A DNA stretch of 64,000 bases from Rhodoligotrophos defluvii (GTDB lineage Bacteria; Pseudomonadota; Alphaproteobacteria; Rhizobiales; Im1), in the NCBI RefSeq assembly GCF_005281615.1, contig NZ_SZZM01000004.1:62001-126000 (forward strand). The letters run 5' to 3'. Positions 1 through 64,000 of this stretch are shown here, piece by piece. The position numbers and the translations under genes were made by a program. The notes beneath the pieces are model-generated. The model was not told the DNA's origin, made no database searches, and saw only the letters and a list, made by a program, of their open reading frames with translations. The first letter of the stretch is position 1. Each line of letters starts with the position of its first letter.

Positions 1-142
1 GCGCTCGGTCAAGGTCGGCGATGCTCGCATGCGCCACGGTGCCGATTTGGCTCTCACTGGCGGGGTTGATGACCGGATCGGCCTTGCCGTCGGCGCTCGG
101 AGTCCATTTGCCGTCGATATGAAGCAGAACGTCGGAATACAT
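1..142 (-). CDS. Aldehyde dehydrogenase, N-terminal part (runs off the left edge)
   Basis: Reading leftward from an ATG at 142, the frame stays open for 47 codons to the edge. It begins MYSDVLLHIDGKWTPSADGK and continues with a PVINPASESQIGTVAHAS stretch. The pattern 'I-x-G-x-W ... NPA(T/S) ... IG' is typical of the N-terminus of NAD(P)-dependent aldehyde dehydrogenases of the succinate-semialdehyde dehydrogenase type. The catalytic Cys and Glu lie outside the window, so the substrate cannot be assigned. The CoA-transferase gene upstream is on the same strand and ends about 40 bp before this start, so the two are probably co-transcribed. Confidence 0.7.
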   Translation of the reverse strand, partial: MYSDVLLHIDGKWTPSADGKADPVINPASESQIGTVAHASIADLDRA

Positions 143-181
143 ATTGGCCTTTCTCGCCCGCCCGCTGCGGGGCCGAAGTGC

Positions 182-1432
182 TCACGCGGGTTCTTGTGCG
201 GCCGTATATAGGCCGATCGCCCCGGTCTCGCGAAGATGCTGGATTGTCGCTTCGTCGTAGCCGAGCACCTCGCGCAATACGCGGGCGGTATCCTGCCCCA
301 GCATCGGCGGCGGCAGCGGCGCCGCCTCCCGCTGGGCAGCGAGCCCGTGGGCCGGGCGCACCAGCCGCACCGGACCAAGCTGCGGGTGCTCCAGCGTCTG
401 CACCACCTCGCGCTCGCGCGCATTGGCGCTGGCGAATGCCTCCGGCACCGTCTGCACCATGCCGGCCGGAACGCTGGCCGCTGCGCAGGCCTCCATCCAG
501 TGAGCGCGGGTGCGCGTCCTCAGGATCTCGCGAATCGTCGGAAGCAGCGCATCGCGGTGGGTCGCCCGTCCGCTCGCCGTGACGAAACGCGGGTCAGCCG
601 CGAGGTCGGGCCGGCCGATCACCTCCCGGCAGAAGGCGGCAAATTGCCGGTCGTTGCCCACCGCCAGCGCAAAATTGCCGTCCGACGTCTCGAAAATCTC
701 ATACGGAACCACGCTCGGATGGGCATTGCCGTAGCGGCGCGGCACCACCCCGGCGTTGAGATAGGCCGCCCCCACATTGATCAGCAGGTTGAGGGCGCAT
801 TCGAACATGGCCACGTCGAGATGCTGGCCGCGCCCGGTCCGCTCGCGCTCGAACAGCGCCGCCATCACCGATTGGGCGGCCACCATGCCGGCAACCGTAT
901 CGGTCACCGCCACGCCCATGCGCAAGGGGTCGCCATCCTGCTGGCCGGTGATCGACATGAGGCCGCTCTCCGCCTGCACGATGAAATCGTAGCCCGGGCG
1001 CTGCGCATCCGGTCCGGTCTGTCCGTAGCCCGAGATCGAGCAATAGACCAGGCGCGGGTTGATGGCGGAAAGCTGCGACCAGCCCACGCCGAGGCGCTCG
1101 GCGGTGCCGGTACGGAAGTTTTCCACCACAACGTCCGCCTTCGCTGCCAGCGCCCGCACGATCGCGAGGCCCCCATCGGATTTGAGGTCCACCGCGATGC
1201 TCTGCTTGCCGCGGTTGGCGCAGAGGTAATAGGTGGAGGTGCCCTTGTAGCTCGGCACCGACCAGGCGCGCGTATCGTCGCCCCCGTCGATGTTCTCGAT
1301 CTTCCACACCTCGGCACCGAGATCGGCCAGGGTCAGCGTGCACCACGGGCCCGACAGCACCCGCGACAGGTCGAGCACCTTGATGCCCGCCAGCGGCAGG
1401 GCGCGTTTCGCCTCCTCGTCCTGCTCGGCCAC
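182..1432 (-). CDS. CaiB/BaiF (family III) CoA-transferase
   Basis: A 416-residue protein, normal for class III CoA-transferases, which move CoA between acyl-CoA and a free carboxylic acid through an aspartyl-CoA intermediate. The N-terminus [17 protein letters not shown], the segment VDLKSDGG and the block [17 protein letters not shown], which holds the expected catalytic Asp, are family hallmarks. The start is GTG at 1432, preceded by a purine-rich GGAAGGAA. It is divergent from an IclR regulator, with a palindrome between the two, and is followed by an aldehyde dehydrogenase on the same strand. This suggests a small IclR-controlled carboxylic-acid catabolic operon. The exact acid is unknown. 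Confidence 0.9.
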
Positions 1433-1495
1433 GGGGGTTCCTTCCTTTCCTCGACCGTTGGACCGTGCCAGCAGCCCCCATGCGCGTCAATATGT

Positions 1496-1508
1496 GGAAT
1501 TAAATTCC
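1496..1508. promoter_or_regulatory. Probable IclR-family operator palindrome
   Basis: GGAATTAAATTCC is a 13-bp inverted repeat, perfect apart from its central base, lying between the divergent CoA-transferase and IclR genes. IclR-type proteins commonly bind short AT-centred palindromes with GGAA/TTCC arms. Binding by the adjacent regulator is inferred. Confidence 0.55.
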
Positions 1509-1551
1509 GACTCTCCTGATATGATGTGGCATTGCCGCTTGGGAGCACGAA

Positions 1552-2370
1552 TTGCGTAAGCGCAGCCTCACCTCGACCACGACGGGCCGGCCGGCGAGGC
1601 CCTCTGAGAACCAGGTCTCCACCGCGCTTGCCCGCGGGCTGGATGTGCTGCGCGCCTTCCGGGCCGGCGACGGCGCCCTGGGCAATCAGGACATCGTCCT
1701 GCGCACCGGGCTTCCGAAAGCCACCGTCTCGCGCATCACATTGACGCTGAGCTCTCTCGGCTATCTCGCCTATGACGAGGAGCTCGGCCGCTACAGTCTT
1801 GGTCCGGCCACGGTATCGCTGGGCTATACCGCGCTCAAAGGCAGCGCCGTCGTGCATATGGCGCGGCCATTGATGCAGCGGCTGGCCGACCGCACCGGTG
1901 CGGCGGTCGCCCTCGGCACCCGCGACGAGCTCGAAATGCTCTATCTCGCCAATTGTCGCTCCGACAGCCTGGTGACCCTCAGGCTCAATCCGGGATCGCG
2001 CATCCCGGTCTGGCAAACCGCCATGGGCCAAGCCTATCTCATGGGCCTCGATGAGGCTGAGTGCGAAGCCGTGCTTTCGCGGCTGGCCGCCGCCAGGCCT
2101 GGCGAGGAGGGCGCCATGCGTCGGGCCATGGAAGCTTGCGCAGCGTTTTACCGCGCCAATGGCTTCTGTGTCTCGGAAGGGCTGTGGCACAGTTATGTGA
2201 ACGCCGCCGGGGTGCCGTTCCGTCCGGCCGACGGTTCCCCGGTGGTGGCCATCACCTGCGGCGGCGTCAGCGAGCTGCTCTCGGGCCGGGCGCTGCGCGA
2301 AGAGATCGGGCCGGCGCTGGTGCGCCTCGCCGCCGAGCTCGAAGCGCGGCTTTTGGGCGATGTGCCGTAA
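1552..2370 (+). CDS. IclR-family transcriptional regulator
   Basis: A 272-residue protein. Residues 18-80 form a winged helix (LARGLDVLRAF, then a recognition region ending GLPKATVSRITLTLSSLGYL). The rest is the IclR effector-binding domain (VHMARPLMQRLADRTGA, MGQAYL, GLWHSYVNAAGVPF). The start is TTG at 1552 behind GGGAG. The gene is divergent from a CoA-transferase, and a GGAATT/AATTCC palindrome sits in the shared promoter. It probably represses the CoA-transferase/aldehyde-dehydrogenase operon in response to a small carboxylate. The ligand is unknown. Confidence 0.9.
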   Translation: MRKRSLTSTTTGRPARPSENQVSTALARGLDVLRAFRAGDGALGNQDIVLRTGLPKATVSRITLTLSSLGYLAYDEELGRYSLGPATVSLGYTALKGSAVVHMARPLMQRLADRTGAAVALGTRDELEMLYLANCRSDSLVTLRLNPGSRIPVWQTAMGQAYLMGLDEAECEAVLSRLAAARPGEEGAMRRAMEACAAFYRANGFCVSEGLWHSYVNAAGVPFRPADGSPVVAITCGGVSELLSGRALREEIGPALVRLAAELEARLLGDVP

Positions 2371-2453
2371 GAGGCGACCGGTCGGCTTGCGAAGCGGCCG
2401 CAAAGCCTGCATTGATGCTGACGGGATGAGCAACCGCAACTGAAGGAAGACCG

Positions 2454-3386
2454 ATGACCGCTGCGGATCCCTACAAGATCCTCGGGGTAGCCCGCGATGC
2501 CTCGGACAAGGACATTCAGAAAGCCTATCGGGCGCTGGCCAAGAAGCACCACCCCGACCTCAATCCGGGCGATGCGGAGGCAGAAAAGCGGTTCAAGGAA
2601 ATCTCCGTCGCCTATGATCTGCTGAGCGACCCGGAGAAGCGGGCGCGCTATGATCGCGGCGAGATCGATGCCAGCGGCAACGAGCAGGCGCAGCATTACC
2701 AGCGCCGGTATTATCGCGACTATGCGGGGGGACCGGACAACGCCTATGCCAGCAGTGGCGCCTATGCCGATTTCACCGACATGGACGACATTCTCTCCGC
2801 GTTTTTCTCTCAGCGCGGTGCGGCCGGTGCAGGCGCCCGGACGATGAACATGCGGGGACGTGACGTGCAATATCGGCTTGAGGTGGAGTTCCTGGAGGCG
2901 GTGCTCGGCGGCAAGAAGCGCTTGGCCATGCCCGATGGCTCGACCATAGACGTCACCATTCCCCCCGGCACCCGCGACGGGCAGGTGCTGCGGCTCGCCG
3001 GCAAGGGGCAGCCGGGCATAGGCCAGGGCAAGGCGGGCGATGCCCTGGTCGAGATCTCCGTGCGGCCGCACCCCGTGTTCACCCGTGATGGCGATGATAT
3101 TCGCATGGAGCTGCCGGTCACCCTCAAGGAGGCGGTGCTGGGTGGCAAGGTGCGGGCACCGACCCCGTCCGGAGCGGTGGACCTCACGCTGCCCAAATGG
3201 TCGAATACCGGCAAGGTCATGCGTTTGAAGGGCAAGGGCGTGCCCGGACGGAACGGGGCGGCCGGCGATCTCTATATAACGCTCAAGGTGGTGCTGCCCG
3301 ATGCGCCGGATCCGGAGCTCGAAGCGTTCATGAACACGTGGGCCGGCAGCTCGGCTCAGGACCCGCGGCGAGGGATGGAGGTCTAG
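2454..3386 (+). CDS. cbpA: CbpA-type DnaJ co-chaperone / curved-DNA-binding protein
   Basis: A 310-residue class II J-domain protein. The J domain is N-terminal (YKILGVARDAS, with the HPD triad in KKHHPDLNPG). A low-complexity Gly/Tyr/Ala linker follows, then two DnaJ C-terminal beta domains (GRDVQYRLEVEFLEAVLGGK; VTIPPGTRDGQVLRLAGKG). There is no DnaJ zinc-finger region, which separates it from DnaJ itself. The ATG at 2454 has AAGGAAG upstream. It abuts the cbpM-like gene, reproducing the cbpA-cbpM pair in which CbpM restrains CbpA. It is expected to stimulate DnaK and bind DNA. Confidence 0.9.
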   Translation: MTAADPYKILGVARDASDKDIQKAYRALAKKHHPDLNPGDAEAEKRFKEISVAYDLLSDPEKRARYDRGEIDASGNEQAQHYQRRYYRDYAGGPDNAYASSGAYADFTDMDDILSAFFSQRGAAGAGARTMNMRGRDVQYRLEVEFLEAVLGGKKRLAMPDGSTIDVTIPPGTRDGQVLRLAGKGQPGIGQGKAGDALVEISVRPHPVFTRDGDDIRMELPVTLKEAVLGGKVRAPTPSGAVDLTLPKWSNTGKVMRLKGKGVPGRNGAAGDLYITLKVVLPDAPDPELEAFMNTWAGSSAQDPRRGMEV

Positions 3387-3722
3387 ATGCTCACCATCAC
3401 CGAGTTCAAGATGCGTGTCAGAGTGGAGAACCAGCAGCTGCACCGCTGGGTCGAGGCGGGCTGGATCATTCCCGTCGAGCAGGATGGCCAGCCCCGCTAC
3501 TCCGAGCTCGACGTGGCCCGCGCCGCCCTGATCCGCGACCTGCAGCACGAGCTTGGGGTGAATGCCGAGGGCATCGACGTGATCCTCGGCCTGCTCGACC
3601 AGCTGCACGGGCTCCGTGCCACGGTCAGCGACCTCATGGAAGCCTTGTGTGCCCAGCCGCCCTCGGTTCGCGAGAAGCTCGTTGCCGATGCCCTGCGCCT
3701 CAAGGACAGCCGCCGCAGATAG
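3387..3722 (+). CDS. cbpM: CbpM-like chaperone modulator (MerR-like HTH)
   Basis: A 111-residue protein whose ATG directly follows the cbpA stop codon. The N-terminal half (residues 1-55, LHRWVEAGWIIPVEQDGQPRY then a predicted helical region) resembles the MerR-like helix-turn-helix of CbpM. The C-terminal half is helical (GIDVILGLLDQLHGLRATVSDL). In E. coli, CbpM binds the J domain of CbpA and inhibits it. The tight pairing with cbpA supports the same role here. Similarity is recognised from pattern and context, so identification is good but not certain. Confidence 0.8.
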   Translation: MLTITEFKMRVRVENQQLHRWVEAGWIIPVEQDGQPRYSELDVARAALIRDLQHELGVNAEGIDVILGLLDQLHGLRATVSDLMEALCAQPPSVREKLVADALRLKDSRRR

Positions 3723-3762
3723 AACGGATTTCGCCGATCACCCCCTAAGCAGGCTCCAATTC

Positions 3763-4407
3763 ATGTCAGAACCCACCCTTCGCGCCGCCATCGTGCCGGT
3801 CACCTTGTTCCAACAGAACTGCACCCTCTTGTGGTGCGCGCAAACCAATCGCGGCGCGGTGATTGATCCGGGAGGCGATCTCGACCGGGTGCGGCAGGCG
3901 ATTGCCCAGACTGGTATGGCTGTCGAGAAGATCGTGCTGACCCACGGCCATATCGACCACGCCGGCGGGGCTGCCGAGTTGAAGGAGGCCCTGGGCGTCG
4001 ACATCGAGGGTCCGCACGAGGCGGATCTGTTTCTGCTGCAGGCCCTGGAGCAGACCGGGCGCGGCTATGGCATGATGGACGCCCGCAATGTGGTGCCCGA
4101 CCGCTGGCTCAAGGACGGCGATGTCCTGCAGATCGGAAATCAGAGCTTCGATGTTCTTCATTGCCCCGGCCATTCGCCGGGCAGCGTCGTTTTCGTCAAT
4201 GCTGAAAATCGGCTGGCCATTGTGGGCGATGTGCTGTTTGCCGGCTCCATCGGCCGCACCGACCTGCCGGGCGGCAACCATGACACTCTGCTCCGGTCCA
4301 TCCGCGATCAGCTCATGCCGTTGCCCGACGACTATGCCTTCATCTGCGGGCACGGGCCCACAAGCACCATCGGCCGGGAACGGGCGACGAACCCATTCCT
4401 CGTCTGA
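3763..4407 (+). CDS. MBL-fold metallo-hydrolase (glyoxalase II-like)
   Basis: A 214-residue cytosolic metallo-beta-lactamase-fold hydrolase. The metal motif H-x-H-x-D-H is seen in LTHGHIDHAGG, the next His in CPGHSPGSVVF, the bridging Asp in AIVGDVLFAGSIGR, and the last His in ICGHGP. Family members hydrolyse thioesters or related substrates; this short form is often annotated as a glyoxalase II-like enzyme. The frame is open further upstream, but the ATG at 3763 (MSEPTLRAAIVPVTLFQQNC) matches the usual family start. It follows cbpM and precedes cobF. The physiological substrate is unknown. Confidence 0.88.
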   Translation: MSEPTLRAAIVPVTLFQQNCTLLWCAQTNRGAVIDPGGDLDRVRQAIAQTGMAVEKIVLTHGHIDHAGGAAELKEALGVDIEGPHEADLFLLQALEQTGRGYGMMDARNVVPDRWLKDGDVLQIGNQSFDVLHCPGHSPGSVVFVNAENRLAIVGDVLFAGSIGRTDLPGGNHDTLLRSIRDQLMPLPDDYAFICGHGPTSTIGRERATNPFLV

Positions 4408-4415
4408 GGCGGCGC

Positions 4416-5180
4416 GTGCGCAAGGTCTATGTCATCGGCATCGGCGCGGGCGATCCCGAGCACGTGACGGTTCAGGCGATCGAGGCCTTGAACAGGGTCG
4501 ATGTGTTCTTCGCCATGGACAAGGGGCCGGCCAAGGCGGACCTGCTGCGGCTGCGCACCGAGATCTGCCGGCGCTTTATCCGCGGCCGGCAGTACCGCAC
4601 GGTTGAGGTGGCCGACCCGGTGCGCGACAAGGCAGCGGCGGATTACCATGCGGGTGTGCGGGCGTGGCACGGGCAGCGCGCGGTGATCTACGAGGCGCTG
4701 ATTCGCGACGAGCTGGACGAGGACGGGTGCGGCGCCTTTCTCAGCTGGGGCGAGCCGTCGCTCTATGACAGCACGCTGCGCATCCTCGATCAGGTGGCGG
4801 CGCGCGGCAACGTCGCCTTCACCTACGAGATGATCCCGGGCATCAGCAGCCTGCAGGTGCTGGTGGCGCGGCACCGGATTCCCATGAACCGCATCGGCGA
4901 GAGCATCCGCATCACCACCGGCAGGCAGCTGGCGGAGGGCCAGGTTCGCCCGATCGACAACGTGTTCGTGATGCTGGATGGGGAATGTGCCTTCAAACGC
5001 TGTGTGGGCGATGATCTTCTGATCTATTGGGGCGCCTATCTCGGCACCGACAAGGAGCTTCTCATCGCCGGCCCGCTCGATGCGGTGGCCGGTCGCATCG
5101 AACAGGTGAGGGCCGAGGCGCGTGCCCGCCACGGCTGGATCATGGATGCCTATCTGCTGCGCCGCCCGGGCAAGATGTGA
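4416..5180 (+). CDS. cobF: Precorrin-6A synthase (deacetylating), CobF
   Basis: A 254-residue tetrapyrrole methylase-fold enzyme. It starts at GTG 4416 with MRKVYVIGIGAGDPEHVTVQ, the SAM-binding loop, and continues AIEALNRVDVFFAMDKG, characteristic of CobF. A second methylase signature is seen in EMIPGISSLQVLVARHRI. CobF performs the C-1 methylation with loss of the acetyl group in aerobic cobalamin synthesis, a route common in alphaproteobacteria. No other cob genes lie nearby, so the gene stands apart from the pathway's main cluster. Confidence 0.9.
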   Translation: MRKVYVIGIGAGDPEHVTVQAIEALNRVDVFFAMDKGPAKADLLRLRTEICRRFIRGRQYRTVEVADPVRDKAAADYHAGVRAWHGQRAVIYEALIRDELDEDGCGAFLSWGEPSLYDSTLRILDQVAARGNVAFTYEMIPGISSLQVLVARHRIPMNRIGESIRITTGRQLAEGQVRPIDNVFVMLDGECAFKRCVGDDLLIYWGAYLGTDKELLIAGPLDAVAGRIEQVRAEARARHGWIMDAYLLRRPGKM

Positions 5181-5355
5181 GCATGATCCACCCGCGCTGG
5201 GGCATTCGCACGGGCGCCTCCGGTAGAGCGCATGGGGCGGATGATGCTGTCTGTCCGCCTCCGTTCTGATATGCTACCGAGCTGATTTGCCGGTGGCGCG
5301 GATGGCCGGCCCTCCTGGTCGCCCGCTGTCACATACGCCGCAATGGAGTGCTGGC

Positions 5356-5715
5356 TTGAAGCGCATCCTCTCATGGATCTTGGGCATCCCCGTCGCTCTC
5401 TTCGTCATTGTCGTGGCCGTCGCCAACCGGCGGCCGGTGGTGTTCTCCCTCGACCCCTTCGAGATGGAACGGCCGTGGTTTTCCGTTGAGATGCCCCTCT
5501 ACGCCCTTCTTGTCGCCACCATCATCCTGGGTATGCTGATCGGCGGCACATCCGCCTGGATCAGCCAGGGGAAGTGGCGCCGGGAAGCGCGCCTGCGCCG
5601 CCAGGAGGTGCGCAGGCTGGAATCGGAGCGGGATCTCAGCCGTGCTCAGACACAGCAGCAGACGCCGCCTGTGCCGCGCACCACGCAGGTGCCCGCACCG
5701 CTCCACCCTGTATGA
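5356..5715 (+). CDS. LapA-domain inner-membrane protein
   Basis: A small integral membrane protein of about 119 residues. A first hydrophobic segment (ILGIPVALFVIVVAVANRR, residues about 6-24) is followed by NRRPVVFSLDPFE, then a second membrane segment (YALLVATIILGMLIGG) and a basic coiled-coil tail (RREARLRRQEVRRLESERD). This topology and the 'N-R-x-x-V-x-x-S-x-D-P' turn are typical of LapA/YciS-type lipopolysaccharide assembly proteins. A TTG at 5356 with GGAG upstream is preferred; the frame is open to a TTG at 5287. Confidence 0.75.
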   Translation: MKRILSWILGIPVALFVIVVAVANRRPVVFSLDPFEMERPWFSVEMPLYALLVATIILGMLIGGTSAWISQGKWRREARLRRQEVRRLESERDLSRAQTQQQTPPVPRTTQVPAPLHPV

Positions 5716-5728
5716 CCCTGTGAGCGCC

Positions 5729-6547
5729 ATGCGCAAGGCACTGGCTGGAGCCCTGGTGCTGATCGGGATTGCAGCAAGCACCGCGCCGGCCCAAGCGGCC
5801 GTGCGCGCCGTGGTGGGTGTCACGCCGGAAGGCGAGACCTGCTTTTTGGGCGGCGCCCAGGCCGGAAGCTTCCTGTCGGCCGAGCAGGTCGCACGGCAGG
5901 CTTCGTTCAACCAGCCCTATGTGCTCGCCAATCTCACGGGCCTGCTGCAGCAGGTAACCGCCATCGGCATGCCGGCGCTCACCGAGACGGGCGATTGCGA
6001 GGCAAGCTACATGGTCGAGCTCGCGCTGGCGGAGGGCCAGCCCGGCGCCTTCGCCGTCGCCCTGTCGGGGAGCGAGAGCGAAGCCAAAGCCTTGCTGCCG
6101 GCGAGCATCAGCCTGGAGAAGCCGGACGGCCGCGCCCGCCGCGTGCTCGGCGATCACCTCGAGGCGGCCGGCCTTGCAAAGCCCGAGCTCAAGTTCAAGC
6201 AAGTCATCTCCGTCGATCTGGACGGCGACAAGCGCGACGAGCTGATCGTCAATGCGGCCCACCTGGGCGAAGAGGGTGCCGGCCCCGGCGATTATTCCGT
6301 GCTGCTCGTCGTGAAGGGCGACGAGGTCATCCCGATCCATTCTGACGTCGTGCCGCCGGAGGACCAGCAATCCGAAATTCTGCCGGCGCTCTTGGACAAC
6401 GAGGTCGTGGCCGTGGTCGACCTGGACGGCGATGGCATCTTCGAGATCGTGAATTACAGCGCGTTCGACTTTGGTGACGGCTGGGAGCTGGTTAGCCTCA
6501 AGCAAGGCAAGGCCAAGCATCTGCTCTGGTGCGGGTGCGGCGGCTAG
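5729..6547 (+). CDS. Secreted hypothetical protein with FG-GAP/VCBS-like acidic repeats
   Basis: A 272-residue protein with a clear signal peptide (MRKALAGALVLIGIAASTAP, cleavage predicted near AQA-AVRA), so probably periplasmic. I do not recognise a catalytic family. Near the C-terminus are two acidic loops, VDLDGDKRDELIVNA and VDLDGDGIFEIVNYSAFDF. They resemble the calcium-binding D-x-D-x-D-G loops of FG-GAP/VCBS beta-propeller blades. The C-terminus ends CGCGG, with two cysteines. The ATG at 5729 is chosen because it places the signal peptide at the N-terminus; the frame is open further upstream. Confidence 0.6.
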   Translation: MRKALAGALVLIGIAASTAPAQAAVRAVVGVTPEGETCFLGGAQAGSFLSAEQVARQASFNQPYVLANLTGLLQQVTAIGMPALTETGDCEASYMVELALAEGQPGAFAVALSGSESEAKALLPASISLEKPDGRARRVLGDHLEAAGLAKPELKFKQVISVDLDGDKRDELIVNAAHLGEEGAGPGDYSVLLVVKGDEVIPIHSDVVPPEDQQSEILPALLDNEVVAVVDLDGDGIFEIVNYSAFDFGDGWELVSLKQGKAKHLLWCGCGG

Positions 6548-6657
6548 ATCACCGGGCGTGGCGGCCCCTGGCGGTTCATCTCAGGCCAGATTTTGTGCCT
6601 TTTCGGGCTGGCCTCTGCTATAAGCCCGCTCCAGGCAAATAAGACGTCGCGAGCGCC

Positions 6658-7401
6658 ATGAGCCCTTATCCGAACCCGATCTGCGTCGCCTTGGATACAC
6701 CTGATCTCGACCGGGCCGTCGGCTTGGCCCGCGCGCTCGCGGGCGCTGTGGGCTTCGTCAAGCTGGGCCTCGAATTCTTCTATGCCCACGGCGCGGCTGG
6801 TTATCAGCGCGTCGCCGAATGTGGCATTCCGGTGTTTCTCGATCTCAAGCTGCACGACATTCCCAACACGGTGGCCGGTGGTCTCCGATCGCTGATGCGC
6901 CTGCCCATCCTCCCCGCGATCGTCAATGTCCATGCCTTGGGCGGGGCGGCCATGCTGACCGCCGCCCGCGAGGCGGTCCACGCGGTGCCGTCCCCCGATC
7001 GCCCCAAGCTCGTCGCCGTCACCGTTCTCACCAGTCTCGATGCCATCGACCTTGCAACGCTCGGCTTCGACATGAGCGAGGGGGCCGACGCGGCCCATCA
7101 TGCCCTGCAGCTTGCCGCCATCGCCGCCGGTTGCGGTCTTGACGGCGTGGTGTGCGGCCCGGCGGAGGTGGCCGCCATGCGCGCGGGCTTCGGCAGGCAC
7201 TTCATGACGGTCGTGCCCGGCATCCGGCCGGGCGATGCCGCCACCGGCGATCAGAAGCGGATTGCCACACCGGGTGACGCGATCAAGGCCGGCGCCCATA
7301 TTCTGGTAGTCGGCCGGCCGATCACCGCCGCTTCCGATCCGTTGGCGGCGGTGCGGACGATCAAGGCCGAAGTCGATTTGGCGCATGAGGCAGCCGTTTG
7401 A
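6658..7401 (+). CDS. pyrF: Orotidine-5'-phosphate decarboxylase
   Basis: A 247-residue TIM-barrel enzyme converting OMP to UMP in pyrimidine synthesis. The catalytic D-x-K-x-x-D is in FLDLKLHDIPNTV (D62, K64, D67). The phosphate-binding end carries VVPGIRP and HILVVGRPIT. Length is normal for the bacterial class. The stop codon overlaps the TTG start of trpF by four bases (TTGA), indicating translational coupling of pyrF and trpF. Confidence 0.95.
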   Translation: MSPYPNPICVALDTPDLDRAVGLARALAGAVGFVKLGLEFFYAHGAAGYQRVAECGIPVFLDLKLHDIPNTVAGGLRSLMRLPILPAIVNVHALGGAAMLTAAREAVHAVPSPDRPKLVAVTVLTSLDAIDLATLGFDMSEGADAAHHALQLAAIAAGCGLDGVVCGPAEVAAMRAGFGRHFMTVVPGIRPGDAATGDQKRIATPGDAIKAGAHILVVGRPITAASDPLAAVRTIKAEVDLAHEAAV

Positions 7402-8045
7402 GCGTAAGGGTCAAGATCTGCGGCATCAGCGAGCCCGCCACTTTGCAGGCCGCCCTGGAAGCGGGTGCCGACATGGTCGGCTTCGTCTTCTATGCGCGCA
7501 GTCCCCGCAACGTGACGATCGCGCAGGCCGCCAGCCTCGCGGCGCTCGTCGGCAGGCGCGCGCGCAAGGTGGTGCTCACGGTCGATGCGGATGACGCCGC
7601 AATCGCAGCGATCGGCGCGGCGGTCTCCCCCGACTTCATCCAGGCGCACGGAGCCGAAAGCCCGGAACGTGTGGCCGAGATCGCCGAGCGCTTCGGCGTG
7701 CCGGTGATCAAGGCGGTGCGCGTGAGCGGCGCCGATGCTGCGGCGGAAGCGCGGAGCTATCGTGGTGCCGCTGAGATGGTCCTGTTCGATGCGGCGCCGC
7801 CGCGGACAGCGGCCGCGCTGCCCGGCGGCAACGGCATTGCCTTCGACTGGTCGCTCCTCGCGGCCGCCAAGCCGGAGGGGCCGTTCGTGCTCTCCGGCGG
7901 CCTCGATGCGGACAATGTGGGCGAGGCGATCCGCTTGACCGGCGCGCCCATCGTGGATGTCTCCTCCGGCGTCGAAACCGCGCCCGGCCGCAAGGATGCG
8001 GCCCTGATCAGGAATTTCATTGAGGCAGCGAAGGCTGCGGGCTAA
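7398..8045 (+). CDS. trpF: Phosphoribosylanthranilate isomerase
   Basis: A 215-residue beta/alpha-barrel enzyme catalysing the Amadori rearrangement in tryptophan synthesis. It starts at TTG 7398 ([13 protein letters not shown]), with the catalytic Cys in KICGI and the general-acid Asp in [24 protein letters not shown] and [13 protein letters not shown] are family landmarks. It lies directly upstream of trpB and trpA, the usual alphaproteobacterial order, with trpB beginning 50 bp downstream. Confidence 0.95.
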
Positions 8046-8095
8046 GAAACCTGCGTGATCCCATCATATCGGCACGAAGTCAGCGCGATTTTCGA

Positions 8096-9319
8096 ATGAA
8101 CAAGACCGCCCCCATCGCCAACACGTTCCGCTCCGGGCCCGACGAGCGCGGTCACTTCGGCAACCATGGCGGCCGTTTCGTCGCGGAAACCTTGATGCCG
8201 CTGATCCTGTCGCTGGAGCAGGCCTACAACGCGGCCAAGGTCGACCCGGCCTTCCATGCGGAGCTTGACGGGCTGCACAAGACCTATTCGGGGCGCCCGA
8301 GCCCGCTCTATTTCGCCGAGCGGATGACGGAGCATCTCGGCGGCGCCAAGATCTACTTCAAGCGCGAGGAGCTCAATCACACCGGCTCCCACAAGATCAA
8401 CAATTGCCTGGGCCAGGTGCTGCTTGCCCGCCGCATGGGCAAGACGCGGATCATCGCGGAGACGGGCGCTGGCCAGCATGGCGTCGCGGTCGCGACCGTC
8501 TGCGCCCGCTTCGGCCTGCCCTGCGTCATCTATATGGGCGAGACCGACGTCGCCCGTCAGAAGCCCAACGTGTTCCGCATGAAGCTGCTCGGCGCCGAGG
8601 TCCGCCCGGTAACCTCCGGCTCGCGCACCCTCAAGGATGCCATGAACGAAGCCCTGCGCGACTGGGTCTCGAATGTGGAAGACACCTTCTACATCATCGG
8701 CACCGCCGCGGGGCCGCATCCCTACCCGGCCATGGTGCGCGATTTCCAGGCCATCATCGGCGAGGAGGCGCGGGCGCAGATCCTGGAGGCGGAAGGGCGG
8801 CTGCCTGATGCGTTGGTGGCGGCGGTCGGTGGCGGCTCCAATGCCATCGGCCTGTTCTATCCCTTCCTCGACGAGCGCGACGTCGCCATCTATGGCGTGG
8901 AGGCCGCCGGCCGCGGTCTGGGCACCGATGAGCATGCGGCCTCCATCAGCGGCGGCCGGCCGGGCGTGCTCCACGGCAACCGCACCTATCTGCTGCAGGA
9001 CGAGGACGGGCAGATCAAGGAGGCCCACTCCATCTCGGCCGGGCTCGACTATCCCGGCATCGGGCCGGAGCATTCCTGGCTCAATGATGTCGGCCGGGTC
9101 AAGTATGTCCCCATTACGGACCGGGAGGCCCTCGCCGCGTTCCAGAGCGTCACCCGGCTCGAGGGCATTATTCCCGCCCTCGAGAGCGCGCACGCCCTGG
9201 CCTATGTGGAGAAGCTCGCGCCCACCATGGGCAGTGACCGGATCATCATCGCCAATTTCAGCGGCCGCGGCGACAAGGACGTATTCGCCGTGGCCGACCA
9301 TCTCGGCGTGGAGATGTGA
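8096..9319 (+). CDS. trpB: Tryptophan synthase beta chain
   Basis: A 407-residue PLP enzyme joining indole and serine to make tryptophan in the alpha2-beta2 complex. The PLP lysine is K100 in [10 protein letters not shown]. The phosphate cradle is GGGSNAIG. The N-terminal [17 protein letters not shown] is the usual TrpB1 signature. It is followed four bases later by trpA, so the two subunits are translationally linked. Confidence 0.97.
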
Positions 9320-9323
9320 GCCG

Positions 9324-10172
9324 ATGACCGCCCATCACCGCACGCGCATCGACGATCGCTTTGCCGCGCTGGCCGCGGAGGGCCGCGCGGCCCTGGTGAC
9401 CTTCATCACCGCTGGCGACCCTGATCATGGCACCTCGCTCGCCATTCTGAAGGGACTTCCGGCCGCCGGGGCTGATGTGATCGAGCTGGGCATGCCTTTC
9501 ACCGATCCCATGGCCGATGGGCCGGCGATCCAAGCCTCGTCCCTGCGTGCCTTGGCCGCCGGCCAGACGCTCAAAAAGACGCTGGACCTTGTCCGGGAAT
9601 TCCGCGTCAGCGACAATGCGACGCCGCTGGTGCTGATGGGATATTACAACCCCATCTATAGCTATGGCGTGGAGCGGTTCCTGACCGATGCCCGCACCGC
9701 CGGCGTCGACGGGCTGATCGTGGTGGATCTGCCGCCGGAGGAGGATGGCGAGCTCTGCCTTCCCGCGCTGCAGGCCGGCCTCAATTTCATCAGGCTGGCC
9801 ACGCCGACGACAGACGAGAAGCGGCTTCCGGCGGTTCTGAACAACACCAGCGGTTTTGTCTACTACGTCTCGATCACCGGCATCACCGGCACCCGTGCCG
9901 CGGAGGCGGCCTCCATACGGCAGGCGCTCGAGCGCATCCGCGCACACACGCGGCTTCCCATCGCGGTCGGGTTCGGCGTCAAGACGGCCGCACAGGCCGC
10001 GGCCATCGCCGCCCATGCCGACGCGGTGGTGGTCGGCTCGGCCCTGGTCGAGGCCATCCGTGCAAGTCTTGACGGCAGTGTGGCCAGCGCGCGTACAGTG
10101 GGCGAGGTGCACGGGCTGGTCAGGTCGTTGGCGCAAGGGGTACGCGGCGCCCGCGCCGCGGCGGCGGAATAG
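9324..10172 (+). CDS. trpA: Tryptophan synthase alpha chain
   Basis: A 282-residue TIM-barrel subunit that cleaves indole-3-glycerol phosphate. The catalytic Glu is E54 in [11 protein letters not shown] and the Asp is D65 in PMADGPAIQ. The phosphate-binding loop near the end reads GFGVKTAAQ and [10 protein letters not shown]. The ATG at 9324 follows the trpB stop by four bases; the frame is open far upstream through trpB, but that is shadow reading. A 90-bp gap separates it from accD. Confidence 0.96.
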
Positions 10173-10260
10173 CAAGCGGCAAACCACGTTCCTGCATTTT
10201 CCCTTGCACCGAAGGGAACACGGAGCCATTTGCTTACCGGCGCCTGGAGAGGACAATTTC

Positions 10261-11211
<951 letters not shown>

Positions 11212-11241
11212 TTCGGGCTCTGCCCGCCAGGAGATCGGCCA

Positions 11242-12573
11242 ATGTCGCTCAGCGACGCCATCCTGACACGACTGACCGCGCTTCACCCGAAGATCATCGA
11301 CCTGTCGCTGGATCGGATGTGGCGCATCCTCGCCGCGCTCGATCACCCGGAGCGCCGGCTGCCGCCGGTCATCCATGTGGCCGGCACCAACGGCAAGGGC
11401 TCCGTGGTGGCGTTCCTGCGCGCCATGCTGGAAGCGGCTGGCAAGAGCGTGCACGTCTACACCTCGCCGCATCTCGTCCACTTTCACGAGCGCATAAGGC
11501 TGGGTGCCCCGGGCGGCGGCGAGTTCATCAGCGATGCCGCGCTCTCGGCTCTGCTGGAGGAATGCGAACAGCGCAACGGCGGGGAGCCGATCACCTTTTT
11601 CGAGATCACCACCGCCGCGGCCTTCCTCGCCTTCTCGCGCAACCCTGCTGACTATCTCATCCTGGAGGTCGGCCTCGGCGGCCGGCTGGATGCCACCAAC
11701 GTGGTCGATCCGCTGGCCAGCGTGATCACCATGGTGGATTATGACCACCAGCAATTCCTGGGCGACACGCTCACCGAGATCGCCACCGAGAAGGCCGGCA
11801 TCATCAAGCGGGGCCGTCCCTGCATTCTCGGCGTGCAGGGCGAGGAGGCGCTGGCCGCCATCGAGCACGTCGCCAGCCGGCTCGGCGCCCCGCTCATCGT
11901 GGCCGGCCAGGAATGGCAGGCCTTCGAGCAGCATGGCCGGCTGGTCTATGAGGACATGCAGGGGCTGCTCGACCTGCCGCTGCCGCGCCTCAATGGCCGC
12001 TTTCAGATCGACAATGCCGGTCTTGCCATCGCCACCCTGCGCGCGCTCGACATGCCGGGGGTCGGCGAGGCCGAGATCGCCAGGGGCCTGCAGAGCGCCT
12101 ACTGGCCCGCCCGTCTCGAGCGCCTCGATGCCGGGCCCCTCAATGCGCTGCTGCCGGCCGGTGCGGAGCTGTGGCTCGACGGCGGCCACAACGAATCGGC
12201 AGGCCGGGTGCTCGCGGCGAGCATGGCGGAGATCGAGGAGCGCGTCTCGCGTCCCCTGCTGATCATCTGGGGCATGCTGAACACCAAGGATCCCGGCGCG
12301 TTCATACGGTCCTTCGCCGGCCTCGCGCGGCGGGTGATCACCCTCACCATCCCCGGCGAGCCGAACGCGGTGGACGCGACCGTGCTGGCCACCATCGCCG
12401 CGGAGCACGGCATAGAAAGCGAGATTGCGGCCTCGCTGCCTGATGCCCTGCGCAGGGCGGGCTTGCCGGTCAGCGAGGTCGCCCCGCGCGTGCTGATCTG
12501 CGGCTCGCTCTATCTCGCCGGCCATGTGCTCGCCGCCCACGAGAGCAGCCTGCAATCCGGCGGCCCGGCCTGA
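11242..12573 (+). CDS. folC: Folylpolyglutamate synthase / dihydrofolate synthase
   Basis: A 443-residue Mur-ligase-family enzyme that adds glutamate to folates, and in many bacteria to dihydropteroate. The ATP loop is VIHVAGTNGKGSVVAFLRAM. Further landmarks are YTSPHLVHFHERIRL, EVGLGGRLDATNVV and ATEKAGIIK; LWLDGGHNESAG marks the C-terminal domain. The ATG at 11242 lies 30 bp after accD, so the pair is probably co-transcribed. Confidence 0.95.
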   Translation: MSLSDAILTRLTALHPKIIDLSLDRMWRILAALDHPERRLPPVIHVAGTNGKGSVVAFLRAMLEAAGKSVHVYTSPHLVHFHERIRLGAPGGGEFISDAALSALLEECEQRNGGEPITFFEITTAAAFLAFSRNPADYLILEVGLGGRLDATNVVDPLASVITMVDYDHQQFLGDTLTEIATEKAGIIKRGRPCILGVQGEEALAAIEHVASRLGAPLIVAGQEWQAFEQHGRLVYEDMQGLLDLPLPRLNGRFQIDNAGLAIATLRALDMPGVGEAEIARGLQSAYWPARLERLDAGPLNALLPAGAELWLDGGHNESAGRVLAASMAEIEERVSRPLLIIWGMLNTKDPGAFIRSFAGLARRVITLTIPGEPNAVDATVLATIAAEHGIESEIAASLPDALRRAGLPVSEVAPRVLICGSLYLAGHVLAAHESSLQSGGPA

Positions 12574-12821
12574 GCAGAATTGTCGGCTGCCCGAATCAGC
12601 AAAGCAGCAAGCTGATCGACCGTGCAAGAACTCTGCACAGAGATCAAATCGAGGCCAAATCGCGCCTGTCGCGCTGGATTGCCTTGGAATCCGCCCGCGC
12701 GCCACGGTTGCCGGTCGGCAACACAGCTCCCCAAACCTTAACATTTTTTGTGATCCGTCGCTAAACGTCTCTACTTTCGCCCGGAATTGGCTAGAATTGG
12801 TTAACGGACGAGGGTGGACGC

Positions 12822-13109
12822 ATGTTGGAAACGGATGATCACTACCGTCGCCTTCAAGCGCTTGCAGAGGGCTCCGGGTTCTCGGTTCGAAAGCGGGTTG
12901 TTCCCGCACTGATCGAAAAGGGCCGCATCTTCTACATCGTGGACACGCGGAACGAGCTTGATTCCTTCGGCGATTTCGCGACGCTGGATGAGGCGGAAGC
13001 GTTCCTGAATTTCCTGATTCGCATTCGGCGCGAGCGTGAGTGCCCCCCGCCGATGCCGGCGCCGACCGGCGCGTCTCTGGGGCGGGAAAAGTCGCTCGCG
13101 GCGGCCTGA
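12822..13109 (+). CDS. Small hypothetical protein
   Basis: A 95-residue soluble protein with no recognised domain. Features are a compact N-terminal part (YRRLQALAEGSGFSVRKRVV), a central IFYIVDTRNELDSFGDFATL segment and a helix with DEAEAFLNFLIRIRRERE, then a Pro/Gly-rich tail. The coding frame is well formed with an ATG start at 12822. About 250 bp separate it from folC, with an AT-rich stretch (12,730-12,800) that could hold its promoter. I cannot assign a function. Confidence 0.6.
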   Translation: MLETDDHYRRLQALAEGSGFSVRKRVVPALIEKGRIFYIVDTRNELDSFGDFATLDEAEAFLNFLIRIRRERECPPPMPAPTGASLGREKSLAAA

Positions 13110-13122
13110 GTTTTTGATTCGA

Positions 13123-13171
13123 GCATTTTCGAGCGAAGTGGACACTGGTTCGCGGAAGCGCTCTAAAATGC
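13123..13171. repeat. Rhizobiales-type interspersed intergenic repeat
   Basis: An intergenic 49-bp element with outer arms GCATTTT (13123-13129) and AAAATGC (13165-13171), and inner sequence including GCGAAGTGG and GGTTCGCG. It closely resembles a dispersed element I recall from Rhizobiales intergenic regions. This is recognition from memory, not a search. Confidence 0.45.
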
Positions 13172-13181
13172 GGACGGGGCT

Positions 13182-13202
13182 GTGGCGCCCGGCAGGCGCC
13201 AC
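13182..13202. other. Strong intergenic hairpin
   Basis: GTGGCGCC, a five-base loop, and GGCGCCAC form a perfect 8-bp stem between two convergent genes. Neither side has a long T run, so it may be a weak bidirectional terminator or an RNA-stability element rather than a classic intrinsic terminator. Confidence 0.5.
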
Positions 13203-13217
13203 GGCGGGGCTGCGCGT

Positions 13218-16148
13218 TCAGTTGGTGATCGCGAGATCGGCGCGGCGGCCCGGCGTGCGCTGGGGCTGCCAGCCTTCATCGAAGGCCACGGTGTTGGCGT
13301 CCTGCCGCGGCAGCCGGGGACGCCAGCGAGCCACCGCGGCCTCGGCCTCTTCGATCTGCTGGAGGGTCAGTTGGCGTTTGAGGGCGTTGGCTCTCTGGGC
13401 CGCTTCGGCATCGCCGGATCGGCCGCAGAGGGTCAGCCAGAAATAGGCATCGCGGAGATTGCGCACCACGCCCAGGCCCTGCTCCAGCAGGACGCCGTAA
13501 TTGTACTGGCTGTCGCGGATGCCATATTCGGCCGCAGCGCCGAACCAGTATGCGGCCTTGGCGTAGTCCGGCGCGCCCTGATCGTCGCCGGCATAGGCCA
13601 CGGCCAGGTTGTGCATGGCTTTGATATTGCCCTTCTCCGCCGCCCGCTTGTACCAGACCCGCGCGGTCGCAAGGTCGCGCGGCACGCCTGTGCCCCGCTC
13701 GAACATCATCCCCAGCCGGTATTGGGCGGGCGCCAGGCCCTGCGCGGCCGCCTTCTGGAACCAGCGCAGGGCGAGGATCGGCTCGCTTTGCCCTTCGCCC
13801 TCGAGCAGCTCCGTGGCCACCAGGAACTGGGCGGCGGGACTGCCGGAGAGGGCCGCCCGCCGCAGGGCCGGCGAGCCGATGCGCTCGGGCAGGCCGTCCC
13901 GCGTGGCTGCGGTGCCGCGCGTCATGGTCACCACGGTGCCCCGCCCATCTTCACGGTCCGGAGACGCGCTGGCTGAAGAAGCGGCGGTGCTCAGCCCGGC
14001 CGGAACCGCAGCGATGGTGGGAACGGTGAGGAGCGAGGAGCTCTTGCCGATCGAGCCGGTGGTCGGAGGGTCGGCGGGCCTGCCTTCATCCGGCTTCGCG
14101 AAAGGCGCCGTCAGCTTGCCTAGCCAGTCCGAGGCCTGGGTTGCGCTCCATAGCGACTGACCCAGCCCTTCGATCCGGTCGAGCAGGGGCGCCTGCGCCC
14201 CGCCTGCCGGCGACGGCGTGCCGGCAAGCCGGGAAGAGCCGATGTCGTCCTTCGTGGCGACCGGCGCTTCCGTCTGCCGTCCGCTGATGCTGTAGGCGGA
14301 TACGGCGAGGAGCAGCAGCACGGCGCCGGCCAGGATCAGGGGCTTGCGGCGGGCGGCTGCCTCCTCCGTAGCCGACCCCTCGGAAGCATCCTCGCCGCCA
14401 CGGCGGCCGAGGCCCCGCAGCCGGCTCAGCGGGTTGAAGCGCCGCGTGGCCGGCTCTGGCGCCGCTGCGGAAGCCTGGGCGGCGCGACGGGCGGCGGCGA
14501 TGAAGTCGTCCCGGCGGGTAATCGTCTCGATGGGCCGATCGGACGGGGAGGGGGGAGACACCTCTCCGCCCTCTTCGCGCTCCGGCGCCTGCTCTTCCGA
14601 TGGCGCTGGAGCATCCGGCGGAGCGCCGGCAGTCTCGCCTTCGGACGGCGGCTCTCCTTCAGCCAAGCGCGCCGCGGGCGGGGCTTCCTCTGGCATTGCC
14701 TCGCCCTCGCTGGGCTTTTCCTCGGCAACGTCATCGCCACTGACCGGTACGCGGATGTCGCGCAGAACCTCGGGGATATCGGCCGCGCGGCCCTCGTCGC
14801 CATGAGCCGTTGGCGCCGAAGGCCCCGGCTGTTCGCCCGAACCGCCGTCCTGCAGCCGTTGTTCCACGGCCGCGAGGCGGTCCACGATCTTCTGCAGGGT
14901 TTCGTGGACAACCAGCAGCGTCTGCTGCGTCTGCTGGTCCGATTCGGCCAGGCTGCGCTTCACGGCCGCAAGCCCGCTCTGCAGCGCCTGCAGCTCGGCC
15001 GAGGGGCCGGCCCTGAGCTCAAGGCTGCGGCCGACCGCTTCTTCCGCCGTGCGTGTGGCGAGCGCGCGCGTCTCGACCTTGCTCTGCTCCATGGCCTTGA
15101 ACAGGTCGGCCACGCTGCGCTCCACCGCGTCGATGTCGTCGAAACGCCGCTCGATGGTGGCCAGCTTGTCGGTCAGCGCCACGATGTGGCTCTGCAGCTC
15201 GATGAGCACCGCGCTGCTGGGCTGGTTCTCGATGGCGGTCCGCACACGGCCGTCCAGCTCGTCCACCCGATTGGCGAGCTCGGCGACCTGCGCGTCCATC
15301 GCCGAAGAGCCCCGCTCGCTTTCCACCGAATAGAGCCGCTGCGACAGGATTTCGATCTGCCGATAAAGGTCCTCGTAATCCCCAGGCCCGCCACCCTCCG
15401 CCCGGGCTTCCCCGATGAGCCGCGACATCCGCCGCTCGCTCTCGCGAATCTCTTCGCGCAGCCCGCCCATTGTGGCCTCTGCCGAGCGCTTCGCCGCCGC
15501 TTCGATGTTCTGCTCCGCCGCCTCGATCCGCGCGGTCACCGCATCGACGCGCCGTTCGAGCGCCCCGAGCTCCTGCCCGCCGGCGCGGCCGGGCACGGGC
15601 TGCGCGGCCGCGGCTTGCGCGCTCAGGCCGGCCAGGCGCTCGTGAAGCGCAAGGAGTGCGTCGCGGCTGCGCTGCTCGTTGCTGGCGATATGGTCGAGGA
15701 TCCGGCGCAGTGCGGTTTCGATGGCCGCGGAGAGATCGGCCGAGGAGCTGGTCTGGTTCTGGCTCACCTGCCGTGCGATGCCGGAGAGGCGGTCATTGAT
15801 GGCCGCGAACGCCTCCACGGTGCGCCGCTCGTGGCGGTCGACCCTGGCGAGCAGCGCCTCTACGGGCTCCTGTGCCGCCCGGTGCTCGAACAGTCGCCCG
15901 GCCGCGGTCTGCTGCTGCGCGCGCGTCAGGTCGGCGAGCTTCTGCTCCAGATCTTCGATCCGCTGCTGGATGACGGGCGCGGCTGGTCCTGCGCCTTGGG
16001 TGGCGCTTGCTGGCTTCCCCGAGCTCTCGTGGATGACCGCGGTCAGCCACTGCCCGAGCGTCACGCCGCTTTTCCGCGCCGCCTCCTTCGCTGCCAGCCG
16101 GGCGTCAGGATCGATGCCTTTGATGCTCCATGGGGCGCCGGCTGTCAT
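13218..16148 (-). CDS. PodJ-like polarity/localisation protein with SEL1 repeats
   Basis: A 976-residue protein in three parts. The N-terminus begins MTAGAPWSIKGIDPDARLAA, typical of this family. Residues about 60-450 form a long coiled-coil region rich in Glu/Gln/Arg heptads. An acidic Pro/Glu/Ala linker leads to one transmembrane helix near residue 603 (LILAGAVLLLLAVSAYSISG). The last 300 residues are periplasmic and contain about four SEL1/TPR-like repeats (AAQFLVATELLEGEG; AQYRLGMMFERGTGVPRD; AMHNLAVAYAGD; SQYNYGVLLEQGLGV). This architecture matches PodJ-type polar organisers of alphaproteobacteria. The exact role here is inferred. Confidence 0.8.
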   Translation of the reverse strand: MTAGAPWSIKGIDPDARLAAKEAARKSGVTLGQWLTAVIHESSGKPASATQGAGPAAPVIQQRIEDLEQKLADLTRAQQQTAAGRLFEHRAAQEPVEALLARVDRHERRTVEAFAAINDRLSGIARQVSQNQTSSSADLSAAIETALRRILDHIASNEQRSRDALLALHERLAGLSAQAAAAQPVPGRAGGQELGALERRVDAVTARIEAAEQNIEAAAKRSAEATMGGLREEIRESERRMSRLIGEARAEGGGPGDYEDLYRQIEILSQRLYSVESERGSSAMDAQVAELANRVDELDGRVRTAIENQPSSAVLIELQSHIVALTDKLATIERRFDDIDAVERSVADLFKAMEQSKVETRALATRTAEEAVGRSLELRAGPSAELQALQSGLAAVKRSLAESDQQTQQTLLVVHETLQKIVDRLAAVEQRLQDGGSGEQPGPSAPTAHGDEGRAADIPEVLRDIRVPVSGDDVAEEKPSEGEAMPEEAPPAARLAEGEPPSEGETAGAPPDAPAPSEEQAPEREEGGEVSPPSPSDRPIETITRRDDFIAAARRAAQASAAAPEPATRRFNPLSRLRGLGRRGGEDASEGSATEEAAARRKPLILAGAVLLLLAVSAYSISGRQTEAPVATKDDIGSSRLAGTPSPAGGAQAPLLDRIEGLGQSLWSATQASDWLGKLTAPFAKPDEGRPADPPTTGSIGKSSSLLTVPTIAAVPAGLSTAASSASASPDREDGRGTVVTMTRGTAATRDGLPERIGSPALRRAALSGSPAAQFLVATELLEGEGQSEPILALRWFQKAAAQGLAPAQYRLGMMFERGTGVPRDLATARVWYKRAAEKGNIKAMHNLAVAYAGDDQGAPDYAKAAYWFGAAAEYGIRDSQYNYGVLLEQGLGVVRNLRDAYFWLTLCGRSGDAEAAQRANALKRQLTLQQIEEAEAAVARWRPRLPRQDANTVAFDEGWQPQRTPGRRADLAITN

Positions 16149-16322
16149 TCGCGATCACTCACCATAACGGACGGCCCCTGTCGGGACCCAGGACCCAGTG
16201 CGACGGCTTGCGGCCGGTGTCGAGGGAATCACTCGGATAAAAGTTAACCAGGACGGTAAATTATAAGTTAACGGCCCTTTATCCTTGCGGGCTTCCGGCT
16301 CTACGGCACGATAGCTACTGGT

Positions 16323-16336
16323 TGACGTGGACGTCA
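16323..16336. promoter_or_regulatory. Inverted repeat, probable MerR operator
   Basis: TGACGT-GG-ACGTCA is a perfect 6-2-6 inverted repeat 37 bp upstream of the MerR regulator's start. It resembles the ACGT-rich dyads used by LiuR-type MerR regulators of acyl-CoA catabolism. Autoregulation through this site is inferred. Confidence 0.5.
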
Positions 16337-16372
16337 CCTGTTACATAGGGAGAAAATGTCTGGAGAAGGCGC

Positions 16373-16804
16373 ATGGTTCAAAAAGACGTCGCTCAGCCGG
16401 ATCGTGCGAAGATCTACAGCATCTCCGATCTCTGCGAAGAGTTTGATGTCACCCCGCGGACGCTTCGCTTCTACGAGCAGAAGGGACTGCTGTCGCCCAC
16501 CCGCAGGGGGTGGACCCGGCTGTTCAGCTACCGCGACCGGGCCCGGCTCCGCCTCATACTGCGCGGCAAGCGGGTGGGGCTGTCGCTGGAGGAGATCAAG
16601 GAGATCCTCGACCTCTATCACCTGCGCAACGGCCATGTCCGCCAGCTGCGCGCCGCCTCGCAAACGCTGCGGGCGCGCCTGGACGATCTCAAGCTGCAGA
16701 GGCGGGAGCTGGACGAGACCATTGCCGATCTCGAGCGCACCTGCACCATCGTTGACGGCATGCTGAGGGAGAAGGAAAAGCTTGCATCCGCAATGGCCGA
16801 TTGA
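16373..16804 (+). CDS. MerR-family transcriptional regulator
   Basis: A 143-residue protein. The winged helix is at residues about 15-80 (ISDLCEEFDVTPRTLRFYEQ, KGLLSPTR, then VGLSLEEIKEILDLY). The dimerisation helix follows (LRAASQTLRARLDDLKLQRR). There is no Cys cluster for metal sensing; only C21 and one late Cys are visible. In Rhizobiales such a MerR gene commonly precedes acyl-CoA dehydrogenase and thiolase genes. Here only an acyl-CoA dehydrogenase remnant follows, so it may now regulate targets elsewhere or only itself. Confidence 0.88.
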   Translation: MVQKDVAQPDRAKIYSISDLCEEFDVTPRTLRFYEQKGLLSPTRRGWTRLFSYRDRARLRLILRGKRVGLSLEEIKEILDLYHLRNGHVRQLRAASQTLRARLDDLKLQRRELDETIADLERTCTIVDGMLREKEKLASAMAD

Positions 16805-16874
16805 GCCGGAAATCGAGGGTGTGGCAACGGAATGGGGTGGCTTCAACCTTCAATCCGCCTCGGCCCGAATGGAT

Positions 16875-17102
16875 GAACCAGGAGGTCGACATGGCCGGGG
16901 TTTCGGCGCGCCGCCGCGCGGGCAAAGTATTGTCTGACTGACCTTGCAGCGCAAGATCATCGATAACTGCCTTCAATTGCACGGCGGTTACGGTTATATG
17001 AACGAATATCCGCTCACACGCATGTTTCGCGATGCACGCGTTGAGAGGATCTGTGGCGGTACCGGCGAGATCATGAAGACGCTGATCTCGCGAAGCCTGT
17101 GA
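16875..17102 (+). pseudogene. Acyl-CoA dehydrogenase, decayed C-terminal remnant
   Basis: Positions 16947-17102 read LQLHGGYGYMNEYPLTRMF, then RDARVERICGGTGEIMKTLI and a final SRSL stop, an unmistakable acyl-CoA dehydrogenase C-terminus. Just upstream, AKYCLTDL (16922-16945) continues the homology in a frame shifted by one extra G at 16946. In the downstream frame a TGA at 16935 closes the reading. The bulk of the gene, roughly 320 residues, is missing. It sits immediately after the MerR regulator, where an intact acyl-CoA dehydrogenase gene would be expected, so a deletion removed most of it. Confidence 0.85.
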
Positions 17103-17110
17103 GGCGAGGC

Positions 17111-17554
17111 ATGACCAGTGATTTGCGGCACGTCCTGAGCAAGGCCCGGTGCCGTGCAGCGTGCATGGTGCTGGTGGTTCTCCTCGCCGTGCCGGCGCAG
17201 GCGGAGAATACCCGCTATACCATTGAGGAAACCAGCGATGGCGGCTTTGTGCGCGTCGATCAGCAGACCGGCGGAATGCTGAAATGCGCTGGCGAGCGCG
17301 ATGCGATCTCCTGCGTGCCCATCAACGATGACAGCCAGAAGCTGCGGGAAGAGAACGCCGAGCTGCGCGCCGAGAACAGCGCGTTGAAGCAGCGGGTGGC
17401 GGAACTCGAACAGGCGGCCAAGGCGCCCGAGGCCACCGTCAAGGGTTCCACGGAAAAGCAGCTTGACCAGATCGCCGGCTTCTTTGAAGACATGGTGCGG
17501 CGCTTGTTCAGGTTTGCGCAGTCGCTTCAAGAAAAGCCGGGCGAGGAGATTTGA
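17111..17554 (+). CDS. Secreted coiled-coil hypothetical protein
   Basis: A 147-residue protein with a long signal peptide ending VVLLAVPAQAE near residue 32. After a short beta-rich part (TRYTIEETSDGGFVRVDQQT, with two Cys in LKCAGERDAISCVP) comes a leucine-zipper-like coiled coil (REENAELRAENSALKQRVAE). Probably periplasmic. No enzyme motif is seen. The ATG at 17111 has GGCGAGG upstream. Its end overlaps the TTG start of the YjbQ-family gene by four bases. Confidence 0.7.
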   Translation: MTSDLRHVLSKARCRAACMVLVVLLAVPAQAENTRYTIEETSDGGFVRVDQQTGGMLKCAGERDAISCVPINDDSQKLREENAELRAENSALKQRVAELEQAAKAPEATVKGSTEKQLDQIAGFFEDMVRRLFRFAQSLQEKPGEEI

Positions 17555-17994
17555 ATTCGCGCATCATACAATTTACGGGTATTCTCGAGGTCGCCACTCA
17601 AGGCCAAGGCTTCGTGGACATCACGGGCCGGGTGGCCGCCTGGGTGAGGGAAAGGCAAGCGCAGGAGGGTCTGCTCACGCTGTTCATTCGCCACACGTCG
17701 GCATCCCTCGTCATCCAGGAGAATGCGGACCCTGACGTGCGGGTGGATTTGGTTGCCGCATTTGACCGGCTGGCGCCTCGCAACGCCGGCTATCTCCACC
17801 GGGTGGAAGGGCCAGACGACATGCCAGCGCATATCAAAGCAACCTTGGCCGGCGCCAACGTGGCGGTGCCCGTGAACGATGGTCGGCCCATGCTTGGCAC
17901 CTGGCAAGGCATCTATGTGTTCGAGCATCGCGACCGGCCGCACCGCCGCGAAGTGGCGCTTCACTACATCGGAACCGCGAGAGCTGAAGCATGA
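17551..17994 (+). CDS. YjbQ/UPF0047-family protein
   Basis: A 147-residue protein matching the YjbQ family along its length. The signature is LTLFIRHTSASLVIQENADP followed by DVRVDL, and the C-terminal half contains HIKATLAGANVAVPVNDG and LGTWQGIYVFEHRD. Members are small trimeric beta proteins; some have thiamine-phosphate-synthase activity in complementation tests, but the physiological role is unsettled. It starts at TTG 17551 and overlaps both neighbours by four bases, so it lies in a tightly coupled cluster. Confidence 0.88.
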   Translation: MNSRIIQFTGILEVATQGQGFVDITGRVAAWVRERQAQEGLLTLFIRHTSASLVIQENADPDVRVDLVAAFDRLAPRNAGYLHRVEGPDDMPAHIKATLAGANVAVPVNDGRPMLGTWQGIYVFEHRDRPHRREVALHYIGTARAEA

Positions 17995-18683
17995 GGAATG
18001 GTGCGGGGAAGGACGCGGCGATGGCCGGATATCATTTCATCATCGCCGATGATCATCCCTTGTTCCGCGATGCATTGCGACATGCTCTCACCGCTGCCTA
18101 TGACGGGGTGCAGGTCAAGGAAGCGGGTTCGCTCGACGAGGTCACCGCGTTGCTGGAGGCCGACGATGCCGTCGACCTCCTGCTGCTCGATTTGAAGATG
18201 CCCGGCGTGCAGGGCCTTGCCGGCCTCGCCTATCTGCGGGCGCAATTTCCCGATGTCCCCACCGTGGTGGTCTCCGCCACCGAGGATCTTCCGGTGATCA
18301 GGCGGGCGGTCGCCCTCGGCGCATCGGGCTTCATCCCGAAGTCGACCCCGGTGAGTGCGATCCGCGAGGCGGTGAGGGAAGTGCTGGCCGGGGGTGTGTG
18401 GCTGCCGCCGGACATCGATGCGGCGGGCGCCGCCGACGACGAGACCGATGCCGTCGCCCGTCGGCTCGCGACGCTCACGCCGCAACAGGTTCGCGTGCTG
18501 ATGATGCTGAGGGAGGGCTTGCTGAACAAGCAGATCGCCTATGCCCTGGGCGTTTCGGAGGCGACCGTCAAGGCGCATGTTTCCGCCGTGCTGCAGAAGC
18601 TCGGCGTCGAGAGCCGGACCCAGGCGGTGATCGCGGTCGGCCGCATCGATGAAGAACGCGGACAGTCCGACCCGGTGAATTGA
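17991..18683 (+). CDS. NarL/FixJ-type response regulator
   Basis: A 230-residue protein. The receiver domain (residues about 13-130) has acidic residues in FIIADDHPLFRDAL, the phospho-acceptor Asp in LLLLDLKMPG and the conserved Lys in FIPKSTP. The LuxR-type helix-turn-helix (LTPQQVRVLMMLREGLLNKQ and SEATVKAHVSAVLQKLGV) is at residues about 155-215. No cognate histidine kinase lies next to it, so it is an orphan in this window. The frame opens at 17991; an internal ATG at 18021 (MAGYHF) is an alternative start. Confidence 0.9.
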   Translation: MRNGAGKDAAMAGYHFIIADDHPLFRDALRHALTAAYDGVQVKEAGSLDEVTALLEADDAVDLLLLDLKMPGVQGLAGLAYLRAQFPDVPTVVVSATEDLPVIRRAVALGASGFIPKSTPVSAIREAVREVLAGGVWLPPDIDAAGAADDETDAVARRLATLTPQQVRVLMMLREGLLNKQIAYALGVSEATVKAHVSAVLQKLGVESRTQAVIAVGRIDEERGQSDPVN

Positions 18684-18827
18684 TCCGGGCAGTCAATATC
18701 GACAAAGATGACCCAAAGATGAACGGACGTCTTCGCGGCGTGCATGGCTCGCCTGCGAAATGCGCGCTTTAAAAATGTCCGGATCCCGAGCACAAGCATA
18801 GCTTGAGGCGTCTTCTCGGAGAGTCCA

Positions 18828-19838
18828 ATGGCTTCCGTTCCCGCAGCCGCGCCCGCGTCTGCGTTCCACCTGTTCAAGTTTGCCGGAATTCAGGGGAGGT
18901 TCAGCCGATTGGTCGCGTGCGACGGCGCGACCAAGGGGGTCCTGCTCATCGTGCTGGCCACCGTGTTCTTCTCGGTTTCGGACATCGCCGCCAAATATCT
19001 CACCGAAACCATTGGCGCCATCCAGATCGCCTGGATGCGCTATGTGGTCTTCTGTCTCCTGGTGGTCCCGTGGGCGCTGTATCGCGGCGGTTGGGGGATG
19101 TTCCACACCAGGCATCCCGGCCGGCAGGTGCTGCGTGGGCTATACATGGTGCTCTCCACCATACTGTTCGTCACCGGTCTCGCCTACCTGGACGTCGCCG
19201 ACGCCACGGCCATCAACTTCGTCTCGCCTATCTTCATCACCGCACTCGCCATTCCGCTGCTCGGCGAGAAGGTCGGCATCAGGCGGTGGACGGCCGCGGC
19301 CATCGGATTGGCCGGTGTGCTCATCATCGTTCAGCCGGGATCGAGCGCCTTCCAGCTTGCGGCGCTGTTTCCGATTGCCGCCGCTGCGGTCTGGGCGCTC
19401 GCGGCCATCATCACCCGCGTCATGAATGACACGGAAAGCCCCCAGACGACCCTGGTCTATTCGGCCGTCGTCGGCCTCGCGGTGCTCAGTTTGCTCGTCC
19501 CGTTCGAATGGCGGATGCCCGGAATGGCGGAGATCGCCATCGGCAGCCTCATCGGCTTGTCGTCGACTCTGGCGCACTGGCTGTTCGTGCTGGCCTACCG
19601 CCATGCCAATGCCTCCGTGCTGGCGCCCTTCTCCTACATCCAGATCATCTGGGCGAGCGGTATCGGTTTCCTGGTGTTCAGCACGTTGCCCGGCTTGTGG
19701 ACCTATGTGGGCGGCGCGATCATCGCGGCGAGCGGCCTTTATACAGCGCACCGTGAACGGCTGGTTGCACGTGAGGCCGCTCGCAATGAGCAAGCGGCTG
19801 CTACGGCCGAGGTGAAGCCGGCTGCCGGTTCAAACTGA
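18828..19838 (+). CDS. EamA/DMT-superfamily transporter
   Basis: A 336-residue inner-membrane protein with about ten hydrophobic segments in two EamA repeats. The first begins GVLLIVLATVFFSVSDIAAK and the second about residue 180 (LAALFPIAAAAVWALAAIIT). Landmarks include GLAYLDVADATAINFVSPIF and SVLAPFSYIQIIWASGIGFL, typical of drug/metabolite exporters. The substrate cannot be inferred. It is convergent with metQ, 26 bp apart. Confidence 0.88.
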   Translation: MASVPAAAPASAFHLFKFAGIQGRFSRLVACDGATKGVLLIVLATVFFSVSDIAAKYLTETIGAIQIAWMRYVVFCLLVVPWALYRGGWGMFHTRHPGRQVLRGLYMVLSTILFVTGLAYLDVADATAINFVSPIFITALAIPLLGEKVGIRRWTAAAIGLAGVLIIVQPGSSAFQLAALFPIAAAAVWALAAIITRVMNDTESPQTTLVYSAVVGLAVLSLLVPFEWRMPGMAEIAIGSLIGLSSTLAHWLFVLAYRHANASVLAPFSYIQIIWASGIGFLVFSTLPGLWTYVGGAIIAASGLYTAHRERLVAREAARNEQAAATAEVKPAAGSN

Positions 19839-19864
19839 GTACCACCGCAGCCGCACCGCTGATC

Positions 19865-20647
19865 TCACCAACTCGGCAGAACCGCGCCGCCGAAGCGCTC
19901 GTTCACGAAGGCCTTGATCTCCGGCGTCTTGTAGGCGGCGATCAGGTCCTTCACCCATTGCGCATCCTTGTCCTTGCTGCGCACCGCAATGACGTTGACG
20001 TAAGGACCTTTCGGATCTTCGCGCAGAATGGCGCTGGTGGGCGCGATGCCCGCATCGACCGCGTAGTTGGTGTTGATCGCTGCCGCATCCACATCCGCCA
20101 GCGCCCGCGGCGTCTGCGCCGCTTCTAGCTCGATGATCTTCAGGCCCTTGGGATTGTCCACGATGTCGAGCGGCGTCGGCTTGAAGCCAACATCATCCTT
20201 CAGTTTGATAATGCCCTTGTCGCGCAGCAGCAGCAGGGCGCGCCCGCCATTGGTCGGGTCGTTCTGGATCGCGATGGTGGCGCCGTCCGGCACCTCGTCC
20301 CAGCTCTTGTATTTCGAGGAATAGATACCCATCGGAAAATTGATGGTGGTCGCCACCGACACGATGTCGAATTTGCGGTCCGCCACCTGGTTGTCGAGAT
20401 AGGGCTGGTGCTGGAAGGAATTGGCGTCGAGCTCGCCTGCGTCGAGCGCGGCGTTGGGAATGACGTAGTCCGAGAACTCCACGATCTCGATGTCGAGCCC
20501 TTTCGCTTTGGCGGCGGGCTTGACCTTCTCCAGCACCTCCGCATGGGGCCCGGGGCTCACGCCCACCTTGATGGTCTTGGCCTCGGCGTGCCCGGCAAAG
20601 GCCGCAACGCCGATCGCGAGCGCGGCAAGATAGGTTTTCAGCGACAT
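19865..20647 (-). CDS. metQ: Methionine ABC transporter substrate-binding protein
   Basis: A 260-residue NlpA-family binding protein. The signal peptide is MSLKTYLAALAIGVAAFAGH, cut near AEA-KTI. The mature part has KVGVSPGPHAEVLEKVKPAA, FQHQPYLDNQ and NTNYAVDAGI, all MetQ hallmarks. No lipobox cysteine is seen, so it is a soluble periplasmic form. The ATG at 20647 is chosen over upstream in-frame codons because it begins the signal peptide. It is the last gene of metN-metI-metQ, 20 bp after metI. Confidence 0.93.
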   Translation of the reverse strand: MSLKTYLAALAIGVAAFAGHAEAKTIKVGVSPGPHAEVLEKVKPAAKAKGLDIEIVEFSDYVIPNAALDAGELDANSFQHQPYLDNQVADRKFDIVSVATTINFPMGIYSSKYKSWDEVPDGATIAIQNDPTNGGRALLLLRDKGIIKLKDDVGFKPTPLDIVDNPKGLKIIELEAAQTPRALADVDAAAINTNYAVDAGIAPTSAILREDPKGPYVNVIAVRSKDKDAQWVKDLIAAYKTPEIKAFVNERFGGAVLPSW

Positions 20648-20667
20648 GGGACAGCTCCTGTTCAAGT

Positions 20668-21336
20668 TCAGACGGTAACCCGGGCGCGCTTGTTGGCGCG
20701 GCGGGCGAGATATTCGCCGAGGCTCTGCAGCCCCTGCACCAGCACCACGAGGATGAGCACCACGGCCGCCATCACCTCCGGCATGAAGCGCTGATAGCCG
20801 TAGCGGATGCCGAGGTCGCCGAGCCCGCCGCCGCCCACCGCGCCGACCATGGCGGAATTGGCGACCAGGCTGACGACCGACAGAGTGAGCCCGAGGATGA
20901 TGCCGGGCATCGCCTCGGCCAGCAGCACCTTTCGCACGATCTGGAACGGCGTCGCCCCCATGGCCAAGGCGGCCTCGACCAGCCCCTGGTCCACCTCGCG
21001 CACCGCCGTTTCCACGATGCGCGCGATGAACGGGGTGGCGGCCACGCACAGGGGCACGATGGCCGCGCTGGTGCCGATGGAGGTGCCGACCACCAGGCGA
21101 GTGAAGGGGATGATCGCCACCACCAGGATGATGAACGGCGTCGAACGCACCACATTCACCACCACGCCCAGCGCCTTGTTCAGGGCGGGCGCCGCAAACA
21201 GCTCGCCGCGCCCGCTGGTCGCCAGAAACACACCCAGCGGAATGCCGAGCAGGGTGCCGATCGCGGCGGATATCGCCACCATCTGCACGGTCTCGCCCAA
21301 CGCGCGCAGAAGGATGTTCACGAGCTCAGGAGACAT
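20668..21336 (-). CDS. metI: Methionine ABC transporter permease
   Basis: A 222-residue integral membrane protein with about five helices. It begins MSPELVNILLRALGETVQMV. The EAA-type cytoplasmic loop reads EAALAMGATPFQIVRKVLLA followed by EAMPGI. The start ATG at 21336 overlaps the metN stop codon region, so translation is coupled to the downstream half of the interrupted metN. Confidence 0.93.
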   Translation of the reverse strand: MSPELVNILLRALGETVQMVAISAAIGTLLGIPLGVFLATSGRGELFAAPALNKALGVVVNVVRSTPFIILVVAIIPFTRLVVGTSIGTSAAIVPLCVAATPFIARIVETAVREVDQGLVEAALAMGATPFQIVRKVLLAEAMPGIILGLTLSVVSLVANSAMVGAVGGGGLGDLGIRYGYQRFMPEVMAAVVLILVVLVQGLQSLGEYLARRANKRARVTV

Positions 21337-22510
21337 AGCCGAGATGCTCCATCCCAAGGTTGAACTGTTCGAGAAAGGCTCGCGCGCGGGCCACCGTATC
21401 TCCCGCATCCGCGAGGGCGACCACCAGGCTGCCGAACGGGCGGCCGCCGATCGCGTCCACCTCGCCCTGCAGAATGGTCACGTCCGTATCCAGCTGCCGG
21501 GCGAGCCGGGTCACGATCGGGTCCGTCGCATGGGGGCCGGCAAAGGTGATGCGCAGCAGCACCCGCCGCCCCGGGCCGGGCGCCGCGTGCAGGCGTTCCG
21601 CCACGAAGGCCGGCAGCGCGCGGCCGCTGCTCGCGCCGAGAAAGGCCCGCGTCACCTCGTGCTGCGGCCGGGTGAACAGGTCGAACACATCGCCTTGCTC
21701 CACCACGCGGCCGCGATCGAGCACCGTCACCGCCTGCGCGATGTGCTTGACCACGTCCATCTAGTGGGTGATCAGCACGATGGTGAGCCCCAGCTCCGCA
21801 TTGATCCGGGCGAGCAACGCCAGGATCGAGCGCGTCGTCTCCGGGTCGAGCGCCGAGGTGGCCTCATCCGAGAGCAGCAGCTTGGGTTGCGTGGCCAATG
21901 CGCGGGCAATGCCCACCCGCTGCTTCTGCCCGCCGGACAGCTCCGCCGGATAGCGGTCCCGTTTGTCCGCAAGCCCCACCAGCTCCAGCAGCGGCTCGAC
22001 CCTGGCCCTGATGGTGTGAGGCCTCAGCCCTTGCAGCTCCAGGGGCAGCGCCACGTTGTCGAAAGCGGTGCGCGACGAAAGCAGGTTGAAATGCTGGAAC
22101 ACCATGCCGATCGACCGCCGCGCCTGGCGCAGGGCATGCCCCGCAAGCTGCGAGATGTCCAAGCCATCCACCAGCACCTGACCGCTGGTCGGCCGCTCCA
22201 GCCCGTTCAGCAGGCGCACCAGGGTGCTCTTGCCGGCGCCGCTGCGGCCGATGATCCCTGCGATCCTGCCGCGGGGAATGGTAAGGCTCACATCCTCGAG
22301 CGCCGTCACCGCGGCAGCCGCCCCGCGCGGCTGAAAGCTCTTCGAGACCTTGACCAGCTCGACCATCGGCCGGTCGGCGGTCGCGGCGCGCTGGATGGGC
22401 GCCACCTGCTCGTGAGACGAGCCTTCCCGTGCCCCATGATCTTCCGGTACGGCCCCGTAGGGCAGGACACCGGCCTCTAGCCCGGCGAAATGGTTTGTGA
22501 AAGTGGCCAT
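21326..22510 (-). pseudogene. metN: Methionine ABC transporter ATPase, interrupted by an amber codon
   Basis: The upstream part (22510-21761) holds the complete nucleotide-binding core: Walker [10 protein letters not shown], signature LSGGQKQR, Walker [13 protein letters not shown] and switch His in IVLITH. A TAG at 21763-21761 follows directly where MetN normally has Gln or Glu. The next codon is ATG and the frame continues (MDVVKHIAQAVTVLDRGRVV) through a normal C-terminal NIL domain to 21326. A single substitution (for example CAG to TAG) explains it. Residues 1-48 are an unusual extension before [10 protein letters not shown]. Possibilities are a true null, amber suppression, reinitiation at the ATG, or a sequencing error. 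Confidence 0.85.
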
Positions 22511-22625
22511 CTAGAATTATCCGCCCGGGCCCCTGAGTGCCCCGGTTCCGATCTGCTCAAATTCCAGGATTGATTGGTCGCCCATCCGAACGCGTCGACG
22601 GGCGTGGAGCCACGAAGCGAAGGGC

Positions 22626-22664
22626 TCACCGACGCATTCGGGCATTCTTGTGAAAGGGGCTCAC
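22626..22664 (-). CDS. Putative 12-codon ORF behind the riboswitch Shine-Dalgarno
   Basis: GTG at 22664 is preceded five bases earlier by AAGGAG (22675-22670), the site a SAM-II element would mask. The reading is MSPFHKNARMRR then TGA. metN begins 115 bp further on. It could be a leader peptide coupled to metN or a relic of a lost methionine gene. Translation is unproven. Confidence 0.3.
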   Translation of the reverse strand: MSPFHKNARMRR

Positions 22665-22669
22665 GGGCT

Positions 22670-22730
22670 CTCCTTGGGCGCTTTAGCAAGGGGTGACGCG
22701 GCGCAAGCTGCTGCTCAAATCCCGCGGTGC
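22670..22730 (-). promoter_or_regulatory. SAM-II (metA-type) riboswitch candidate
   Basis: On the minus strand the segment shows the conserved SAM-II pieces in order. These are the P1 arm CGCGG (22726-22722), GATTTG, then GCTTGC, the closing P1 arm CCGCG (22701-22697), then GCTAAAG (22687-22681), and a Shine-Dalgarno AAGGAG at 22675-22670. SAM-II elements bind S-adenosylmethionine and shut off translation of methionine genes in alphaproteobacteria. It stands upstream of metNIQ. Identification is by motif recall; covariance scoring was not done. Confidence 0.7.
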
Positions 22731-22947
22731 GGGCGCTCCACCTCGCACGAGCAGAACATGGCCCATCACGTTCTTCGTGTCAATCGGTGTGTTCTGAATA
22801 AAGAACGAGACTTTCGGATGAGACGGACGTGAAACGGTTGAGCGAGAAGTGGTGCATTGCGAATGCCGGTCGGCCTCGCTATAGCGGAACCTTTGAGGTC
22901 CCATCGGTGGCGCTTCCAGCCATTTCAATTCGGACCCCTGGATCGCC

Positions 22948-24249
22948 ATGGCCATTACGCTTTACCAGACCGCCCCGGATTTCGAAGCCCGCTTCAACGC
23001 CCTGCTCTCGACCAAGCGCGAGGTGGCGGAAGATCTCAATCAAGCTGTGGCGCGGATCATCGCCGATGTCCGTGACAGGGGTGATGCGGCGCTGGTCGAC
23101 TATACCCGCCGCTTCGACCGTCACCCCGTCACGGCGGCCACGCTGGCCTTCACCCAAGGCGAGATCGATGCCGCCGCCGCGGAGGTTGCACCTGATGTCT
23201 TAGCCGCCCTGGAGTTCGCCCATCGGCGCATCGAGGCCTATCACCGCCGCCAGCTGCCGCAAGACGAGCGCTTCACTGACGCCGTCGGCGTGGAGATGGG
23301 CCATCGCTGGACGCCCATCGAGGCGGTCGGCCTCTATGTGCCCGGCGGTACGGCCGCCTATCCCTCGTCGGTGCTGATGAATGCGGTGCCGGCCAAGGTC
23401 GCGGGTGTGGAGCGGCTGGTCATGGTGGTGCCGACGCCGGACGGCAAGATCATGCCCGCCGTTCTGGCCGCGGCGAAGATTGCCGGAATAACCGAGGTCT
23501 ACCGTATCGGCGGGGCGCAAGCGGTGGCAGCGCTCGCCTATGGCACAGAGACCATCCGTGCCGTGGCCAAGATCGTCGGGCCCGGCAATGCCTACGTCGC
23601 GGCGGCCAAGCGGCAGGTGTTCGGCACCGTCGGCATCGACATGATTGCCGGCCCCTCCGAGGTGCTGGTACTCGCCGATGCCGGCAATGATCCCGCCTGG
23701 CTCGCCGCTGACCTTCTGGCGCAAGCGGAGCATGACGTCTCCGCCCAGGCCATTCTCGTCACCGACGACGAGGCTTTGGCCAAGGCGGTGGATGCGGAGG
23801 TGCATCGGCAGGCCGCGCTGCTGCCGCGCGCCGAGATCGCCCAGACCAGCTGGCGCGACTTCGGCGCCATCATCATCGTGCCCGACCTGGAGGGGGCTCT
23901 GCCGCTGGTGGATCGGCTGGCGCCCGAGCATCTGGAGATCGCGGCCGAGCACGCAGAGGCCTTGGCGGCCAAGGTGCGCAATGCCGGCGCCATATTCATT
24001 GGGCGCCATACGCCCGAGGCGGTCGGTGATTACATCGGCGGCCCGAATCACGTGCTGCCCACCGCCCGCAGCGCCCGCTTCTCTTCCGGCCTCAACGTGC
24101 TGGATTTCATGAAGCGCACCTCCATCCTCAAATGCAGCGCGGATGCGCTGCGCGCGATCGGCGGACACGCGATCACCCTCGGCCGGGCCGAGAGCCTGGA
24201 GGCCCATGCGCGCTCGGTGGCGATCCGCCTCAACAGCGCGACGGAGTGA
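22948..24249 (+). CDS. hisD: Histidinol dehydrogenase
   Basis: A 433-residue zinc enzyme making histidine from histidinol with two NAD-dependent oxidations. Landmarks are [76 protein letters not shown], the catalytic Glu/His in LAPEHLEI, and the GPNHVLPT segment. ATG at 22948. It begins the usual hisD-UPF0262-phosphatase-maf-yacG series. Confidence 0.96.
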
Positions 24250-24265
24250 ACGGACGGCTCTGGCG

Positions 24266-24772
24266 ATGGCGACATCTGGCACATCGGATCGAAGCGAGCC
24301 GCCACCCATCCACCGGCTGATCGAGGTTCACCTGGACGAGGCCAGCCTCTCCACCTATTCCCGCGACGTTGAGCACGAGCGCCAGGTGGCGATCTATGAT
24401 CTCCTGCAGCAGAACGTGTTCGAGGTGGTGGGAATGGATCGCGGGCCCTACCGCCTCACCCTGTCAGTTGCCGAGAACCGGCTGCTGTTCGACATTGCCG
24501 ACCACCAGCACCAGCAATGCGCGGTGTTCGGGCTGTCCCTCTCGCCCTTCCGGCGGCTGGTGAAGGATTATTTCCTCATCTGCGAGAGCTATTACCAGGC
24601 GATCAAGACGGCGACGCCCAGCCAGATCGAGGCCATCGATATGGGGCGGCGCGGCCTTCACAATGAAGGCAGCGAGTTGCTTCGCGCCCGGCTCAAGGGC
24701 AAGGTGGAGGTGGATTTCGATACGGCGCGGCGATTGTTCACCCTGCTGTGCGTTCTGCACTGGCGTGGCTGA
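24266..24772 (+). CDS. UPF0262 family protein
   Basis: A 168-residue protein of the alphaproteobacterial UPF0262 family. The segments [39 protein letters not shown] and the C-terminal [20 protein letters not shown] are characteristic, and its place right after hisD is usual. The function is unknown. The ATG at 24266 is preferred over upstream in-frame codons, which lie within hisD. It ends just before the phosphatase gene. Confidence 0.88.
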
Positions 24773-24783
24773 AGGGGGCATCC

Positions 24784-25230
24784 ATGGCGGGCGAGCTTCC
24801 CCAGGCGGTGCTTTTCGCCTGCGGCCACAACGCGGTGCGCTCGCCCATGGCTGCCGGCCTCATGCGGCACTACTACGGTCACCGGGTCTATGTGATGTCT
24901 TGCGGCGTTCACGTCGGAACGCTCGATCCCTTTGCCATTGCCGTCATGGCCGAGCTGGGGATAGACATTTCCGAGCACCATCCCATGAGCTTCGACGACC
25001 TGCAGGATACGATGATGGATGTGGTGGTATCGCTCACGCCGGAAGCGCACCACCAGGCGCTGGAGCTGACCCGCCTTTTGCCCGTGCAGGTGGAATATTG
25101 GCCGACCCTCGACCCCACCTTGGTTAGCGGCGGCCGCGAGCAACGGCTCGAGGCTTACCGCTCGGTGCGCGACAGCCTGCTGGCGCGGATCCGCGGGCGT
25201 TTCCCGGCACCGTCTGCTCCGGTCGTATAG
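24784..25230 (+). CDS. Low-molecular-weight protein tyrosine phosphatase-like protein
   Basis: A 148-residue protein with the C-x5-R-S phosphatase loop in FACGHNAVRSPMAAGLM. Later GTLDPFAIAVMAELGIDISE and a possible general-acid Asp in WPTLDPTL are seen. The fold is that of LMW phosphatases and arsenate reductases. Substrate unknown. The gene keeps its usual place between UPF0262 and maf. ATG at 24784; the frame is open from 24748, inside the previous gene. Confidence 0.82.
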   Translation: MAGELPQAVLFACGHNAVRSPMAAGLMRHYYGHRVYVMSCGVHVGTLDPFAIAVMAELGIDISEHHPMSFDDLQDTMMDVVVSLTPEAHHQALELTRLLPVQVEYWPTLDPTLVSGGREQRLEAYRSVRDSLLARIRGRFPAPSAPVV

Positions 25231-25327
25231 TGGTGATCGTCATTGCATTGGGGTCCCGCAAGGTTGTAGTCACGACCGGAGCGGCACGCCGCTATCATCT
25301 CTGTCCATCGACTTGCCGGGGCCTTTC

Positions 25328-25963
25328 ATGTCGGAAGATGCAGTCAAGCTCGTGCTGGCCAGCGCCTCGCCGCGCCGCATCGCGCTGTTGGAGCAGGCCG
25401 GGCTCGTGCCTGATCTGATTTATCCCGTGGATGTGGACGAGGAGCCGCGCCGGCGCGAGGCGCCGCGCCTGCTCGCGACGCGGCTGGCGCGCGACAAGGC
25501 GAATGCGGCGGCAGCGGCCCCGGCGGTGAAGGCCTTGGGCCGCAACACGTTCATTCTGGCGGCCGATACGGCGGTCGCCGTCGGCCGGCGCAATATCGGC
25601 AAGACCGATGACGAGGAAATCGCGGTCGATGCCCTGAAGCTGCTGTCGGGCCGGATGCATCGGGTCTATACGGGGATCTGCCTGATCACGCCGAAAGGCC
25701 GGCACTTGTCCAGGGTGGTGGAGACGCGGGTGCGCTTCAAGCGTCTTACGCGCGAGGACATCGCCACCTATATCAAATCCGACGAGTGGCGCGGCAAGGC
25801 CGGCTGCTATGCCATTCAGGGCCGGGCGGAGGCTTTCGTGCGGGCCATCGGCGGAACATATTCGAACGTGGTGGGATTGCCGCTGTACGAGACGGTCTCG
25901 CTGCTGCAGGGCACGGGCTATCCCGTTTACTATCGCTGGGCGCAGCAGCCTGAAACCATATAG
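25328..25963 (+). CDS. maf: Maf-family nucleotide pyrophosphatase
   Basis: A 211-residue Maf protein with LVLASASPRRIALLEQAGL at the N-terminus, FILAADTAVAVGRR as the catalytic Asp region, and AGCYAIQGRAEAFV near the end. Members hydrolyse non-canonical or canonical nucleoside triphosphates and act as house-cleaning enzymes. The ATG at 25328 gives the standard start; a TTG at 25313 is in frame. In many relatives infA lies just before it, but no infA is seen here. Confidence 0.92.
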   Translation: MSEDAVKLVLASASPRRIALLEQAGLVPDLIYPVDVDEEPRRREAPRLLATRLARDKANAAAAAPAVKALGRNTFILAADTAVAVGRRNIGKTDDEEIAVDALKLLSGRMHRVYTGICLITPKGRHLSRVVETRVRFKRLTREDIATYIKSDEWRGKAGCYAIQGRAEAFVRAIGGTYSNVVGLPLYETVSLLQGTGYPVYYRWAQQPETI

Positions 25964-25969
25964 TGGGCG

Positions 25970-26188
25970 ATGAGTACCGAGAAGAAGACGGAGGCGGCGG
26001 AGCCTGTGCGGCTCAGGCCGCGGCGGCCCTGCCCGATTTGCGGCAAGCCGTCGGCGCAGAAATATCACCCCTTCTGCTCGGCCCGCTGCGCCGATGTGGA
26101 TCTGCACCGCTGGCTGGGCGGCCATTACCGCATCCCGGGCTCGCCGGACACCGATGCGGTGGCCAATGATGACGAGCCGGAGAGCTGA
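25970..26188 (+). CDS. yacG: DNA gyrase inhibitor YacG (zinc-finger protein)
   Basis: A 72-residue protein with a C4 zinc site, [10 protein letters not shown] then [16 protein letters not shown]. This is the YacG signature. YacG binds GyrB and reduces gyrase activity. The ATG at 25970 lies seven bases after the maf stop. It is the last gene before tRNA-Phe and the integrated element. Confidence 0.92.
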
Positions 26189-26319
26189 GCGGGATGGGCC
26201 GGCCCCGCGAGCGGGAGCATCGCTAGCGACTGGACAGGCGCCGATCGATCTCCTATAACCCCACCCGCCGGCGCGGTGCGCACCGTTCCCAAGCGGATGC
26301 ACCGGGCCCGCGCCGTGAT

Positions 26320-26395
<76 letters not shown>

Positions 26396-26461
26396 TTTTT
26401 CTTTAATGAAATCAATTATTTGGATGCTGGATGCGATTGCGCTGGGGCGGGCGAAATCGCG

Positions 26462-26483
26462 CTGGGTGTCATTTTGGGTGTCA
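26462..26483. repeat. Left-end GGGTGTCA repeat
   Basis: CTGGGTGTCA, four bases, then GGGTGTCA. A near copy (CTGGGTGTCAATTGGGGTCCA) lies at 46172-46192 near the right end, with another GGGTGTCA at 46210. Both ends carry it just inside att, so it may be an integrase or excisionase arm-binding site. Confidence 0.4.
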
Positions 26484-26523
26484 GCGGCGTGCGCTGGAAC
26501 GCGGTACCTTGTGCCTACGCAAT

Positions 26524-27669
26524 TTAGCTCAAGATTTCCAACGGCGAACAACTGACTTGTTGATAAGCGCCCTCCAGCGCCCCAAGAAATCCCTCCGGGA
26601 ACGAGAGACCGCCTTCCCGCGCACGAGACAAGAAGCCGCGTAAGGCTCTAGCTGATAGCTGTGACCAAGCTGGTGTTCGGTAGGCGGAGATAGTTGAACT
26701 ATCAATTTTAATTGGCTTATCGCTGGCCGGTACCCCAAACCTTCCGTCCTTGTTGCCAAAGCCTGCGTCCGGCCAACTCCGAAACTCCGAAATGGGTGTC
26801 AATTTGAACTTGAGGGCCGGCCGCGGTGTTTTGAGGTTGGCGGCGACCCACTCTGCAACGGGCACCGAGACCGCATTCCCTATCAAGCGCCATCTCGGGT
26901 TGCGGTTCCCATTGGCTGCCTGCGTCCATTGGCGAGGAAAGCCCTGTAAAGCTTCGCAAGTGACAATATCGGGCTTTAGAACATGCCCGTCTGGAAACAG
27001 CACTGCGGGGGGGGAAGGGATACCGATCCCAGACCCTCCCTTTATGGGCGGAATTCCGTTTGCGGTTAGCCCGACACCCGACCGCCCTTCAGTCCAATAG
27101 AATCCAATTGGATTTGAGAGATCAGGAGATTCTTGTGCCTGCTTCGGCTTGTCTTCAGCGAAGAGGACCTCTCTTGGGTCTAGCACCTTGCTCGCGACAA
27201 GGTACACACGTCGGCGCCGTTGAGGCACTCCAAACCCTCGTGTGTCTAGAACTCTATATGCCCAGGCGTAGCCGAGATCTTCGAATTGGGTAAGGAGCCA
27301 ATCCATTGCCTTGCCGCGATCGAGATGGAGCATGAAATAGACGTTCTCCACCACGACAGTAGGAGCATGCGCTTCTTTGATGAGGCGGAAGAGGTTCGAG
27401 ACGACACCAGATTTTTTTCCCACTATCCCACTCTTGTCGCCAGCCATGCTCAGGTTCTGGCATGGGAAACCTGCAGTTACTATTTTCACCTCTGACGGCA
27501 ATGCATTGAGCAATTCGACGTCACCAAAAAGCTCCACCTCGGGGAAGTGGCTTTTGAGTACCGATTGTGCCGCAGGATCAGATTCCGCAAGAAGCACCGT
27601 TTCGAAGCCGGCCCTTGAGAAGGCTAGCTCGATACCACCGATTCCCGCGAAAAGCCCGGCAACTTTCAT
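26524..27669 (-). CDS. dcm: DNA (cytosine-5-)-methyltransferase
   Basis: A 381-residue C5 methyltransferase. Motif I is GLFAGIGGIELAF, motif IV GFPCQNLS with the catalytic Cys, motif VI VVVENVYF, motif VIII GVPQRRRRVYLVAS, and the C-terminal motifs are ALQGFPRQWT and LIGNAVSVPVAEWVA. About 60 residues between VIII and IX form a short target-recognition region, followed by an extra C-terminal tail. The ATG at 27669 (MKVAGLFAG) is chosen over upstream in-frame codons. It is divergent from a second methyltransferase. A Vsr gene on the same island fits protection against T:G mismatches made by 5-methylcytosine. Confidence 0.92.
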   Translation of the reverse strand: MKVAGLFAGIGGIELAFSRAGFETVLLAESDPAAQSVLKSHFPEVELFGDVELLNALPSEVKIVTAGFPCQNLSMAGDKSGIVGKKSGVVSNLFRLIKEAHAPTVVVENVYFMLHLDRGKAMDWLLTQFEDLGYAWAYRVLDTRGFGVPQRRRRVYLVASKVLDPREVLFAEDKPKQAQESPDLSNPIGFYWTEGRSGVGLTANGIPPIKGGSGIGIPSPPAVLFPDGHVLKPDIVTCEALQGFPRQWTQAANGNRNPRWRLIGNAVSVPVAEWVAANLKTPRPALKFKLTPISEFRSWPDAGFGNKDGRFGVPASDKPIKIDSSTISAYRTPAWSQLSARALRGFLSRAREGGLSFPEGFLGALEGAYQQVSCSPLEILS

Positions 27670-27759
27670 TGACAAGTCCGAATCATATGCGGTTTCGGTC
27701 TTATAGGAGATGTGATAGCCAGTCCCAACGTTTCTTGTGTTCATTGCATCCAGGTGAGT

Positions 27760-29130
27760 ATGTTCGAACCGACGTCGCCCCACCCATTCCATGACGACGT
27801 TGTAGCGCTCCATGAGCGCTGTGGGGTCTACACACAGCAAAAGCTTGTGGACGAACTGCTGGATGCCATCGGTTGGAGCGCAAAGGAAGATCTTTCTGGA
27901 AGCCGATTTTTAGAACCGGCAGCGGGAGACGGAGCATTTGTCGTCCGAGCAGCAGCGCGTCTTCTCGAATCTCTGGAGGCACGGGGCAATGTCCCTGAAG
28001 TAGGCGAGATCGAGGACTCCATCCTCGCCTACGAGATTCTTGAGACCGAGGCCGAGAAGGCGCGACTGCGAATTGGAGCCTACCTGGCCGATCGTGGCTT
28101 CTCGCCAGGGGACGCCCAATATTTGGCAGCCCGGTGGCTGCGCACGGCGGATTTCCTACTTGAGGACCACGACGAGCACACGTTTACTCATGTGGCTGGA
28201 AATCCCCCATATGCGCGTTGGTCATCCATCCCGGCAAGATTGAGAGGACAGTACGAGAGCGCCCTACCAAGACGAATGGCTCGTGGCGATCTCTTTTTGC
28301 CCTTTCTCGACCTGTCTCTAGGTTGTCTTCGCCCGGGTGGTCGGCTTGGAATGGTGTGTTCGGATAGATGGCGCTTTATGGCCTTTGCCGAAGAATTTCG
28401 AGAATACTGGTTGCAGGAGATCGACATCGAAATAGATGAGCCGATCGATGCTGCAGACGCATACATGCGCGAGGTGGACGCATATCCAACATTTCTGGTC
28501 CTTAGGCGACGGCCTGCCAAAAGAGAAACAGAACGGAAGCCACAGGCTAGAGAACTTACGCTGGGCGAGGCTGGGTTCAAGGTCAAGGTAGGTCCCGCGT
28601 TAGGATGCACGCCTGCCTTTGTCGTAAATGCCGACACGATAAAAATCGAGGCAGAGATTCTCGCGCCGTGGTTGGACGGAACGGAGGTCAAGGAGGGCGC
28701 GATAGACTACCGGGGTCGGCAGGTCATTGTCCCATATGGGGATGACGGAAAGCTGCGTGATTTATCGCAGTATCCTCTTGCTTGGCGTCACATGAAACAG
28801 CACCGCGCCGCACTAGAGCGTCGGGCCATCACCAGAAACGGTGCGAAGTGGTACCGTCCGATCGACAAGGTATGTTTGGCCGACTGGCAGAAACCGAAGC
28901 TACTGGTACCGGAGATTGCCAAGGTTCCGCGGATAGCCTTCGATGCAAGTGGAGCTATCCCCTCGCACGGCGTGTATGCTATCTTTGGTGCTCCCGATGA
29001 TTTGGAACGCTTGTATAGACAGCTAGCAAATGGCGGCTTGGCTGCCGCCTTAGAAGGCATCGCGCCAAAAGTAAAAGGCGGTTACACAAGATGCTACAAG
29101 AGGTTTTTGGAGAAGATCAGCATTCTCTAG
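27760..29130 (+). CDS. Class I DNA methyltransferase, N6-adenine type (NPPY)
   Basis: A 456-residue protein. The SAM-binding motif I is SRFLEPAAGDGAFVVRA near residue 50. Motif IV NPPY lies in HVAGNPPYARWSSIP near residue 148. RPGGRLGMVCSDRWRF is the following conserved strand. The C-terminal 200 residues (VIVPYGDDGKLRDLSQYPLA onward) resemble the recognition part of Eco57I-like adenine methyltransferases. No PD-ExK nuclease motif is evident, so it is probably methylase-only. ATG at 27760 with AGGTGAG upstream; a GTG at 27712 is an alternative. Its stop overlaps the stop of the convergent 232-residue gene (shared CTAG). Confidence 0.85.
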   Translation: MFEPTSPHPFHDDVVALHERCGVYTQQKLVDELLDAIGWSAKEDLSGSRFLEPAAGDGAFVVRAAARLLESLEARGNVPEVGEIEDSILAYEILETEAEKARLRIGAYLADRGFSPGDAQYLAARWLRTADFLLEDHDEHTFTHVAGNPPYARWSSIPARLRGQYESALPRRMARGDLFLPFLDLSLGCLRPGGRLGMVCSDRWRFMAFAEEFREYWLQEIDIEIDEPIDAADAYMREVDAYPTFLVLRRRPAKRETERKPQARELTLGEAGFKVKVGPALGCTPAFVVNADTIKIEAEILAPWLDGTEVKEGAIDYRGRQVIVPYGDDGKLRDLSQYPLAWRHMKQHRAALERRAITRNGAKWYRPIDKVCLADWQKPKLLVPEIAKVPRIAFDASGAIPSHGVYAIFGAPDDLERLYRQLANGGLAAALEGIAPKVKGGYTRCYKRFLEKISIL

Positions 29131-29825
29131 GTGGCCCATTGGTCGAGTCTCTTTATAATCTCCCGAACGGACGACAATTTCGATGTACTTGAGTACACGT
29201 TCGATAAAACTTTTGGCGCAAATTTTCCAAGATAATTTTTGTTATAGCCATGAATTGACGCCAAAGCCGATGCAAAGAACCCCATTGGGGACTCCGCCGG
29301 AAGGGGAAAAGCTGGATAGCTGTCCGGTATCCACTCTGGAAGGCTTGTACGGACGACCCCCGCTTGATTCCCTACCGACCTGACACGTTTCGAGATTTGA
29401 ATATGTGGATAGGCATGTGCGGAATCACCGGAATCAGCGGGCTCCAATCGAAAAGCCATTGTGTGCCCCCATCGATTCTCTTCGCTTGTATGGTCAATCC
29501 ATAGGACTACGCAAAAGGCGCAGTGGAAACCCCCTTGAGGTGGGGTTGAAAATCGCGGAACAAAAAAAGCGCGCTGAAACCCCTTCGCCCCCGATTCCGG
29601 AACTGGAAGAAAGGGAAAATATAATTGTATATTCCCACTCTTCAATTCATGGAAGAGTCTTTCTATCTGACGTTCATTTCTCTCTATTTTTCCTTCAATC
29701 GATTTCTCAATACGCCTGCGATAATCTTCAGGCACTTTATTGAAGGCTTTAGCACCAAAAATTGCATAGTCCCTTAGGAGATCAGCGAAATCATGCAAGC
29801 CTGGGCTGCTCCAATCGACAGACAT
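29127..29825 (-). CDS. Unknown protein, third gene of the phosphorelay-like operon
   Basis: A 232-residue soluble protein I do not recognise. It has a helical, charged N-terminal third (DYRRRIEKSIEGKIERNERQ) and a central beta-rich part with several aromatic residues (IQLYFPFLPVPESG; GFHCAFCVVLWIDH; WGHTMAFRLEP). The C-terminus has ASIHGYNKNYLGKFAPK. Its ATG lies three bases after the stop of the receiver-domain gene, so it is almost certainly in the same operon as that gene and the kinase. It could be the effector or an accessory factor. Composition is AT-rich compared with the core genome. Confidence 0.65.
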   Translation of the reverse strand: MSVDWSSPGLHDFADLLRDYAIFGAKAFNKVPEDYRRRIEKSIEGKIERNERQIERLFHELKSGNIQLYFPFLPVPESGAKGFQRAFFVPRFSTPPQGGFHCAFCVVLWIDHTSEENRWGHTMAFRLEPADSGDSAHAYPHIQISKRVRSVGNQAGVVRTSLPEWIPDSYPAFPLPAESPMGFFASALASIHGYNKNYLGKFAPKVLSNVYSSTSKLSSVREIIKRLDQWAT

Positions 29826-29828
29826 GAC

Positions 29829-31079
29829 CTAAAGTGCAAACCTGCTGTGCGGTGAGTAGTGAAAACCATCGACTAGAGCAACGTATCTACGATTCCATTC
29901 GCCTTCAAACTCTGCAGCGAACTCTTTGGGAGAGCCTCCCTCTGATTTCCTGGGGCGGAAACTCGAAAGATCTTCGCAAAATACGAAATCACCCCACTCA
30001 CCCCCATCTTCATAAAGAAGGCTCTGAAGGCCATCGTCGGCTTCAAGGATCGACCACCAAAAGAGTGGTTTTGGTGCCCAGCATTCATCTGAAAAAACCG
30101 CTGCAGCGATGTGCTTGTCATACAGAGCCTGGTCAAATCCGAACGGAGGGGTCCTGCTGCGAGCAGAGGCATTCCACGCATCTATATCTGTCGCTTTATT
30201 TGCCAGCAGAAAAGGCATTCGGGCCAGCAGATGAGGAGCATCGACGAGCGCACTTTGCGGTCCGATTACATCACGTTTCAGCCAAACATCGATCTCGGCG
30301 GCGACAATCCGAGCAATCACCTCATCCAGCTTGTGGGCCAGGAGTTTATCTCTGTCTTCTTTCACCGGAATTGAGCGATTTGAGAACTCGAAAAACTCTC
30401 GAAAAGTCACCGAACTCGGGGGTTTGTCGTGTGAGTCTCCACCTTGTCCTGCGCTGGGCGAAAGGGCGCCTTCTGCATGCCTCGAAAGCAGACGAACTGA
30501 TGCCTCGCTAAACCCCAGCGCGGGAAGAATAGGGTTGTCGAGGTTCCGCTGCACGAAATTGATTTGATTTCGCCTTTGATCCGGCGCGGTCGCTAGCGTG
30601 GGCCAATACCATGGTTGGAACGATCCCGGCTCACCAAAGTCCCCAAACCAGAGCCACCTACTTGAGAGATGTTCGGTCTTCGCAGCAAAGTCTGACCGCG
30701 TGCTGTAATCGCCGATCAAGAATCGCAAGTCGAAATCTACATAAGGGTTCTTGTTGAGAGAGATGATGTAGGGGGAATTCGAAAAGGCTCGCAGATATCC
30801 CGCAATTGCCTCGGCCGTCAGCCTAGTTCCGGAAATAGCTAATGCCGAAAGATTGTTGTCGAGGAGTATGAGATCGAAGCCATCGAAATCGGATTCGAGC
30901 GGACCGGAGTCTGTTCCATTCAGAAGATTTTTTACTTTGTCGAAGAAGCTCACGACGTCTTTGGTGAGTTTATCCGTGTCCCATGCAACGATTTCATGAT
31001 CCGGCCCAAGCGTTTGGAACAGGGACTGCCGCGCTTCTTCGCGTTGCTGATCTCTGTCATCGCAAAGAAGGATTTTCAT
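29829..31079 (-). CDS. Receiver-domain protein with large unknown C-terminal region
   Basis: A 416-residue protein. Residues 1-125 look like a response-regulator receiver: acidic pocket in MKILLCDDRDQQREEA (D7, D8), phospho-acceptor D74 in FDLILLDNNLS, and a Lys in IISLNKNPY at the place of the conserved lysine. The remaining 290 residues are not a known DNA-binding output domain; they are rich in Trp/Phe (WLWFGDFGEPGSFQPWYWP; KPLFWWSILEADDG). Three bases separate it from the upstream kinase and three from the downstream gene. The likely role is phosphorylation by the kinase and action through the unknown C-terminal part. Confidence 0.72.
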   Translation of the reverse strand: MKILLCDDRDQQREEARQSLFQTLGPDHEIVAWDTDKLTKDVVSFFDKVKNLLNGTDSGPLESDFDGFDLILLDNNLSALAISGTRLTAEAIAGYLRAFSNSPYIISLNKNPYVDFDLRFLIGDYSTRSDFAAKTEHLSSRWLWFGDFGEPGSFQPWYWPTLATAPDQRRNQINFVQRNLDNPILPALGFSEASVRLLSRHAEGALSPSAGQGGDSHDKPPSSVTFREFFEFSNRSIPVKEDRDKLLAHKLDEVIARIVAAEIDVWLKRDVIGPQSALVDAPHLLARMPFLLANKATDIDAWNASARSRTPPFGFDQALYDKHIAAAVFSDECWAPKPLFWWSILEADDGLQSLLYEDGGEWGDFVFCEDLSSFRPRKSEGGSPKEFAAEFEGEWNRRYVALVDGFHYSPHSRFAL

Positions 31080-31082
31080 GCT

Positions 31083-33299
31083 TCAAGCCCTCCACGTCAA
31101 TTCTAAAGTGGTTGAGTATCCCTCTATCGGCTCAACGAAATGGATGTCGGCTTGGCGCTGGCGGGCGATCATTCTACAAATAGTCAGTCCCAGTCCCTGT
31201 CCTCCGATCGCAATTGACACTTGATCTGGATCAAGTTCGAGCAATCGTTCGAACGGCTCGAACAACCTGTCGGACTCGGCAATTTCGATCCCCAGCCCCT
31301 TACCGTTGTCGCTGATTCGTAGATACTCCGTCGACCGTCCGCGTTGCCCGCCGTCGAAACGGATGCTGGGTTTGGGGGTCTGGAGCATCGCGTTCCAGGA
31401 GTTGGTTAGCGAGTTCTGGATTAGTGCGTTCCATTCTGCCGCAGAACCCACAGGAAACCGGAGGTCATCGGGGATTCCATTCGTCTCGAATGTAACGCCC
31501 GGCATAATGGTCCTTACGGCATTGACCGTTTGCTCGACAATCGGTTTCACTCTGAGCCTATGGCGTGCTGATTTGTCTTCATCCGACAGCAGTGGAATAA
31601 AGAGACCTTGAAGGTTTTGTAGACGCTCATGAGCCTCAGAAAGACTACTGATCACACCATCAAGCTCGGAAAGCTGTCGTGTACGCGCGATGGTACGCAG
31701 CTGATCAATTGCACTCTTAAGCAATCGCCTTTCTCGTGACAATTCATGACTCAACGCCAAAGCGGCCATTCCAGCTGATGCGAGGGGAGCCAATAAAGCC
31801 GCCCTACGATCCTGCTCTTCCTCTTCGGCCCGCGAGGTCTTCAACGCATCGGAAACCTCCTTGCGTACTTCGTTGAAGACACCTTGCGGGATCGATTCCC
31901 TATTTTCTTCCAGGACCTCCAACGCACGGGCTTGTTTAACCGTAGCTCGTTCTACTGTCCGAACCTGTTCAACACGGCGTGCTTCCCGGAGTCGGTAACG
32001 ATTTGCATAAAAGTCGATGGCAAAGCGAACGAGATCACGCAACTGATCATGTGCCTGGTTATCGTGAAGACGATCACGGCCTGGCTGCAATTGTAGAAAA
32101 TTACCGGGAGTCTCACCTGCCTTCTCGGCCACGGCACGCTCATGGCTCGTATTAATGTCGACCGCTCCGAAGAGCCGGCGTGGATCCGGCAAATCTAACA
32201 TGTACCGCTGGCCGATCCGGAGACTTTGCGGCAGCAACTGTGAGATCGATAAGCGAGCAGTCTGGTCGGCTGCGATATTAAGCCAGTCATGTTCCATGCC
32301 GTAGTATGGCAGTCTAAACCCGGCATCATAGATCGCTACGTTTCCGAATTTCTCCAAGTACTCTCTCAACTGGGAAACGAGAACACCGCCCGCCTGACGG
32401 CCTTCAAGCTTGAAGACGAGTATCTCAAAGCTTACGCGGTCCAATAGCGGTTCAACGGAGCCTCTGATTGGAAGTGAAACGGATTGCTCAAATTGCTCGG
32501 CTGGCATTCCAGCCGGATATCCGTCCTTGAACTCGACGACCACGGATGCAGGACGATTTAGGCGCCCCTCTCTCAACGTGCCTCGGATGCGGGCCCTCCA
32601 ATTGCTCCGCAATGCGTTTATGTGAGCATCGAATCTCTGCTGCGCATCTTCGATTTCGGGGGCAATCACCGAAACATCGAAATCTTCGGCTGTTCTGGTT
32701 GTAGGACTTCTGTGTCGTCTCCTGAAGGGCGAACGCAGCGACCACAGTTGCTCACCCAAGTCTTGGATGCGGTCCGCATTCCAGATGTCCTTTAACCCCT
32801 TGAGAGTGATTGTCGTGCCCGACTTGGAGTCATAGGGGAAGACGGAGCCATGCGGCTCAAGAGCCCACGCAACCTCAACTGAAGCGAGATCCTTGCCTCG
32901 AACTATGCTACTCCAATCGATGAGCGCATGCAGCGTTTCTTGGGGAGAGCTCTTGGAAACTGTCCGCAGTTCCATTTCCCGAGCGAGGAACTGGACTGCC
33001 AGGCGCCCAACGCCCTTCGACCCGGTCAGGGGCCGATGGAGTTCTCGAGATAATCGGTCTTCGAGTTTGTGAGTAGTCCCGATGCGAAGCCAAAACTGGC
33101 GAAATTCATCGAACGACATTCCATGGCCGTCGTCGGCAATCTCGATACTGTCTTCGCCAAATGTTACGATGCAAGTGAATGCATCTGCGTCGTATGAATT
33201 CTTGATGAGTTCCGCGAGGGCGATGTGTGGTTGCCCTATCAAGCGCTCGCCCAACTCCTGTAAAAGGGCGGCGTCAACTGTAAAGTTGAGCTTCTGCAA
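31083..33299 (-). CDS. Dual-GHKL sensor histidine kinase-like ATPase
   Basis: A 738-residue protein with two GHKL ATP-binding domains. The N-terminal one is of MutL/Hsp90/MORC style: N-box ALAELIKNSYDADA (residues 28-40), IADDGHGM (54-61), GSKGVGRLAVQFLA (93-106). A long middle part ends in a helical DHp-like segment with AALALSHELSRER near residue 516, a candidate phospho-accepting His. The C-terminal one is a typical kinase domain: NALIQNSLTNSWNAM, ISDNGKGLG, LFEPFERL, GGQGLGLTICRMIA. No membrane segment is predicted, so it is cytosolic. It is first in an operon with a receiver-domain protein, inside a methylation island. Confidence 0.82.
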   Translation of the reverse strand: MQKLNFTVDAALLQELGERLIGQPHIALAELIKNSYDADAFTCIVTFGEDSIEIADDGHGMSFDEFRQFWLRIGTTHKLEDRLSRELHRPLTGSKGVGRLAVQFLAREMELRTVSKSSPQETLHALIDWSSIVRGKDLASVEVAWALEPHGSVFPYDSKSGTTITLKGLKDIWNADRIQDLGEQLWSLRSPFRRRHRSPTTRTAEDFDVSVIAPEIEDAQQRFDAHINALRSNWRARIRGTLREGRLNRPASVVVEFKDGYPAGMPAEQFEQSVSLPIRGSVEPLLDRVSFEILVFKLEGRQAGGVLVSQLREYLEKFGNVAIYDAGFRLPYYGMEHDWLNIAADQTARLSISQLLPQSLRIGQRYMLDLPDPRRLFGAVDINTSHERAVAEKAGETPGNFLQLQPGRDRLHDNQAHDQLRDLVRFAIDFYANRYRLREARRVEQVRTVERATVKQARALEVLEENRESIPQGVFNEVRKEVSDALKTSRAEEEEQDRRAALLAPLASAGMAALALSHELSRERRLLKSAIDQLRTIARTRQLSELDGVISSLSEAHERLQNLQGLFIPLLSDEDKSARHRLRVKPIVEQTVNAVRTIMPGVTFETNGIPDDLRFPVGSAAEWNALIQNSLTNSWNAMLQTPKPSIRFDGGQRGRSTEYLRISDNGKGLGIEIAESDRLFEPFERLLELDPDQVSIAIGGQGLGLTICRMIARQRQADIHFVEPIEGYSTTLELTWRA

Positions 33300-33353
33300 C
33301 GCAGACTTCCGTTCTAATTCCGATGTGACTAACCAGTCGAACCATATTGACCA

Positions 33354-33803
33354 ATGATGAACAAATCGCGAGCCCCCGGCGCCGTCGATCCAAAGAGGTC
33401 TGCGCTAATGGCGCGGGTCCGACAGAAAGACACCACTCCAGAAATGATCGTTCGGCGCGTAGCCCACGGACTTGGTTATCGGTTTCGTCTGCACCGTACA
33501 AGCCTACCTGGGAGTCCTGATCTAGTGTTTCCATCTCGAAGGGTCGCGGTTTTCGTTCATGGATGTTTCTGGCATCGGCATGAAGGATGTCCAAAATCAA
33601 CCGTCCCCAAGACACGCCAAGAATACTGGCTATCGAAATTCAAGGATAATGTTACGCGTGATGAGAGAGCCGTAGCCGAGTTGGAACTGCGAGGATGGTT
33701 GGTAATAGTGATCTGGGAATGCGAGACAACCAGTCCGGAAAAGGTCGCCGGACGGTTGAAGGCTTTCCTTGAAGGAATTGTACCAAGCCGATCCGAGGTC
33801 TGA
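33354..33803 (+). CDS. vsr: Very-short-patch-repair endonuclease (Vsr)
   Basis: A 149-residue Vsr-family nuclease. RSALMARVRQKDTTPEMIVR is the N-terminal signature. PGSPDLVFPSRRVAVFVHGC, with the catalytic Asp, and FWHRHEGCPKSTVPKT, with zinc-ligand His/Cys residues, form the active-site region. WLVIVIWECET is the last strand. Vsr nicks next to T:G mismatches that arise when 5-methylcytosine deaminates, so it partners the C5 methyltransferase at 26524-27669. It is divergent from the kinase gene (54 bp apart). Two ATG codons lie at 33354 and 33357. Confidence 0.93.
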   Translation: MMNKSRAPGAVDPKRSALMARVRQKDTTPEMIVRRVAHGLGYRFRLHRTSLPGSPDLVFPSRRVAVFVHGCFWHRHEGCPKSTVPKTRQEYWLSKFKDNVTRDERAVAELELRGWLVIVIWECETTSPEKVAGRLKAFLEGIVPSRSEV

Positions 33804-33808
33804 TTCCA

Positions 33809-34750
33809 TTATCCTTTGAAAACGCGCTCGCGGTGATATTTGAGAAACTGCGGGTGTGGGCGATCTTCGGCCCGTGAAGGTAGTCGTAGCTGCCTCTCCG
33901 GGTCCAACAGCCGTATCACTGTGTCCGGCACCGACCGGCCGGCGGTGAGCACTGTGTAATTGTCATCGATCGAGATCAAGCCGCGATCAAACATCCAGTG
34001 AACGGTGCCCGAGAGCGCGATGCCGTTGCGCACGCTGTCCGGCCCTTGGTCTGCCACGGGGCGAATATGCACCGCTTGAACCTCTGATCGCCCACCGCCG
34101 TTGATGATCTTCAGGCCGGTGACCGCGCAGGTATCTTGATAGGCCGTCTTAATCGCAACGGCGAACGCCCGATCGCGAAACGGCCGTTGCGAGATGGTCA
34201 TTACCATGTCGCGAACTTGGATCTCGGGCTCGAATGGGACCTGGGCTGCTTCGCCGAAACCGGCAATCGTCAGCGGCTCCTCGGCGGCATCCGGTGAAGG
34301 GCGCGGACGCTCTTCGCGACCGAGCACATGCGCGAAACCGGCTTGGAGGATGAGATCGTACTCATGGTCCGGAAGGTTGCGCACGGCACGCCCGAACGCG
34401 CCCTTGTTGGTCGACCCATCCTCTTTCTTCAGGGCGGCCTCGTAGTAGAAATCGACCTCCTTGAAAGGCACGGGTCGGTCGAATTCGAGATAGTCGGCCA
34501 CCAGCGCGTAGAAGTGGTCGGGCCGGCTCGGATCGGGGATGATGTTGGTAATGCGCGCCGTAGCGAAATATGCCTGCCGGCCTCCTATACTGGTCAAGTC
34601 GCTGCTTCGGCGTCGGGGCTCGTAATAGAGAATCCAATCACCGACTGCCGCTTCAACCTGGCGCAGATAGGTACGGGGGAAGTGATACCGCTCTTCTGGT
34701 AGGTCATCATACGTGGAATCGATCTTGGTGATCAGAACCGCTTTCGTCAT
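33809..34750 (-). CDS. HNH endonuclease with N-terminal PUA/EVE-like region
   Basis: A 313-residue protein. The C-terminal third is an HNH domain: CAVTGLKIINGGGRSEVQAV, then HIRPVADQGPDSVRNGIALS and LHW-like VHWMFDRGLISIDDN. The N-terminal 110 residues (AVLITKIDSTYDDLPEERYH; VGDWILYYEPRR; YFATARITNIIPD) resemble PUA/EVE-type modified-base-reading domains, an assignment from pattern only. Such fusions are predicted modification-dependent or R-M nucleases, and this could be the restriction partner of the island's methyltransferases. The ATG at 34750 (MTKAVLITK) is preferred to upstream in-frame codons. Confidence 0.78.
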   Translation of the reverse strand: MTKAVLITKIDSTYDDLPEERYHFPRTYLRQVEAAVGDWILYYEPRRRSSDLTSIGGRQAYFATARITNIIPDPSRPDHFYALVADYLEFDRPVPFKEVDFYYEAALKKEDGSTNKGAFGRAVRNLPDHEYDLILQAGFAHVLGREERPRPSPDAAEEPLTIAGFGEAAQVPFEPEIQVRDMVMTISQRPFRDRAFAVAIKTAYQDTCAVTGLKIINGGGRSEVQAVHIRPVADQGPDSVRNGIALSGTVHWMFDRGLISIDDNYTVLTAGRSVPDTVIRLLDPERQLRLPSRAEDRPHPQFLKYHRERVFKG

Positions 34751-34938
34751 GTGCCGACAATGCCCCTTTCCATCAACCTGCTTTTCCTTATGCCGCGAAA
34801 CAGCGCGCCTGAACATACCGCTGCTTGAGGGCGCCCCGATGCATCAGGCCCTATCCGCCGGCGCTTCACTGAATACCAGAAGCGGCCCTGCAACTTGGCA
34901 CCTGCAGCGACATATGTGATAAATATTCTGCAGATATC

Positions 34939-34967
34939 TTGACCATATGATATGGAAACAGCATACA
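34939..34967 (+). promoter_or_regulatory. Promoter with internal palindrome for the GHKL operon
   Basis: TTGACC (34939-34944) and CATACA (34962-34967) are spaced by 17 bp. CCATAT-G-ATATGG (34943-34955) is a perfect 6-1-6 inverted repeat overlapping the -35 end and spacer. The site fits a repressor-controlled promoter about 35 bp upstream of the small ORF at 35003. Confidence 0.45.
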
Positions 34968-35002
34968 TTGCAGGACAACACTAAATTTTCGGCAGGGAGC
35001 GA

Positions 35003-35233
35003 ATGGCCGATACCGATAAGAAGCACGCGAAATTCCGCGAGCTTGCAGAGAAGCGGACGAATAAGGCGCTTGAGGCAATTCGCTTGATCGGCAACCTCTC
35101 CAACCGGCAGACTTACAGTTACGAAGATGCCGAGGTTCGAAAGATCGTAAAGGCGCTCCGGGATGCCGTAGCCGAAGTTGAGACGCGGTTTGGCAGGTCG
35201 TCAAGCCGTGGAGGCGGCGAATTCAAGCTGTGA
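35003..35233 (+). CDS. Small helical partner of the GHKL ATPase
   Basis: A 76-residue soluble protein, largely helical and basic (HAKFRELAEKRTNKALEAIR; EDAEVRKIVKALRDAVAEVE), with a Gly/Ser-rich C-terminus. No domain is recognised. It begins with ATG at 35003 and ends 17 bp before the 611-residue ATPase on the same strand, so the two form a two-gene unit. A protein-partner or regulatory role is inferred only from this pairing. Confidence 0.6.
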   Translation: MADTDKKHAKFRELAEKRTNKALEAIRLIGNLSNRQTYSYEDAEVRKIVKALRDAVAEVETRFGRSSSRGGGEFKL

Positions 35234-35249
35234 GGCGGGGTGAAATGTA

Positions 35250-37085
35250 ATGCATATCAAGCAAATTACGCCGATCACTATTCGGGACATCGACTTCACG
35301 GTCGCACGCCAGATCGAGCAGTGCCCCAAAACGATGATGCTTCGCGAACTGGTTATGAATGCCATTGAGGCCGCTGCGAAGGCGCCAGAGGGGCGGCGCA
35401 TTATCGAGCTGAAGGGCAAATCGGTCCCCGAATGCGGCGATGCTCGTAAGCTTACCATCTGGAACACCGGCCCGGGCATGAGCAGTGCCGAGCTTGACCA
35501 TATCTGCGATCTCGCCGCTTCGCTTGGCAAAGACATGGCGCTCGAAGGAAATTTTGGCATGGGCGCGAAGGTGGCTTCACTGCCCTCCAATACGCTGGGA
35601 ATGCGTTATCGTTCTTGCCATGATGGCATTGTGAGCCAAGTCATATTCGGGAAACGCGAAGGTATTTACGGAAAGGTGTGGGTTCCGGTCGAAGACTCCT
35701 TTGAGGAAGTAGTCGACGTAACGGAGATGGTTCGCGAGGAAGCGGAATATCAACTCGATGAGGACTGGACCGAGGTTGTTCTTTTCGGCAACGATCCCGA
35801 TCAGGACACCGTGGCCGATCCTTATGATAGCGATCCGAAGCAAGATCGTCAGTGGATTACCACCTATCTATACCATCGCTTTTATAAACTGCCCGAGGGG
35901 GCTGAGATCTACCTGCATGAAGGGACCCATCCTCGCGACGGGCGGCGACAGTTCAAACCGATCCCGGAGCGGTCAGACGCCTTTGGCCGTGTCGAGACGG
36001 TTGATGTCGGGGAGGGCGTCAAGGTCCACTACTACTATGATCCACCGTATCAAGATGGTGGGCACAACAAGTCGATTTCCGGGTCGCTTACCTCCTCTGT
36101 CAGCACTGCGGCGGTCGTATTTCGGGGTGAGATGTACGACGTCCGGAAAGGTAGAAAATGGGCTGCTGACGCACCTGCGTTTGGCATTCCGTTTGGCGCT
36201 CGACACATCTCCATCCATGTGGAGATACCGGACAGGTTTCCTGTCCGTCACGAGCCATATCGGCGTTTCGTGCAGCTTGCGGCCGGCGATCAACGGCAGG
36301 TAATGGTCGACGACTTCGCGGAGATCGTTTTCCGGCACCGGCCCGAGTGGTTGATTGAGATCATAAATTTGCTTGCGCCTAAGGCTTCCGCGTCCACCGA
36401 TGATCTCCGCAAGGAGTTGCAGGAGCTGCTGAACCAGCTTCGGGTGAAGGTACAGAGTCCCCGCCTCACGATGGATGGTATCGAGTCCGTTGAAGAAGGC
36501 GGCGCGCGTGGTGCGACTATCGGCCACGTAAACGGTTCGGGTGGCGGTGAACGCGGTTCGGTTCGTCCCACCGATCTCATCTTCAACCCTTCCGGAGCAA
36601 AGCGGGCCAACATCTCCAAGAACCTCGAAGTGGCACCGGAGATAATCCCGCTCCGCGACGAGAATGAGGTTGCTGACAAGGGCATCGCCGGCAAGGCCGC
36701 ACGCTATGTTCGCGAGACGAACCAGTTGTTCGTCAACCTTACGTATTCCGCAGTGGAGGCGGCGCAGGAGCATTTGGAATTGCGCTATGCAACATATGAA
36801 GATCCGGAGATGGTGCGAGAACTCGCACGTCAGTGGTCGGAGCGTCTCATCATGGGGCGCGTGGGCTACGCGGTCATCTATGCGCAGGCCAAGCAGTTGA
36901 TCCGAGAATGGACCCCCGATGATGTGAAGAAGGCGTTGGAACCCGAAAGCCTAAGCTTGGCGGCCGATGGATGGAGAGATGCCGTAGGTAACGTCTATCG
37001 CAGCATGAGTAAGCGATTTGGTGCTGCTAAAGGAGCCACTGACGCCGACATGGAGTTGGAGGCGACCAGTTCGGAGCTGATCTGA
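35250..37085 (+). CDS. GHKL-type ATP-binding protein of unknown function
   Basis: A 611-residue protein with an Hsp90/MutL/MORC-like ATP site at the N-terminus: N-box MLRELVMNAIEAA (residues 30-42), IWNTGPGM (70-77, Asn where the G1 motif usually has Asp) and EGNFGMGAKVAS (99-110). The rest contains mixed alpha/beta segments, a Gly/Ser-rich linker near residues 420-440 (ATIGHVNGSGGGERGSV) and a helical C-terminus. There is no kinase DHp domain, membrane helix or nuclease motif. It is co-transcribed with the 76-residue gene. Defence-island context suggests an anti-phage or conflict role, which is unproven. Confidence 0.72.
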   Translation: MHIKQITPITIRDIDFTVARQIEQCPKTMMLRELVMNAIEAAAKAPEGRRIIELKGKSVPECGDARKLTIWNTGPGMSSAELDHICDLAASLGKDMALEGNFGMGAKVASLPSNTLGMRYRSCHDGIVSQVIFGKREGIYGKVWVPVEDSFEEVVDVTEMVREEAEYQLDEDWTEVVLFGNDPDQDTVADPYDSDPKQDRQWITTYLYHRFYKLPEGAEIYLHEGTHPRDGRRQFKPIPERSDAFGRVETVDVGEGVKVHYYYDPPYQDGGHNKSISGSLTSSVSTAAVVFRGEMYDVRKGRKWAADAPAFGIPFGARHISIHVEIPDRFPVRHEPYRRFVQLAAGDQRQVMVDDFAEIVFRHRPEWLIEIINLLAPKASASTDDLRKELQELLNQLRVKVQSPRLTMDGIESVEEGGARGATIGHVNGSGGGERGSVRPTDLIFNPSGAKRANISKNLEVAPEIIPLRDENEVADKGIAGKAARYVRETNQLFVNLTYSAVEAAQEHLELRYATYEDPEMVRELARQWSERLIMGRVGYAVIYAQAKQLIREWTPDDVKKALEPESLSLAADGWRDAVGNVYRSMSKRFGAAKGATDADMELEATSSELI

Positions 37086-37159
37086 TCTCCGAGGTCATCA
37101 AGCAAGAAGCGCGCCTGAACATCGCCAGACGCGCCTTGTATTCCGGATAGCGGCTACGT

Positions 37160-37378
37160 TTAGCTCTTCGCGGCGAACAGCGCCCGCGCCTCCTTCTCGC
37201 CCGCCGATCCCTTCATCCACTGCCACGGCGTACGCGGCTTGTGCATCTTCGCGAGTTCCGGGTTCTTCTTAGCGTCGCGTGCGGCAGCACGCAGGCGCTC
37301 GCGGGCTTCGCGCGGATCGACCTTCAGCTCGGCGCAGAGCTGCTTCAGTGTCACGAGTTCCGGAGTCTTGTCGGTCAT
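37160..37378 (-). CDS. Small basic hypothetical protein
   Basis: A 72-residue protein, MTDKTPELVTLKQLCAELKV then DPREARERLRAAARDAKKN, ending with KPRTPWQWMKGSAGEKEARA. The N-terminal half looks like a small helix-turn-helix, but no named family is recognised. GGGAGACG precedes the ATG at 37378. It lies downstream of the GHKL ATPase but on the other strand. Confidence 0.55.
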   Translation of the reverse strand: MTDKTPELVTLKQLCAELKVDPREARERLRAAARDAKKNPELAKMHKPRTPWQWMKGSAGEKEARALFAAKS

Positions 37379-37455
37379 TGATCGTCTCCCTTTCAGGTTG
37401 CAGACGATCTTTCTATTAAGATGACCGATGCGGGCGTGTCAGGGAAAATCCCAGG

Positions 37456-37788
37456 TCATTTTCGGCGAATTGCGATGACGGCTTCGGCTTGGGCTACAGC
37501 GGCTTGAAGGTCATCGTCGGTCATCACGGCTGCAGCAGCGTTGAGGCGCTCGACCAGGACAGCCCGCTTGCTCTTGTCCCGCTCTTCGGCATCGAGGCTA
37601 AGCAACAGGTTTGGCGTCGAGTTCAGGACTTCGGCAATCTTTAAGAGCATGGCCAAGTCGGGCTCGTTCCGCCCGCTCACATAATGCGCGTAGCGGCGTT
37701 CGCTTAGTCCCACACGGCGGGCCACTTCGGCATTGGACAGGCCAAGCTCTTGGGCGCGCCGCCTCAAATTGGCGGCGAATATCTCCAT
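37456..37788 (-). CDS. XRE-family helix-turn-helix regulator
   Basis: A 110-residue protein. The N-terminal HTH (residues 5-60) reads ANLRRRAQELGLSNAEVARR then VGLSERRYAHYVSGRNEPDL. The C-terminal helical part is DDDLQAAVAQAEAVIAIRRK. The ATG at 37788 is preferred; the frame extends to 37872 with little similarity to the family. It is divergent from the small membrane protein at 37872. It may control island genes. Confidence 0.78.
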   Translation of the reverse strand: MEIFAANLRRRAQELGLSNAEVARRVGLSERRYAHYVSGRNEPDLAMLLKIAEVLNSTPNLLLSLDAEERDKSKRAVLVERLNAAAAVMTDDDLQAAVAQAEAVIAIRRK

Positions 37789-37871
37789 GCGGAACAAAAT
37801 GTTCCTGACAGCCTGACCGCGTCTATGTAGGATATGTTCCATCATCACTGAACATTCCCTGGGGTCTCGCA

Positions 37872-38171
37872 ATGCAGGTAATTCTTGATTTCTTCCGATC
37901 CCATCCCGCCATTCCGGTCTTTACCGTGCTCATCGGCGGTGTTGCCATCTGGCATGTGTGGGACTTTCGCCTTCGGCCCCTGTTCATCCCGAAGGCCGAG
38001 ATCAACGCCGTTGTGGACGAACTGATCGCGAAGTACGGCCCGCGTGCCGAGGAAATGGCCTATGCCGAGGAGGATCGAGCATGGCGCTACTCCGACACCT
38101 ACGAGCAGGGGAGGTGGCGGCGTGTTCGGCGTGAGCTGTGGCGACGGTATCGTGCCAGAGAATGGGAATAG
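37872..38171 (+). CDS. Small membrane-anchored hypothetical protein
   Basis: A 99-residue protein. One transmembrane helix (IPVFTVLIGGVAIWHVWDF, residues about 14-32) is followed by a charged helical domain with a strongly basic C-terminus (GRWRRVRRELWRRYRAREWE). No domain is recognised. The ATG at 37872 is divergent from the XRE gene. Confidence 0.55.
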   Translation: MQVILDFFRSHPAIPVFTVLIGGVAIWHVWDFRLRPLFIPKAEINAVVDELIAKYGPRAEEMAYAEEDRAWRYSDTYEQGRWRRVRRELWRRYRAREWE

Positions 38172-38597
38172 CATCTGCATTCAACCGAACCGGCAGATGG
38201 ACATCGGCGCACATGGCCGCGTTGGAATGAGAACCGGACCAGCCACGGTTGGCAATGGCGAGCCTCTCGTAGGTGTGACGCGATTTCGACCCGTTCGAGC
38301 GCGACAACCTCAAACCCCTCGCCAGCGGGCGCCCATGGCCGAGTATGAGCCGGCAACCAGAACAAGCAGAACGCCAAAAGCGCGTGCGCGCACGTTGCAT
38401 GAGCCAGGAGCGCGATTGCGTACCGGTGCCGAGGTCATATGCCGGTAGCGGCAAACATGCGCCTCACGGGGCGATTTTGAGGGATTTCGACACCCGACCG
38501 TCACCCACGGAGCAACGCGCTCGTGCCGCCCGGATCGGAGGCGTTGATTTCGTTGCCGTTTCACGCATGCCAGCTACGCTGACACGTTGATCAATCA
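38172..38597. other. 426-bp stretch with no supportable gene
   Basis: Short open frames exist on both strands, but none has a convincing start, coding pattern or recognised family. It may hold remnants of an older gene. Confidence 0.5.
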
Positions 38598-39164
38598 TCA
38601 GCGTGTCGGTGACAAGCGGTCCAATGCCTCACGGATTTCCTGCTGTCTCACCTCCTTGAAGGCCCTTGCAGTGGGCAAGTAGATGGTCCTGACGTCCGCC
38701 GGCTGAGTCAGCGTGATCACCCTGCTATGTACGCTGAACGTGATGGCATGCAGAAGTTTCGAAACAGGCCGGATGTCGCGCTCGTACACACGCTCTTCCA
38801 TTTCAAATTTGTTGTGCGCGCCTTCTTCAATGGAGTCCTGATGCAGCTCCAGCCGGTAATTGTATCGAAGAGCCTCTCGTTCGAAGACAAAGACGGTCGC
38901 TAAACCGTCGTCGTCGGTTTTCGGCAAGCCGGCAAAATGTGCGGCCCATTCCGGTGAACGAGTAAATGAAATCGATGGGTCACCGCTCGATGGAACCAGC
39001 AAGGTGTCCGTTCGGACGATGAGGCTTCCGAGGGAGGTTCCGTGAAAGAGGACGCTCTTTCCTCGTGCGACCTGCCGGAGATGCGCGGCAAGCTTTCTTT
39101 CCCCGCCGTCAAAGAGAAAGGGCTTGTTGTGCGGGCTTTCAATCTCTTCCTGCTCCCCTGACAT
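38598..39164 (-). CDS. Putative ADP-ribosyltransferase-fold protein
   Basis: A 188-residue soluble protein. KSVLFHGTSLGSLIVRTDTL, SISFTRSPEWAAHFAGL and NKFEMEERVYERD are spaced like the His, Ser/Thr-x-Ser and Glu motifs of H-Y-E-type ADP-ribosyltransferases. The match is by eye, and the protein could instead be a related fold. The N-terminus is acidic (SGEQEEIESPHNKPFLFDGG). It is transcribed away from hipBA. If it is an ADP-ribosyltransferase it could be a toxin or an anti-phage effector. Confidence 0.5.
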   Translation of the reverse strand: MSGEQEEIESPHNKPFLFDGGERKLAAHLRQVARGKSVLFHGTSLGSLIVRTDTLLVPSSGDPSISFTRSPEWAAHFAGLPKTDDDGLATVFVFEREALRYNYRLELHQDSIEEGAHNKFEMEERVYERDIRPVSKLLHAITFSVHSRVITLTQPADVRTIYLPTARAFKEVRQQEIREALDRLSPTR

Positions 39165-39314
39165 CCTGCTCTCCTGATCTTGGCGGGGCAGACCAGAGTA
39201 GCGACAGGCGAAGCCGGTGTCCGGGTATCATTCCAAACGGGCTGAGCAGGTTTGAAGCGGCCAGAGAGGTGCCTTCCTTTTTCTACCAATTGCGTAAAGT
39301 GGCATTGGCGACTT

Positions 39315-39413
39315 CATACCCTTTTACGTATAATCTGCTTTTATACGCTCAACCGTATTGAGACGCCATATACGCTACAGCGGATATTGACAAATTATAC
39401 GCTTTCGCGCATA
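39315..39413. promoter_or_regulatory. Four HipB-type operators at 27-bp spacing
   Basis: Four 18-bp inverted repeats start at 39315, 39342, 39369 and 39396, exactly 27 bp apart. They follow TATACGC-N4-GCGNATA. The two nearest hipB match best (TATACGCTACAGCGGATA and TATACGCTTTCGCGCATA); the distal two (CATACCCTTTTACGTATA and TATACGCTCAACCGTATT) are degenerate. E. coli HipB binds TATCC-N8-GGATA sites of the same length. Confidence 0.75.
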
Positions 39414-39417
39414 CAAT
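39387..39417 (+). promoter_or_regulatory. hipBA promoter
   Basis: TTGACA at 39387-39392, with CATACA at 39410 (17-bp spacer) or TACAAT at 39412 (19-bp spacer) as the -10. The fourth operator fills the spacer, so HipB binding would block RNA polymerase. Confidence 0.6.
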
Positions 39418-39441
39418 GGCGAAACTGTCTGAGGTTTCGTC

Positions 39442-39693
39442 ATGGACCAGATTGCCCGCACCCCCAAGCAGATCGGTGACACTATCCGCCGCCACCGCCG
39501 CAAGCTCGGCCTGAACCAGGCTACCTTGGGCGAGCGCACGAAGCTGCGCCAGGCGACGATCTCGGCGGTCGAGGCGGGCGCGCCGGGTACCCAGCTCAGC
39601 ACCTTGTGCGACATCCTGGCGGCGCTCGACCTGGAGTTCGTCATCCGCCCGCGCTCGAAGGCGACGCCCGATGAGATCGAGGATATCTTTTGA
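39442..39693 (+). CDS. hipB: HipB-type antitoxin (XRE family)
   Basis: An 83-residue protein. The HTH is IGDTIRRHRRKLGLNQATLG, followed by KLRQATISAVEAGAPGTQLS. The short C-terminal strand EFVIRPRSK is typical of HipB, which dimerises through it. It should bind the upstream operators and inhibit HipA. ATG at 39442 with GAGG upstream. Its TGA overlaps the ATG of hipA by one base (TGATG). Confidence 0.9.
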   Translation: MDQIARTPKQIGDTIRRHRRKLGLNQATLGERTKLRQATISAVEAGAPGTQLSTLCDILAALDLEFVIRPRSKATPDEIEDIF

Positions 39694-41000
39694 TGGCCCG
39701 ACCGCGCCGGCATGTGCCGCTCAATGTCTTCCTCAACAGCCGCCTGGTCGGCCGCTTGAACCGGCAATCGACCGGTGCCATCGATTTTCAGTATGACCCC
39801 TCATGGCTGGTATGGGAGCACGCGCTGCCCGTCTCGCTGTCCCTGCCGCTTCGCGAGGAACGCTATATCGGCGCGCCCGTTATCGCCGTATTCGACAACC
39901 TGTTGCCGGACAGCGAGGCCATACGCCGACGTGTGGCGGAGCGCGTGCATGCCGAAGGAGTGGATGCTTACAGCCTGCTCAGCGCCATTGGCCACGACTG
40001 CGTCGGGGCGCTCCAGTTCCTGCCCGATGGCGAGGAGCCGGGCGCGGCCGGTGCTGTGAACGGTAAGCCGGTGGATGAGGACGAGATTGTCCATATCCTC
40101 GGCAACCTCGCATCAGCCCCGCTCGGCCTTGGCGAGGACGAGGACTTCCGCATTTCAATTGCCGGGGCACAGGAAAAGACGGCGTTGCTGCTCCGGAACG
40201 GACGCTGGCACAAGCCGACCGGCACGACGGCGACGACACATATCCTGAAGCCTCAGATCGGACGGCTGCCGAACGGGATCGACCTCTCATACAGCGTCGA
40301 GAATGAATATCTGTGCCTGAAGCTCATGGCGGCTTTGGGCATTCCGAGCGCCGGAGTCGACATCGCGGAGTTCGGCGGCAAGCGGGTGCTGGTCGTCGAG
40401 CGTTTCGATCGGCGGTGGACGCGCGACGGACGTCTTCTGCGCCTGCCGCAAGAGGACTGCTGCCAAGCGCTTTCGGTGCCGCCCACGCTCAAATATGAGG
40501 CTGAGGGCGGGCCGGGCATTGCCGCCATACTGAACCTGCTGACGGGCAGCGACACACCGGATGACGACCGGGCCATGTTCCTCAGGGCGCTGGTGACATT
40601 TTGGCTTCTCGGCGCGACGGACGGCCACGCCAAGAACTTCAGCGTTTTTCTATATCCCGGCCAGCATTTCCACCTCGCGCCCCTCTATGACGTGATTTCC
40701 GCCCAGCCCAGCGCGGACGCAGGACAGCTCAAGCGCAATCAGATGAAGCTCGCAATGGCCGTTGGCGATAGCCGGCATTATGTGGTCGAGACAGTCATGC
40801 CACGCCATTTTCTCCAGACGGCGGCCAAGGCCGGCATCGGCGCCTCGGTCGTCGAGCGTGTATTCGAGGACATCCGGACACGCGCGCCAGCCGCAATCAA
40901 GGAGGTCAAGCAAACGCTCCCAGCCGGTTTCCCCGAGGAGATTGCCGCGTCGATCTTCGGCGGCTTTGAGCAGCGGCTAGGGCGGCTGGCCACGCGATGA
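39693..41000 (+). CDS. hipA: HipA-type serine/threonine kinase toxin
   Basis: A 435-residue protein. The N-terminal domain has LPVSLSLPLREERYIG and FDNLLPDSEAIRRRVAERV. The kinase core has the SIAGAQEKTALL loop, the catalytic GATDGHAKNFSVFL region and the metal-binding Asp in LYDVISA. In E. coli HipA phosphorylates glutamyl-tRNA synthetase and causes persistence; the target here is unknown. The ATG at 39693 overlaps hipB. An intrinsic terminator follows the stop. Confidence 0.93.
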   Translation: MARPRRHVPLNVFLNSRLVGRLNRQSTGAIDFQYDPSWLVWEHALPVSLSLPLREERYIGAPVIAVFDNLLPDSEAIRRRVAERVHAEGVDAYSLLSAIGHDCVGALQFLPDGEEPGAAGAVNGKPVDEDEIVHILGNLASAPLGLGEDEDFRISIAGAQEKTALLLRNGRWHKPTGTTATTHILKPQIGRLPNGIDLSYSVENEYLCLKLMAALGIPSAGVDIAEFGGKRVLVVERFDRRWTRDGRLLRLPQEDCCQALSVPPTLKYEAEGGPGIAAILNLLTGSDTPDDDRAMFLRALVTFWLLGATDGHAKNFSVFLYPGQHFHLAPLYDVISAQPSADAGQLKRNQMKLAMAVGDSRHYVVETVMPRHFLQTAAKAGIGASVVERVFEDIRTRAPAAIKEVKQTLPAGFPEEIAASIFGGFEQRLGRLATR

Positions 41001-41025
41001 GGATCGACAACGGTTAATTCAGGTC

Positions 41026-41047
41026 GGCCCCGGATGGGCCTTTTTTT
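41026..41047 (+). terminator. Intrinsic terminator after hipBA
   Basis: GGCCC (41026-41030), loop CGGAT and GGGCC (41036-41040) are followed by seven T residues. It lies 26 bp after the hipA stop. Confidence 0.8.
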
Positions 41048-41151
41048 AACGGCGACTGCCGGGAATTTGGTCCCCTAGCTTCCGGGCCTTGATCCGGGCG
41101 TGAATGCGATCGATCGATATAACAATTCGCGTACATACATTTTTATATCGA

Positions 41152-42963
41152 TTATTCCTCCGACTCCGAGCTCCCGCGTATCCACTTGGCCTGCTTGCCC
41201 TTACCGATCTGCACGATCTGGCCGGACTTGGCGAGGTCGGCACGCACCATATTTAGCGTTGCCTCAGACGCGATCGAGCGCGCTTCTGCGGCGAGCTGCA
41301 CCGCCTTCCATTTAGTCGGCTCGTCAGAGAGGTACTCCAGGACGAATTCTTCGGCCGCCTGCCGCTCGCTGCTCGGACGGCCAACCGCATTCTTCTGCAC
41401 CCGGCAGACATCGTAGTGATCAGCATCGCTGAAGGCGAACGGGCGAAGCACCGGTACGTCGTCACGACCACCGCCGATCTTTTCGAAGACGATCGTCTTG
41501 CCCTTCTCGCTCTGGTTCGCTTTCCCGTGGGCAAGAGCGACCCGTCCAGGATCGTCAGGGTCGGGTCCGAAGAACAGTGCTGACCGGATACTGGCGGCAA
41601 AGCCGATGGAGCCGACGATGCGATAAAGCGGGTTCTCGGTGCTCTGCTTGTTGAGGTGGGCGAGCCCGACAATCGCAGAGCCCGTCGCTTCGGCCATCTC
41701 GGTCAAAAGGGCCATGAATTCCCCGACCTCGTTTTGCCGATGCATGTCACGCCCACCGCCCATATAGGCGGACAGCGTGTCGACCATGACGAGATCGGGG
41801 CGCCATTCCTCCATATGCTCGGAGAGCAATTCCAGCCGGTCGTTGGTGAGGGCGCGGAACTTGTACATCTGATGGAGATTGTCGAGATCGACACCGGCCT
41901 TTACCAGCCGGTTCAGCACGACGCGCTGCCAGTTGTCCTCGGCGGCAAGCACCAGGACGCGATTGCCGGTAGGGCGCTCCTTGGAAAGCGGCCATGGTTG
42001 TCCGCTTGTCACGGTTGCCAGAAGCAGAGCCGTCAAAAGTGACTTGCCCGCGCCTGGATCGCCGGCGATCAGCGTCATGCCGTAGCGCGGGATATAGGGA
42101 TACCAGAGCCATTCCATCGGAAGTGGCTCACGTTGCACCGGCGGTCCAAACAACTCCTGGCGGGTCTCGCCATAGCGCGTGCTGCTGCCGATCAGGCTGC
42201 GAAGTTCGCGTTCCGACAACGGCTTCTCACAGGCGGTTGCGTTCGCCACCTTCAGCATGTCGAAGATGACCTTCTCGTCATCGATCCGTCTTCGAATCGC
42301 GCAGGCCGTTCGGAACAAGACATCATTTCTCTCGCCAACCTTGAGGGCGTGGCGTGGGCCTCCGCGCTTTCCCGTCCTGCCGGCGGCTTCTGTCTTTGAG
42401 GCGCGCAGATCCACGAGCCCCTCCGGTACAGGCACGGCTTCCTTAACCCGTGAAGGCACCCATCGATAGCGATCGCCGCTTTCGTGGAGGCTCGGCGGAA
42501 GCATGACGTAGCGGTTCGAGCCGGTGAGCACGTCGACCTGATCGCCCTTAAACGCTCCATCGTCCAGGGCTCCGAGATAATGCCGGTGCCTCCCCCGCTT
42601 GGTCCTTACTTCAATGGTCTTAGGGAGTCTGAGGGCATCGACAGCAGCTTTTCCCTTTGGGCCGTCGACATCAACCACCGTGCGACCTTCAAGTGTCGTG
42701 GCGATGTTCGCGTTCGGGTATTGTCGAAAACCCCTTCGGATCAGGGCTAGGTCGGTCGTGGCGCTGTTGGCGCCGTTCGGAAAGAACTCGGCGATCGGGT
42801 GTTTGCCTGCGTGAGGGCAATCGCGATTGCCGCAGGTGCACCGGCCATTGGCATCGATGCCGTGGGTCAGGAGGAGTTGGAAGCCCGCTTTCAGATAGGC
42901 GCGGGCGGCGACCGACGGCTTTTCAGAACGCATGCCATCGGTCACGCGAAATGCAGTTCGCAT
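41152..42963 (-). CDS. Primase-polymerase / RecA-like helicase replication protein
   Basis: A 603-residue protein. The N-terminal part (residues about 20-190) resembles bifunctional primase-polymerase domains: GRCTCGNRDCPHAGKHPIAE, NIATTLEGRTVVDVDG, GRHRHYLGALDDG. The C-terminal half is a RecA-like AAA_25 helicase: Walker A TLIAGDPGAGKSLLTALLL near residue 300, Walker B PDLVMVDTLSAYMGGG near 393, and ATGSAIVGLAHLNK. GGAGAAA precedes the ATG at 42963. Such proteins start replication of phage satellites and mobile islands after excision. It is downstream of the AlpA gene on the same strand. Confidence 0.82.
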   Translation of the reverse strand: MRTAFRVTDGMRSEKPSVAARAYLKAGFQLLLTHGIDANGRCTCGNRDCPHAGKHPIAEFFPNGANSATTDLALIRRGFRQYPNANIATTLEGRTVVDVDGPKGKAAVDALRLPKTIEVRTKRGRHRHYLGALDDGAFKGDQVDVLTGSNRYVMLPPSLHESGDRYRWVPSRVKEAVPVPEGLVDLRASKTEAAGRTGKRGGPRHALKVGERNDVLFRTACAIRRRIDDEKVIFDMLKVANATACEKPLSERELRSLIGSSTRYGETRQELFGPPVQREPLPMEWLWYPYIPRYGMTLIAGDPGAGKSLLTALLLATVTSGQPWPLSKERPTGNRVLVLAAEDNWQRVVLNRLVKAGVDLDNLHQMYKFRALTNDRLELLSEHMEEWRPDLVMVDTLSAYMGGGRDMHRQNEVGEFMALLTEMAEATGSAIVGLAHLNKQSTENPLYRIVGSIGFAASIRSALFFGPDPDDPGRVALAHGKANQSEKGKTIVFEKIGGGRDDVPVLRPFAFSDADHYDVCRVQKNAVGRPSSERQAAEEFVLEYLSDEPTKWKAVQLAAEARSIASEATLNMVRADLAKSGQIVQIGKGKQAKWIRGSSESEE

Positions 42964-43014
42964 GATCTTTCTCCGAGAATGTAAGGGAATGGGAGGGGCT
43001 AACGCGCCCCTCGA

Positions 43015-43269
43015 TCAGAAGTCGGCGTAGACGTGCCGGCTGCGCTCTTCGGCGCGGGCTTCGAGCCAGGCGTCAACCTCGGCCTTGATCCAGGCGACTC
43101 TCGTTCCAGCCATCCGGATACGGCGTGGGAACCTCCCGGCAGCCTCCCAGCGGAGCAAGCTGACATTGCTGACGCGGATGCCCAACTCCACGAGGTCGTC
43201 GCGGCTCAGCACAATTCGCTCGGCCATAGATTGTCGTTTCGGTTTTTCTCGCATCTCGGTTTCCTTCAT
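43015..43269 (-). CDS. alpA: AlpA-family excisionase/regulator
   Basis: An 84-residue protein with the AlpA/MerR-like winged helix: LSRDDLVELGIRVSNVSLLR then WEAAGRFPRRIRMAGTRVAW and KAEVDAWLEARAEE. AlpA-type proteins promote excision of P4-like islands by controlling integrase. It sits 51 bp upstream of the primase-helicase gene and is transcribed in the same direction. Confidence 0.85.
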   Translation of the reverse strand: MKETEMREKPKRQSMAERIVLSRDDLVELGIRVSNVSLLRWEAAGRFPRRIRMAGTRVAWIKAEVDAWLEARAEERSRHVYADF

Positions 43270-43391
43270 TTTCGTGTTGAGATGAAGTGACGTGATGAAG
43301 CAGGCGCTTCAACGCGTACGAAGATGCGTCAGATCGTAAAAATATCATAGAAATCAAAATGATAGTATGGGAACAAACCATGCCAGAATTA

Positions 43392-44123
43392 TCAAGGCCC
43401 GCGGAGCTTTCTCAATTCGCCAATGAGGCTGCTGGAAGGCAATTTGTCCTTCGGCAGAATCTCGCGCACGCAGATTTCCATGACTGACAGATACGTCCCA
43501 TACATCTTGCCGGACTTCGTTTTCGTGGTCTTGATATGCGTGCCGCGACTGATCGTAAGCCTCGGGAAATGCCGCTTGAGGACCATCGACAAGGCATTGC
43601 CGAGATCGGTCAGAAACTCCGTCGTCATGTTGGTGTTGGCGATCCTGTCGGTCAGCAGCAAGCGTAGCTCCTCGGCGCGATTGCGCAGCTTTTCGAGCTC
43701 GGAGCGGAGCGCTGCGCGATCAGGAGCGGGCATGCGCATGTCCTCAGGCCACTCGGAGAGCAAAGGCGCGTTGTCGTCGGATAAGGCATCGAGAAGTTGT
43801 TCCGCAGGCTTGATGACGTTGCGCTCAAGGTGCTGCACACGTCGCGTCAGCTTTACGTCCCTTGGACCTTCGGACAGGCGCAGGGGGGTGGTGTAGAGAG
43901 CAGTCAGGTAGCGGTAGGCGACCTCGCGCAGGTCAGCTTGCAGCGCTTCTCGTGCGTTGAAGTCGGGTTCGCGCGCAGCCTTTGCGATTTCATCGATGGT
44001 ATGGTCCGCGAAAAGGTCATGACGAGGATCACGCCCCTTGGGAAATTCGACCTCGTCCCGGTACCACACGGGTTCACCGTAGCGTAGGTAGTACGGCTCC
44101 TTGTCTGCTGATTTTTGCTGCAT
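43392..44123 (-). CDS. Hypothetical protein of the integrase-proximal module
   Basis: A 243-residue soluble protein with no recognised family. It is largely helical (LRSELEKLRNRAEELRLLLT; TTEFLTDLGNALSMVLKRHF) with a short C-terminal region SRGTHIKTTKTKSGKMYGTY. The first 50 codons overlap, in another frame, the remnant of an older integrase, so the start at 44123 may be recent and the true start may lie further in. Confidence 0.5.
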   Translation of the reverse strand: MQQKSADKEPYYLRYGEPVWYRDEVEFPKGRDPRHDLFADHTIDEIAKAAREPDFNAREALQADLREVAYRYLTALYTTPLRLSEGPRDVKLTRRVQHLERNVIKPAEQLLDALSDDNAPLLSEWPEDMRMPAPDRAALRSELEKLRNRAEELRLLLTDRIANTNMTTEFLTDLGNALSMVLKRHFPRLTISRGTHIKTTKTKSGKMYGTYLSVMEICVREILPKDKLPSSSLIGELRKLRGP

Positions 44124-44221
44124 CGCCGACCCATTGCTCCAATGTCACGAGTCTTTCGTATAGATACGCGCGGCAATTGTAGACAGTGGCAGCGTCGGAA
44201 ACGATAGCGTCTTGCCCTTCA
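44074..44221 (-). pseudogene. Remnant of a second tyrosine integrase (C-terminal fragment)
   Basis: In the minus frame this segment reads AIVSDAATVYNCRAYLYERL followed by VTLEQWVGDAAK and a stop at 44076-44074. It aligns with the catalytic-tyrosine end of the intact integrase, GIVSGVAAVYNRHAYLEEKR then EALEQWAGRIAE, and keeps the Tyr. Nothing upstream of it remains in frame. It shows that another island of the same kind was once inserted here. Confidence 0.75.
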
Positions 44222-44326
44222 GGCGCTTTCTAGCCAGGCGTGACTAATCGGCCATCGAATCCTTTGATGGCCTGTGATTTATAAATACAATATGTGACGC
44301 AATGCAGATCACCCTGGAATGGCGCA

Positions 44327-44602
44327 GTGCTTCACGACTATGATCCAGCCGACGCGCTGAAATCCACCGAGGCCGTTGAAGTGTTTCTCAACGACGCCTT
44401 CGATACGATGGACGCGCCTCATATCGCCAAGGCGCTAGGTGTCGTCGCACGCGCTAAGGGCATGACCAAGATCGCCCGAGAAACCGGCTTGGCACGCGAG
44501 CAGTTGTATAGGTCACTTAGCGAAGAAGGTAATCCAACGCTGGAAACCACCTTGGCGGTGCTGAAGGCGATCGGCTTCAGGATCGCGAGCAGGCGTAAAT
44601 GA
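44327..44602 (+). CDS. Putative addiction-module antidote protein (solitary)
   Basis: A 91-residue protein (from GTG 44327; open from GTG 44294) matching the putative addiction-module antidote family: LHDYDPADALKSTEAVEVFL, then DAPHIAKALGVVARAKGMTK and IARETGLAREQLYRSLSEEG. The HTH is in the second half. Members usually follow a RelE/HigB-like toxin gene, but no toxin frame is found in the 170 bp upstream. It is either an orphan or the survivor of a broken pair. Confidence 0.75.
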   Translation: MLHDYDPADALKSTEAVEVFLNDAFDTMDAPHIAKALGVVARAKGMTKIARETGLAREQLYRSLSEEGNPTLETTLAVLKAIGFRIASRRK

Positions 44603-44617
44603 GGTTGCGAAAACTGA

Positions 44618-45859
44618 TCAGCTCGTCCCCGTAGGCAACGACACCACCATCCCCTTGTTGGTCAAGGACGCTGAATTCGCGGATGCGTCGCGGCTTGAAG
44701 CCTCTTTCGAAATCAGTTCCGCAATCCGCCCGGCCCACTGCTCCAGCGCTTCCCGCTTCTCTTCAAGATAGGCGTGTCGGTTGTAGACGGCGGCAACGCC
44801 GGAAACGATACCCGTCTTGTGGTTCAATATAGCCTCGATGACATGCGGCGGCACGCGCATCATCGCCATGTTCGTGGCGACGGTGCGTCGGATATCGTGA
44901 AAGCGCCAGTCGGATGCGCCAACTTCCGCGTCGAGCCGGGCCTTGTGGCGGCCGAAGCCCGAGATCGGCGTCTTACCGGAGGTGGTGAACACGAGGTCGG
45001 AATTCAGAAAGCGCGGCACCGCCTGGAGAATTTGCACGGCGTGAGGCGCAAGGGGCACGGTGTGCTGCGTGCCGTTCTTCGTGCGCTGCGCCGGGATCGT
45101 CCACATGGCGCGCTCGAAGTCGATCTCAGACCAGCGCATACCGGCGACCTCGCCGCGACGCTGCCCGGTGAGGATGAGCATGTGGGTGAACTTGTCGAAA
45201 GGAAAGCCTTCGGCCTCGGCCGCCTTCCAGCATACGACCAGCTCGCGGTCGTTGAGAACGCGGTCACGCGCCACCTCCTTGGTGGGCAGTTTCAGGGCCG
45301 CGGTCGGATTGACCTCGATCGTGCCCCGGTCGAGACACCAGGCGAACAGCTTCTTGATCGCCGCCAGTGCCCGGTTGGCGCGATAGGGCGTGCCGTTGGC
45401 GAGGATGGTGTCTATGACGCGCACCACCTCGGCGCGCTTGATCTGGTCGATGGGGCGCGAATAGAGGCTGCTGAACTTGAGAAGGATGCGCTCACTCCCC
45501 TTCCAGTCCTTGTTGCGCGGCTTGGCGTAGAACTCGATGAATTGCGGCACCAGTTCACCAAGAGTCGATGCACCGCTCTCGTCCTCCGTCTCGGCCTTCT
45601 CGACATAGCGCCCGAGCTGTGCGGCGCGCATGATACTCCGCGCCTTCTCGCGTGCTTCGCCGAGGGTCAAGATCGGATAGTCCCCGATTTTTATGCGACG
45701 GCGGCGCTTGTTGATCCGGGCGCACAGATGCCAGGTTTTGCGGCCTTTCGAAGAAACGCGGACGATGAAGCCGGGCAGCAGTTCGTCCCACACTTCGTAG
45801 CGCTTGCCCTTGGCGGGCGGCAGGGCCTCAATCGTCTTGGGTGTCAGCTTCTTTCGCAT
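44618..45859 (-). CDS. int: Tyrosine-type site-specific integrase (P4-like)
   Basis: A 413-residue integrase. The N-terminal arm-binding part begins KLTPKTIEALPPAKGKRYEV, followed by a core-binding region about residues 95-190. The catalytic residues are Arg in LTGQRRGEVAGMRW, His and Arg in RFHDIRRTVAT, His in ILNHKTG and Tyr in AAVYNRHAYLEEKR. It lies 464 bp from the 46-bp right repeat, the arrangement expected for an integrase that uses the tRNA-Phe 3' end. Two 41-bp direct repeats lie between the gene and attR. Confidence 0.95.
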   Translation of the reverse strand: MRKKLTPKTIEALPPAKGKRYEVWDELLPGFIVRVSSKGRKTWHLCARINKRRRRIKIGDYPILTLGEAREKARSIMRAAQLGRYVEKAETEDESGASTLGELVPQFIEFYAKPRNKDWKGSERILLKFSSLYSRPIDQIKRAEVVRVIDTILANGTPYRANRALAAIKKLFAWCLDRGTIEVNPTAALKLPTKEVARDRVLNDRELVVCWKAAEAEGFPFDKFTHMLILTGQRRGEVAGMRWSEIDFERAMWTIPAQRTKNGTQHTVPLAPHAVQILQAVPRFLNSDLVFTTSGKTPISGFGRHKARLDAEVGASDWRFHDIRRTVATNMAMMRVPPHVIEAILNHKTGIVSGVAAVYNRHAYLEEKREALEQWAGRIAELISKEASSRDASANSASLTNKGMVVSLPTGTS

Positions 45860-45868
45860 GAAGCGTTC

Positions 45869-45909
45869 ATCGCATCATCGCTGTCGGTCTGTCAGGGTAT
45901 GATTTGGAG
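45869..45909. repeat. Direct repeat copy 1, between int and attR
   Basis: A 41-bp sequence beginning ATCGCATCAT and containing CTGTCG and GGGTATGAT. It matches 46032-46072 at about 32 of 41 positions. Likely an integrase arm-type binding site. Confidence 0.55.
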
Positions 45910-46031
45910 CGGGATGAAGCGGGTTACGTTGGTCGGATTTTGGTTGGCCCTGGTCAATCGCCCTTCGTGCGCCCCCAGGCGCTACGGGGGCTGATCGTCC
46001 TGGGTACCAATTTCTGGCGCATGATGCACCT

Positions 46032-46072
46032 ATCGCATCATTCCTGTCGCTCCATCCGGGTATGATCTTTAG
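46032..46072. repeat. Direct repeat copy 2, between int and attR
   Basis: The second copy of the ATCGCATCAT...CTGTCG...GGGTATGAT repeat, 163 bp from the first and on the same strand. Confidence 0.55.
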
Positions 46073-46323
46073 AGGTTTTACTTCGGATGAGGCAGTATTA
46101 TATGTATTTACACGACACTGGATGCGCTTGTTGCGGTTCTGAAAATGGACGCGCTTCGGAATGGTGACGCACTGGGTGTCAATTGGGGTCCATATGCGCT
46201 CTTGCTTGAATGGGTGTCACTGAAATAATTTGAAAAGACATGAAAGCTCCGATTGAAACATTTCAATTATCTAATTTATCGATCTGAAGCGGAATGGCGA
46301 CCTATGAATTACTTCCTGGCCTA

Positions 46324-46369
46324 ACTGAAAATCCGCGTGTCGGTGGTTCGATTCCGCCCCTGGGCACCA
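46324..46369 (+). other. attR: 46-bp direct repeat
   Basis: Identical to the last 46 bases of tRNA-Phe (26350-26395). Upstream bases (CTA) differ from the tRNA, so no complete tRNA is made here. It marks the right end of the island. Confidence 0.93.
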
Positions 46370-46689
46370 AATTTTTTGCCGGAAAATCAGTCTCTTAGGC
46401 CAGAAAGCTTGCCCATGGCTGGCAGTTTTCATGTTGCATCGTGTCGCGCTTGATCCCAAGGATTTCCGGGATTCCTGAGGGGCACGGCGACTCCATGCAA
46501 CATGGATGCGACAACGAAACTCTTCTGTGGCCGTCAGGCACGTCCACCCTCACGGCGATCATGGCACGTGCTCGCAGGCCTCAGAGCCATGCCGCGATTT
46601 GCGCGGTGGCCGAGGCGGCGGCGCATTGACTGATCGGCGCGATGGCTGCCGCATAGCGGAGCAGACGTGCGAAGCCCGCGGGGGCCTCA

Positions 46690-46850
46690 GGTCGTATCGT
46701 CGCGCCGCGCGTTCAGAATGATCGCCACATCGATGCCTCCTGAAGGAAAGCGCCAGCGACCGGTGCGATCAATCCGAAGGCAGCGGCGATCATGCAATGC
46801 CGGACAGCGCCAGCGCGGCAACGATCATCCCGCGCTTTCGGGGATCGGCG
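46690..46850 (-). pseudogene. Heavy-metal P-type ATPase, C-terminal relic
   Basis: On the minus strand, fragments in shifting frames read GMIVAALALSGIA, then MIAAAFGLIAPVAGAFLQE, then AIDVAIILNARRA. Joined, they match the final membrane helices of P1B-type heavy-metal ATPases, whose end typically reads like 'LLQE(A/V)IDV(A/V)VILNALRA'. At least two single-base indels break it (near 46792 and 46732). The rest of the gene is absent. It lies just outside attR and is old debris. Confidence 0.65.
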
Positions 46851-47512
46851 GTTTTAGATTCTGCAGGTCTTGGTGGCAGTCCAGGTGGAGGTCATCTCGC
46901 CGTTAGGACCGTGCACTAATACCACCTGCCGAAGCGGTGGGTCTGGGATGATCATGGGTCTCCTGGCACCGGCCAAGCAACTCTCTCGTTCGCTACTTAC
47001 CGCGGTGTTAAGTATTGCAACAGCGAGCGACGCTCGCTTCGCCGATCCACTTGCATATCTCTTCCGCTTGTCGAACGCTGGGAGATAGTGCTCCGGTCAG
47101 CTAAGCGTTCGAGCCAAATGACCGCCTCAGGCTGGCGACTACTCAGCAGAACGAAAGCCCCCCTCATAGAATGTGTTGCGTGGCATGCGAGCGAACCCAG
47201 AAGCGTTCCTCGGCGAAACGGAATCTGATAGGCGCTATAAATAAAGTTTACTACCATTGACCACTAGACCTGGGCACTATACCGAAGATAATAAGTGGTC
47301 GGAAGACGTCATTTCGCCAGTCAAAGCGGGCTTTGGCTATGATGTATTGTGAGTCAATGTACAAGACAAAAGTTCAAAATTAAATAATTGTTGCGTAATA
47401 CATTTTCATTTTTTTCCATGGAGCAAATTTGGCGCAGCTGAAGGGGAGCTTTTGTTTGTCATCCTGTGGAGCAGAACGAACACGGGCGGATTAGCTCCCG
47501 GACCTCAGAGTT
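46851..47512. other. Intergenic stretch without a supported gene
   Basis: About 660 bp, becoming AT-rich toward 47,400. Short open frames are present but none is convincing. The AT-rich part probably contains the promoter of the ABC transporter operon that follows. Confidence 0.5.
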
Positions 47513-47548
47513 GTGGCGCAGCGGCATTCTTCGATTGGGGGGAGGCTT

Positions 47549-48358
47549 GTGGATCTAGCTAGGATGCGGGGCAGCGACACACCTGTCCTAGGAGAGCAGG
47601 CGGGAAAATCGATCGAGATAATTGACGTTTCGAAAAACTATGGGACCTTCACTGCTCTTGAAAATATCAATTTCGCGATTGCGAGCGGCGAATTCGTATC
47701 GATCGTCGGGCCCTCTGGATGCGGAAAATCGACACTGCTGAGAATTCTGGCAGGGCTGTCACCCCCGACACGCGGCAAGGTACTCATCAACGGGGACCTT
47801 GTGACCGAGCCTCGCAGAGATATTGGAATCGTATTTCAAACCCCCCTGCTTTTCGAGTGGAGAACCGTCCTCGATAACACACTACTGCCCGTGGACGTTC
47901 AGCGATTGGGGCGTGCCCGGAACACGGAAAAAGCCCGCGAGTTGCTCGCCCTCGTCGGGTTGTCGGATTTCGAAAGTTATTATCCAAAGCAGCTCTCCGG
48001 CGGGATGCAGCAACGGGTCGGGATTGCACGCGCACTCGTCCATGATCCGGCAATGCTGTTGATGGATGAACCTTTCGGTGCACTGGACGCCATGACACGT
48101 GAAAAGATGAACCTCGAATTGAAGCGTATCTGGGAAGCCCGGAGGAAGACTATCGTCTTCATCACACATTCCATTCCCGAAGCGGTCTTTCTTGGCGAGA
48201 GAGTGGTGGTTCTGGCTCCACGGCCGGGGCGGATCGCCGATGTGCTCGAAGTCGACCTGCCGCGTGACCGGGGCCTCGACATTATGAACACAGACCGATT
48301 TGGAAGCTACGTGCGACGTATTCGCGCCCATTTCGGGTCCTCGGGAGGGATCGACTGA
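47549..48358 (+). CDS. NitT/TauT-type ABC transporter ATPase
   Basis: A protein of about 269 residues. Walker A is GPSGCGKSTLLRILAGL, signature [15 protein letters not shown], Walker B LLMDEPFGALDAMTRE, switch His IVFITHSIPEAVFLGERVVV. The close match is to ATPases of nitrate, sulfonate and taurine transporters. The GTG at 47549 has a GGGGGGAGG stretch in front; the frame is open from GTG 47513 and an ATG lies at 47564. It overlaps the permease gene (TGATG), so the three genes 47549-50273 form one operon. Confidence 0.87.
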   Translation: MDLARMRGSDTPVLGEQAGKSIEIIDVSKNYGTFTALENINFAIASGEFVSIVGPSGCGKSTLLRILAGLSPPTRGKVLINGDLVTEPRRDIGIVFQTPLLFEWRTVLDNTLLPVDVQRLGRARNTEKARELLALVGLSDFESYYPKQLSGGMQQRVGIARALVHDPAMLLMDEPFGALDAMTREKMNLELKRIWEARRKTIVFITHSIPEAVFLGERVVVLAPRPGRIADVLEVDLPRDRGLDIMNTDRFGSYVRRIRAHFGSSGGID

Positions 48359-49161
48359 TGGGCAGCGATATCGACACGATCGGCAATCGGTTGCTCAGTG
48401 TTTTCGGCCTCTTCTCGACGCTGGCAGCATGGGAGATTATCGTACGTCTGCTTTCTGTCCCAGCCTTTATTCTTCCCGCGCCAAGCTCAGTGATCGCCGC
48501 CCTTTGGAATGGCATCAAAAGCGGGGTCTATCTAGACCATCTTCTGGTAACGCTGACGGAACTTGTTCTCGGCTTTGGGCTGGGGTCCATCCTCGGCCTG
48601 GGGCTCGGGCTTGCGATTGCATTGAACCGACACCTGGCCTACTTCTTGTTTCCTTACATCATCATGTTTCAATCGCTTCCCAAGGTGGCCCTAACACCGC
48701 TGATCGTTCTTTGGTTCGGGCTGGGTATCACCTCCAAAGTCGTCACTGCCGCGCTGACGGCATTCTTCCCATTGATGATCAATACGATCGCCGGATTGAA
48801 AGCGGCGGATGCCGACCGTATTAGTCTCATCCGCTCGTTGGGTGGGTCGGAATTTCAGATCTTCATGTTGCTACGCCTGCCGGTCGCGTTGCCCTATATT
48901 ATGGCAGGGCTGGAGATCGGGCTCACCTTTGCTTTGATCGGCACCATCGTCGCTGAGTTTCTCGGGGCTGAGAAAGGCCTTGGGATGCTCATGCAAAGCA
49001 TGAATTTCACCATGGATGTTGCCGGATCATTCTCCATTCTGTTCATCCTCTCGCTCCTTGGCCTATCTCTCAACCGGTTACTTGGATTCGTGCGTCGGCG
49101 CGTCCTCTTCTGGGAAGAAGACAGCCCCTCTCCAATCATCAAAACAAGAACAAACACGTGA
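48358..49161 (+). CDS. NitT/TauT-type ABC transporter permease
   Basis: A 267-residue membrane protein with about six helices. The EAA loop reads ISLIRSLGGSEFQIFMLLRL followed by PVALPYIMAGLEIG. ALNRHLAYFLFPYIIMFQSL and KVALTPLIVLWFGLGITSKV are typical of the SsuC/TauC family. The ATG overlaps the ATPase stop. Its partner binding protein follows. Confidence 0.9.
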   Translation: MGSDIDTIGNRLLSVFGLFSTLAAWEIIVRLLSVPAFILPAPSSVIAALWNGIKSGVYLDHLLVTLTELVLGFGLGSILGLGLGLAIALNRHLAYFLFPYIIMFQSLPKVALTPLIVLWFGLGITSKVVTAALTAFFPLMINTIAGLKAADADRISLIRSLGGSEFQIFMLLRLPVALPYIMAGLEIGLTFALIGTIVAEFLGAEKGLGMLMQSMNFTMDVAGSFSILFILSLLGLSLNRLLGFVRRRVLFWEEDSPSPIIKTRTNT

Positions 49162-49196
49162 AATTCGACCTCATCGAGAACAGTGGGAGAGCTCAG

Positions 49197-50273
49197 ATGA
49201 AATTCTCGCAATTCCAATATTTCGGCGTCCCCCTCTTCGCTGCCAGCGTGCTGGTGAACGCCTCAACAATCCCGGCTTTTGCCGAAAGCGATATTCAAAC
49301 GGTCCGTATAGGGTGGTGCACTCAAACGCTGAATGTGACCGCGGCTCCCCTGGCGATCGCGGAGAAAATGGGCTGGTTTGAGGAAGGAGGGGTCAAGGTC
49401 CACCTCGTACCTCTTCCCGGCTCGGCAGACTGCGCGCGAAATGTGGCAACGGGCGAAATAGATGCTGCTGTGGCGGCCCCTGAGCCCATTGCAGTGCTCC
49501 GGACCCAAGGCGTCGATCTGAAGGTGTTTTACACCGCCTATCGCCGTAACATCTTTGGCCTTGCTGTTCCTCAAAGCAGTGACATACAGACTTATAATGA
49601 TCTCCGCGGCAAGAAGATAGGTGTCACCTCGATGAGTTCAGTCGGCGTGATCATTGCTCGCTCGGTAGCTGCGGACGCTGGTCTGAACCCTGACAGCGAT
49701 ATAAGGATAGTCGTATCCGGGGAGCCTGCGCAGAGCGCTTCCCTGCTCCGGTCAGGTGAGGTGGCGGCGCTCAGCCAGTGGGATACCAACTATCTGCTCG
49801 TCGAGCGCGCAGGAGTGCCCATGCGCAGGATTGAGGACCAGCAGATTGCATCCTTCCCGTCCAATAGCCTCGTTGCGCTCCAATCCACCTTCGAGAAGAA
49901 GAGCAAAGAGCTTGCGGCCGTTGCGAGGGGATATGCGATGGGCACCGTATTTGCGATCGAGAACCCGGCTGCGGCTAGCGAAATTATGTACGAGCTTCAT
50001 CCCGATATCCGGCCGACCGGACTTGACCCGGAAACCGTGCGGGCGATCGATATGAAGACCTTGGCCGAACGTGCGAGGGTATGGGCGCTGGAAGATGGTC
50101 AAAGGTGGGGTGAGAGCAACCCTGAAATCTATCAGCGGTATGTTGAATGGCTTCAAAAATGGGGCATCGTAAAGGGTGAAGTGAAGGCAACGGACATGAT
50201 AAGCAACGAGTTCTTGGATGAAATCAATAACTTTGATCCATCCGAGGTCAAGCAGACCGCAGCCGAGTACTGA
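49197..50273 (+). CDS. NitT/TauT-type ABC transporter substrate-binding protein
   Basis: A 358-residue periplasmic protein. The signal peptide is FGVPLFAASVLVNASTIPAF, cut near FAES. The mature part has VRIGWCTQTLNVTAAPLAIA, GWFEEGGVKVHLVPLPGSAD and VATGEIDAAVAAPEPIAVLR, the pattern of SsuA/TauA/NrtA-like proteins. The ATG at 49197 with GGAGAG upstream is preferred to the GTG at 49158. The ligand (sulfonate, nitrate, pyrimidine or other) cannot be told from sequence. Confidence 0.88.
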   Translation: MKFSQFQYFGVPLFAASVLVNASTIPAFAESDIQTVRIGWCTQTLNVTAAPLAIAEKMGWFEEGGVKVHLVPLPGSADCARNVATGEIDAAVAAPEPIAVLRTQGVDLKVFYTAYRRNIFGLAVPQSSDIQTYNDLRGKKIGVTSMSSVGVIIARSVAADAGLNPDSDIRIVVSGEPAQSASLLRSGEVAALSQWDTNYLLVERAGVPMRRIEDQQIASFPSNSLVALQSTFEKKSKELAAVARGYAMGTVFAIENPAAASEIMYELHPDIRPTGLDPETVRAIDMKTLAERARVWALEDGQRWGESNPEIYQRYVEWLQKWGIVKGEVKATDMISNEFLDEINNFDPSEVKQTAAEY

Positions 50274-50749
50274 AACCTCTACGCGGCCAGGATGCAGCCA
50301 CACTCATGTTGGCCGACCAACCAGTTCCTCGCCCGCCCCTTCCCGTGGTCCGACCGAGAGTGCGGGGTAGGGGCTCGGCATTTCACCCGGTGGCGCTCAT
50401 AGATCCTATCGAGGGCTCCAACCTGACGGGTCATCAGTCTGCGGGATTAGATCGCCGGGCGTGGCGGGCCAAAAGATGATTTTCCCCATCATGGAGGAGA
50501 TCACTGCGCGATGGCGCAAGCACTTCAGATCCTTCGAGCCCCCGCTAGCTCTGAGAAGCGTTAGGCATCGCGACGATTCCGACTGCTGGTTTGAAGACGA
50601 ATTGCTAGCCTGTTCCCGGTCTGCGCTCACCGTCGATCAGTTGAACTGCCATCACTGATGATCATCGTGATCATCACAAGACGTTATTTTCATCGCCTTC
50701 ACGTTTCGTTGTAGCGTTTGCGGCTCCGGTCGAAGGGAGGGAATACTAA
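50274..50749. other. Intergenic region upstream of the first phosphonate-type transporter
   Basis: 476 bp without a supported gene. It includes a perfect inverted repeat near its 3' end, described separately. Confidence 0.5.
50656..50676. promoter_or_regulatory. 9-3-9 inverted repeat, probable operator
   Basis: TGATGATCA-TCG-TGATCATCA, a perfect inverted repeat 74 bp upstream of the binding-protein ATG. It is in a good place to control the 50750-54637 operon. The cognate regulator is unknown; the frameshifted LysR is the only nearby candidate. Confidence 0.5.
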
Positions 50750-51793
50750 ATGCCTCGACGCGTTCGCATTTCCACAGCTTTGGTCACGATGGCGGTCGCG
50801 CTTTCGGCGATCGCGCACTGGTCAGTCGCGGCTGCCCAGGATCGCACGAAGCTTACCGTCTACACAGCGTTGGACAATGACCAGCTGGCAGCGTTCGAAA
50901 GTGCCGCCGAAGCCGCAAACCCCGGCATCGACATCACCTGGCTGCGCGAGGGAACAGGTGTCCTCACCTCGCGTGTCCTTGCCGAAAGAGAGAACCCTCA
51001 GGCCGACGTGATCTGGGGCTTAGCCGCTACCAGCTTGATCTTCTTGGAATCGGAGAACCTGCTGGAGCCGTACGAGCCGACCAACGCTTCTGCGCTAGTC
51101 CCGCTTTTCCAAGATCAGAAAGAACCGAAGACGTGGGTCGGTATGGATGCATATCTCTCTGTAATCTGCTTCAATCCGATCGAGGCCGCAAAGAAGAACA
51201 TCCCGGCGCCGAAGACTTGGCAGGATTTGCTGGATCCGGTGTACAAAAACGAGGTCGTCATGCCCAATCCGGCATCCTCGGGTGCGGGCTATCTGACCGT
51301 TGCCGCTTGGCTGCAGCTGATGGGAGAGGAGAAAGGCTGGCAGTACATGGACGGGCTCCACAAGAATATCGCCGTGTACACCCATTCAGGCTCCGCATCC
51401 TGCGTGCAGGCTGCCCGCGGTGAGCGCGTCGTAGGAATCGGCTTCGACATGCGGGCTGCAGCCGAGAAGACCAAGGGAGCTCCGATCGAGATCATCATCC
51501 CCGAGGAAGGTGCCGGATGGGAGTTGGAGGCCACTGCCATTGTACGCGGCACGGATCATCTAGAGGCCGCGAAGCAGCTTGTAGACTGGTCGGTAACGCG
51601 GGAGGCGAACGAGCTCTATTCCCGGTATTACGCGATCGTCGCCCATCCGGAGGTAAGCAATGCTCCTCCCAACTACCCGGCAAATGCCAAGGAAAAGATG
51701 ATCAAGAACGACCTCGAATGGTCTGCCGCGAACCTTAAGCGTGTAACGGAAGAATGGACCAAGCGCTATGACGGGAAATCTGCTCCCAAATAG
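50750..51793 (+). CDS. 2-aminoethylphosphonate-type ABC transporter substrate-binding protein
   Basis: A 347-residue periplasmic protein, signal peptide cut near VAAAQ. The mature protein begins KLTVYTALDNDQLAAFESAA and contains PQADVIWGLAATSL, VGMDAYLSVICFNPIEAAKK, VVMPNPASSGAGYLTVAAWL and NIAVYTHSGSASCVQAARGE. This is the pattern of PhnS2/AEP-type binding proteins. The ligand is predicted, not shown. A paralogue is encoded at 61848-62903. Confidence 0.85.
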   Translation: MPRRVRISTALVTMAVALSAIAHWSVAAAQDRTKLTVYTALDNDQLAAFESAAEAANPGIDITWLREGTGVLTSRVLAERENPQADVIWGLAATSLIFLESENLLEPYEPTNASALVPLFQDQKEPKTWVGMDAYLSVICFNPIEAAKKNIPAPKTWQDLLDPVYKNEVVMPNPASSGAGYLTVAAWLQLMGEEKGWQYMDGLHKNIAVYTHSGSASCVQAARGERVVGIGFDMRAAAEKTKGAPIEIIIPEEGAGWELEATAIVRGTDHLEAAKQLVDWSVTREANELYSRYYAIVAHPEVSNAPPNYPANAKEKMIKNDLEWSAANLKRVTEEWTKRYDGKSAPK

Positions 51794-51809
51794 AGGGGCA
51801 GGATTGGAA

Positions 51810-52934
51810 ATGCGTCTACAGAGAAAGGCGTTCACAGCGCTCCCGGATCAACCCCAGACCGGCCCATGCCTGAAAGTAGAGAGGGTTACGAAGCGCTTCG
51901 GCACATTTGTCGCCCTCAAAGACATTTCGTTCTCCGTTGCCTCGGGTGAATTTGTCTGCCTGCTTGGTCCCTCGGGTTGCGGTAAGACGACACTTCTTCG
52001 CACCATCGCCGGTTTGGAGTCTCAATCCGATGGTCGTATTGAGCAGTATGGCAGGGACGTGTCGCTCCTCCCGGCTGCCCAGCGGGACTTCGGCATCGTC
52101 TTCCAGTCCTACGCGCTCTTTCCGAACCTCACCGTCTTTCAAAACATCGCCTACGGTCTGGTCGCTCGGCGTCAGCCCGCCGACCGCATCAAAAAGCGCG
52201 TCGGTGAACTGTTGGACCTGATCGGTCTGCAGGACGAAAGCGGCAAGTATCCTGGTCAGATTTCCGGCGGTCAGCAGCAGCGCGTTGCATTGGCCAGAGC
52301 AATCGCGGCTTGGCCCGGCCTGCTCCTGCTGGATGAGCCCTTGTCGGCGCTGGACGCGCAGGTTCGGGTGAGCTTGCGCGAGGAATTGCGGATGCTCCAA
52401 CAGCGTGTGGGTATTCCAACCATCATGGTCACGCACGATCAGGAGGAAGCGTTGGCCTTGGCGGACCGGGTGATTCTGATGAACCGGGGTCACATCGAGC
52501 AGATCGGTACACCGCCGGAAGTCTACAACAACCCCGCTAGCGAGTTCGTTGCACGGTTCGTCGGTGCTTCCACGTCTTTGCCCGGAATACTGACCACAGA
52601 TGGCCGGGTGAGGGTCGGAAACGCAGAATTCTCCGCCGCCGCTGAAGATCGGCTGAGCCACGGAGACGCTGTCACAGTATGCATTCGGCCTGAGTATGTC
52701 ACTGTCACATCAGCCAATGCCTACCCTGGCCAACTTGCTGTGTCCGTCAGGAGCAAAACCTTCATGGGCAGTCACTGGCGTCTGGAGCTTCGACTCGTCG
52801 ATGCACCGGAGTTCAGCCTGAAGGCGGATATTGCGGATGATTTGCAACGAAAGCTCGCCCTTGAAATCGGCAGCCAGGCCTGGATTTTCGTCGATCCTGA
52901 CCGTGTTCGCGTTTTCCCCAGGACCGCGAAATGA
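51810..52934 (+). CDS. 2-aminoethylphosphonate-type ABC transporter ATPase
   Basis: A 374-residue ATPase. Walker A GPSGCGKTTLLRTIAGLESQ, Q-loop FQSYALFPNLTVFQNIAYGL, signature ISGGQQQRVALARAI, Walker B LLLLDEPLSALDAQVR, switch MVTHDQEEALALADRV. The C-terminal 120 residues form a TOBE-type domain (VTVCIRPEYVTVTSANAY). ATG at 51810; the frame opens at 51768 inside the previous gene. It overlaps the permease gene by four bases. Confidence 0.88.
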   Translation: MRLQRKAFTALPDQPQTGPCLKVERVTKRFGTFVALKDISFSVASGEFVCLLGPSGCGKTTLLRTIAGLESQSDGRIEQYGRDVSLLPAAQRDFGIVFQSYALFPNLTVFQNIAYGLVARRQPADRIKKRVGELLDLIGLQDESGKYPGQISGGQQQRVALARAIAAWPGLLLLDEPLSALDAQVRVSLREELRMLQQRVGIPTIMVTHDQEEALALADRVILMNRGHIEQIGTPPEVYNNPASEFVARFVGASTSLPGILTTDGRVRVGNAEFSAAAEDRLSHGDAVTVCIRPEYVTVTSANAYPGQLAVSVRSKTFMGSHWRLELRLVDAPEFSLKADIADDLQRKLALEIGSQAWIFVDPDRVRVFPRTAK

Positions 52935-54637
52935 GCCTGCAAAGCGAAGCCAACCACGGGCTGATATCCCCGAAGACCGCGTATGTGATCGATCGCGCAT
53001 TTTGGATCGGCATCTGCCTTCTCGCGATCCTACTCTTTGCGATTTTCCTGATCTTCCCGCTGGTATCGGTATTTTCTCGGAGCCTGCAGGATGCGTCTGG
53101 CGAGTTTGTCGGCATTGCCAATTACCTTGAGTATTTCCGCAATGAGACGCTGCGTGTGTCGCTTCTCAACACAATATTTGTGGCCGGCGCTACCGCCATC
53201 ATCTGTGTTCCTCTGGCGTTCTTTTTCGCATATTCGGTGACCCACACCAAAATGCCGGGGCGCCGTATTTTCCAATCAGCGGCAATGCTTCCGCTATTTG
53301 CGCCGTCATTTCTTCCTGCCATGTCTCTCATCTATTTATTCGGCAATCAGGGACTTATAGGAAACTGGGTGTTCGCAGGAGATATCTACGGTCCAGCCGG
53401 GATCATCGTCGCTGATATATTCTTCTGTTTTCCGCACGCCGTCCTCATCCTCTCTGTGTCTCTAGGTCTGAGCGACGGGCGACTCTACGAAGCTTCGGAG
53501 GCCCTTCGCGCGTCGAAATGGACCACGTTCAGACGTGTCACACTGCCGTCCTGCCGATACGGGCTGCTGAGCTCCTTTTTCGTGGTATTTACGCTCGTCA
53601 CGACGGACTTCGGCATACCTAAGATTATCGGAGGCAACTATTCCGTCCTGTCGACCGAGATATACAAGCAGGTCGTGGGACAGCATAACTTCCAGATGGG
53701 GGCAGTTGTAGGTTTCCTGTTGCTTGCGCCTGCCGTGATTGCGTTCAGTCTCGACCAGGCTCTGCAACGCAGGCACGTGGCATTGTTCTCTACTCGCTCT
53801 GTTCCCTATGTGCCCAAGCCGACAGCGTTGGACGGGGTAGCGCTGGTCTACTGCTCTGCCATAGCGGCCTTCATCGTCTGCCTGATTGCCGTAACAGCTT
53901 GGGGCTCCCTGGTCACCTACTGGCCCTATAACCTGTCGCTTTCCTGGGCGAACTATAACTTCAAGAATTTCGATGTCTCTGGCTGGTCGCCATTCTTCAA
54001 TTCACTTCAGTTGGCAGCCATCGTGGCCATCAGCGGGAGCTTGACAGCTTTGCTCAGCGCTTATGTGGCAGAGAAGATATCTGGGCTACAACCGGCACGC
54101 TTCATCATCCGTGCTCTCGGCATGTTGCCCGTCGCCGTTCCCGGTCTCGTTCTCGGATTGGGCTATGTCTTGTTTTTCAACAGCCCTTCGAACCCGCTCT
54201 CTTTTTTAGTGGGGTCCTTTGCGCTCATGGCGCTGAACACAATCATTCACTTCTTTACCGTCCCCTATCTGACCGCCCTCTCATCGCTGCGGCAGCTGGA
54301 TCGGGAGTTCGAGATGGTCTCGGATTCGTTGCGCGCCACCAGACTGATGACGTTCTGGCGGGTGACGCTGCCCATGTGCGGGTCCATGCTCCTCGAAATA
54401 TTTGTTTTCTATTTTATCAACGCGATGACCACGGTAACCGCCGTCGTGTTCCTATACACCCCTGAGACACGCACCGCTGCGATCGCCGCCATCAACATGG
54501 ATGACTCCGGCATGCCGTCCGTGGCTATGGCGATGGGCATGCTGATATTGGTCACGTCGCTGCTCGTCAAGGTAGCGCAGATCTTCTTCGACAGCTTTCA
54601 AGTTCGACATTCTGGTAGATGGCGGCAGAGGCTCTGA
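52931..54637 (+). CDS. 2-aminoethylphosphonate-type ABC transporter permease (double-length)
   Basis: A 568-residue membrane protein with about 12 helices, made of two binding-protein-dependent permease halves. EAA-type loops are ASEALRASKWTTFRRVTLPS in the first half and VSDSLRATRLMTFWRVTLPM in the second. Such fused permeases are found in Fe(III) (FbpB) and AEP transporters. It completes the operon begun at 50750. The paralogue at 58908-60674 has the same layout. Confidence 0.88.
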   Translation: MSLQSEANHGLISPKTAYVIDRAFWIGICLLAILLFAIFLIFPLVSVFSRSLQDASGEFVGIANYLEYFRNETLRVSLLNTIFVAGATAIICVPLAFFFAYSVTHTKMPGRRIFQSAAMLPLFAPSFLPAMSLIYLFGNQGLIGNWVFAGDIYGPAGIIVADIFFCFPHAVLILSVSLGLSDGRLYEASEALRASKWTTFRRVTLPSCRYGLLSSFFVVFTLVTTDFGIPKIIGGNYSVLSTEIYKQVVGQHNFQMGAVVGFLLLAPAVIAFSLDQALQRRHVALFSTRSVPYVPKPTALDGVALVYCSAIAAFIVCLIAVTAWGSLVTYWPYNLSLSWANYNFKNFDVSGWSPFFNSLQLAAIVAISGSLTALLSAYVAEKISGLQPARFIIRALGMLPVAVPGLVLGLGYVLFFNSPSNPLSFLVGSFALMALNTIIHFFTVPYLTALSSLRQLDREFEMVSDSLRATRLMTFWRVTLPMCGSMLLEIFVFYFINAMTTVTAVVFLYTPETRTAAIAAINMDDSGMPSVAMAMGMLILVTSLLVKVAQIFFDSFQVRHSGRWRQRL

Positions 54638-54753
54638 TGGGGCTCAAGTTGTTTAGGTGTTCATTTGATGGTCGCATCGGTGTGACGGCAATCGCAGATC
54701 GATCTGATGATGGCCACCTATTTGTCCGCACTCGATTGGCACGACATGAGGCC

Positions 54754-55821
54754 TCAGGGGAGCGCCGCCACCACACGGTCTCCCATCTCCTCGGTCCCGA
54801 CGAGAACGCAGCCAGGCCAGAAGATGTCTGCGGTCCTTGCCCCGTCTCTCAGGACCGTGTCGACCGCCTTCTCGATCCGCGCGGCCTCCTCGTCGAGCTT
54901 GAAACTTTGGCGCAGCATCATCGCGGCTGAAAGGATCGCCGCCAGCGGGTTTGCGATGTCCTTCCCTGCGATGTCTGGCGCACAACCGTGGACGGGTTCG
55001 TAGAGGCCCTTGCCGTCGGCGCTCAAGGAAGCGGAGGGCAGCATTCCGATCGAGCCGACCAGCATCGAAGCCTCATCGGAGAGAATGTCACCGAACAGAT
55101 TCGCCGTAACGATCACGTCGAATTGGCGCGGATTGCGGATCAATTCCATGGCGGCCGCATCGATATAGAGATGCGTAAGCTCGACATCGGGATATTCCTG
55201 GCCGGTTTCGGTCATGATCTCGCGCCACAGTTCCATCGTCTCAAGTACATTGGCTTTGTCGACCGAGCAGACCTTCCGGCGGCGCTCGCGGGCAGTACGG
55301 AATGCGACATGCGCTATGCGTCGGATCTCGCTTTCCGAGTAGCGCATTGTGTTGATGCCGTAGCGCTCGCCGTCGAGCGCCTTCTCGATGCCGCGCGGCT
55401 CGCCGAAATAGAGGTCGCTGGTCAATTCGCGGAGAAGGACGAGGTCTAACCCTTCCACGACTTCACGCTTGAAGTTGGAAGCCTCGATCAGCGCCGGCGC
55501 AGAGACGATCGGGCGGAAATTCGCGAAGAGATCGAGTTCGCGCCTGAGCGTCAGCAGGGCGTCACCTGGCCGAAGGCCGCGCGGCAGCGATTCGTAGTGG
55601 AATCCGCCTTCTGCACCGAACAGTATGGAGTCGGCCTCCCGGGCCAGAGAGAGCGTCTCGGCTGGCAGGGGATGGCCGGCCGCATCATAGGCGCAACCGC
55701 CGATGAGAGCTTCCTGCATGTCGAACGCATGGCCCCGCCTGGCAATGGACTTCAGAACCTTCACGGCCTGACGCGTGACTTCGGGGCCGATACCGTCCCC
55801 CGGCAGGACTGCTATCTTCAT
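54754..55821 (-). CDS. leuB: 3-isopropylmalate dehydrogenase (LeuB-type)
   Basis: A 355-residue NAD-dependent beta-decarboxylating dehydrogenase, [20 protein letters not shown] at the start. Substrate and metal residues are visible in [52 protein letters not shown] and [20 protein letters not shown]. It is last in leuC-leuD-leuB. The cluster lies among transporters and a LysR gene, not beside other leucine genes, so it may be a paralogue acting on another substituted malate. Confidence 0.9.
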
Positions 55822-55839
55822 GATATTCTCAAGGATGGG

Positions 55840-56430
55840 CTACGATTTCGATGCTTCGAATGCGCGGATGCGATGGAGTAGGGTCAGGGAGTAGTCGATC
55901 TCGTCCAGCCCCTCGAGAAGACATGACCGAGCAAACGGATCGGTGGAAAACGAATGCACCGACCCGGCGAGGTCGGTCACAGTTTCGCTCTCGAGATCGA
56001 CGGTCAGATGCCCGCCGGGTTGTGCTTCAAGCGCTTCCCTGATCTCGCGCACCACCGGGTCGCGAAGTACAACGGGCAGCACGCCGTTTTTGAGGCAATT
56101 GGTCTGGAATATGTCGCCGAAGCTAGGTGCGATAACGCAGCGTATGCCAAAATCGGCCAGCGCATGCACCGCCTGTTCGCGCGACGATCCGCAGCCGAAA
56201 TTTCGATCACCCACGACGATCTTCGCTGTCCGAAAAGCGGGCTTGTTGAGGATGAAGTCGTCTCGGGGGGTGCCGTCGCCGTCAAAACGCAGATCATGGA
56301 AGAAATAGCGGCCGTAGTTTTCCCGCTTCTTATGCATGAAGCGGGCGGGAAGGATCTGGTCGGTATCGATATCGATGCCGGCGATGGGAACCGCCACGGC
56401 ATCCAGCGTGCGGAATGTCTGCATTTTCAA
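55840..56430 (-). CDS. leuD: 3-isopropylmalate dehydratase small subunit (LeuD-type)
   Basis: A 196-residue swivelling domain of the isopropylmalate isomerase. It reads IAGIDIDTDQILPARFMHKK at residues about 16-35 and DRNFGCGSSREQAVHALADF near the substrate site. The start ATG at 56430 overlaps the leuC stop. It forms the heterodimer with LeuC. Confidence 0.92.
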   Translation of the reverse strand: MKMQTFRTLDAVAVPIAGIDIDTDQILPARFMHKKRENYGRYFFHDLRFDGDGTPRDDFILNKPAFRTAKIVVGDRNFGCGSSREQAVHALADFGIRCVIAPSFGDIFQTNCLKNGVLPVVLRDPVVREIREALEAQPGGHLTVDLESETVTDLAGSVHSFSTDPFARSCLLEGLDEIDYSLTLLHRIRAFEASKS

Positions 56431-57818
56431 CCGATTTCCATCTGGCGCACATCGACGAGACGGCCCGATACGGCCGCGGCCGCCGCCATGGCCGGGCTCA
56501 TCAGATGCGTCCGCGCGCCCGGGCCCTGCCTGCCGACGAAGTTTCGATTAGTCGTCGAGGCGCAGCGTTCCCCGCTCGGCACAATATCCCCATTAATCGC
56601 GAGACACATCGAACACCCGGCATGTCGCCAATCGCAACCGGCGTCGATGAAGATACGATCCAGCCCCTCGGCCTCGGCCTGCGCCTTGACCATGCCCGAA
56701 CCGGGGACGACCACGGTCGGCACCATCGTCCGCTTGCCGCGCATTATCCCCGAAGCTGCACGCAGATCCTCTATGCGGCCATTCGTGCAGGAGCCGATGA
56801 ACACCCGTTCGACCACTATTCCTTCCAGCGGCATGCCCGGTTTCAGCCCCATATAGGCTAGGCTCTTTTCCAGCCGCCGGCGCTTCACGGGATCGTCCAT
56901 CGTTGTGGGATCGGGCACACACCCGGTGATCGGCCCCGAATCATCCGGGCTCGTCCCCCACGAGACCATCGGCGCGATCTCGTCCGCCCGCATCATGATG
57001 TCGCGATCGAAGACGGCCCCTTCGTCGGAAGCCAGGGTTGACCATTCACGCACGGCATGCTCCCACGCCGCGCCCGACGGGGCAAACGGCCGGCCATGGA
57101 GATAGGCGAACGTCTTGTCGTCGGGACCGATCATCCCCGCGCGTGCGCCCGCCTCGATCGACATGTTACAAAGCGTCATGCGCGCCTCGATCGAGAGGGC
57201 CTGAACCGCTGAGCCGGCATATTCGATGACGTGTCTTGCGGCGCCCGCGACCCCGATGCGCGCGATTACCGCCATGATGAGATCCTTGCTCGTAACGCCG
57301 AGCCCGGTCTCGCCTTCGATGCGGATACGCATGGTGCCGGGGCGGCGTTGCCATAGGGTTTGGGTCGCCAGAACATGGCTGACCTCCGCGGCGCCGATGC
57401 CGAAGCCGAGTGCGCCCAGCGCGCCATGCGTTGATGTGTGGCTATCACCACACACGATCGTCATGCCGGGAAGGCTCAATCCCTGCTCCGGACCCACCAC
57501 ATGCACGATGCCCTGGCGCACATCTTCGAGCCCGAAGAGACGAATCCCGTTGTCGGCCGAAAAACGCAAAAGCTCCTCGATCGATGCCCGGCGTTCCGCG
57601 TCGACTGTATCGGCGAGACTGCGTCCCCTGGTAGAGACGTAGTGGTCGGGGATCGAAAAGCTCAAATCCGGTCGGCGGACCTTCAACCCCTTCCGGCGCA
57701 GGGTCTCGAACGTGTCCATCGGCAGGTCGTCACCGATGTAGTGACGGTCGATATATAGCAGCGTCTGGCCGTCCGGCCGCTCGTAAACCTTGTGACGATT
57801 CCAGATCTTGCCGAACAT
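56427..57818 (-). CDS. leuC: 3-isopropylmalate dehydratase large subunit (LeuC-type)
   Basis: A 463-residue aconitase-family subunit. The [4Fe-4S] ligands are in FIGSCTNGRIEDL and GCDWRHAGCSMCLA, and the catalytic His region is CGDSHTSTHGALGALGFGIG. The ATG at 57818 (MFGKIWNRHKVYERPDGQTL) is preferred; an upstream in-frame start at 57878 would add 20 residues. It is 110 bp downstream of the frameshifted LysR gene, on the same strand. Confidence 0.92.
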   Translation of the reverse strand: MFGKIWNRHKVYERPDGQTLLYIDRHYIGDDLPMDTFETLRRKGLKVRRPDLSFSIPDHYVSTRGRSLADTVDAERRASIEELLRFSADNGIRLFGLEDVRQGIVHVVGPEQGLSLPGMTIVCGDSHTSTHGALGALGFGIGAAEVSHVLATQTLWQRRPGTMRIRIEGETGLGVTSKDLIMAVIARIGVAGAARHVIEYAGSAVQALSIEARMTLCNMSIEAGARAGMIGPDDKTFAYLHGRPFAPSGAAWEHAVREWSTLASDEGAVFDRDIMMRADEIAPMVSWGTSPDDSGPITGCVPDPTTMDDPVKRRRLEKSLAYMGLKPGMPLEGIVVERVFIGSCTNGRIEDLRAASGIMRGKRTMVPTVVVPGSGMVKAQAEAEGLDRIFIDAGCDWRHAGCSMCLAINGDIVPSGERCASTTNRNFVGRQGPGARTHLMSPAMAAAAAVSGRLVDVRQMEIG

Positions 57819-57927
57819 AGTTTCGGACAAGGCGACTCTTCCTCGATTGAAGGTGGCGGCCAACGGTCCACCACCCATAGATCCGAGGAAAGCTTACGAT
57901 ACCGGGAGCAGACCCAGAACTCGTTGT

Positions 57928-58889
57928 TCAGCAAGCTGGCAACGTCGTTGACGATGGGGACGGCTCACTCGTCAAATGGCGCAGTAGCAAACGTGTCGCC
58001 ACCGGCAGGTCGTCCTGCGCCCGCACGCAGATCTTGTGGATGCGCGTCGCCCAGCTTTCCGCAAGCGGGATGACGGCGATATCCATGACGGGCGCCAATC
58101 TCTCGGCGAGAAGGGACGGAATGACCCCAATACCCAGCCGCGACTCCACCATGCGGCACACCGCATCGAAGCCGCCCACACGCACGCGCGACTTCATAAC
58201 GCTCCCCTGTTCACTCGCCTGGCGGAACAGAAGCGTCTGGATCGAACTGCGCGGCTCCTGTTCGACGAATTCGTAGCGCAGTATGTCAGCAAAGCGTACC
58301 ACCGACGATTTCTCCAGAGGATGGCCCCTCGGCACGATCACCATGAGCTTATCCTCGAAACAGGTCTCGACGGTAAGGTCGGCCGTCGGCAGGTTTCCGG
58401 AAAAGATGCCGATATCGGCGCTGTTATCGCGCACAGCCTGCACGTTGAAGGGGCTGAGATTCGATTGCAGTTCGATCCTCACCTGTGGGTAGGCCTCGGT
58501 GAAGCTTTCCAGCCGTTCGGGTATGAAGCCGAAAAGCGTCGACTCATTCGCCCAGATGCGGACATGTCCACGTATGCCGGACGAGAAATCAATCAGGTTG
58601 GCCTCGAGATCGGCGACGTTGCGCATGATCGTCTGCGCGTGGTGATAAGCGCCTGCCCGGCCGGGGTTGGACTCGTTCCCTGCCTGTGCCGTTGAAGAAG
58701 TTCGACACGCAGAGCCTGCTCGAGATCGCCGATACGCTTGCTGACGGCCGAGGCGGCGATATTCTCTCGGTCGGCGGCGCGTGAGATGCTGCCTTCCTCG
58801 ACAATTGCCACGAACAAGCGAAGCGTCACCAGGTCTAGCCGCGAGCCGACATTGATGCGCAGAGGTTCAATCTCTTGCGGCGGCACCAT
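57928..58889 (-). pseudogene. LysR-family regulator with a frameshift
   Basis: The N-terminal half from 58889 contains the HTH (LVTLRLFVAIVEEGSISRAA; NIAASAVSKRIGDLEQALRV) and runs to ...SPTPAGQALIT, then leaves frame near 58645 and reads RRRSCATSP. In the other frame the expected continuation follows (HAQTIMRNVADLEANLIDFS) and a full LysR effector-binding domain ends at 57928. Loss of one base explains this. The parts overlap, so it could be a recent mutation or a sequencing error. If real, control of the neighbouring transporters and leuCDB is probably lost. Confidence 0.8.
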
Positions 58890-58907
58890 GGGCAGAACCA
58901 AGTTCTT

Positions 58908-60674
58908 TCATGTGAGCATTTCTGCACGACTTGGCTGCAGGATCAAGGCGTCTGGCTTGCGGTTGCGCCATGCCTGCGTGCGCCGCACCAGCACGAAGCT
59001 CAGCGCCAACTGAAGCAGCTTCACGGCCCCGGCGGTGAGGAGAATCATTACGGCCATTGCTGCGGCTGCGGCGGTGTCTCCGGTATCGTCCATCTCGACT
59101 ACGGCCACGGAAGCCAGCTTGGTCATGGGAGAATAAAGGAACACGACGGCGCCGATCGTCGTCATCGCGTTGAGGAAGAAATAGGTCGCGATGTCGATGA
59201 TTGTGGGCGTGCAGATCGGCAATGTGACCCGGAACCCTGTCTTCCAAAACGGCACGCCGAGGGATGTCCCAGCCTCCTCAATTTCATCGTCGAGCTGCTT
59301 CAGCACGGTAGTCGCCATCAGGTGCGGGACGGTGTAATAGTGCGCGATCGTCGACATCACGAGGATTGCCATTGTGGCGTAAAGTCCGCTGAGCGGGTTA
59401 GCGCGATCGTTGAAGAAAAAGATGTAGCCGAGCCCGAGCGCCAGCCCCGGCACCGCGATCGGCAGCAACGCGAACGCTCGGTAGACTGCTGCAAGAGCGC
59501 GGCTGTTGTCGCCCTTCTCCGTCAGATAGGCTCCAAGAAAAGCCATGCATGTGCCGAAGAGCGCAGTCCAGCCTGCCATTTTGAGCGTATTGATATAAGA
59601 GCTCCAGCCAGCCGGATCGTAGGTCGCGAAGTCGTAGTTGGTCAGCGACAGGCTAAGATCATAGGGCCAGAAGCTGGCCAAGGAAGCGAAGATGGCCGTG
59701 CCGACGAGAAGAAGGATCAGCAGCGAAACCGCCACGACGCAGAGCGACATGACGATGTCTATGGCCGGACGGGACTGAGGCTTCAGCATCACCGCACGCG
59801 CGCTCAGTTGCGCCTTGCTGCGCCGACGCACATACAGGTCGACGATGAACGACAGCACGGCCGGAACCAACAGGATCACGCCCACAACGGCACCGATCTG
59901 GAAATTCTGCTGCCCGATCACCTGCTTGTAGATGTCGATCGAGAGTATGCTGAACTGGCCGCCGATCACCTTCACGACCCCGAAGTCCGTGACGGAAATC
60001 GTAAACACGACCGAAATGGCGCTGATAATGCCGAAACGCGCGGATGGCAAGGTGACTGTGCGGAAGATCCGCCAGCCCGACGCCTTGAGCATTTCGGCCG
60101 CCTCATAGAGACGTGCATCGGCGAGGGAGAGGGCGGTGATGAGGATCAGCACCGCATGTGGAAAGCAATAGAAGACCTGACCGGCCACCACGCCGCCGAG
60201 ACCGTATATTGATGCATCGCCAATCCAGTCCTTCAGGAAACCCTGATTGCCGAAAAGATAAACAAGCGCAATCGCGGGCAAAAGCGACGGGGCGAGGATC
60301 GGCAGCAGCGCGATGCCGCGAAAGATTATTTTGCCGGGCAGGCGTGTGCGTGTCAGCGCATAGGCGAAGATGAATGCCAACGTAACCGTAATGAGCGTGG
60401 TGAGGAAGCCGAGCAGAAGAGTGTTGGTCACCGACTGCGCGAGCGCCGGATTTCCGAGATAGGCGCGGAAATTCTCCAGCCCGATAAAGGTGCCGGAGGC
60501 GCTTTCAAAACTTTTACGAAGGATCGAAACGACTGGAAAAACGACGAGAACGAGGAGCACGAAAACCAGAAACGCAGTTAGCAGAATGCGGATCGCCTTC
60601 TCGGATATCGAGGACGCCGCGTGGCACGCCGACCCTCCCGTCTGGCTGAAACGGGCTGCGGAGACTTCATGCAT
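58908..60674 (-). CDS. 2-aminoethylphosphonate-type ABC transporter permease, second copy (double-length)
   Basis: A 588-residue membrane protein with about 12 helices and two permease halves. EAA loops are AAEMLKASGWRIFRTVTLPS and AGTSLGVPFWKTGFRVTLPI. It shares the double-permease layout of the copy at 52931-54637; segments such as FFLNAMTTIGAVVFLYSP match closely. Its start overlaps the ATPase stop by eight bases. Confidence 0.88.
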   Translation of the reverse strand: MHEVSAARFSQTGGSACHAASSISEKAIRILLTAFLVFVLLVLVVFPVVSILRKSFESASGTFIGLENFRAYLGNPALAQSVTNTLLLGFLTTLITVTLAFIFAYALTRTRLPGKIIFRGIALLPILAPSLLPAIALVYLFGNQGFLKDWIGDASIYGLGGVVAGQVFYCFPHAVLILITALSLADARLYEAAEMLKASGWRIFRTVTLPSARFGIISAISVVFTISVTDFGVVKVIGGQFSILSIDIYKQVIGQQNFQIGAVVGVILLVPAVLSFIVDLYVRRRSKAQLSARAVMLKPQSRPAIDIVMSLCVVAVSLLILLLVGTAIFASLASFWPYDLSLSLTNYDFATYDPAGWSSYINTLKMAGWTALFGTCMAFLGAYLTEKGDNSRALAAVYRAFALLPIAVPGLALGLGYIFFFNDRANPLSGLYATMAILVMSTIAHYYTVPHLMATTVLKQLDDEIEEAGTSLGVPFWKTGFRVTLPICTPTIIDIATYFFLNAMTTIGAVVFLYSPMTKLASVAVVEMDDTGDTAAAAAMAVMILLTAGAVKLLQLALSFVLVRRTQAWRNRKPDALILQPSRAEMLT

Positions 60675-61764
60675 GCCGAGTTCCCGGGAAGGTCTTCAAG
60701 ACGGCCGGCGACAGCGTGACCGCAAGCCGCTCGCCAGGTTGGAGCTTGAGGCCCCGCGCATTCTGGATCGGTATGTCGGCCGTCAGTACCGCTCCGCCCC
60801 AGTCGGCCACAACAAGATCGGTGCGATAGAAGGAACCCAGGAACTCCATTTCCTTGATGGTCGCCAAGGCAGTATTGACGCCCCCATTCCCTGGCGCGGG
60901 GGAAAGCACGATGTCTTCGGGACGAATGGACAGGATGCAATTGTCGCCCGGCGGAGCTGGCGAGGCGAGTTCGAGATGGCAGTCGCATGCGTTCAACGCG
61001 AAGGTGCCGTTCGGTCCCGCCCGGCCGGAGAGGAAATTCATCCGTCCAACGAAATCCGCCACGAAGAGAGATTTCGGATGGCCATATATCTCGGCAGGCG
61101 TCCCAACCTGCTCCACGGTGCCATGGTTCATCACGACGATGCGGTCAGCAATTGCCAACGCCTCTTCCTGGTCGTGCGTCACCATGATGGTCGTTATGCC
61201 GAGCGTCCTTTGCAGCTCCCGGATCTGTTGGCGAAGATGCACGCGGACCTTGGCGTCGAGCGCACTTAGCGGCTCGTCGAGTAGCAGAAGCGACGGTGAA
61301 GGGGCAAGCGCACGTGCCAGGGCCACGCGCTGCTGCTGGCCACCTGATAGCTCACTCGGATATTTGTTTTCTATATCAGGCAATCCCACGAGAGCGAGGA
61401 GTTCTCGCACGCGCGCTTTCACCTGCGCTCCCTTCCCCTCGATGCCGTAGCCGACATTCTGGGCCACGGTGAGGTTGGGAAAGAGCGCATAGGACTGGAA
61501 GAGTATTCCGAACCCGCGCTTACCCGCGGGCTGGCGCGAGATGTCCGCCCCCGATTGTAGCAGCAATCCCTTCGTCTGCCGCTCGAGCCCGGCTATGATG
61601 CGAAGCAGTGTCGACTTTCCGCAACCCGAAGGTCCCAGGAACGTCACCAGCTCGCCCTCGCGGATATCCAGCTCGATGTCCGAAAGAGCTGTGAAGCTGC
61701 CGAACTGCTTCGTAACGCCTCGGACCTCAAGGAATGGCGCGAATTCGAAGCGCCGATCGTTCAT
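60667..61764 (-). CDS. 2-aminoethylphosphonate-type ABC transporter ATPase, second copy
   Basis: A 365-residue ATPase. Walker A GPSGCGKSTLLRIIAGLERQ, Q-loop FQSYALFPNLTVAQNVGYGI, signature LSGGQQQRVALARALAPSPS, Walker B LLLLDEPLSALDAKVR, switch MVTHDQEEALAIADRI, and a C-terminal TOBE region (NCILSIRPEDIVLS). The ATG at 61764 (MNDRRFEFAPFLEV) is preferred to upstream codons. It is 83 bp after the binding-protein gene and overlaps the permease gene. Confidence 0.88.
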   Translation of the reverse strand: MNDRRFEFAPFLEVRGVTKQFGSFTALSDIELDIREGELVTFLGPSGCGKSTLLRIIAGLERQTKGLLLQSGADISRQPAGKRGFGILFQSYALFPNLTVAQNVGYGIEGKGAQVKARVRELLALVGLPDIENKYPSELSGGQQQRVALARALAPSPSLLLLDEPLSALDAKVRVHLRQQIRELQRTLGITTIMVTHDQEEALAIADRIVVMNHGTVEQVGTPAEIYGHPKSLFVADFVGRMNFLSGRAGPNGTFALNACDCHLELASPAPPGDNCILSIRPEDIVLSPAPGNGGVNTALATIKEMEFLGSFYRTDLVVADWGGAVLTADIPIQNARGLKLQPGERLAVTLSPAVLKTFPGTRHA

Positions 61765-61847
61765 GTCCAGCTCGATATCCTGAAACTTGGAAGGAGCGCC
61801 CGGACCGGCACGATCGCGGCCCAGAACGCCCAATCTCCGGCTTTCGA

Positions 61848-62903
61848 TCAGTTGGGCTCTACCTTGGAATCATAGCGCGCAACCCATTCCTTCGTCATCG
61901 CCTCGCGAGCCTCGGCGCTCTCGTGCAGATTCTGATCTGCCATGGCCGATTCGGCGTTCTTCGGATAGAAGTCAGGCGTCTTGAACTCGCCCGGCCGCGC
62001 CACGATGGCCATATATTGGTTGTAGGCTTCGTTGGCCGCTTGCGAGACGGAAAAGTCTGCCAGCGCCTTCGCGGCCTCGAGGTGTTTGGTGCCCTTCATG
62101 ATCGCGGTCGCCTCGATGTCCCATCCCGTGCCGTCGCTGGGAACGATAATATCGATTGGCGCTCTCTTGGCTTTGAGCTGGGGCGCGGTGATGTCCGTTG
62201 ATATGCCGACCACATACTCGCCGGTCGCGGCCATCTTGCAGGGCTTGGAGCCGGAATGCGTGTACAGTGCGATGTTCTCGTGCAGCGCATCCATGAAGTC
62301 CCAGGCCTTATCGCCCATGGTCTGCGACCAGTGGTTGATCGCGAGGTAGCCAGTATGGCTGGATGCGGGGCTCGGCATCGTGATTTGTCCCTTATAGACC
62401 GGCTTTGCAAGATCGCTCCAGGACTTGGGCTCTGGGATGCCTCGCTTCTTCGCCTCGACCGTATTGAAGCAGATCAGCGTCATCCAAGTATCCATGCCGG
62501 TCCACGACGGCGGCGTCTTGTCGTCGCGAAAGCGCGGCTTGAGTTCCTCGTAGCCCTTTGGCGCATAGGGTTGTAGCATGCCGAGCTTGTCCATGGTGAG
62601 AAGGTGCATCAAGGGGATGCCCCAGACCACATCGGCCTTCGGATTGTCCTTCTCGGCGAGCAAGCGGGCGAGAACGATGCCAGGACTGTCGCGTAGCCAG
62701 GAAATTTGAATGTCGGGATGCACTTTGTTGAAGGCCGCCGCGTAAGGTGCGAGCTGCTCCTTTTCCAATGTGGTGTACACGGTCAAGGTTTCCCCAGACG
62801 CTGCCGCAGACATCAAAAGCGATACCGCCGAAGCCACTGCAAGCACCGGCACCACTAGGCGATGGCGTCTCAGGAAACCTTGGAACAGCTTTCGGGTTTG
62901 CAT
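61848..62903 (-). CDS. 2-aminoethylphosphonate-type ABC transporter substrate-binding protein, second copy
   Basis: A 351-residue periplasmic protein. The signal peptide ends near SAAASGE, and the mature part begins TLTVYTTLEKEQLAPYAAAF. It shares the PhnS2-like blocks of the first copy: NPKADVVWGIPLMHLL, TGMDTWMTLICFNTVEAKKR, ITMPSPASSHTGYLAINHWS and NIALYTHSGSKPCKMAATGE. AGGGGAGA precedes the ATG at 62903. It is the first gene of the seven-gene minus-strand array. Confidence 0.86.
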   Translation of the reverse strand: MQTRKLFQGFLRRHRLVVPVLAVASAVSLLMSAAASGETLTVYTTLEKEQLAPYAAAFNKVHPDIQISWLRDSPGIVLARLLAEKDNPKADVVWGIPLMHLLTMDKLGMLQPYAPKGYEELKPRFRDDKTPPSWTGMDTWMTLICFNTVEAKKRGIPEPKSWSDLAKPVYKGQITMPSPASSHTGYLAINHWSQTMGDKAWDFMDALHENIALYTHSGSKPCKMAATGEYVVGISTDITAPQLKAKRAPIDIIVPSDGTGWDIEATAIMKGTKHLEAAKALADFSVSQAANEAYNQYMAIVARPGEFKTPDFYPKNAESAMADQNLHESAEAREAMTKEWVARYDSKVEPN

Positions 62904-64000
62904 GTTTCTCCCCTATTTTTCTTGATCAGACCAAAGCGTATTTTGAAATCCTGTTGCCCGTGAATACGCAATTGGGAAGTCTGCCGTCGCGAAAGGCGAA
63001 GCCTCCTCGATTGATCCGGTCCATTGTTCCCGGTCCTGGCAGTCTAATGCCGGCGAACAGACGTTTGGAACCCGCCAACTCGGTGTCGCGCCTGTCCTTC
63101 AGAAGGGCAATACTCGGCAACTGTCTGCCATAGATCGTTCGGGCTTTCTGTTCCTCCGAGCTGACATCACGCCAATAGCTGTATCATGCAAAATTGCCGA
63201 TTGTGGATCATGATAATTGCACGCCTGTGTTGTCTCCGGTGGCAGCGCCGATGAGCAGCCCGTAGCGCCGCAAACTAAGCAGAATGCTGAGCCCCGCCCT
63301 TGCCTATCCAATTGAACTATTCCTGACCCAAGCGGGGTCCCATAGCTAGAAGCAAGATGACAGCTTTGCGCCCCACATCGGCCATTCCAACGGTCCCGGT
63401 CGTTCGCCAAAAGCGGACATTGCTGGTGCGAACCCAGGAGATTGCGCGAGCCAGATCCCCCTTACGGAATGGCTGCTTCGTGTTGATTAGGAGCCTCCCG
63501 CTAGCGCAAATGTGGTCAATATAGATGCTTGAATCCCTTTTGCCCGCCGTTTGCCGTCGATTGCCCTCAATAATGCGCCACTGCCGCCGATCACCGCACT
63601 CCATCCACCGACGTGGCAAACCGCCGGTCCCAGTTTCAGCTCGATACAATTGTGACCGGGTCATAGATTGCTTCAGCGAGAACGGCGGCTCTCGACCCTC
63701 TGCTGTCCTTGGCGTCCGGCGCGACGAACGTTCTGGTCGAGCCGCTTGCGGACGTTCTCGGCTGCTCGTCCTGCAGATAGGATCACCGTCGGACAAGACC
63801 TTTTTCTAGCACATTTGAGCGCAGCGCCCGAGCGGACGTTCTTCTCCGAACGTGCCGACGGATAAGCTTGGCGGCGGCTATACGCGATTAGAACATATCA
63901 GGAACATGCTCGCAAGGGGCAACAGAATCGTTATGATCGCAACTCAGTTATCCCTGCTTTGGTAGCGCCGATAAAAGAGGCATAGTTTCGATCCACATCA
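62904..64000. other. Right-end region without a supported gene
   Basis: About 1.1 kb. Open frames up to 159 codons exist (for example minus 63796-63317) but lack start signals, coding bias and recognisable families. It probably holds the promoter of the 62903 operon near 62,905-63,250, including an 8-bp palindrome ATCATGAT at 63207-63214. Confidence 0.5.

Follow-up and report, generated by a model that had tools for sequence, protein, structure and literature searches.

Organization of the locus

The window (the whole stretch of DNA analyzed, 64,000 nucleotides of Rhodoligotrophos defluvii contig NZ_SZZM01000004.1) contains three genes on the minus strand encoding HK (738 residues, TTG start; 31083..33299), RR (416 residues; 29829..31079), and C (232 residues; 29127..29825). 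The HK/RR and RR/C gaps are 3 bp each, and the ORF coordinates agree on this point with a first-pass annotation of the DNA, which had viewed the genes as a phosphorelay-like operon and candidate defense system. Profile searches likewise agreed with the neighbors reported there, namely, two DNA methyltransferases (MTases) on one side of the operon and Vsr and an HNH nuclease on the other. The former are a C5-cytosine DNA MTase (26524..27669, minus strand; likely Met start within ORF 26524-27840) and an Eco57I-type N6 MTase (27760..29130, plus strand; likely Met start within ORF 27712-29130), the gene for which is tail to tail with that of C, with a 4-bp overlap. The latter are a Vsr mismatch endonuclease (33354..33803, plus strand), which is the sole Vsr match in its genome (E ≤ 0.001), and an HNH_2 nuclease (33809..34816, minus strand; 42.9 bits with Pfam).

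The window harbors an island of ~20 kb bounded at one end by a tRNA-Phe gene (26320..26395, plus strand) and at the other by a perfect repeat of the final 46 bases of that gene (46324..46369, plus strand), with a tyrosine integrase encoded at positions 44618..45859 (minus strand). Copies of the trio were also found on plasmid and viral contigs.

The HK kinase

As proposed in the first pass, a single kinase carries two ATPase domains, both scoring above the Pfam cut-offs: an N-terminal GHKL domain (HATPase_c_3, residues 25-130; 32910..33227, minus strand; 65.4 bits for a cut-off of 25) and a C-terminal kinase ATPase (HATPase_c, residues 626-734; 31098..31424, minus strand; 53.4 bits for a cut-off of 26.4). 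By its sequence, the N-terminus of HK is a paraMORC/MutL-like GHKL ATPase, and a predicted DHp-like helix lies between the two ATPases; the protein is presumed to be soluble. The match of residues 510-570 to HEF_HK (17.2 bits) was below the cut-off of 24.1. The SHELS motif previously pointed out is present, but the proposed phospho-His is H518 (codon 31746..31748, minus strand) rather than a residue near position 516. H518 and the following residue, E519, are both kept in 26/26 intact homologues, in which the ATP sites are also largely invariant. Two loci with a broken HK (L015 and L053) were left out of the HK conservation, tree, and Mantel counts. A genome scan run with HK alignment A4 confirmed at least 518 HK relatives.

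The named families closest to the N-terminus of HK are the BbrUII/HgiDII-type restriction enzymes, the similarity covering the N-terminal part of these enzymes. Model NF050001 matched HK residues 5-175 with 76.2 bits, far under its cut-off of 550, and the REase_II model of PADLOC (PADLOC-DB version 2023) matched residues 5-112 (2e-10).

The RR receiver protein

D74, the proposed phospho-acceptor (codon 30858..30860, minus strand), had been placed correctly in the first pass and is invariant in 27/27 homologues, the partial RR of L053 being left out of the alignments and counted among the loci. The Lys beside N109 is mostly missing, this position being occupied by K in 4 and by Q in 15 of the 27 proteins. 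The AlphaFold model of RR (pLDDT of 91.2) comprises an N-terminal receiver fold and a mainly helical C-terminal domain; the alignment and the model delineate an output region at approximately residues 165-416 (29832..30587, minus strand), in which W266, D280, E369, D370, F374, R398, and P410 are invariant.

The C-terminal part of RR had been described as an output region of no known type that does not bind DNA, and the searches point the same way. RR of the window had no match in Pfam or NCBIfam at E ≤ 1 or in PADLOC at E ≤ 0.01, and Pfam searches with 26 RR members returned only four families at chance level (E of 0.03 to 0.05, one member each). Structure searches of the C-terminal domain against the PDB matched nothing beyond the receiver part. 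Thus, neither Pfam analysis of the window RR and the 26 members nor structure comparison revealed a known output domain, and no DNA-binding output domain was detected in RR by Pfam. A match to a routine metabolic enzyme, named earlier as an outcome that would speak against a defense role, was looked for and not seen. Response_reg_2 (PF19192) was not matched by the window RR (E ≤ 1), by the 26 members, or by G000, and was matched by 2 of 46 more distant RR' proteins. The iterated RR' profile gave two stray matches (a large L042 ORF and positions 17991-18683 of the window), which were dropped and indicate that this profile drifts.

The C protein and its possible link to DUF2290

Pfam and NCBIfam (no match at E ≤ 1) and PADLOC (none at E ≤ 0.01, for a query without the first residue) bore out the view that C belongs to no known family, and none of 26 C members matched any Pfam family, including PF10053, at E ≤ 0.05. 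Neither C (Pfam) nor RR (Pfam and structure search) contains a recognizable DNA-binding domain. Foldseek searches with the C model gave no usable match (best E of 0.8 for the PDB and 0.2 for BFVD); E2/UEV folds came up repeatedly among the weak matches in the PDB, with TM-scores of ~0.15 to 0.2 on the query, and were set aside. In the alignment of 27 sequences, C displays the signature R126-x-E128...H137-x3-H141-x-Q143 (29397..29450, minus strand), R126, H137, H141, and Q143 being present in 27/27 and E128 in 26/27 proteins. The spelled-out motif was discarded as evidence, since its 38 matches among 3921 reading frames included clearly unrelated ones. A search for TumE (PF20126), a candidate look-alike of C, found this family in 3 of 120 genomes.

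Profile comparison connected the C' proteins to DUF2290 (P of 4.4e-7 versus 0.17 to 0.75 for seven unrelated profiles compared to DUF2290) and C to C' (P of 5.2e-5 for the best of several alignments versus 0.21 to 0.96 for seven unrelated profiles compared to C). Two earlier C' alignments gave P values of 0.0071 and 0.0055 against C, and pooling DUF2290 with C' reduced the link to C to a P value of 0.003. A direct profile match between C and DUF2290 was rejected (P of 0.21). When 30 C' proteins were compared to the PADLOC models, one matched DUF2290 (7e-4) and another matched REase_II (0.006). C is therefore possibly a distant relative of DUF2290, through C' and two weak profile steps.

Conservation and linkage of the genes

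The search for homologues of RR yielded 28 loci, including the window, from Pseudomonadota, Acidobacteriota, Chloroflexota, Actinomycetota, Nitrospinota, Poribacteria, and one Hodarchaeota MAG. HK adjoins RR in 28/28 loci (broken in two of them), and C is present in 27, the contig ending in the remaining one. A C5-cytosine MTase is encoded near 28/28 loci, an Eco57I-type N6 MTase in 12/28, and Vsr in 20/28; Vsr was not found in the other 8. HK, RR, and C therefore recur together with DNA MTases, and the contrary outcome considered in the first-pass annotation, homologues standing mostly alone and away from such islands, was checked for and did not emerge. Because 23 of the 28 loci were collected through HK, the presence of HK in these loci is not independent. 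An RR-first search identified 4 of 398 phylum genomes (own genome included), with HK and C adjacent in 4/4, and a separate scan of viral contigs found HK-RR-C-C5 MTase in 6/6 intact close loci. The linkage of the trio in 27/28 RR-bearing loci and in 6/6 viral-contig loci indicates more than chance association.

Pairwise distances were correlated for HK-RR (0.68), HK-C (0.45), RR-C (0.51), and HK-C5 MTase (0.50), with 0/2000 permutations as high in each case; these correlations can also be explained by shared descent. The HK-Vsr correlation was weak (Mantel, 0.245; 18/2000 permutations). Among 57 more distant HK loci, 16 showed neither a C5 nor an N6 MTase within the sequence examined.

Restriction enzymes at the loci

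With BLAST clustering, which would miss divergent nucleases and was applied to several short contigs, no restriction-enzyme family was shared by three or more of the 28 loci, and the same was true of nuclease families in general, Vsr excepted. Among the other ORFs of at least 90 residues, only an integrase recurred in more than two loci (6/28). The ORF set excludes L003 and the short first loci L008-L010, whose places are represented by L053 and L011-L013. None of 10 flanking ORFs (10 loci) matched the PADLOC restriction-enzyme models at E ≤ 0.001; one of them, beside L016, matched the Mokosh helicase model. The HNH_2 model found only its two seed loci among the 28 (the window and L013). HNH-like genes common to L012 and L025 were recognized by eye, and a PaeR7I-type enzyme gene is present at L003/L053.

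Relationship to described systems

The system had been presented as undescribed. This does not hold for the kinase and receiver, since a 2021 publication described R-M-linked kinases with the same two ATPase domains and a receiver gene next to them, the dual-GHKL HEF_HK (PF19191)/Response_reg_2 (PF19192) pairs of unknown function (Bellieny-Rabelo et al., PMC8011034). Like the trio, these pairs associate a HATPase_c_3...DHp-like...HATPase_c kinase with an adjoining receiver gene, have C5 MTase, Vsr, and HNH_2 neighbors, and show a wide, patchy distribution; 10 PF19192 loci that we fetched contained a C5 MTase in 10/10 and Vsr in 5/10 cases. Judged from sequence comparison, the trio is nonetheless a separate branch. 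The HK frames (990 to 1155 residues) and RR open frames (547 to 817 residues) of the 10 loci differ from the 738 and 416 residues found in the window, their HKs score 65 to 100 bits with the window-family HK model versus 726 to 1183 bits for its own intact copies (five of which are seeds), and C was detected in 0/10 loci with either C model at E ≤ 1e-3. No description of the three-gene branch and C was found in the literature, within a coverage that stops short of bioRxiv preprints and most subscription journals, and no published test of the role of the trio or of the two-gene pairs was found.

N-terminal GHKL ATPases in R-M or defense operons are also found in MORC/paraMORC proteins (Iyer 2008, PMC2292703) and in GHKL-Shedu VcSduA (PMC12137116); those ATPases are joined to nucleases and helicases by fusion or linkage, whereas the ATPase of HK is fused to a histidine-kinase core and has a receiver partner. 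DUF2290 is the partner of the helicase in the tested anti-T7 Helicase+DUF2290 system (PMC9122126). DUF2290, C', and perhaps through C' also C have in common a D/E...H-x3-H...P signature region. The ATPase partner of DUF2290 is a helicase, whereas the trio has a kinase/receiver pair and C is not a PF10053 member; a Pfam scan that covered HK, RR, C, and adjacent genes of the window detected no helicase domain.

Proposed function

We propose, with even confidence for and against, that the operon could be the attacking arm of a methylation-guarded defense module on mobile islands, HK→RR→C phosphotransfer replacing the restriction enzyme. The neighboring C5 MTase (plus the N6 MTase in the window sub-branch) would mark the host's own DNA. 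The paraMORC-type GHKL domain of HK would sense incoming un- or differently modified DNA, or its replication, and the C-terminal kinase would phosphorylate H518. Transfer of the phosphate to D74 would allow phospho-RR to activate C and/or its own C-terminal domain, which would attack phage DNA or halt the infected cell.

This defense reading is supported by the near-constant trio, the C5 MTase at every locus, the cross-phylum spread, and the correlated distances; by the invariance of H518 and D74; by the C'-DUF2290 and C-C' profile links, which, weak as they are, suggest that C is akin to a known family of anti-phage proteins; by the match of the HK N-terminus to restriction-enzyme families; and by the BLAST clustering, in which no such family recurs more than twice. 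It is weakened by the lack of a known fold for C, the failed direct comparison of C and DUF2290, the frequent absence of the Lys beside N109, the nucleases present at some loci, the distant HK loci devoid of MTase, and the weak HK-Vsr tracking.

The trio might instead regulate the expression or activity of the neighboring MTase, Vsr, or nuclease without itself attacking DNA, as speculated for the two-gene relatives in PMC8011034. The two-component design and the MTase found throughout the close family fit this idea, which we regard as unlikely, as RR and C have no recognizable DNA-binding domain, C leans to DUF2290 and not to a regulator family, and BLAST clustering shows no restriction-enzyme family that could be regulated at three or more of the 28 loci.

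It is somewhat less likely still that HK, RR, and C form a complex accessory to a conventional nuclease, be it HNH_2, Vsr, or an enzyme encoded elsewhere, the GHKL domain looping or remodeling DNA as proposed for MORC/paraMORC R-M systems in PMC2292703. The paraMORC-like N-terminus of HK, the HNH_2 genes of the window and L013 islands, and the frequent Vsr genes would be accounted for, but the window-type HNH_2 occurs in only 2/28 loci, Vsr was missed in eight and tracks HK weakly, and there would be no need for an intact kinase core, H518, or D74.

Finally, the integrase, the att-like repeat, and the plasmid and viral-contig copies could fit a post-segregational stabilizer of the island akin to toxin-antitoxin or R-M addiction systems, with defense secondary, in which loss of the MTase would expose unmethylated host DNA to HK and C would kill the cell; we consider this improbable, the toxicity of C being putative and the same features being compatible with defense.

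Extending the attacking-arm reading, we tentatively envisage, with more doubt than conviction, a new restriction principle in which a histidine kinase with a MORC/MutL-type ATPase would read the methylation state set by its cognate MTase and, by His-Asp phosphotransfer, pass a "non-self" signal to a DUF2290-like effector. Such modular phosphorelay immunity would combine one kinase chassis, from a family with hundreds of relatives, with interchangeable MTases (C5 or N6) and interchangeable receiver/effector pairs. If so, a system that tells self from non-self by methylation would have two-component signaling as its effector arm, and paraMORC ATPases, which are relatives of the eukaryotic MORC silencers, would gain a definable input and output. 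C would be a candidate effector class for kinase/receiver systems with published relatives of unknown function. Since H518, D74, and R126/H137/H141 are invariant, the idea is directly testable.

Detocs is a two-component system for defense whose effector cleaves ATP, its receiver being fused to a purine-nucleoside-phosphorylase. It resembles the trio in its kinase-receiver signaling, which in Detocs serves phage defense; unlike Detocs, the trio is linked to MTases, and Pfam detected no purine-phosphorylase effector domain in RR. The DHp His (26/26 proteins) and the receiver Asp (27/27 proteins) of canonical two-component systems are retained in the trio. A HATPase+REC system appears in Fig. 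6F of DefensePredictor (PMC13092281) as predicted, not validated; it may be Detocs-like, since the same text lists a purine phosphorylase domain.

Operon structure and search for relatives

Inspection of the window sequence confirmed the first-pass annotation of three open reading frames spaced 3 bp apart on the minus strand (29127-33299), encoding a 738-residue dual-GHKL kinase (HK), a 416-residue receiver protein (RR), and a 232-residue third protein (C). Pfam assigned two GHKL ATPase domains to HK (65.4 and 53.4 bits, both above the cut-off) and a sub-threshold HEF_HK match (17.2 bits, cut-off 24.1) at the expected site of the DHp helix. Neither RR nor C was matched by a Pfam or NCBIfam family (E ≤ 1) or by a PADLOC model (E ≤ 0.01).

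When 398 genomes from the phylum of R. defluvii were searched with an RR profile, four were positive, including the genome of origin; the three others carried HK-RR-C as one operon with a C5 methyltransferase (MTase) and Vsr close by. Plasmid searches revealed HK-RR-C in Mycolicibacterium and, in Ornithinimicrobium, an RR together with a fragmented HK, with C located in the DNA downstream. Scanning genomes with the HK alignment yielded at least 518 confirmed relatives, of which 80 were kept. Profile searches in all reading frames detected RR in 28 loci, namely, the window, L002, L011 to L013, and 23 of the 80 kept HK relatives.

Conservation of the cassette

The three genes recurred together, HK being adjacent to RR in all 28 loci and C being present in 27, with the qualification that 23 of these loci were collected via HK, that two (L012 and L025) are near copies, and that several contigs are short. 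The HK gene was in pieces in L015 and in the Ornithinimicrobium plasmid (L053). The single locus scored without C (L028) lies on a contig ending 284 bases past RR; C was 1.9 kb from RR in L024 and, in the remaining loci, started within 86 bp of RR or overlapped it. The C5 MTase was found in 28/28 loci, Vsr in 20/28, and an Eco57I-type N6 MTase in 12/28; HNH_2 of the window's type was limited to two loci, both seeds of the search model. As a phylum baseline, 49 of 200 genomes contained any Vsr and 120 of 200 a C5 MTase; the sole Vsr in the genome of origin is the one adjoining the operon. The distances of HK, RR, C, and C5 MTase were correlated (0 of 2,000 permutations equally high); the Vsr-HK correlation was weak (18 of 2,000). 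Fusion of the C5 MTase and Vsr into one reading frame was observed in four loci (L002, L018, L026, and L032).

The order HK-RR-C with a convergent N6 MTase and a divergent C5 MTase was common to the window, L014, L015, L016, L020, and L034; five of these six formed one fully supported clade mixing Pseudomonadota and Acidobacteriota, L015 being outside the tree's sample. A viral contig (L123) displayed the same order. Scanning of viral contigs provided seven close HK loci, six intact with HK-RR-C-C5 and a seventh truncated within HK, with an MTase present. A full Vsr-C5-HK-RR-C cassette was also present in a metagenome-assembled Hodarchaeota (Asgard) genome (L029), in which bin contamination is possible.

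Among the other open reading frames of the 28 loci, only an integrase recurred in more than two loci (6/28), as assessed by BLAST clustering, which divergent nucleases would escape. PADLOC analysis of ten flanking frames, one from each of 10 loci, returned no restriction-enzyme match and, for two frames, weak matches to other models. The frame taken from L016, a gene adjoining the cassette (10807-13965, plus strand), matched the Mokosh (MkoA/MkoC) helicase models, indicating that the cassette there neighbors another defense-type gene.

Conserved residues and predicted folds

Of 27 HK positions tabulated over 26 intact copies, 24 were invariant, including H518, the proposed phospho-His, and E519; the exceptions were L330 (25/26), N636 (23/26), and D664 (25/26). 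D74, named in the first-pass annotation as an active residue and the proposed phospho-acceptor of RR, was invariant in 27 sequences, as were D7, N109, D130, W266, D280, E369, D370, F374, and R398, among others; D8 was present in 26. The residue following N109 is Lys in the window and in just 4 of the 27. The RR model (pLDDT 91.2) predicted an N-terminal receiver fold, the closest PDB matches being response regulators (best E value, 3.9e-3), with none at E ≤ 0.001. Its C-terminal region had no PDB match, in keeping with the earlier description of a part devoid of known output domain. In C, R126, H137, H141, and Q143 were invariant and E128 was present in 26/27; the model (pLDDT 79.2) had no structural match.

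Relationship to HEF_HK/Response_reg_2 systems

PMC8011034 reports HEF_HK kinases linked to Response_reg_2 partners in 91.6% of 644 regions, with C5 MTase, Vsr, and HNH_2 enriched nearby; it gives no function and speculates on control of restriction-modification. We compared 10 such loci (10 of the 398 genomes were positive), whose kinase frames spanned 990 to 1,155 residues. Similar to the window family, all 10 had a C5 MTase and five had Vsr. In contrast, a C-like gene was detected in none, and their kinases scored 65 to 100 bits with the window-family HK model versus 726 to 1,183 for intact family members. Accordingly, the window operon is a sister branch of the HEF_HK/Response_reg_2 systems, with its own receiver and third gene.

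The most economical reading, each functional step of which we infer, is a methylation-guarded module in which HK would pass phosphate to RR and this transfer would govern C or, alternatively, the output of RR itself. Such a module would explain why the MTase is constant, why no restriction enzyme recurs, why the proposed phosphorylation sites are intact, why one GHKL domain resembles those of restriction enzymes, and why the cassette is mobile.

Wider kinase family

The 57 HK loci of the scan (80 of at least 518 relatives kept) lacking a window-type RR had a receiver-type neighbor in 44 cases, according to an iterated profile that drifts and from which two stray matches were removed, and a C-like third gene in 29. 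A C5 or N6 MTase was present in 41, and none in the available stretch of 16. Profile alignment connected RR to the more distant RR' proteins (P = 4e-11) and C to the corresponding C' proteins (P = 5.2e-5; 0.0071 and 0.0055 for other C' alignments), and C' to DUF2290 (P = 4.4e-7). Unrelated control profiles gave 0.17 to 0.75 against DUF2290, 0.18 to 0.94 against C', and 0.21 to 0.96 against C. Direct alignment did not connect C to DUF2290 (0.21); DUF2290 pooled with C' gave 0.003 against C. Among 30 C' proteins submitted to PADLOC, one matched DUF2290 (7e-4) and another a REase_II model (0.006). In an anti-T7 system described in PMC9122126, DUF2290 is the partner of a helicase.

In L069, L072, L074, and L079, a dual-GHKL kinase preceded a short frame of receiver type (about 210 to 235 residues), and a different partner came next. 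L060 and L080 combined a dual-GHKL kinase with a short frame, not receiver-type by profile, and another partner. Across these six loci, the short frames were of about 210 to 236 residues and the other partners of about 207 or 338 residues. The operon pieces may thus be exchangeable, with effectors swapped on one kinase chassis.

Genomic island

The cassette occupies one end of an island of about 20 kb (26320-46369) bounded by tRNA-Phe (26320-26395) and an att-like repeat (46324-46369), an exact copy of the last 46 bases of that gene; an integrase adjoins the far end. The island also encodes a Prim-Pol primase (41152-42963, minus strand) and HipA (39690-41000, plus strand). A second GHKL-ATPase protein of 611 residues (35250-37085, plus strand) was barely above the Pfam HATPase_c cut-off, and its profile found no further copy in the open reading frame set of the relative loci. 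In the HNH_2 protein (33809-34816, minus strand), the C-terminal HNH part weakly matched a family that restricts phosphorothioate-DNA, scoring 75 bits against a cut-off of 180, and the unassigned N-terminal part may resemble a PUA/EVE-type modified-base reader.
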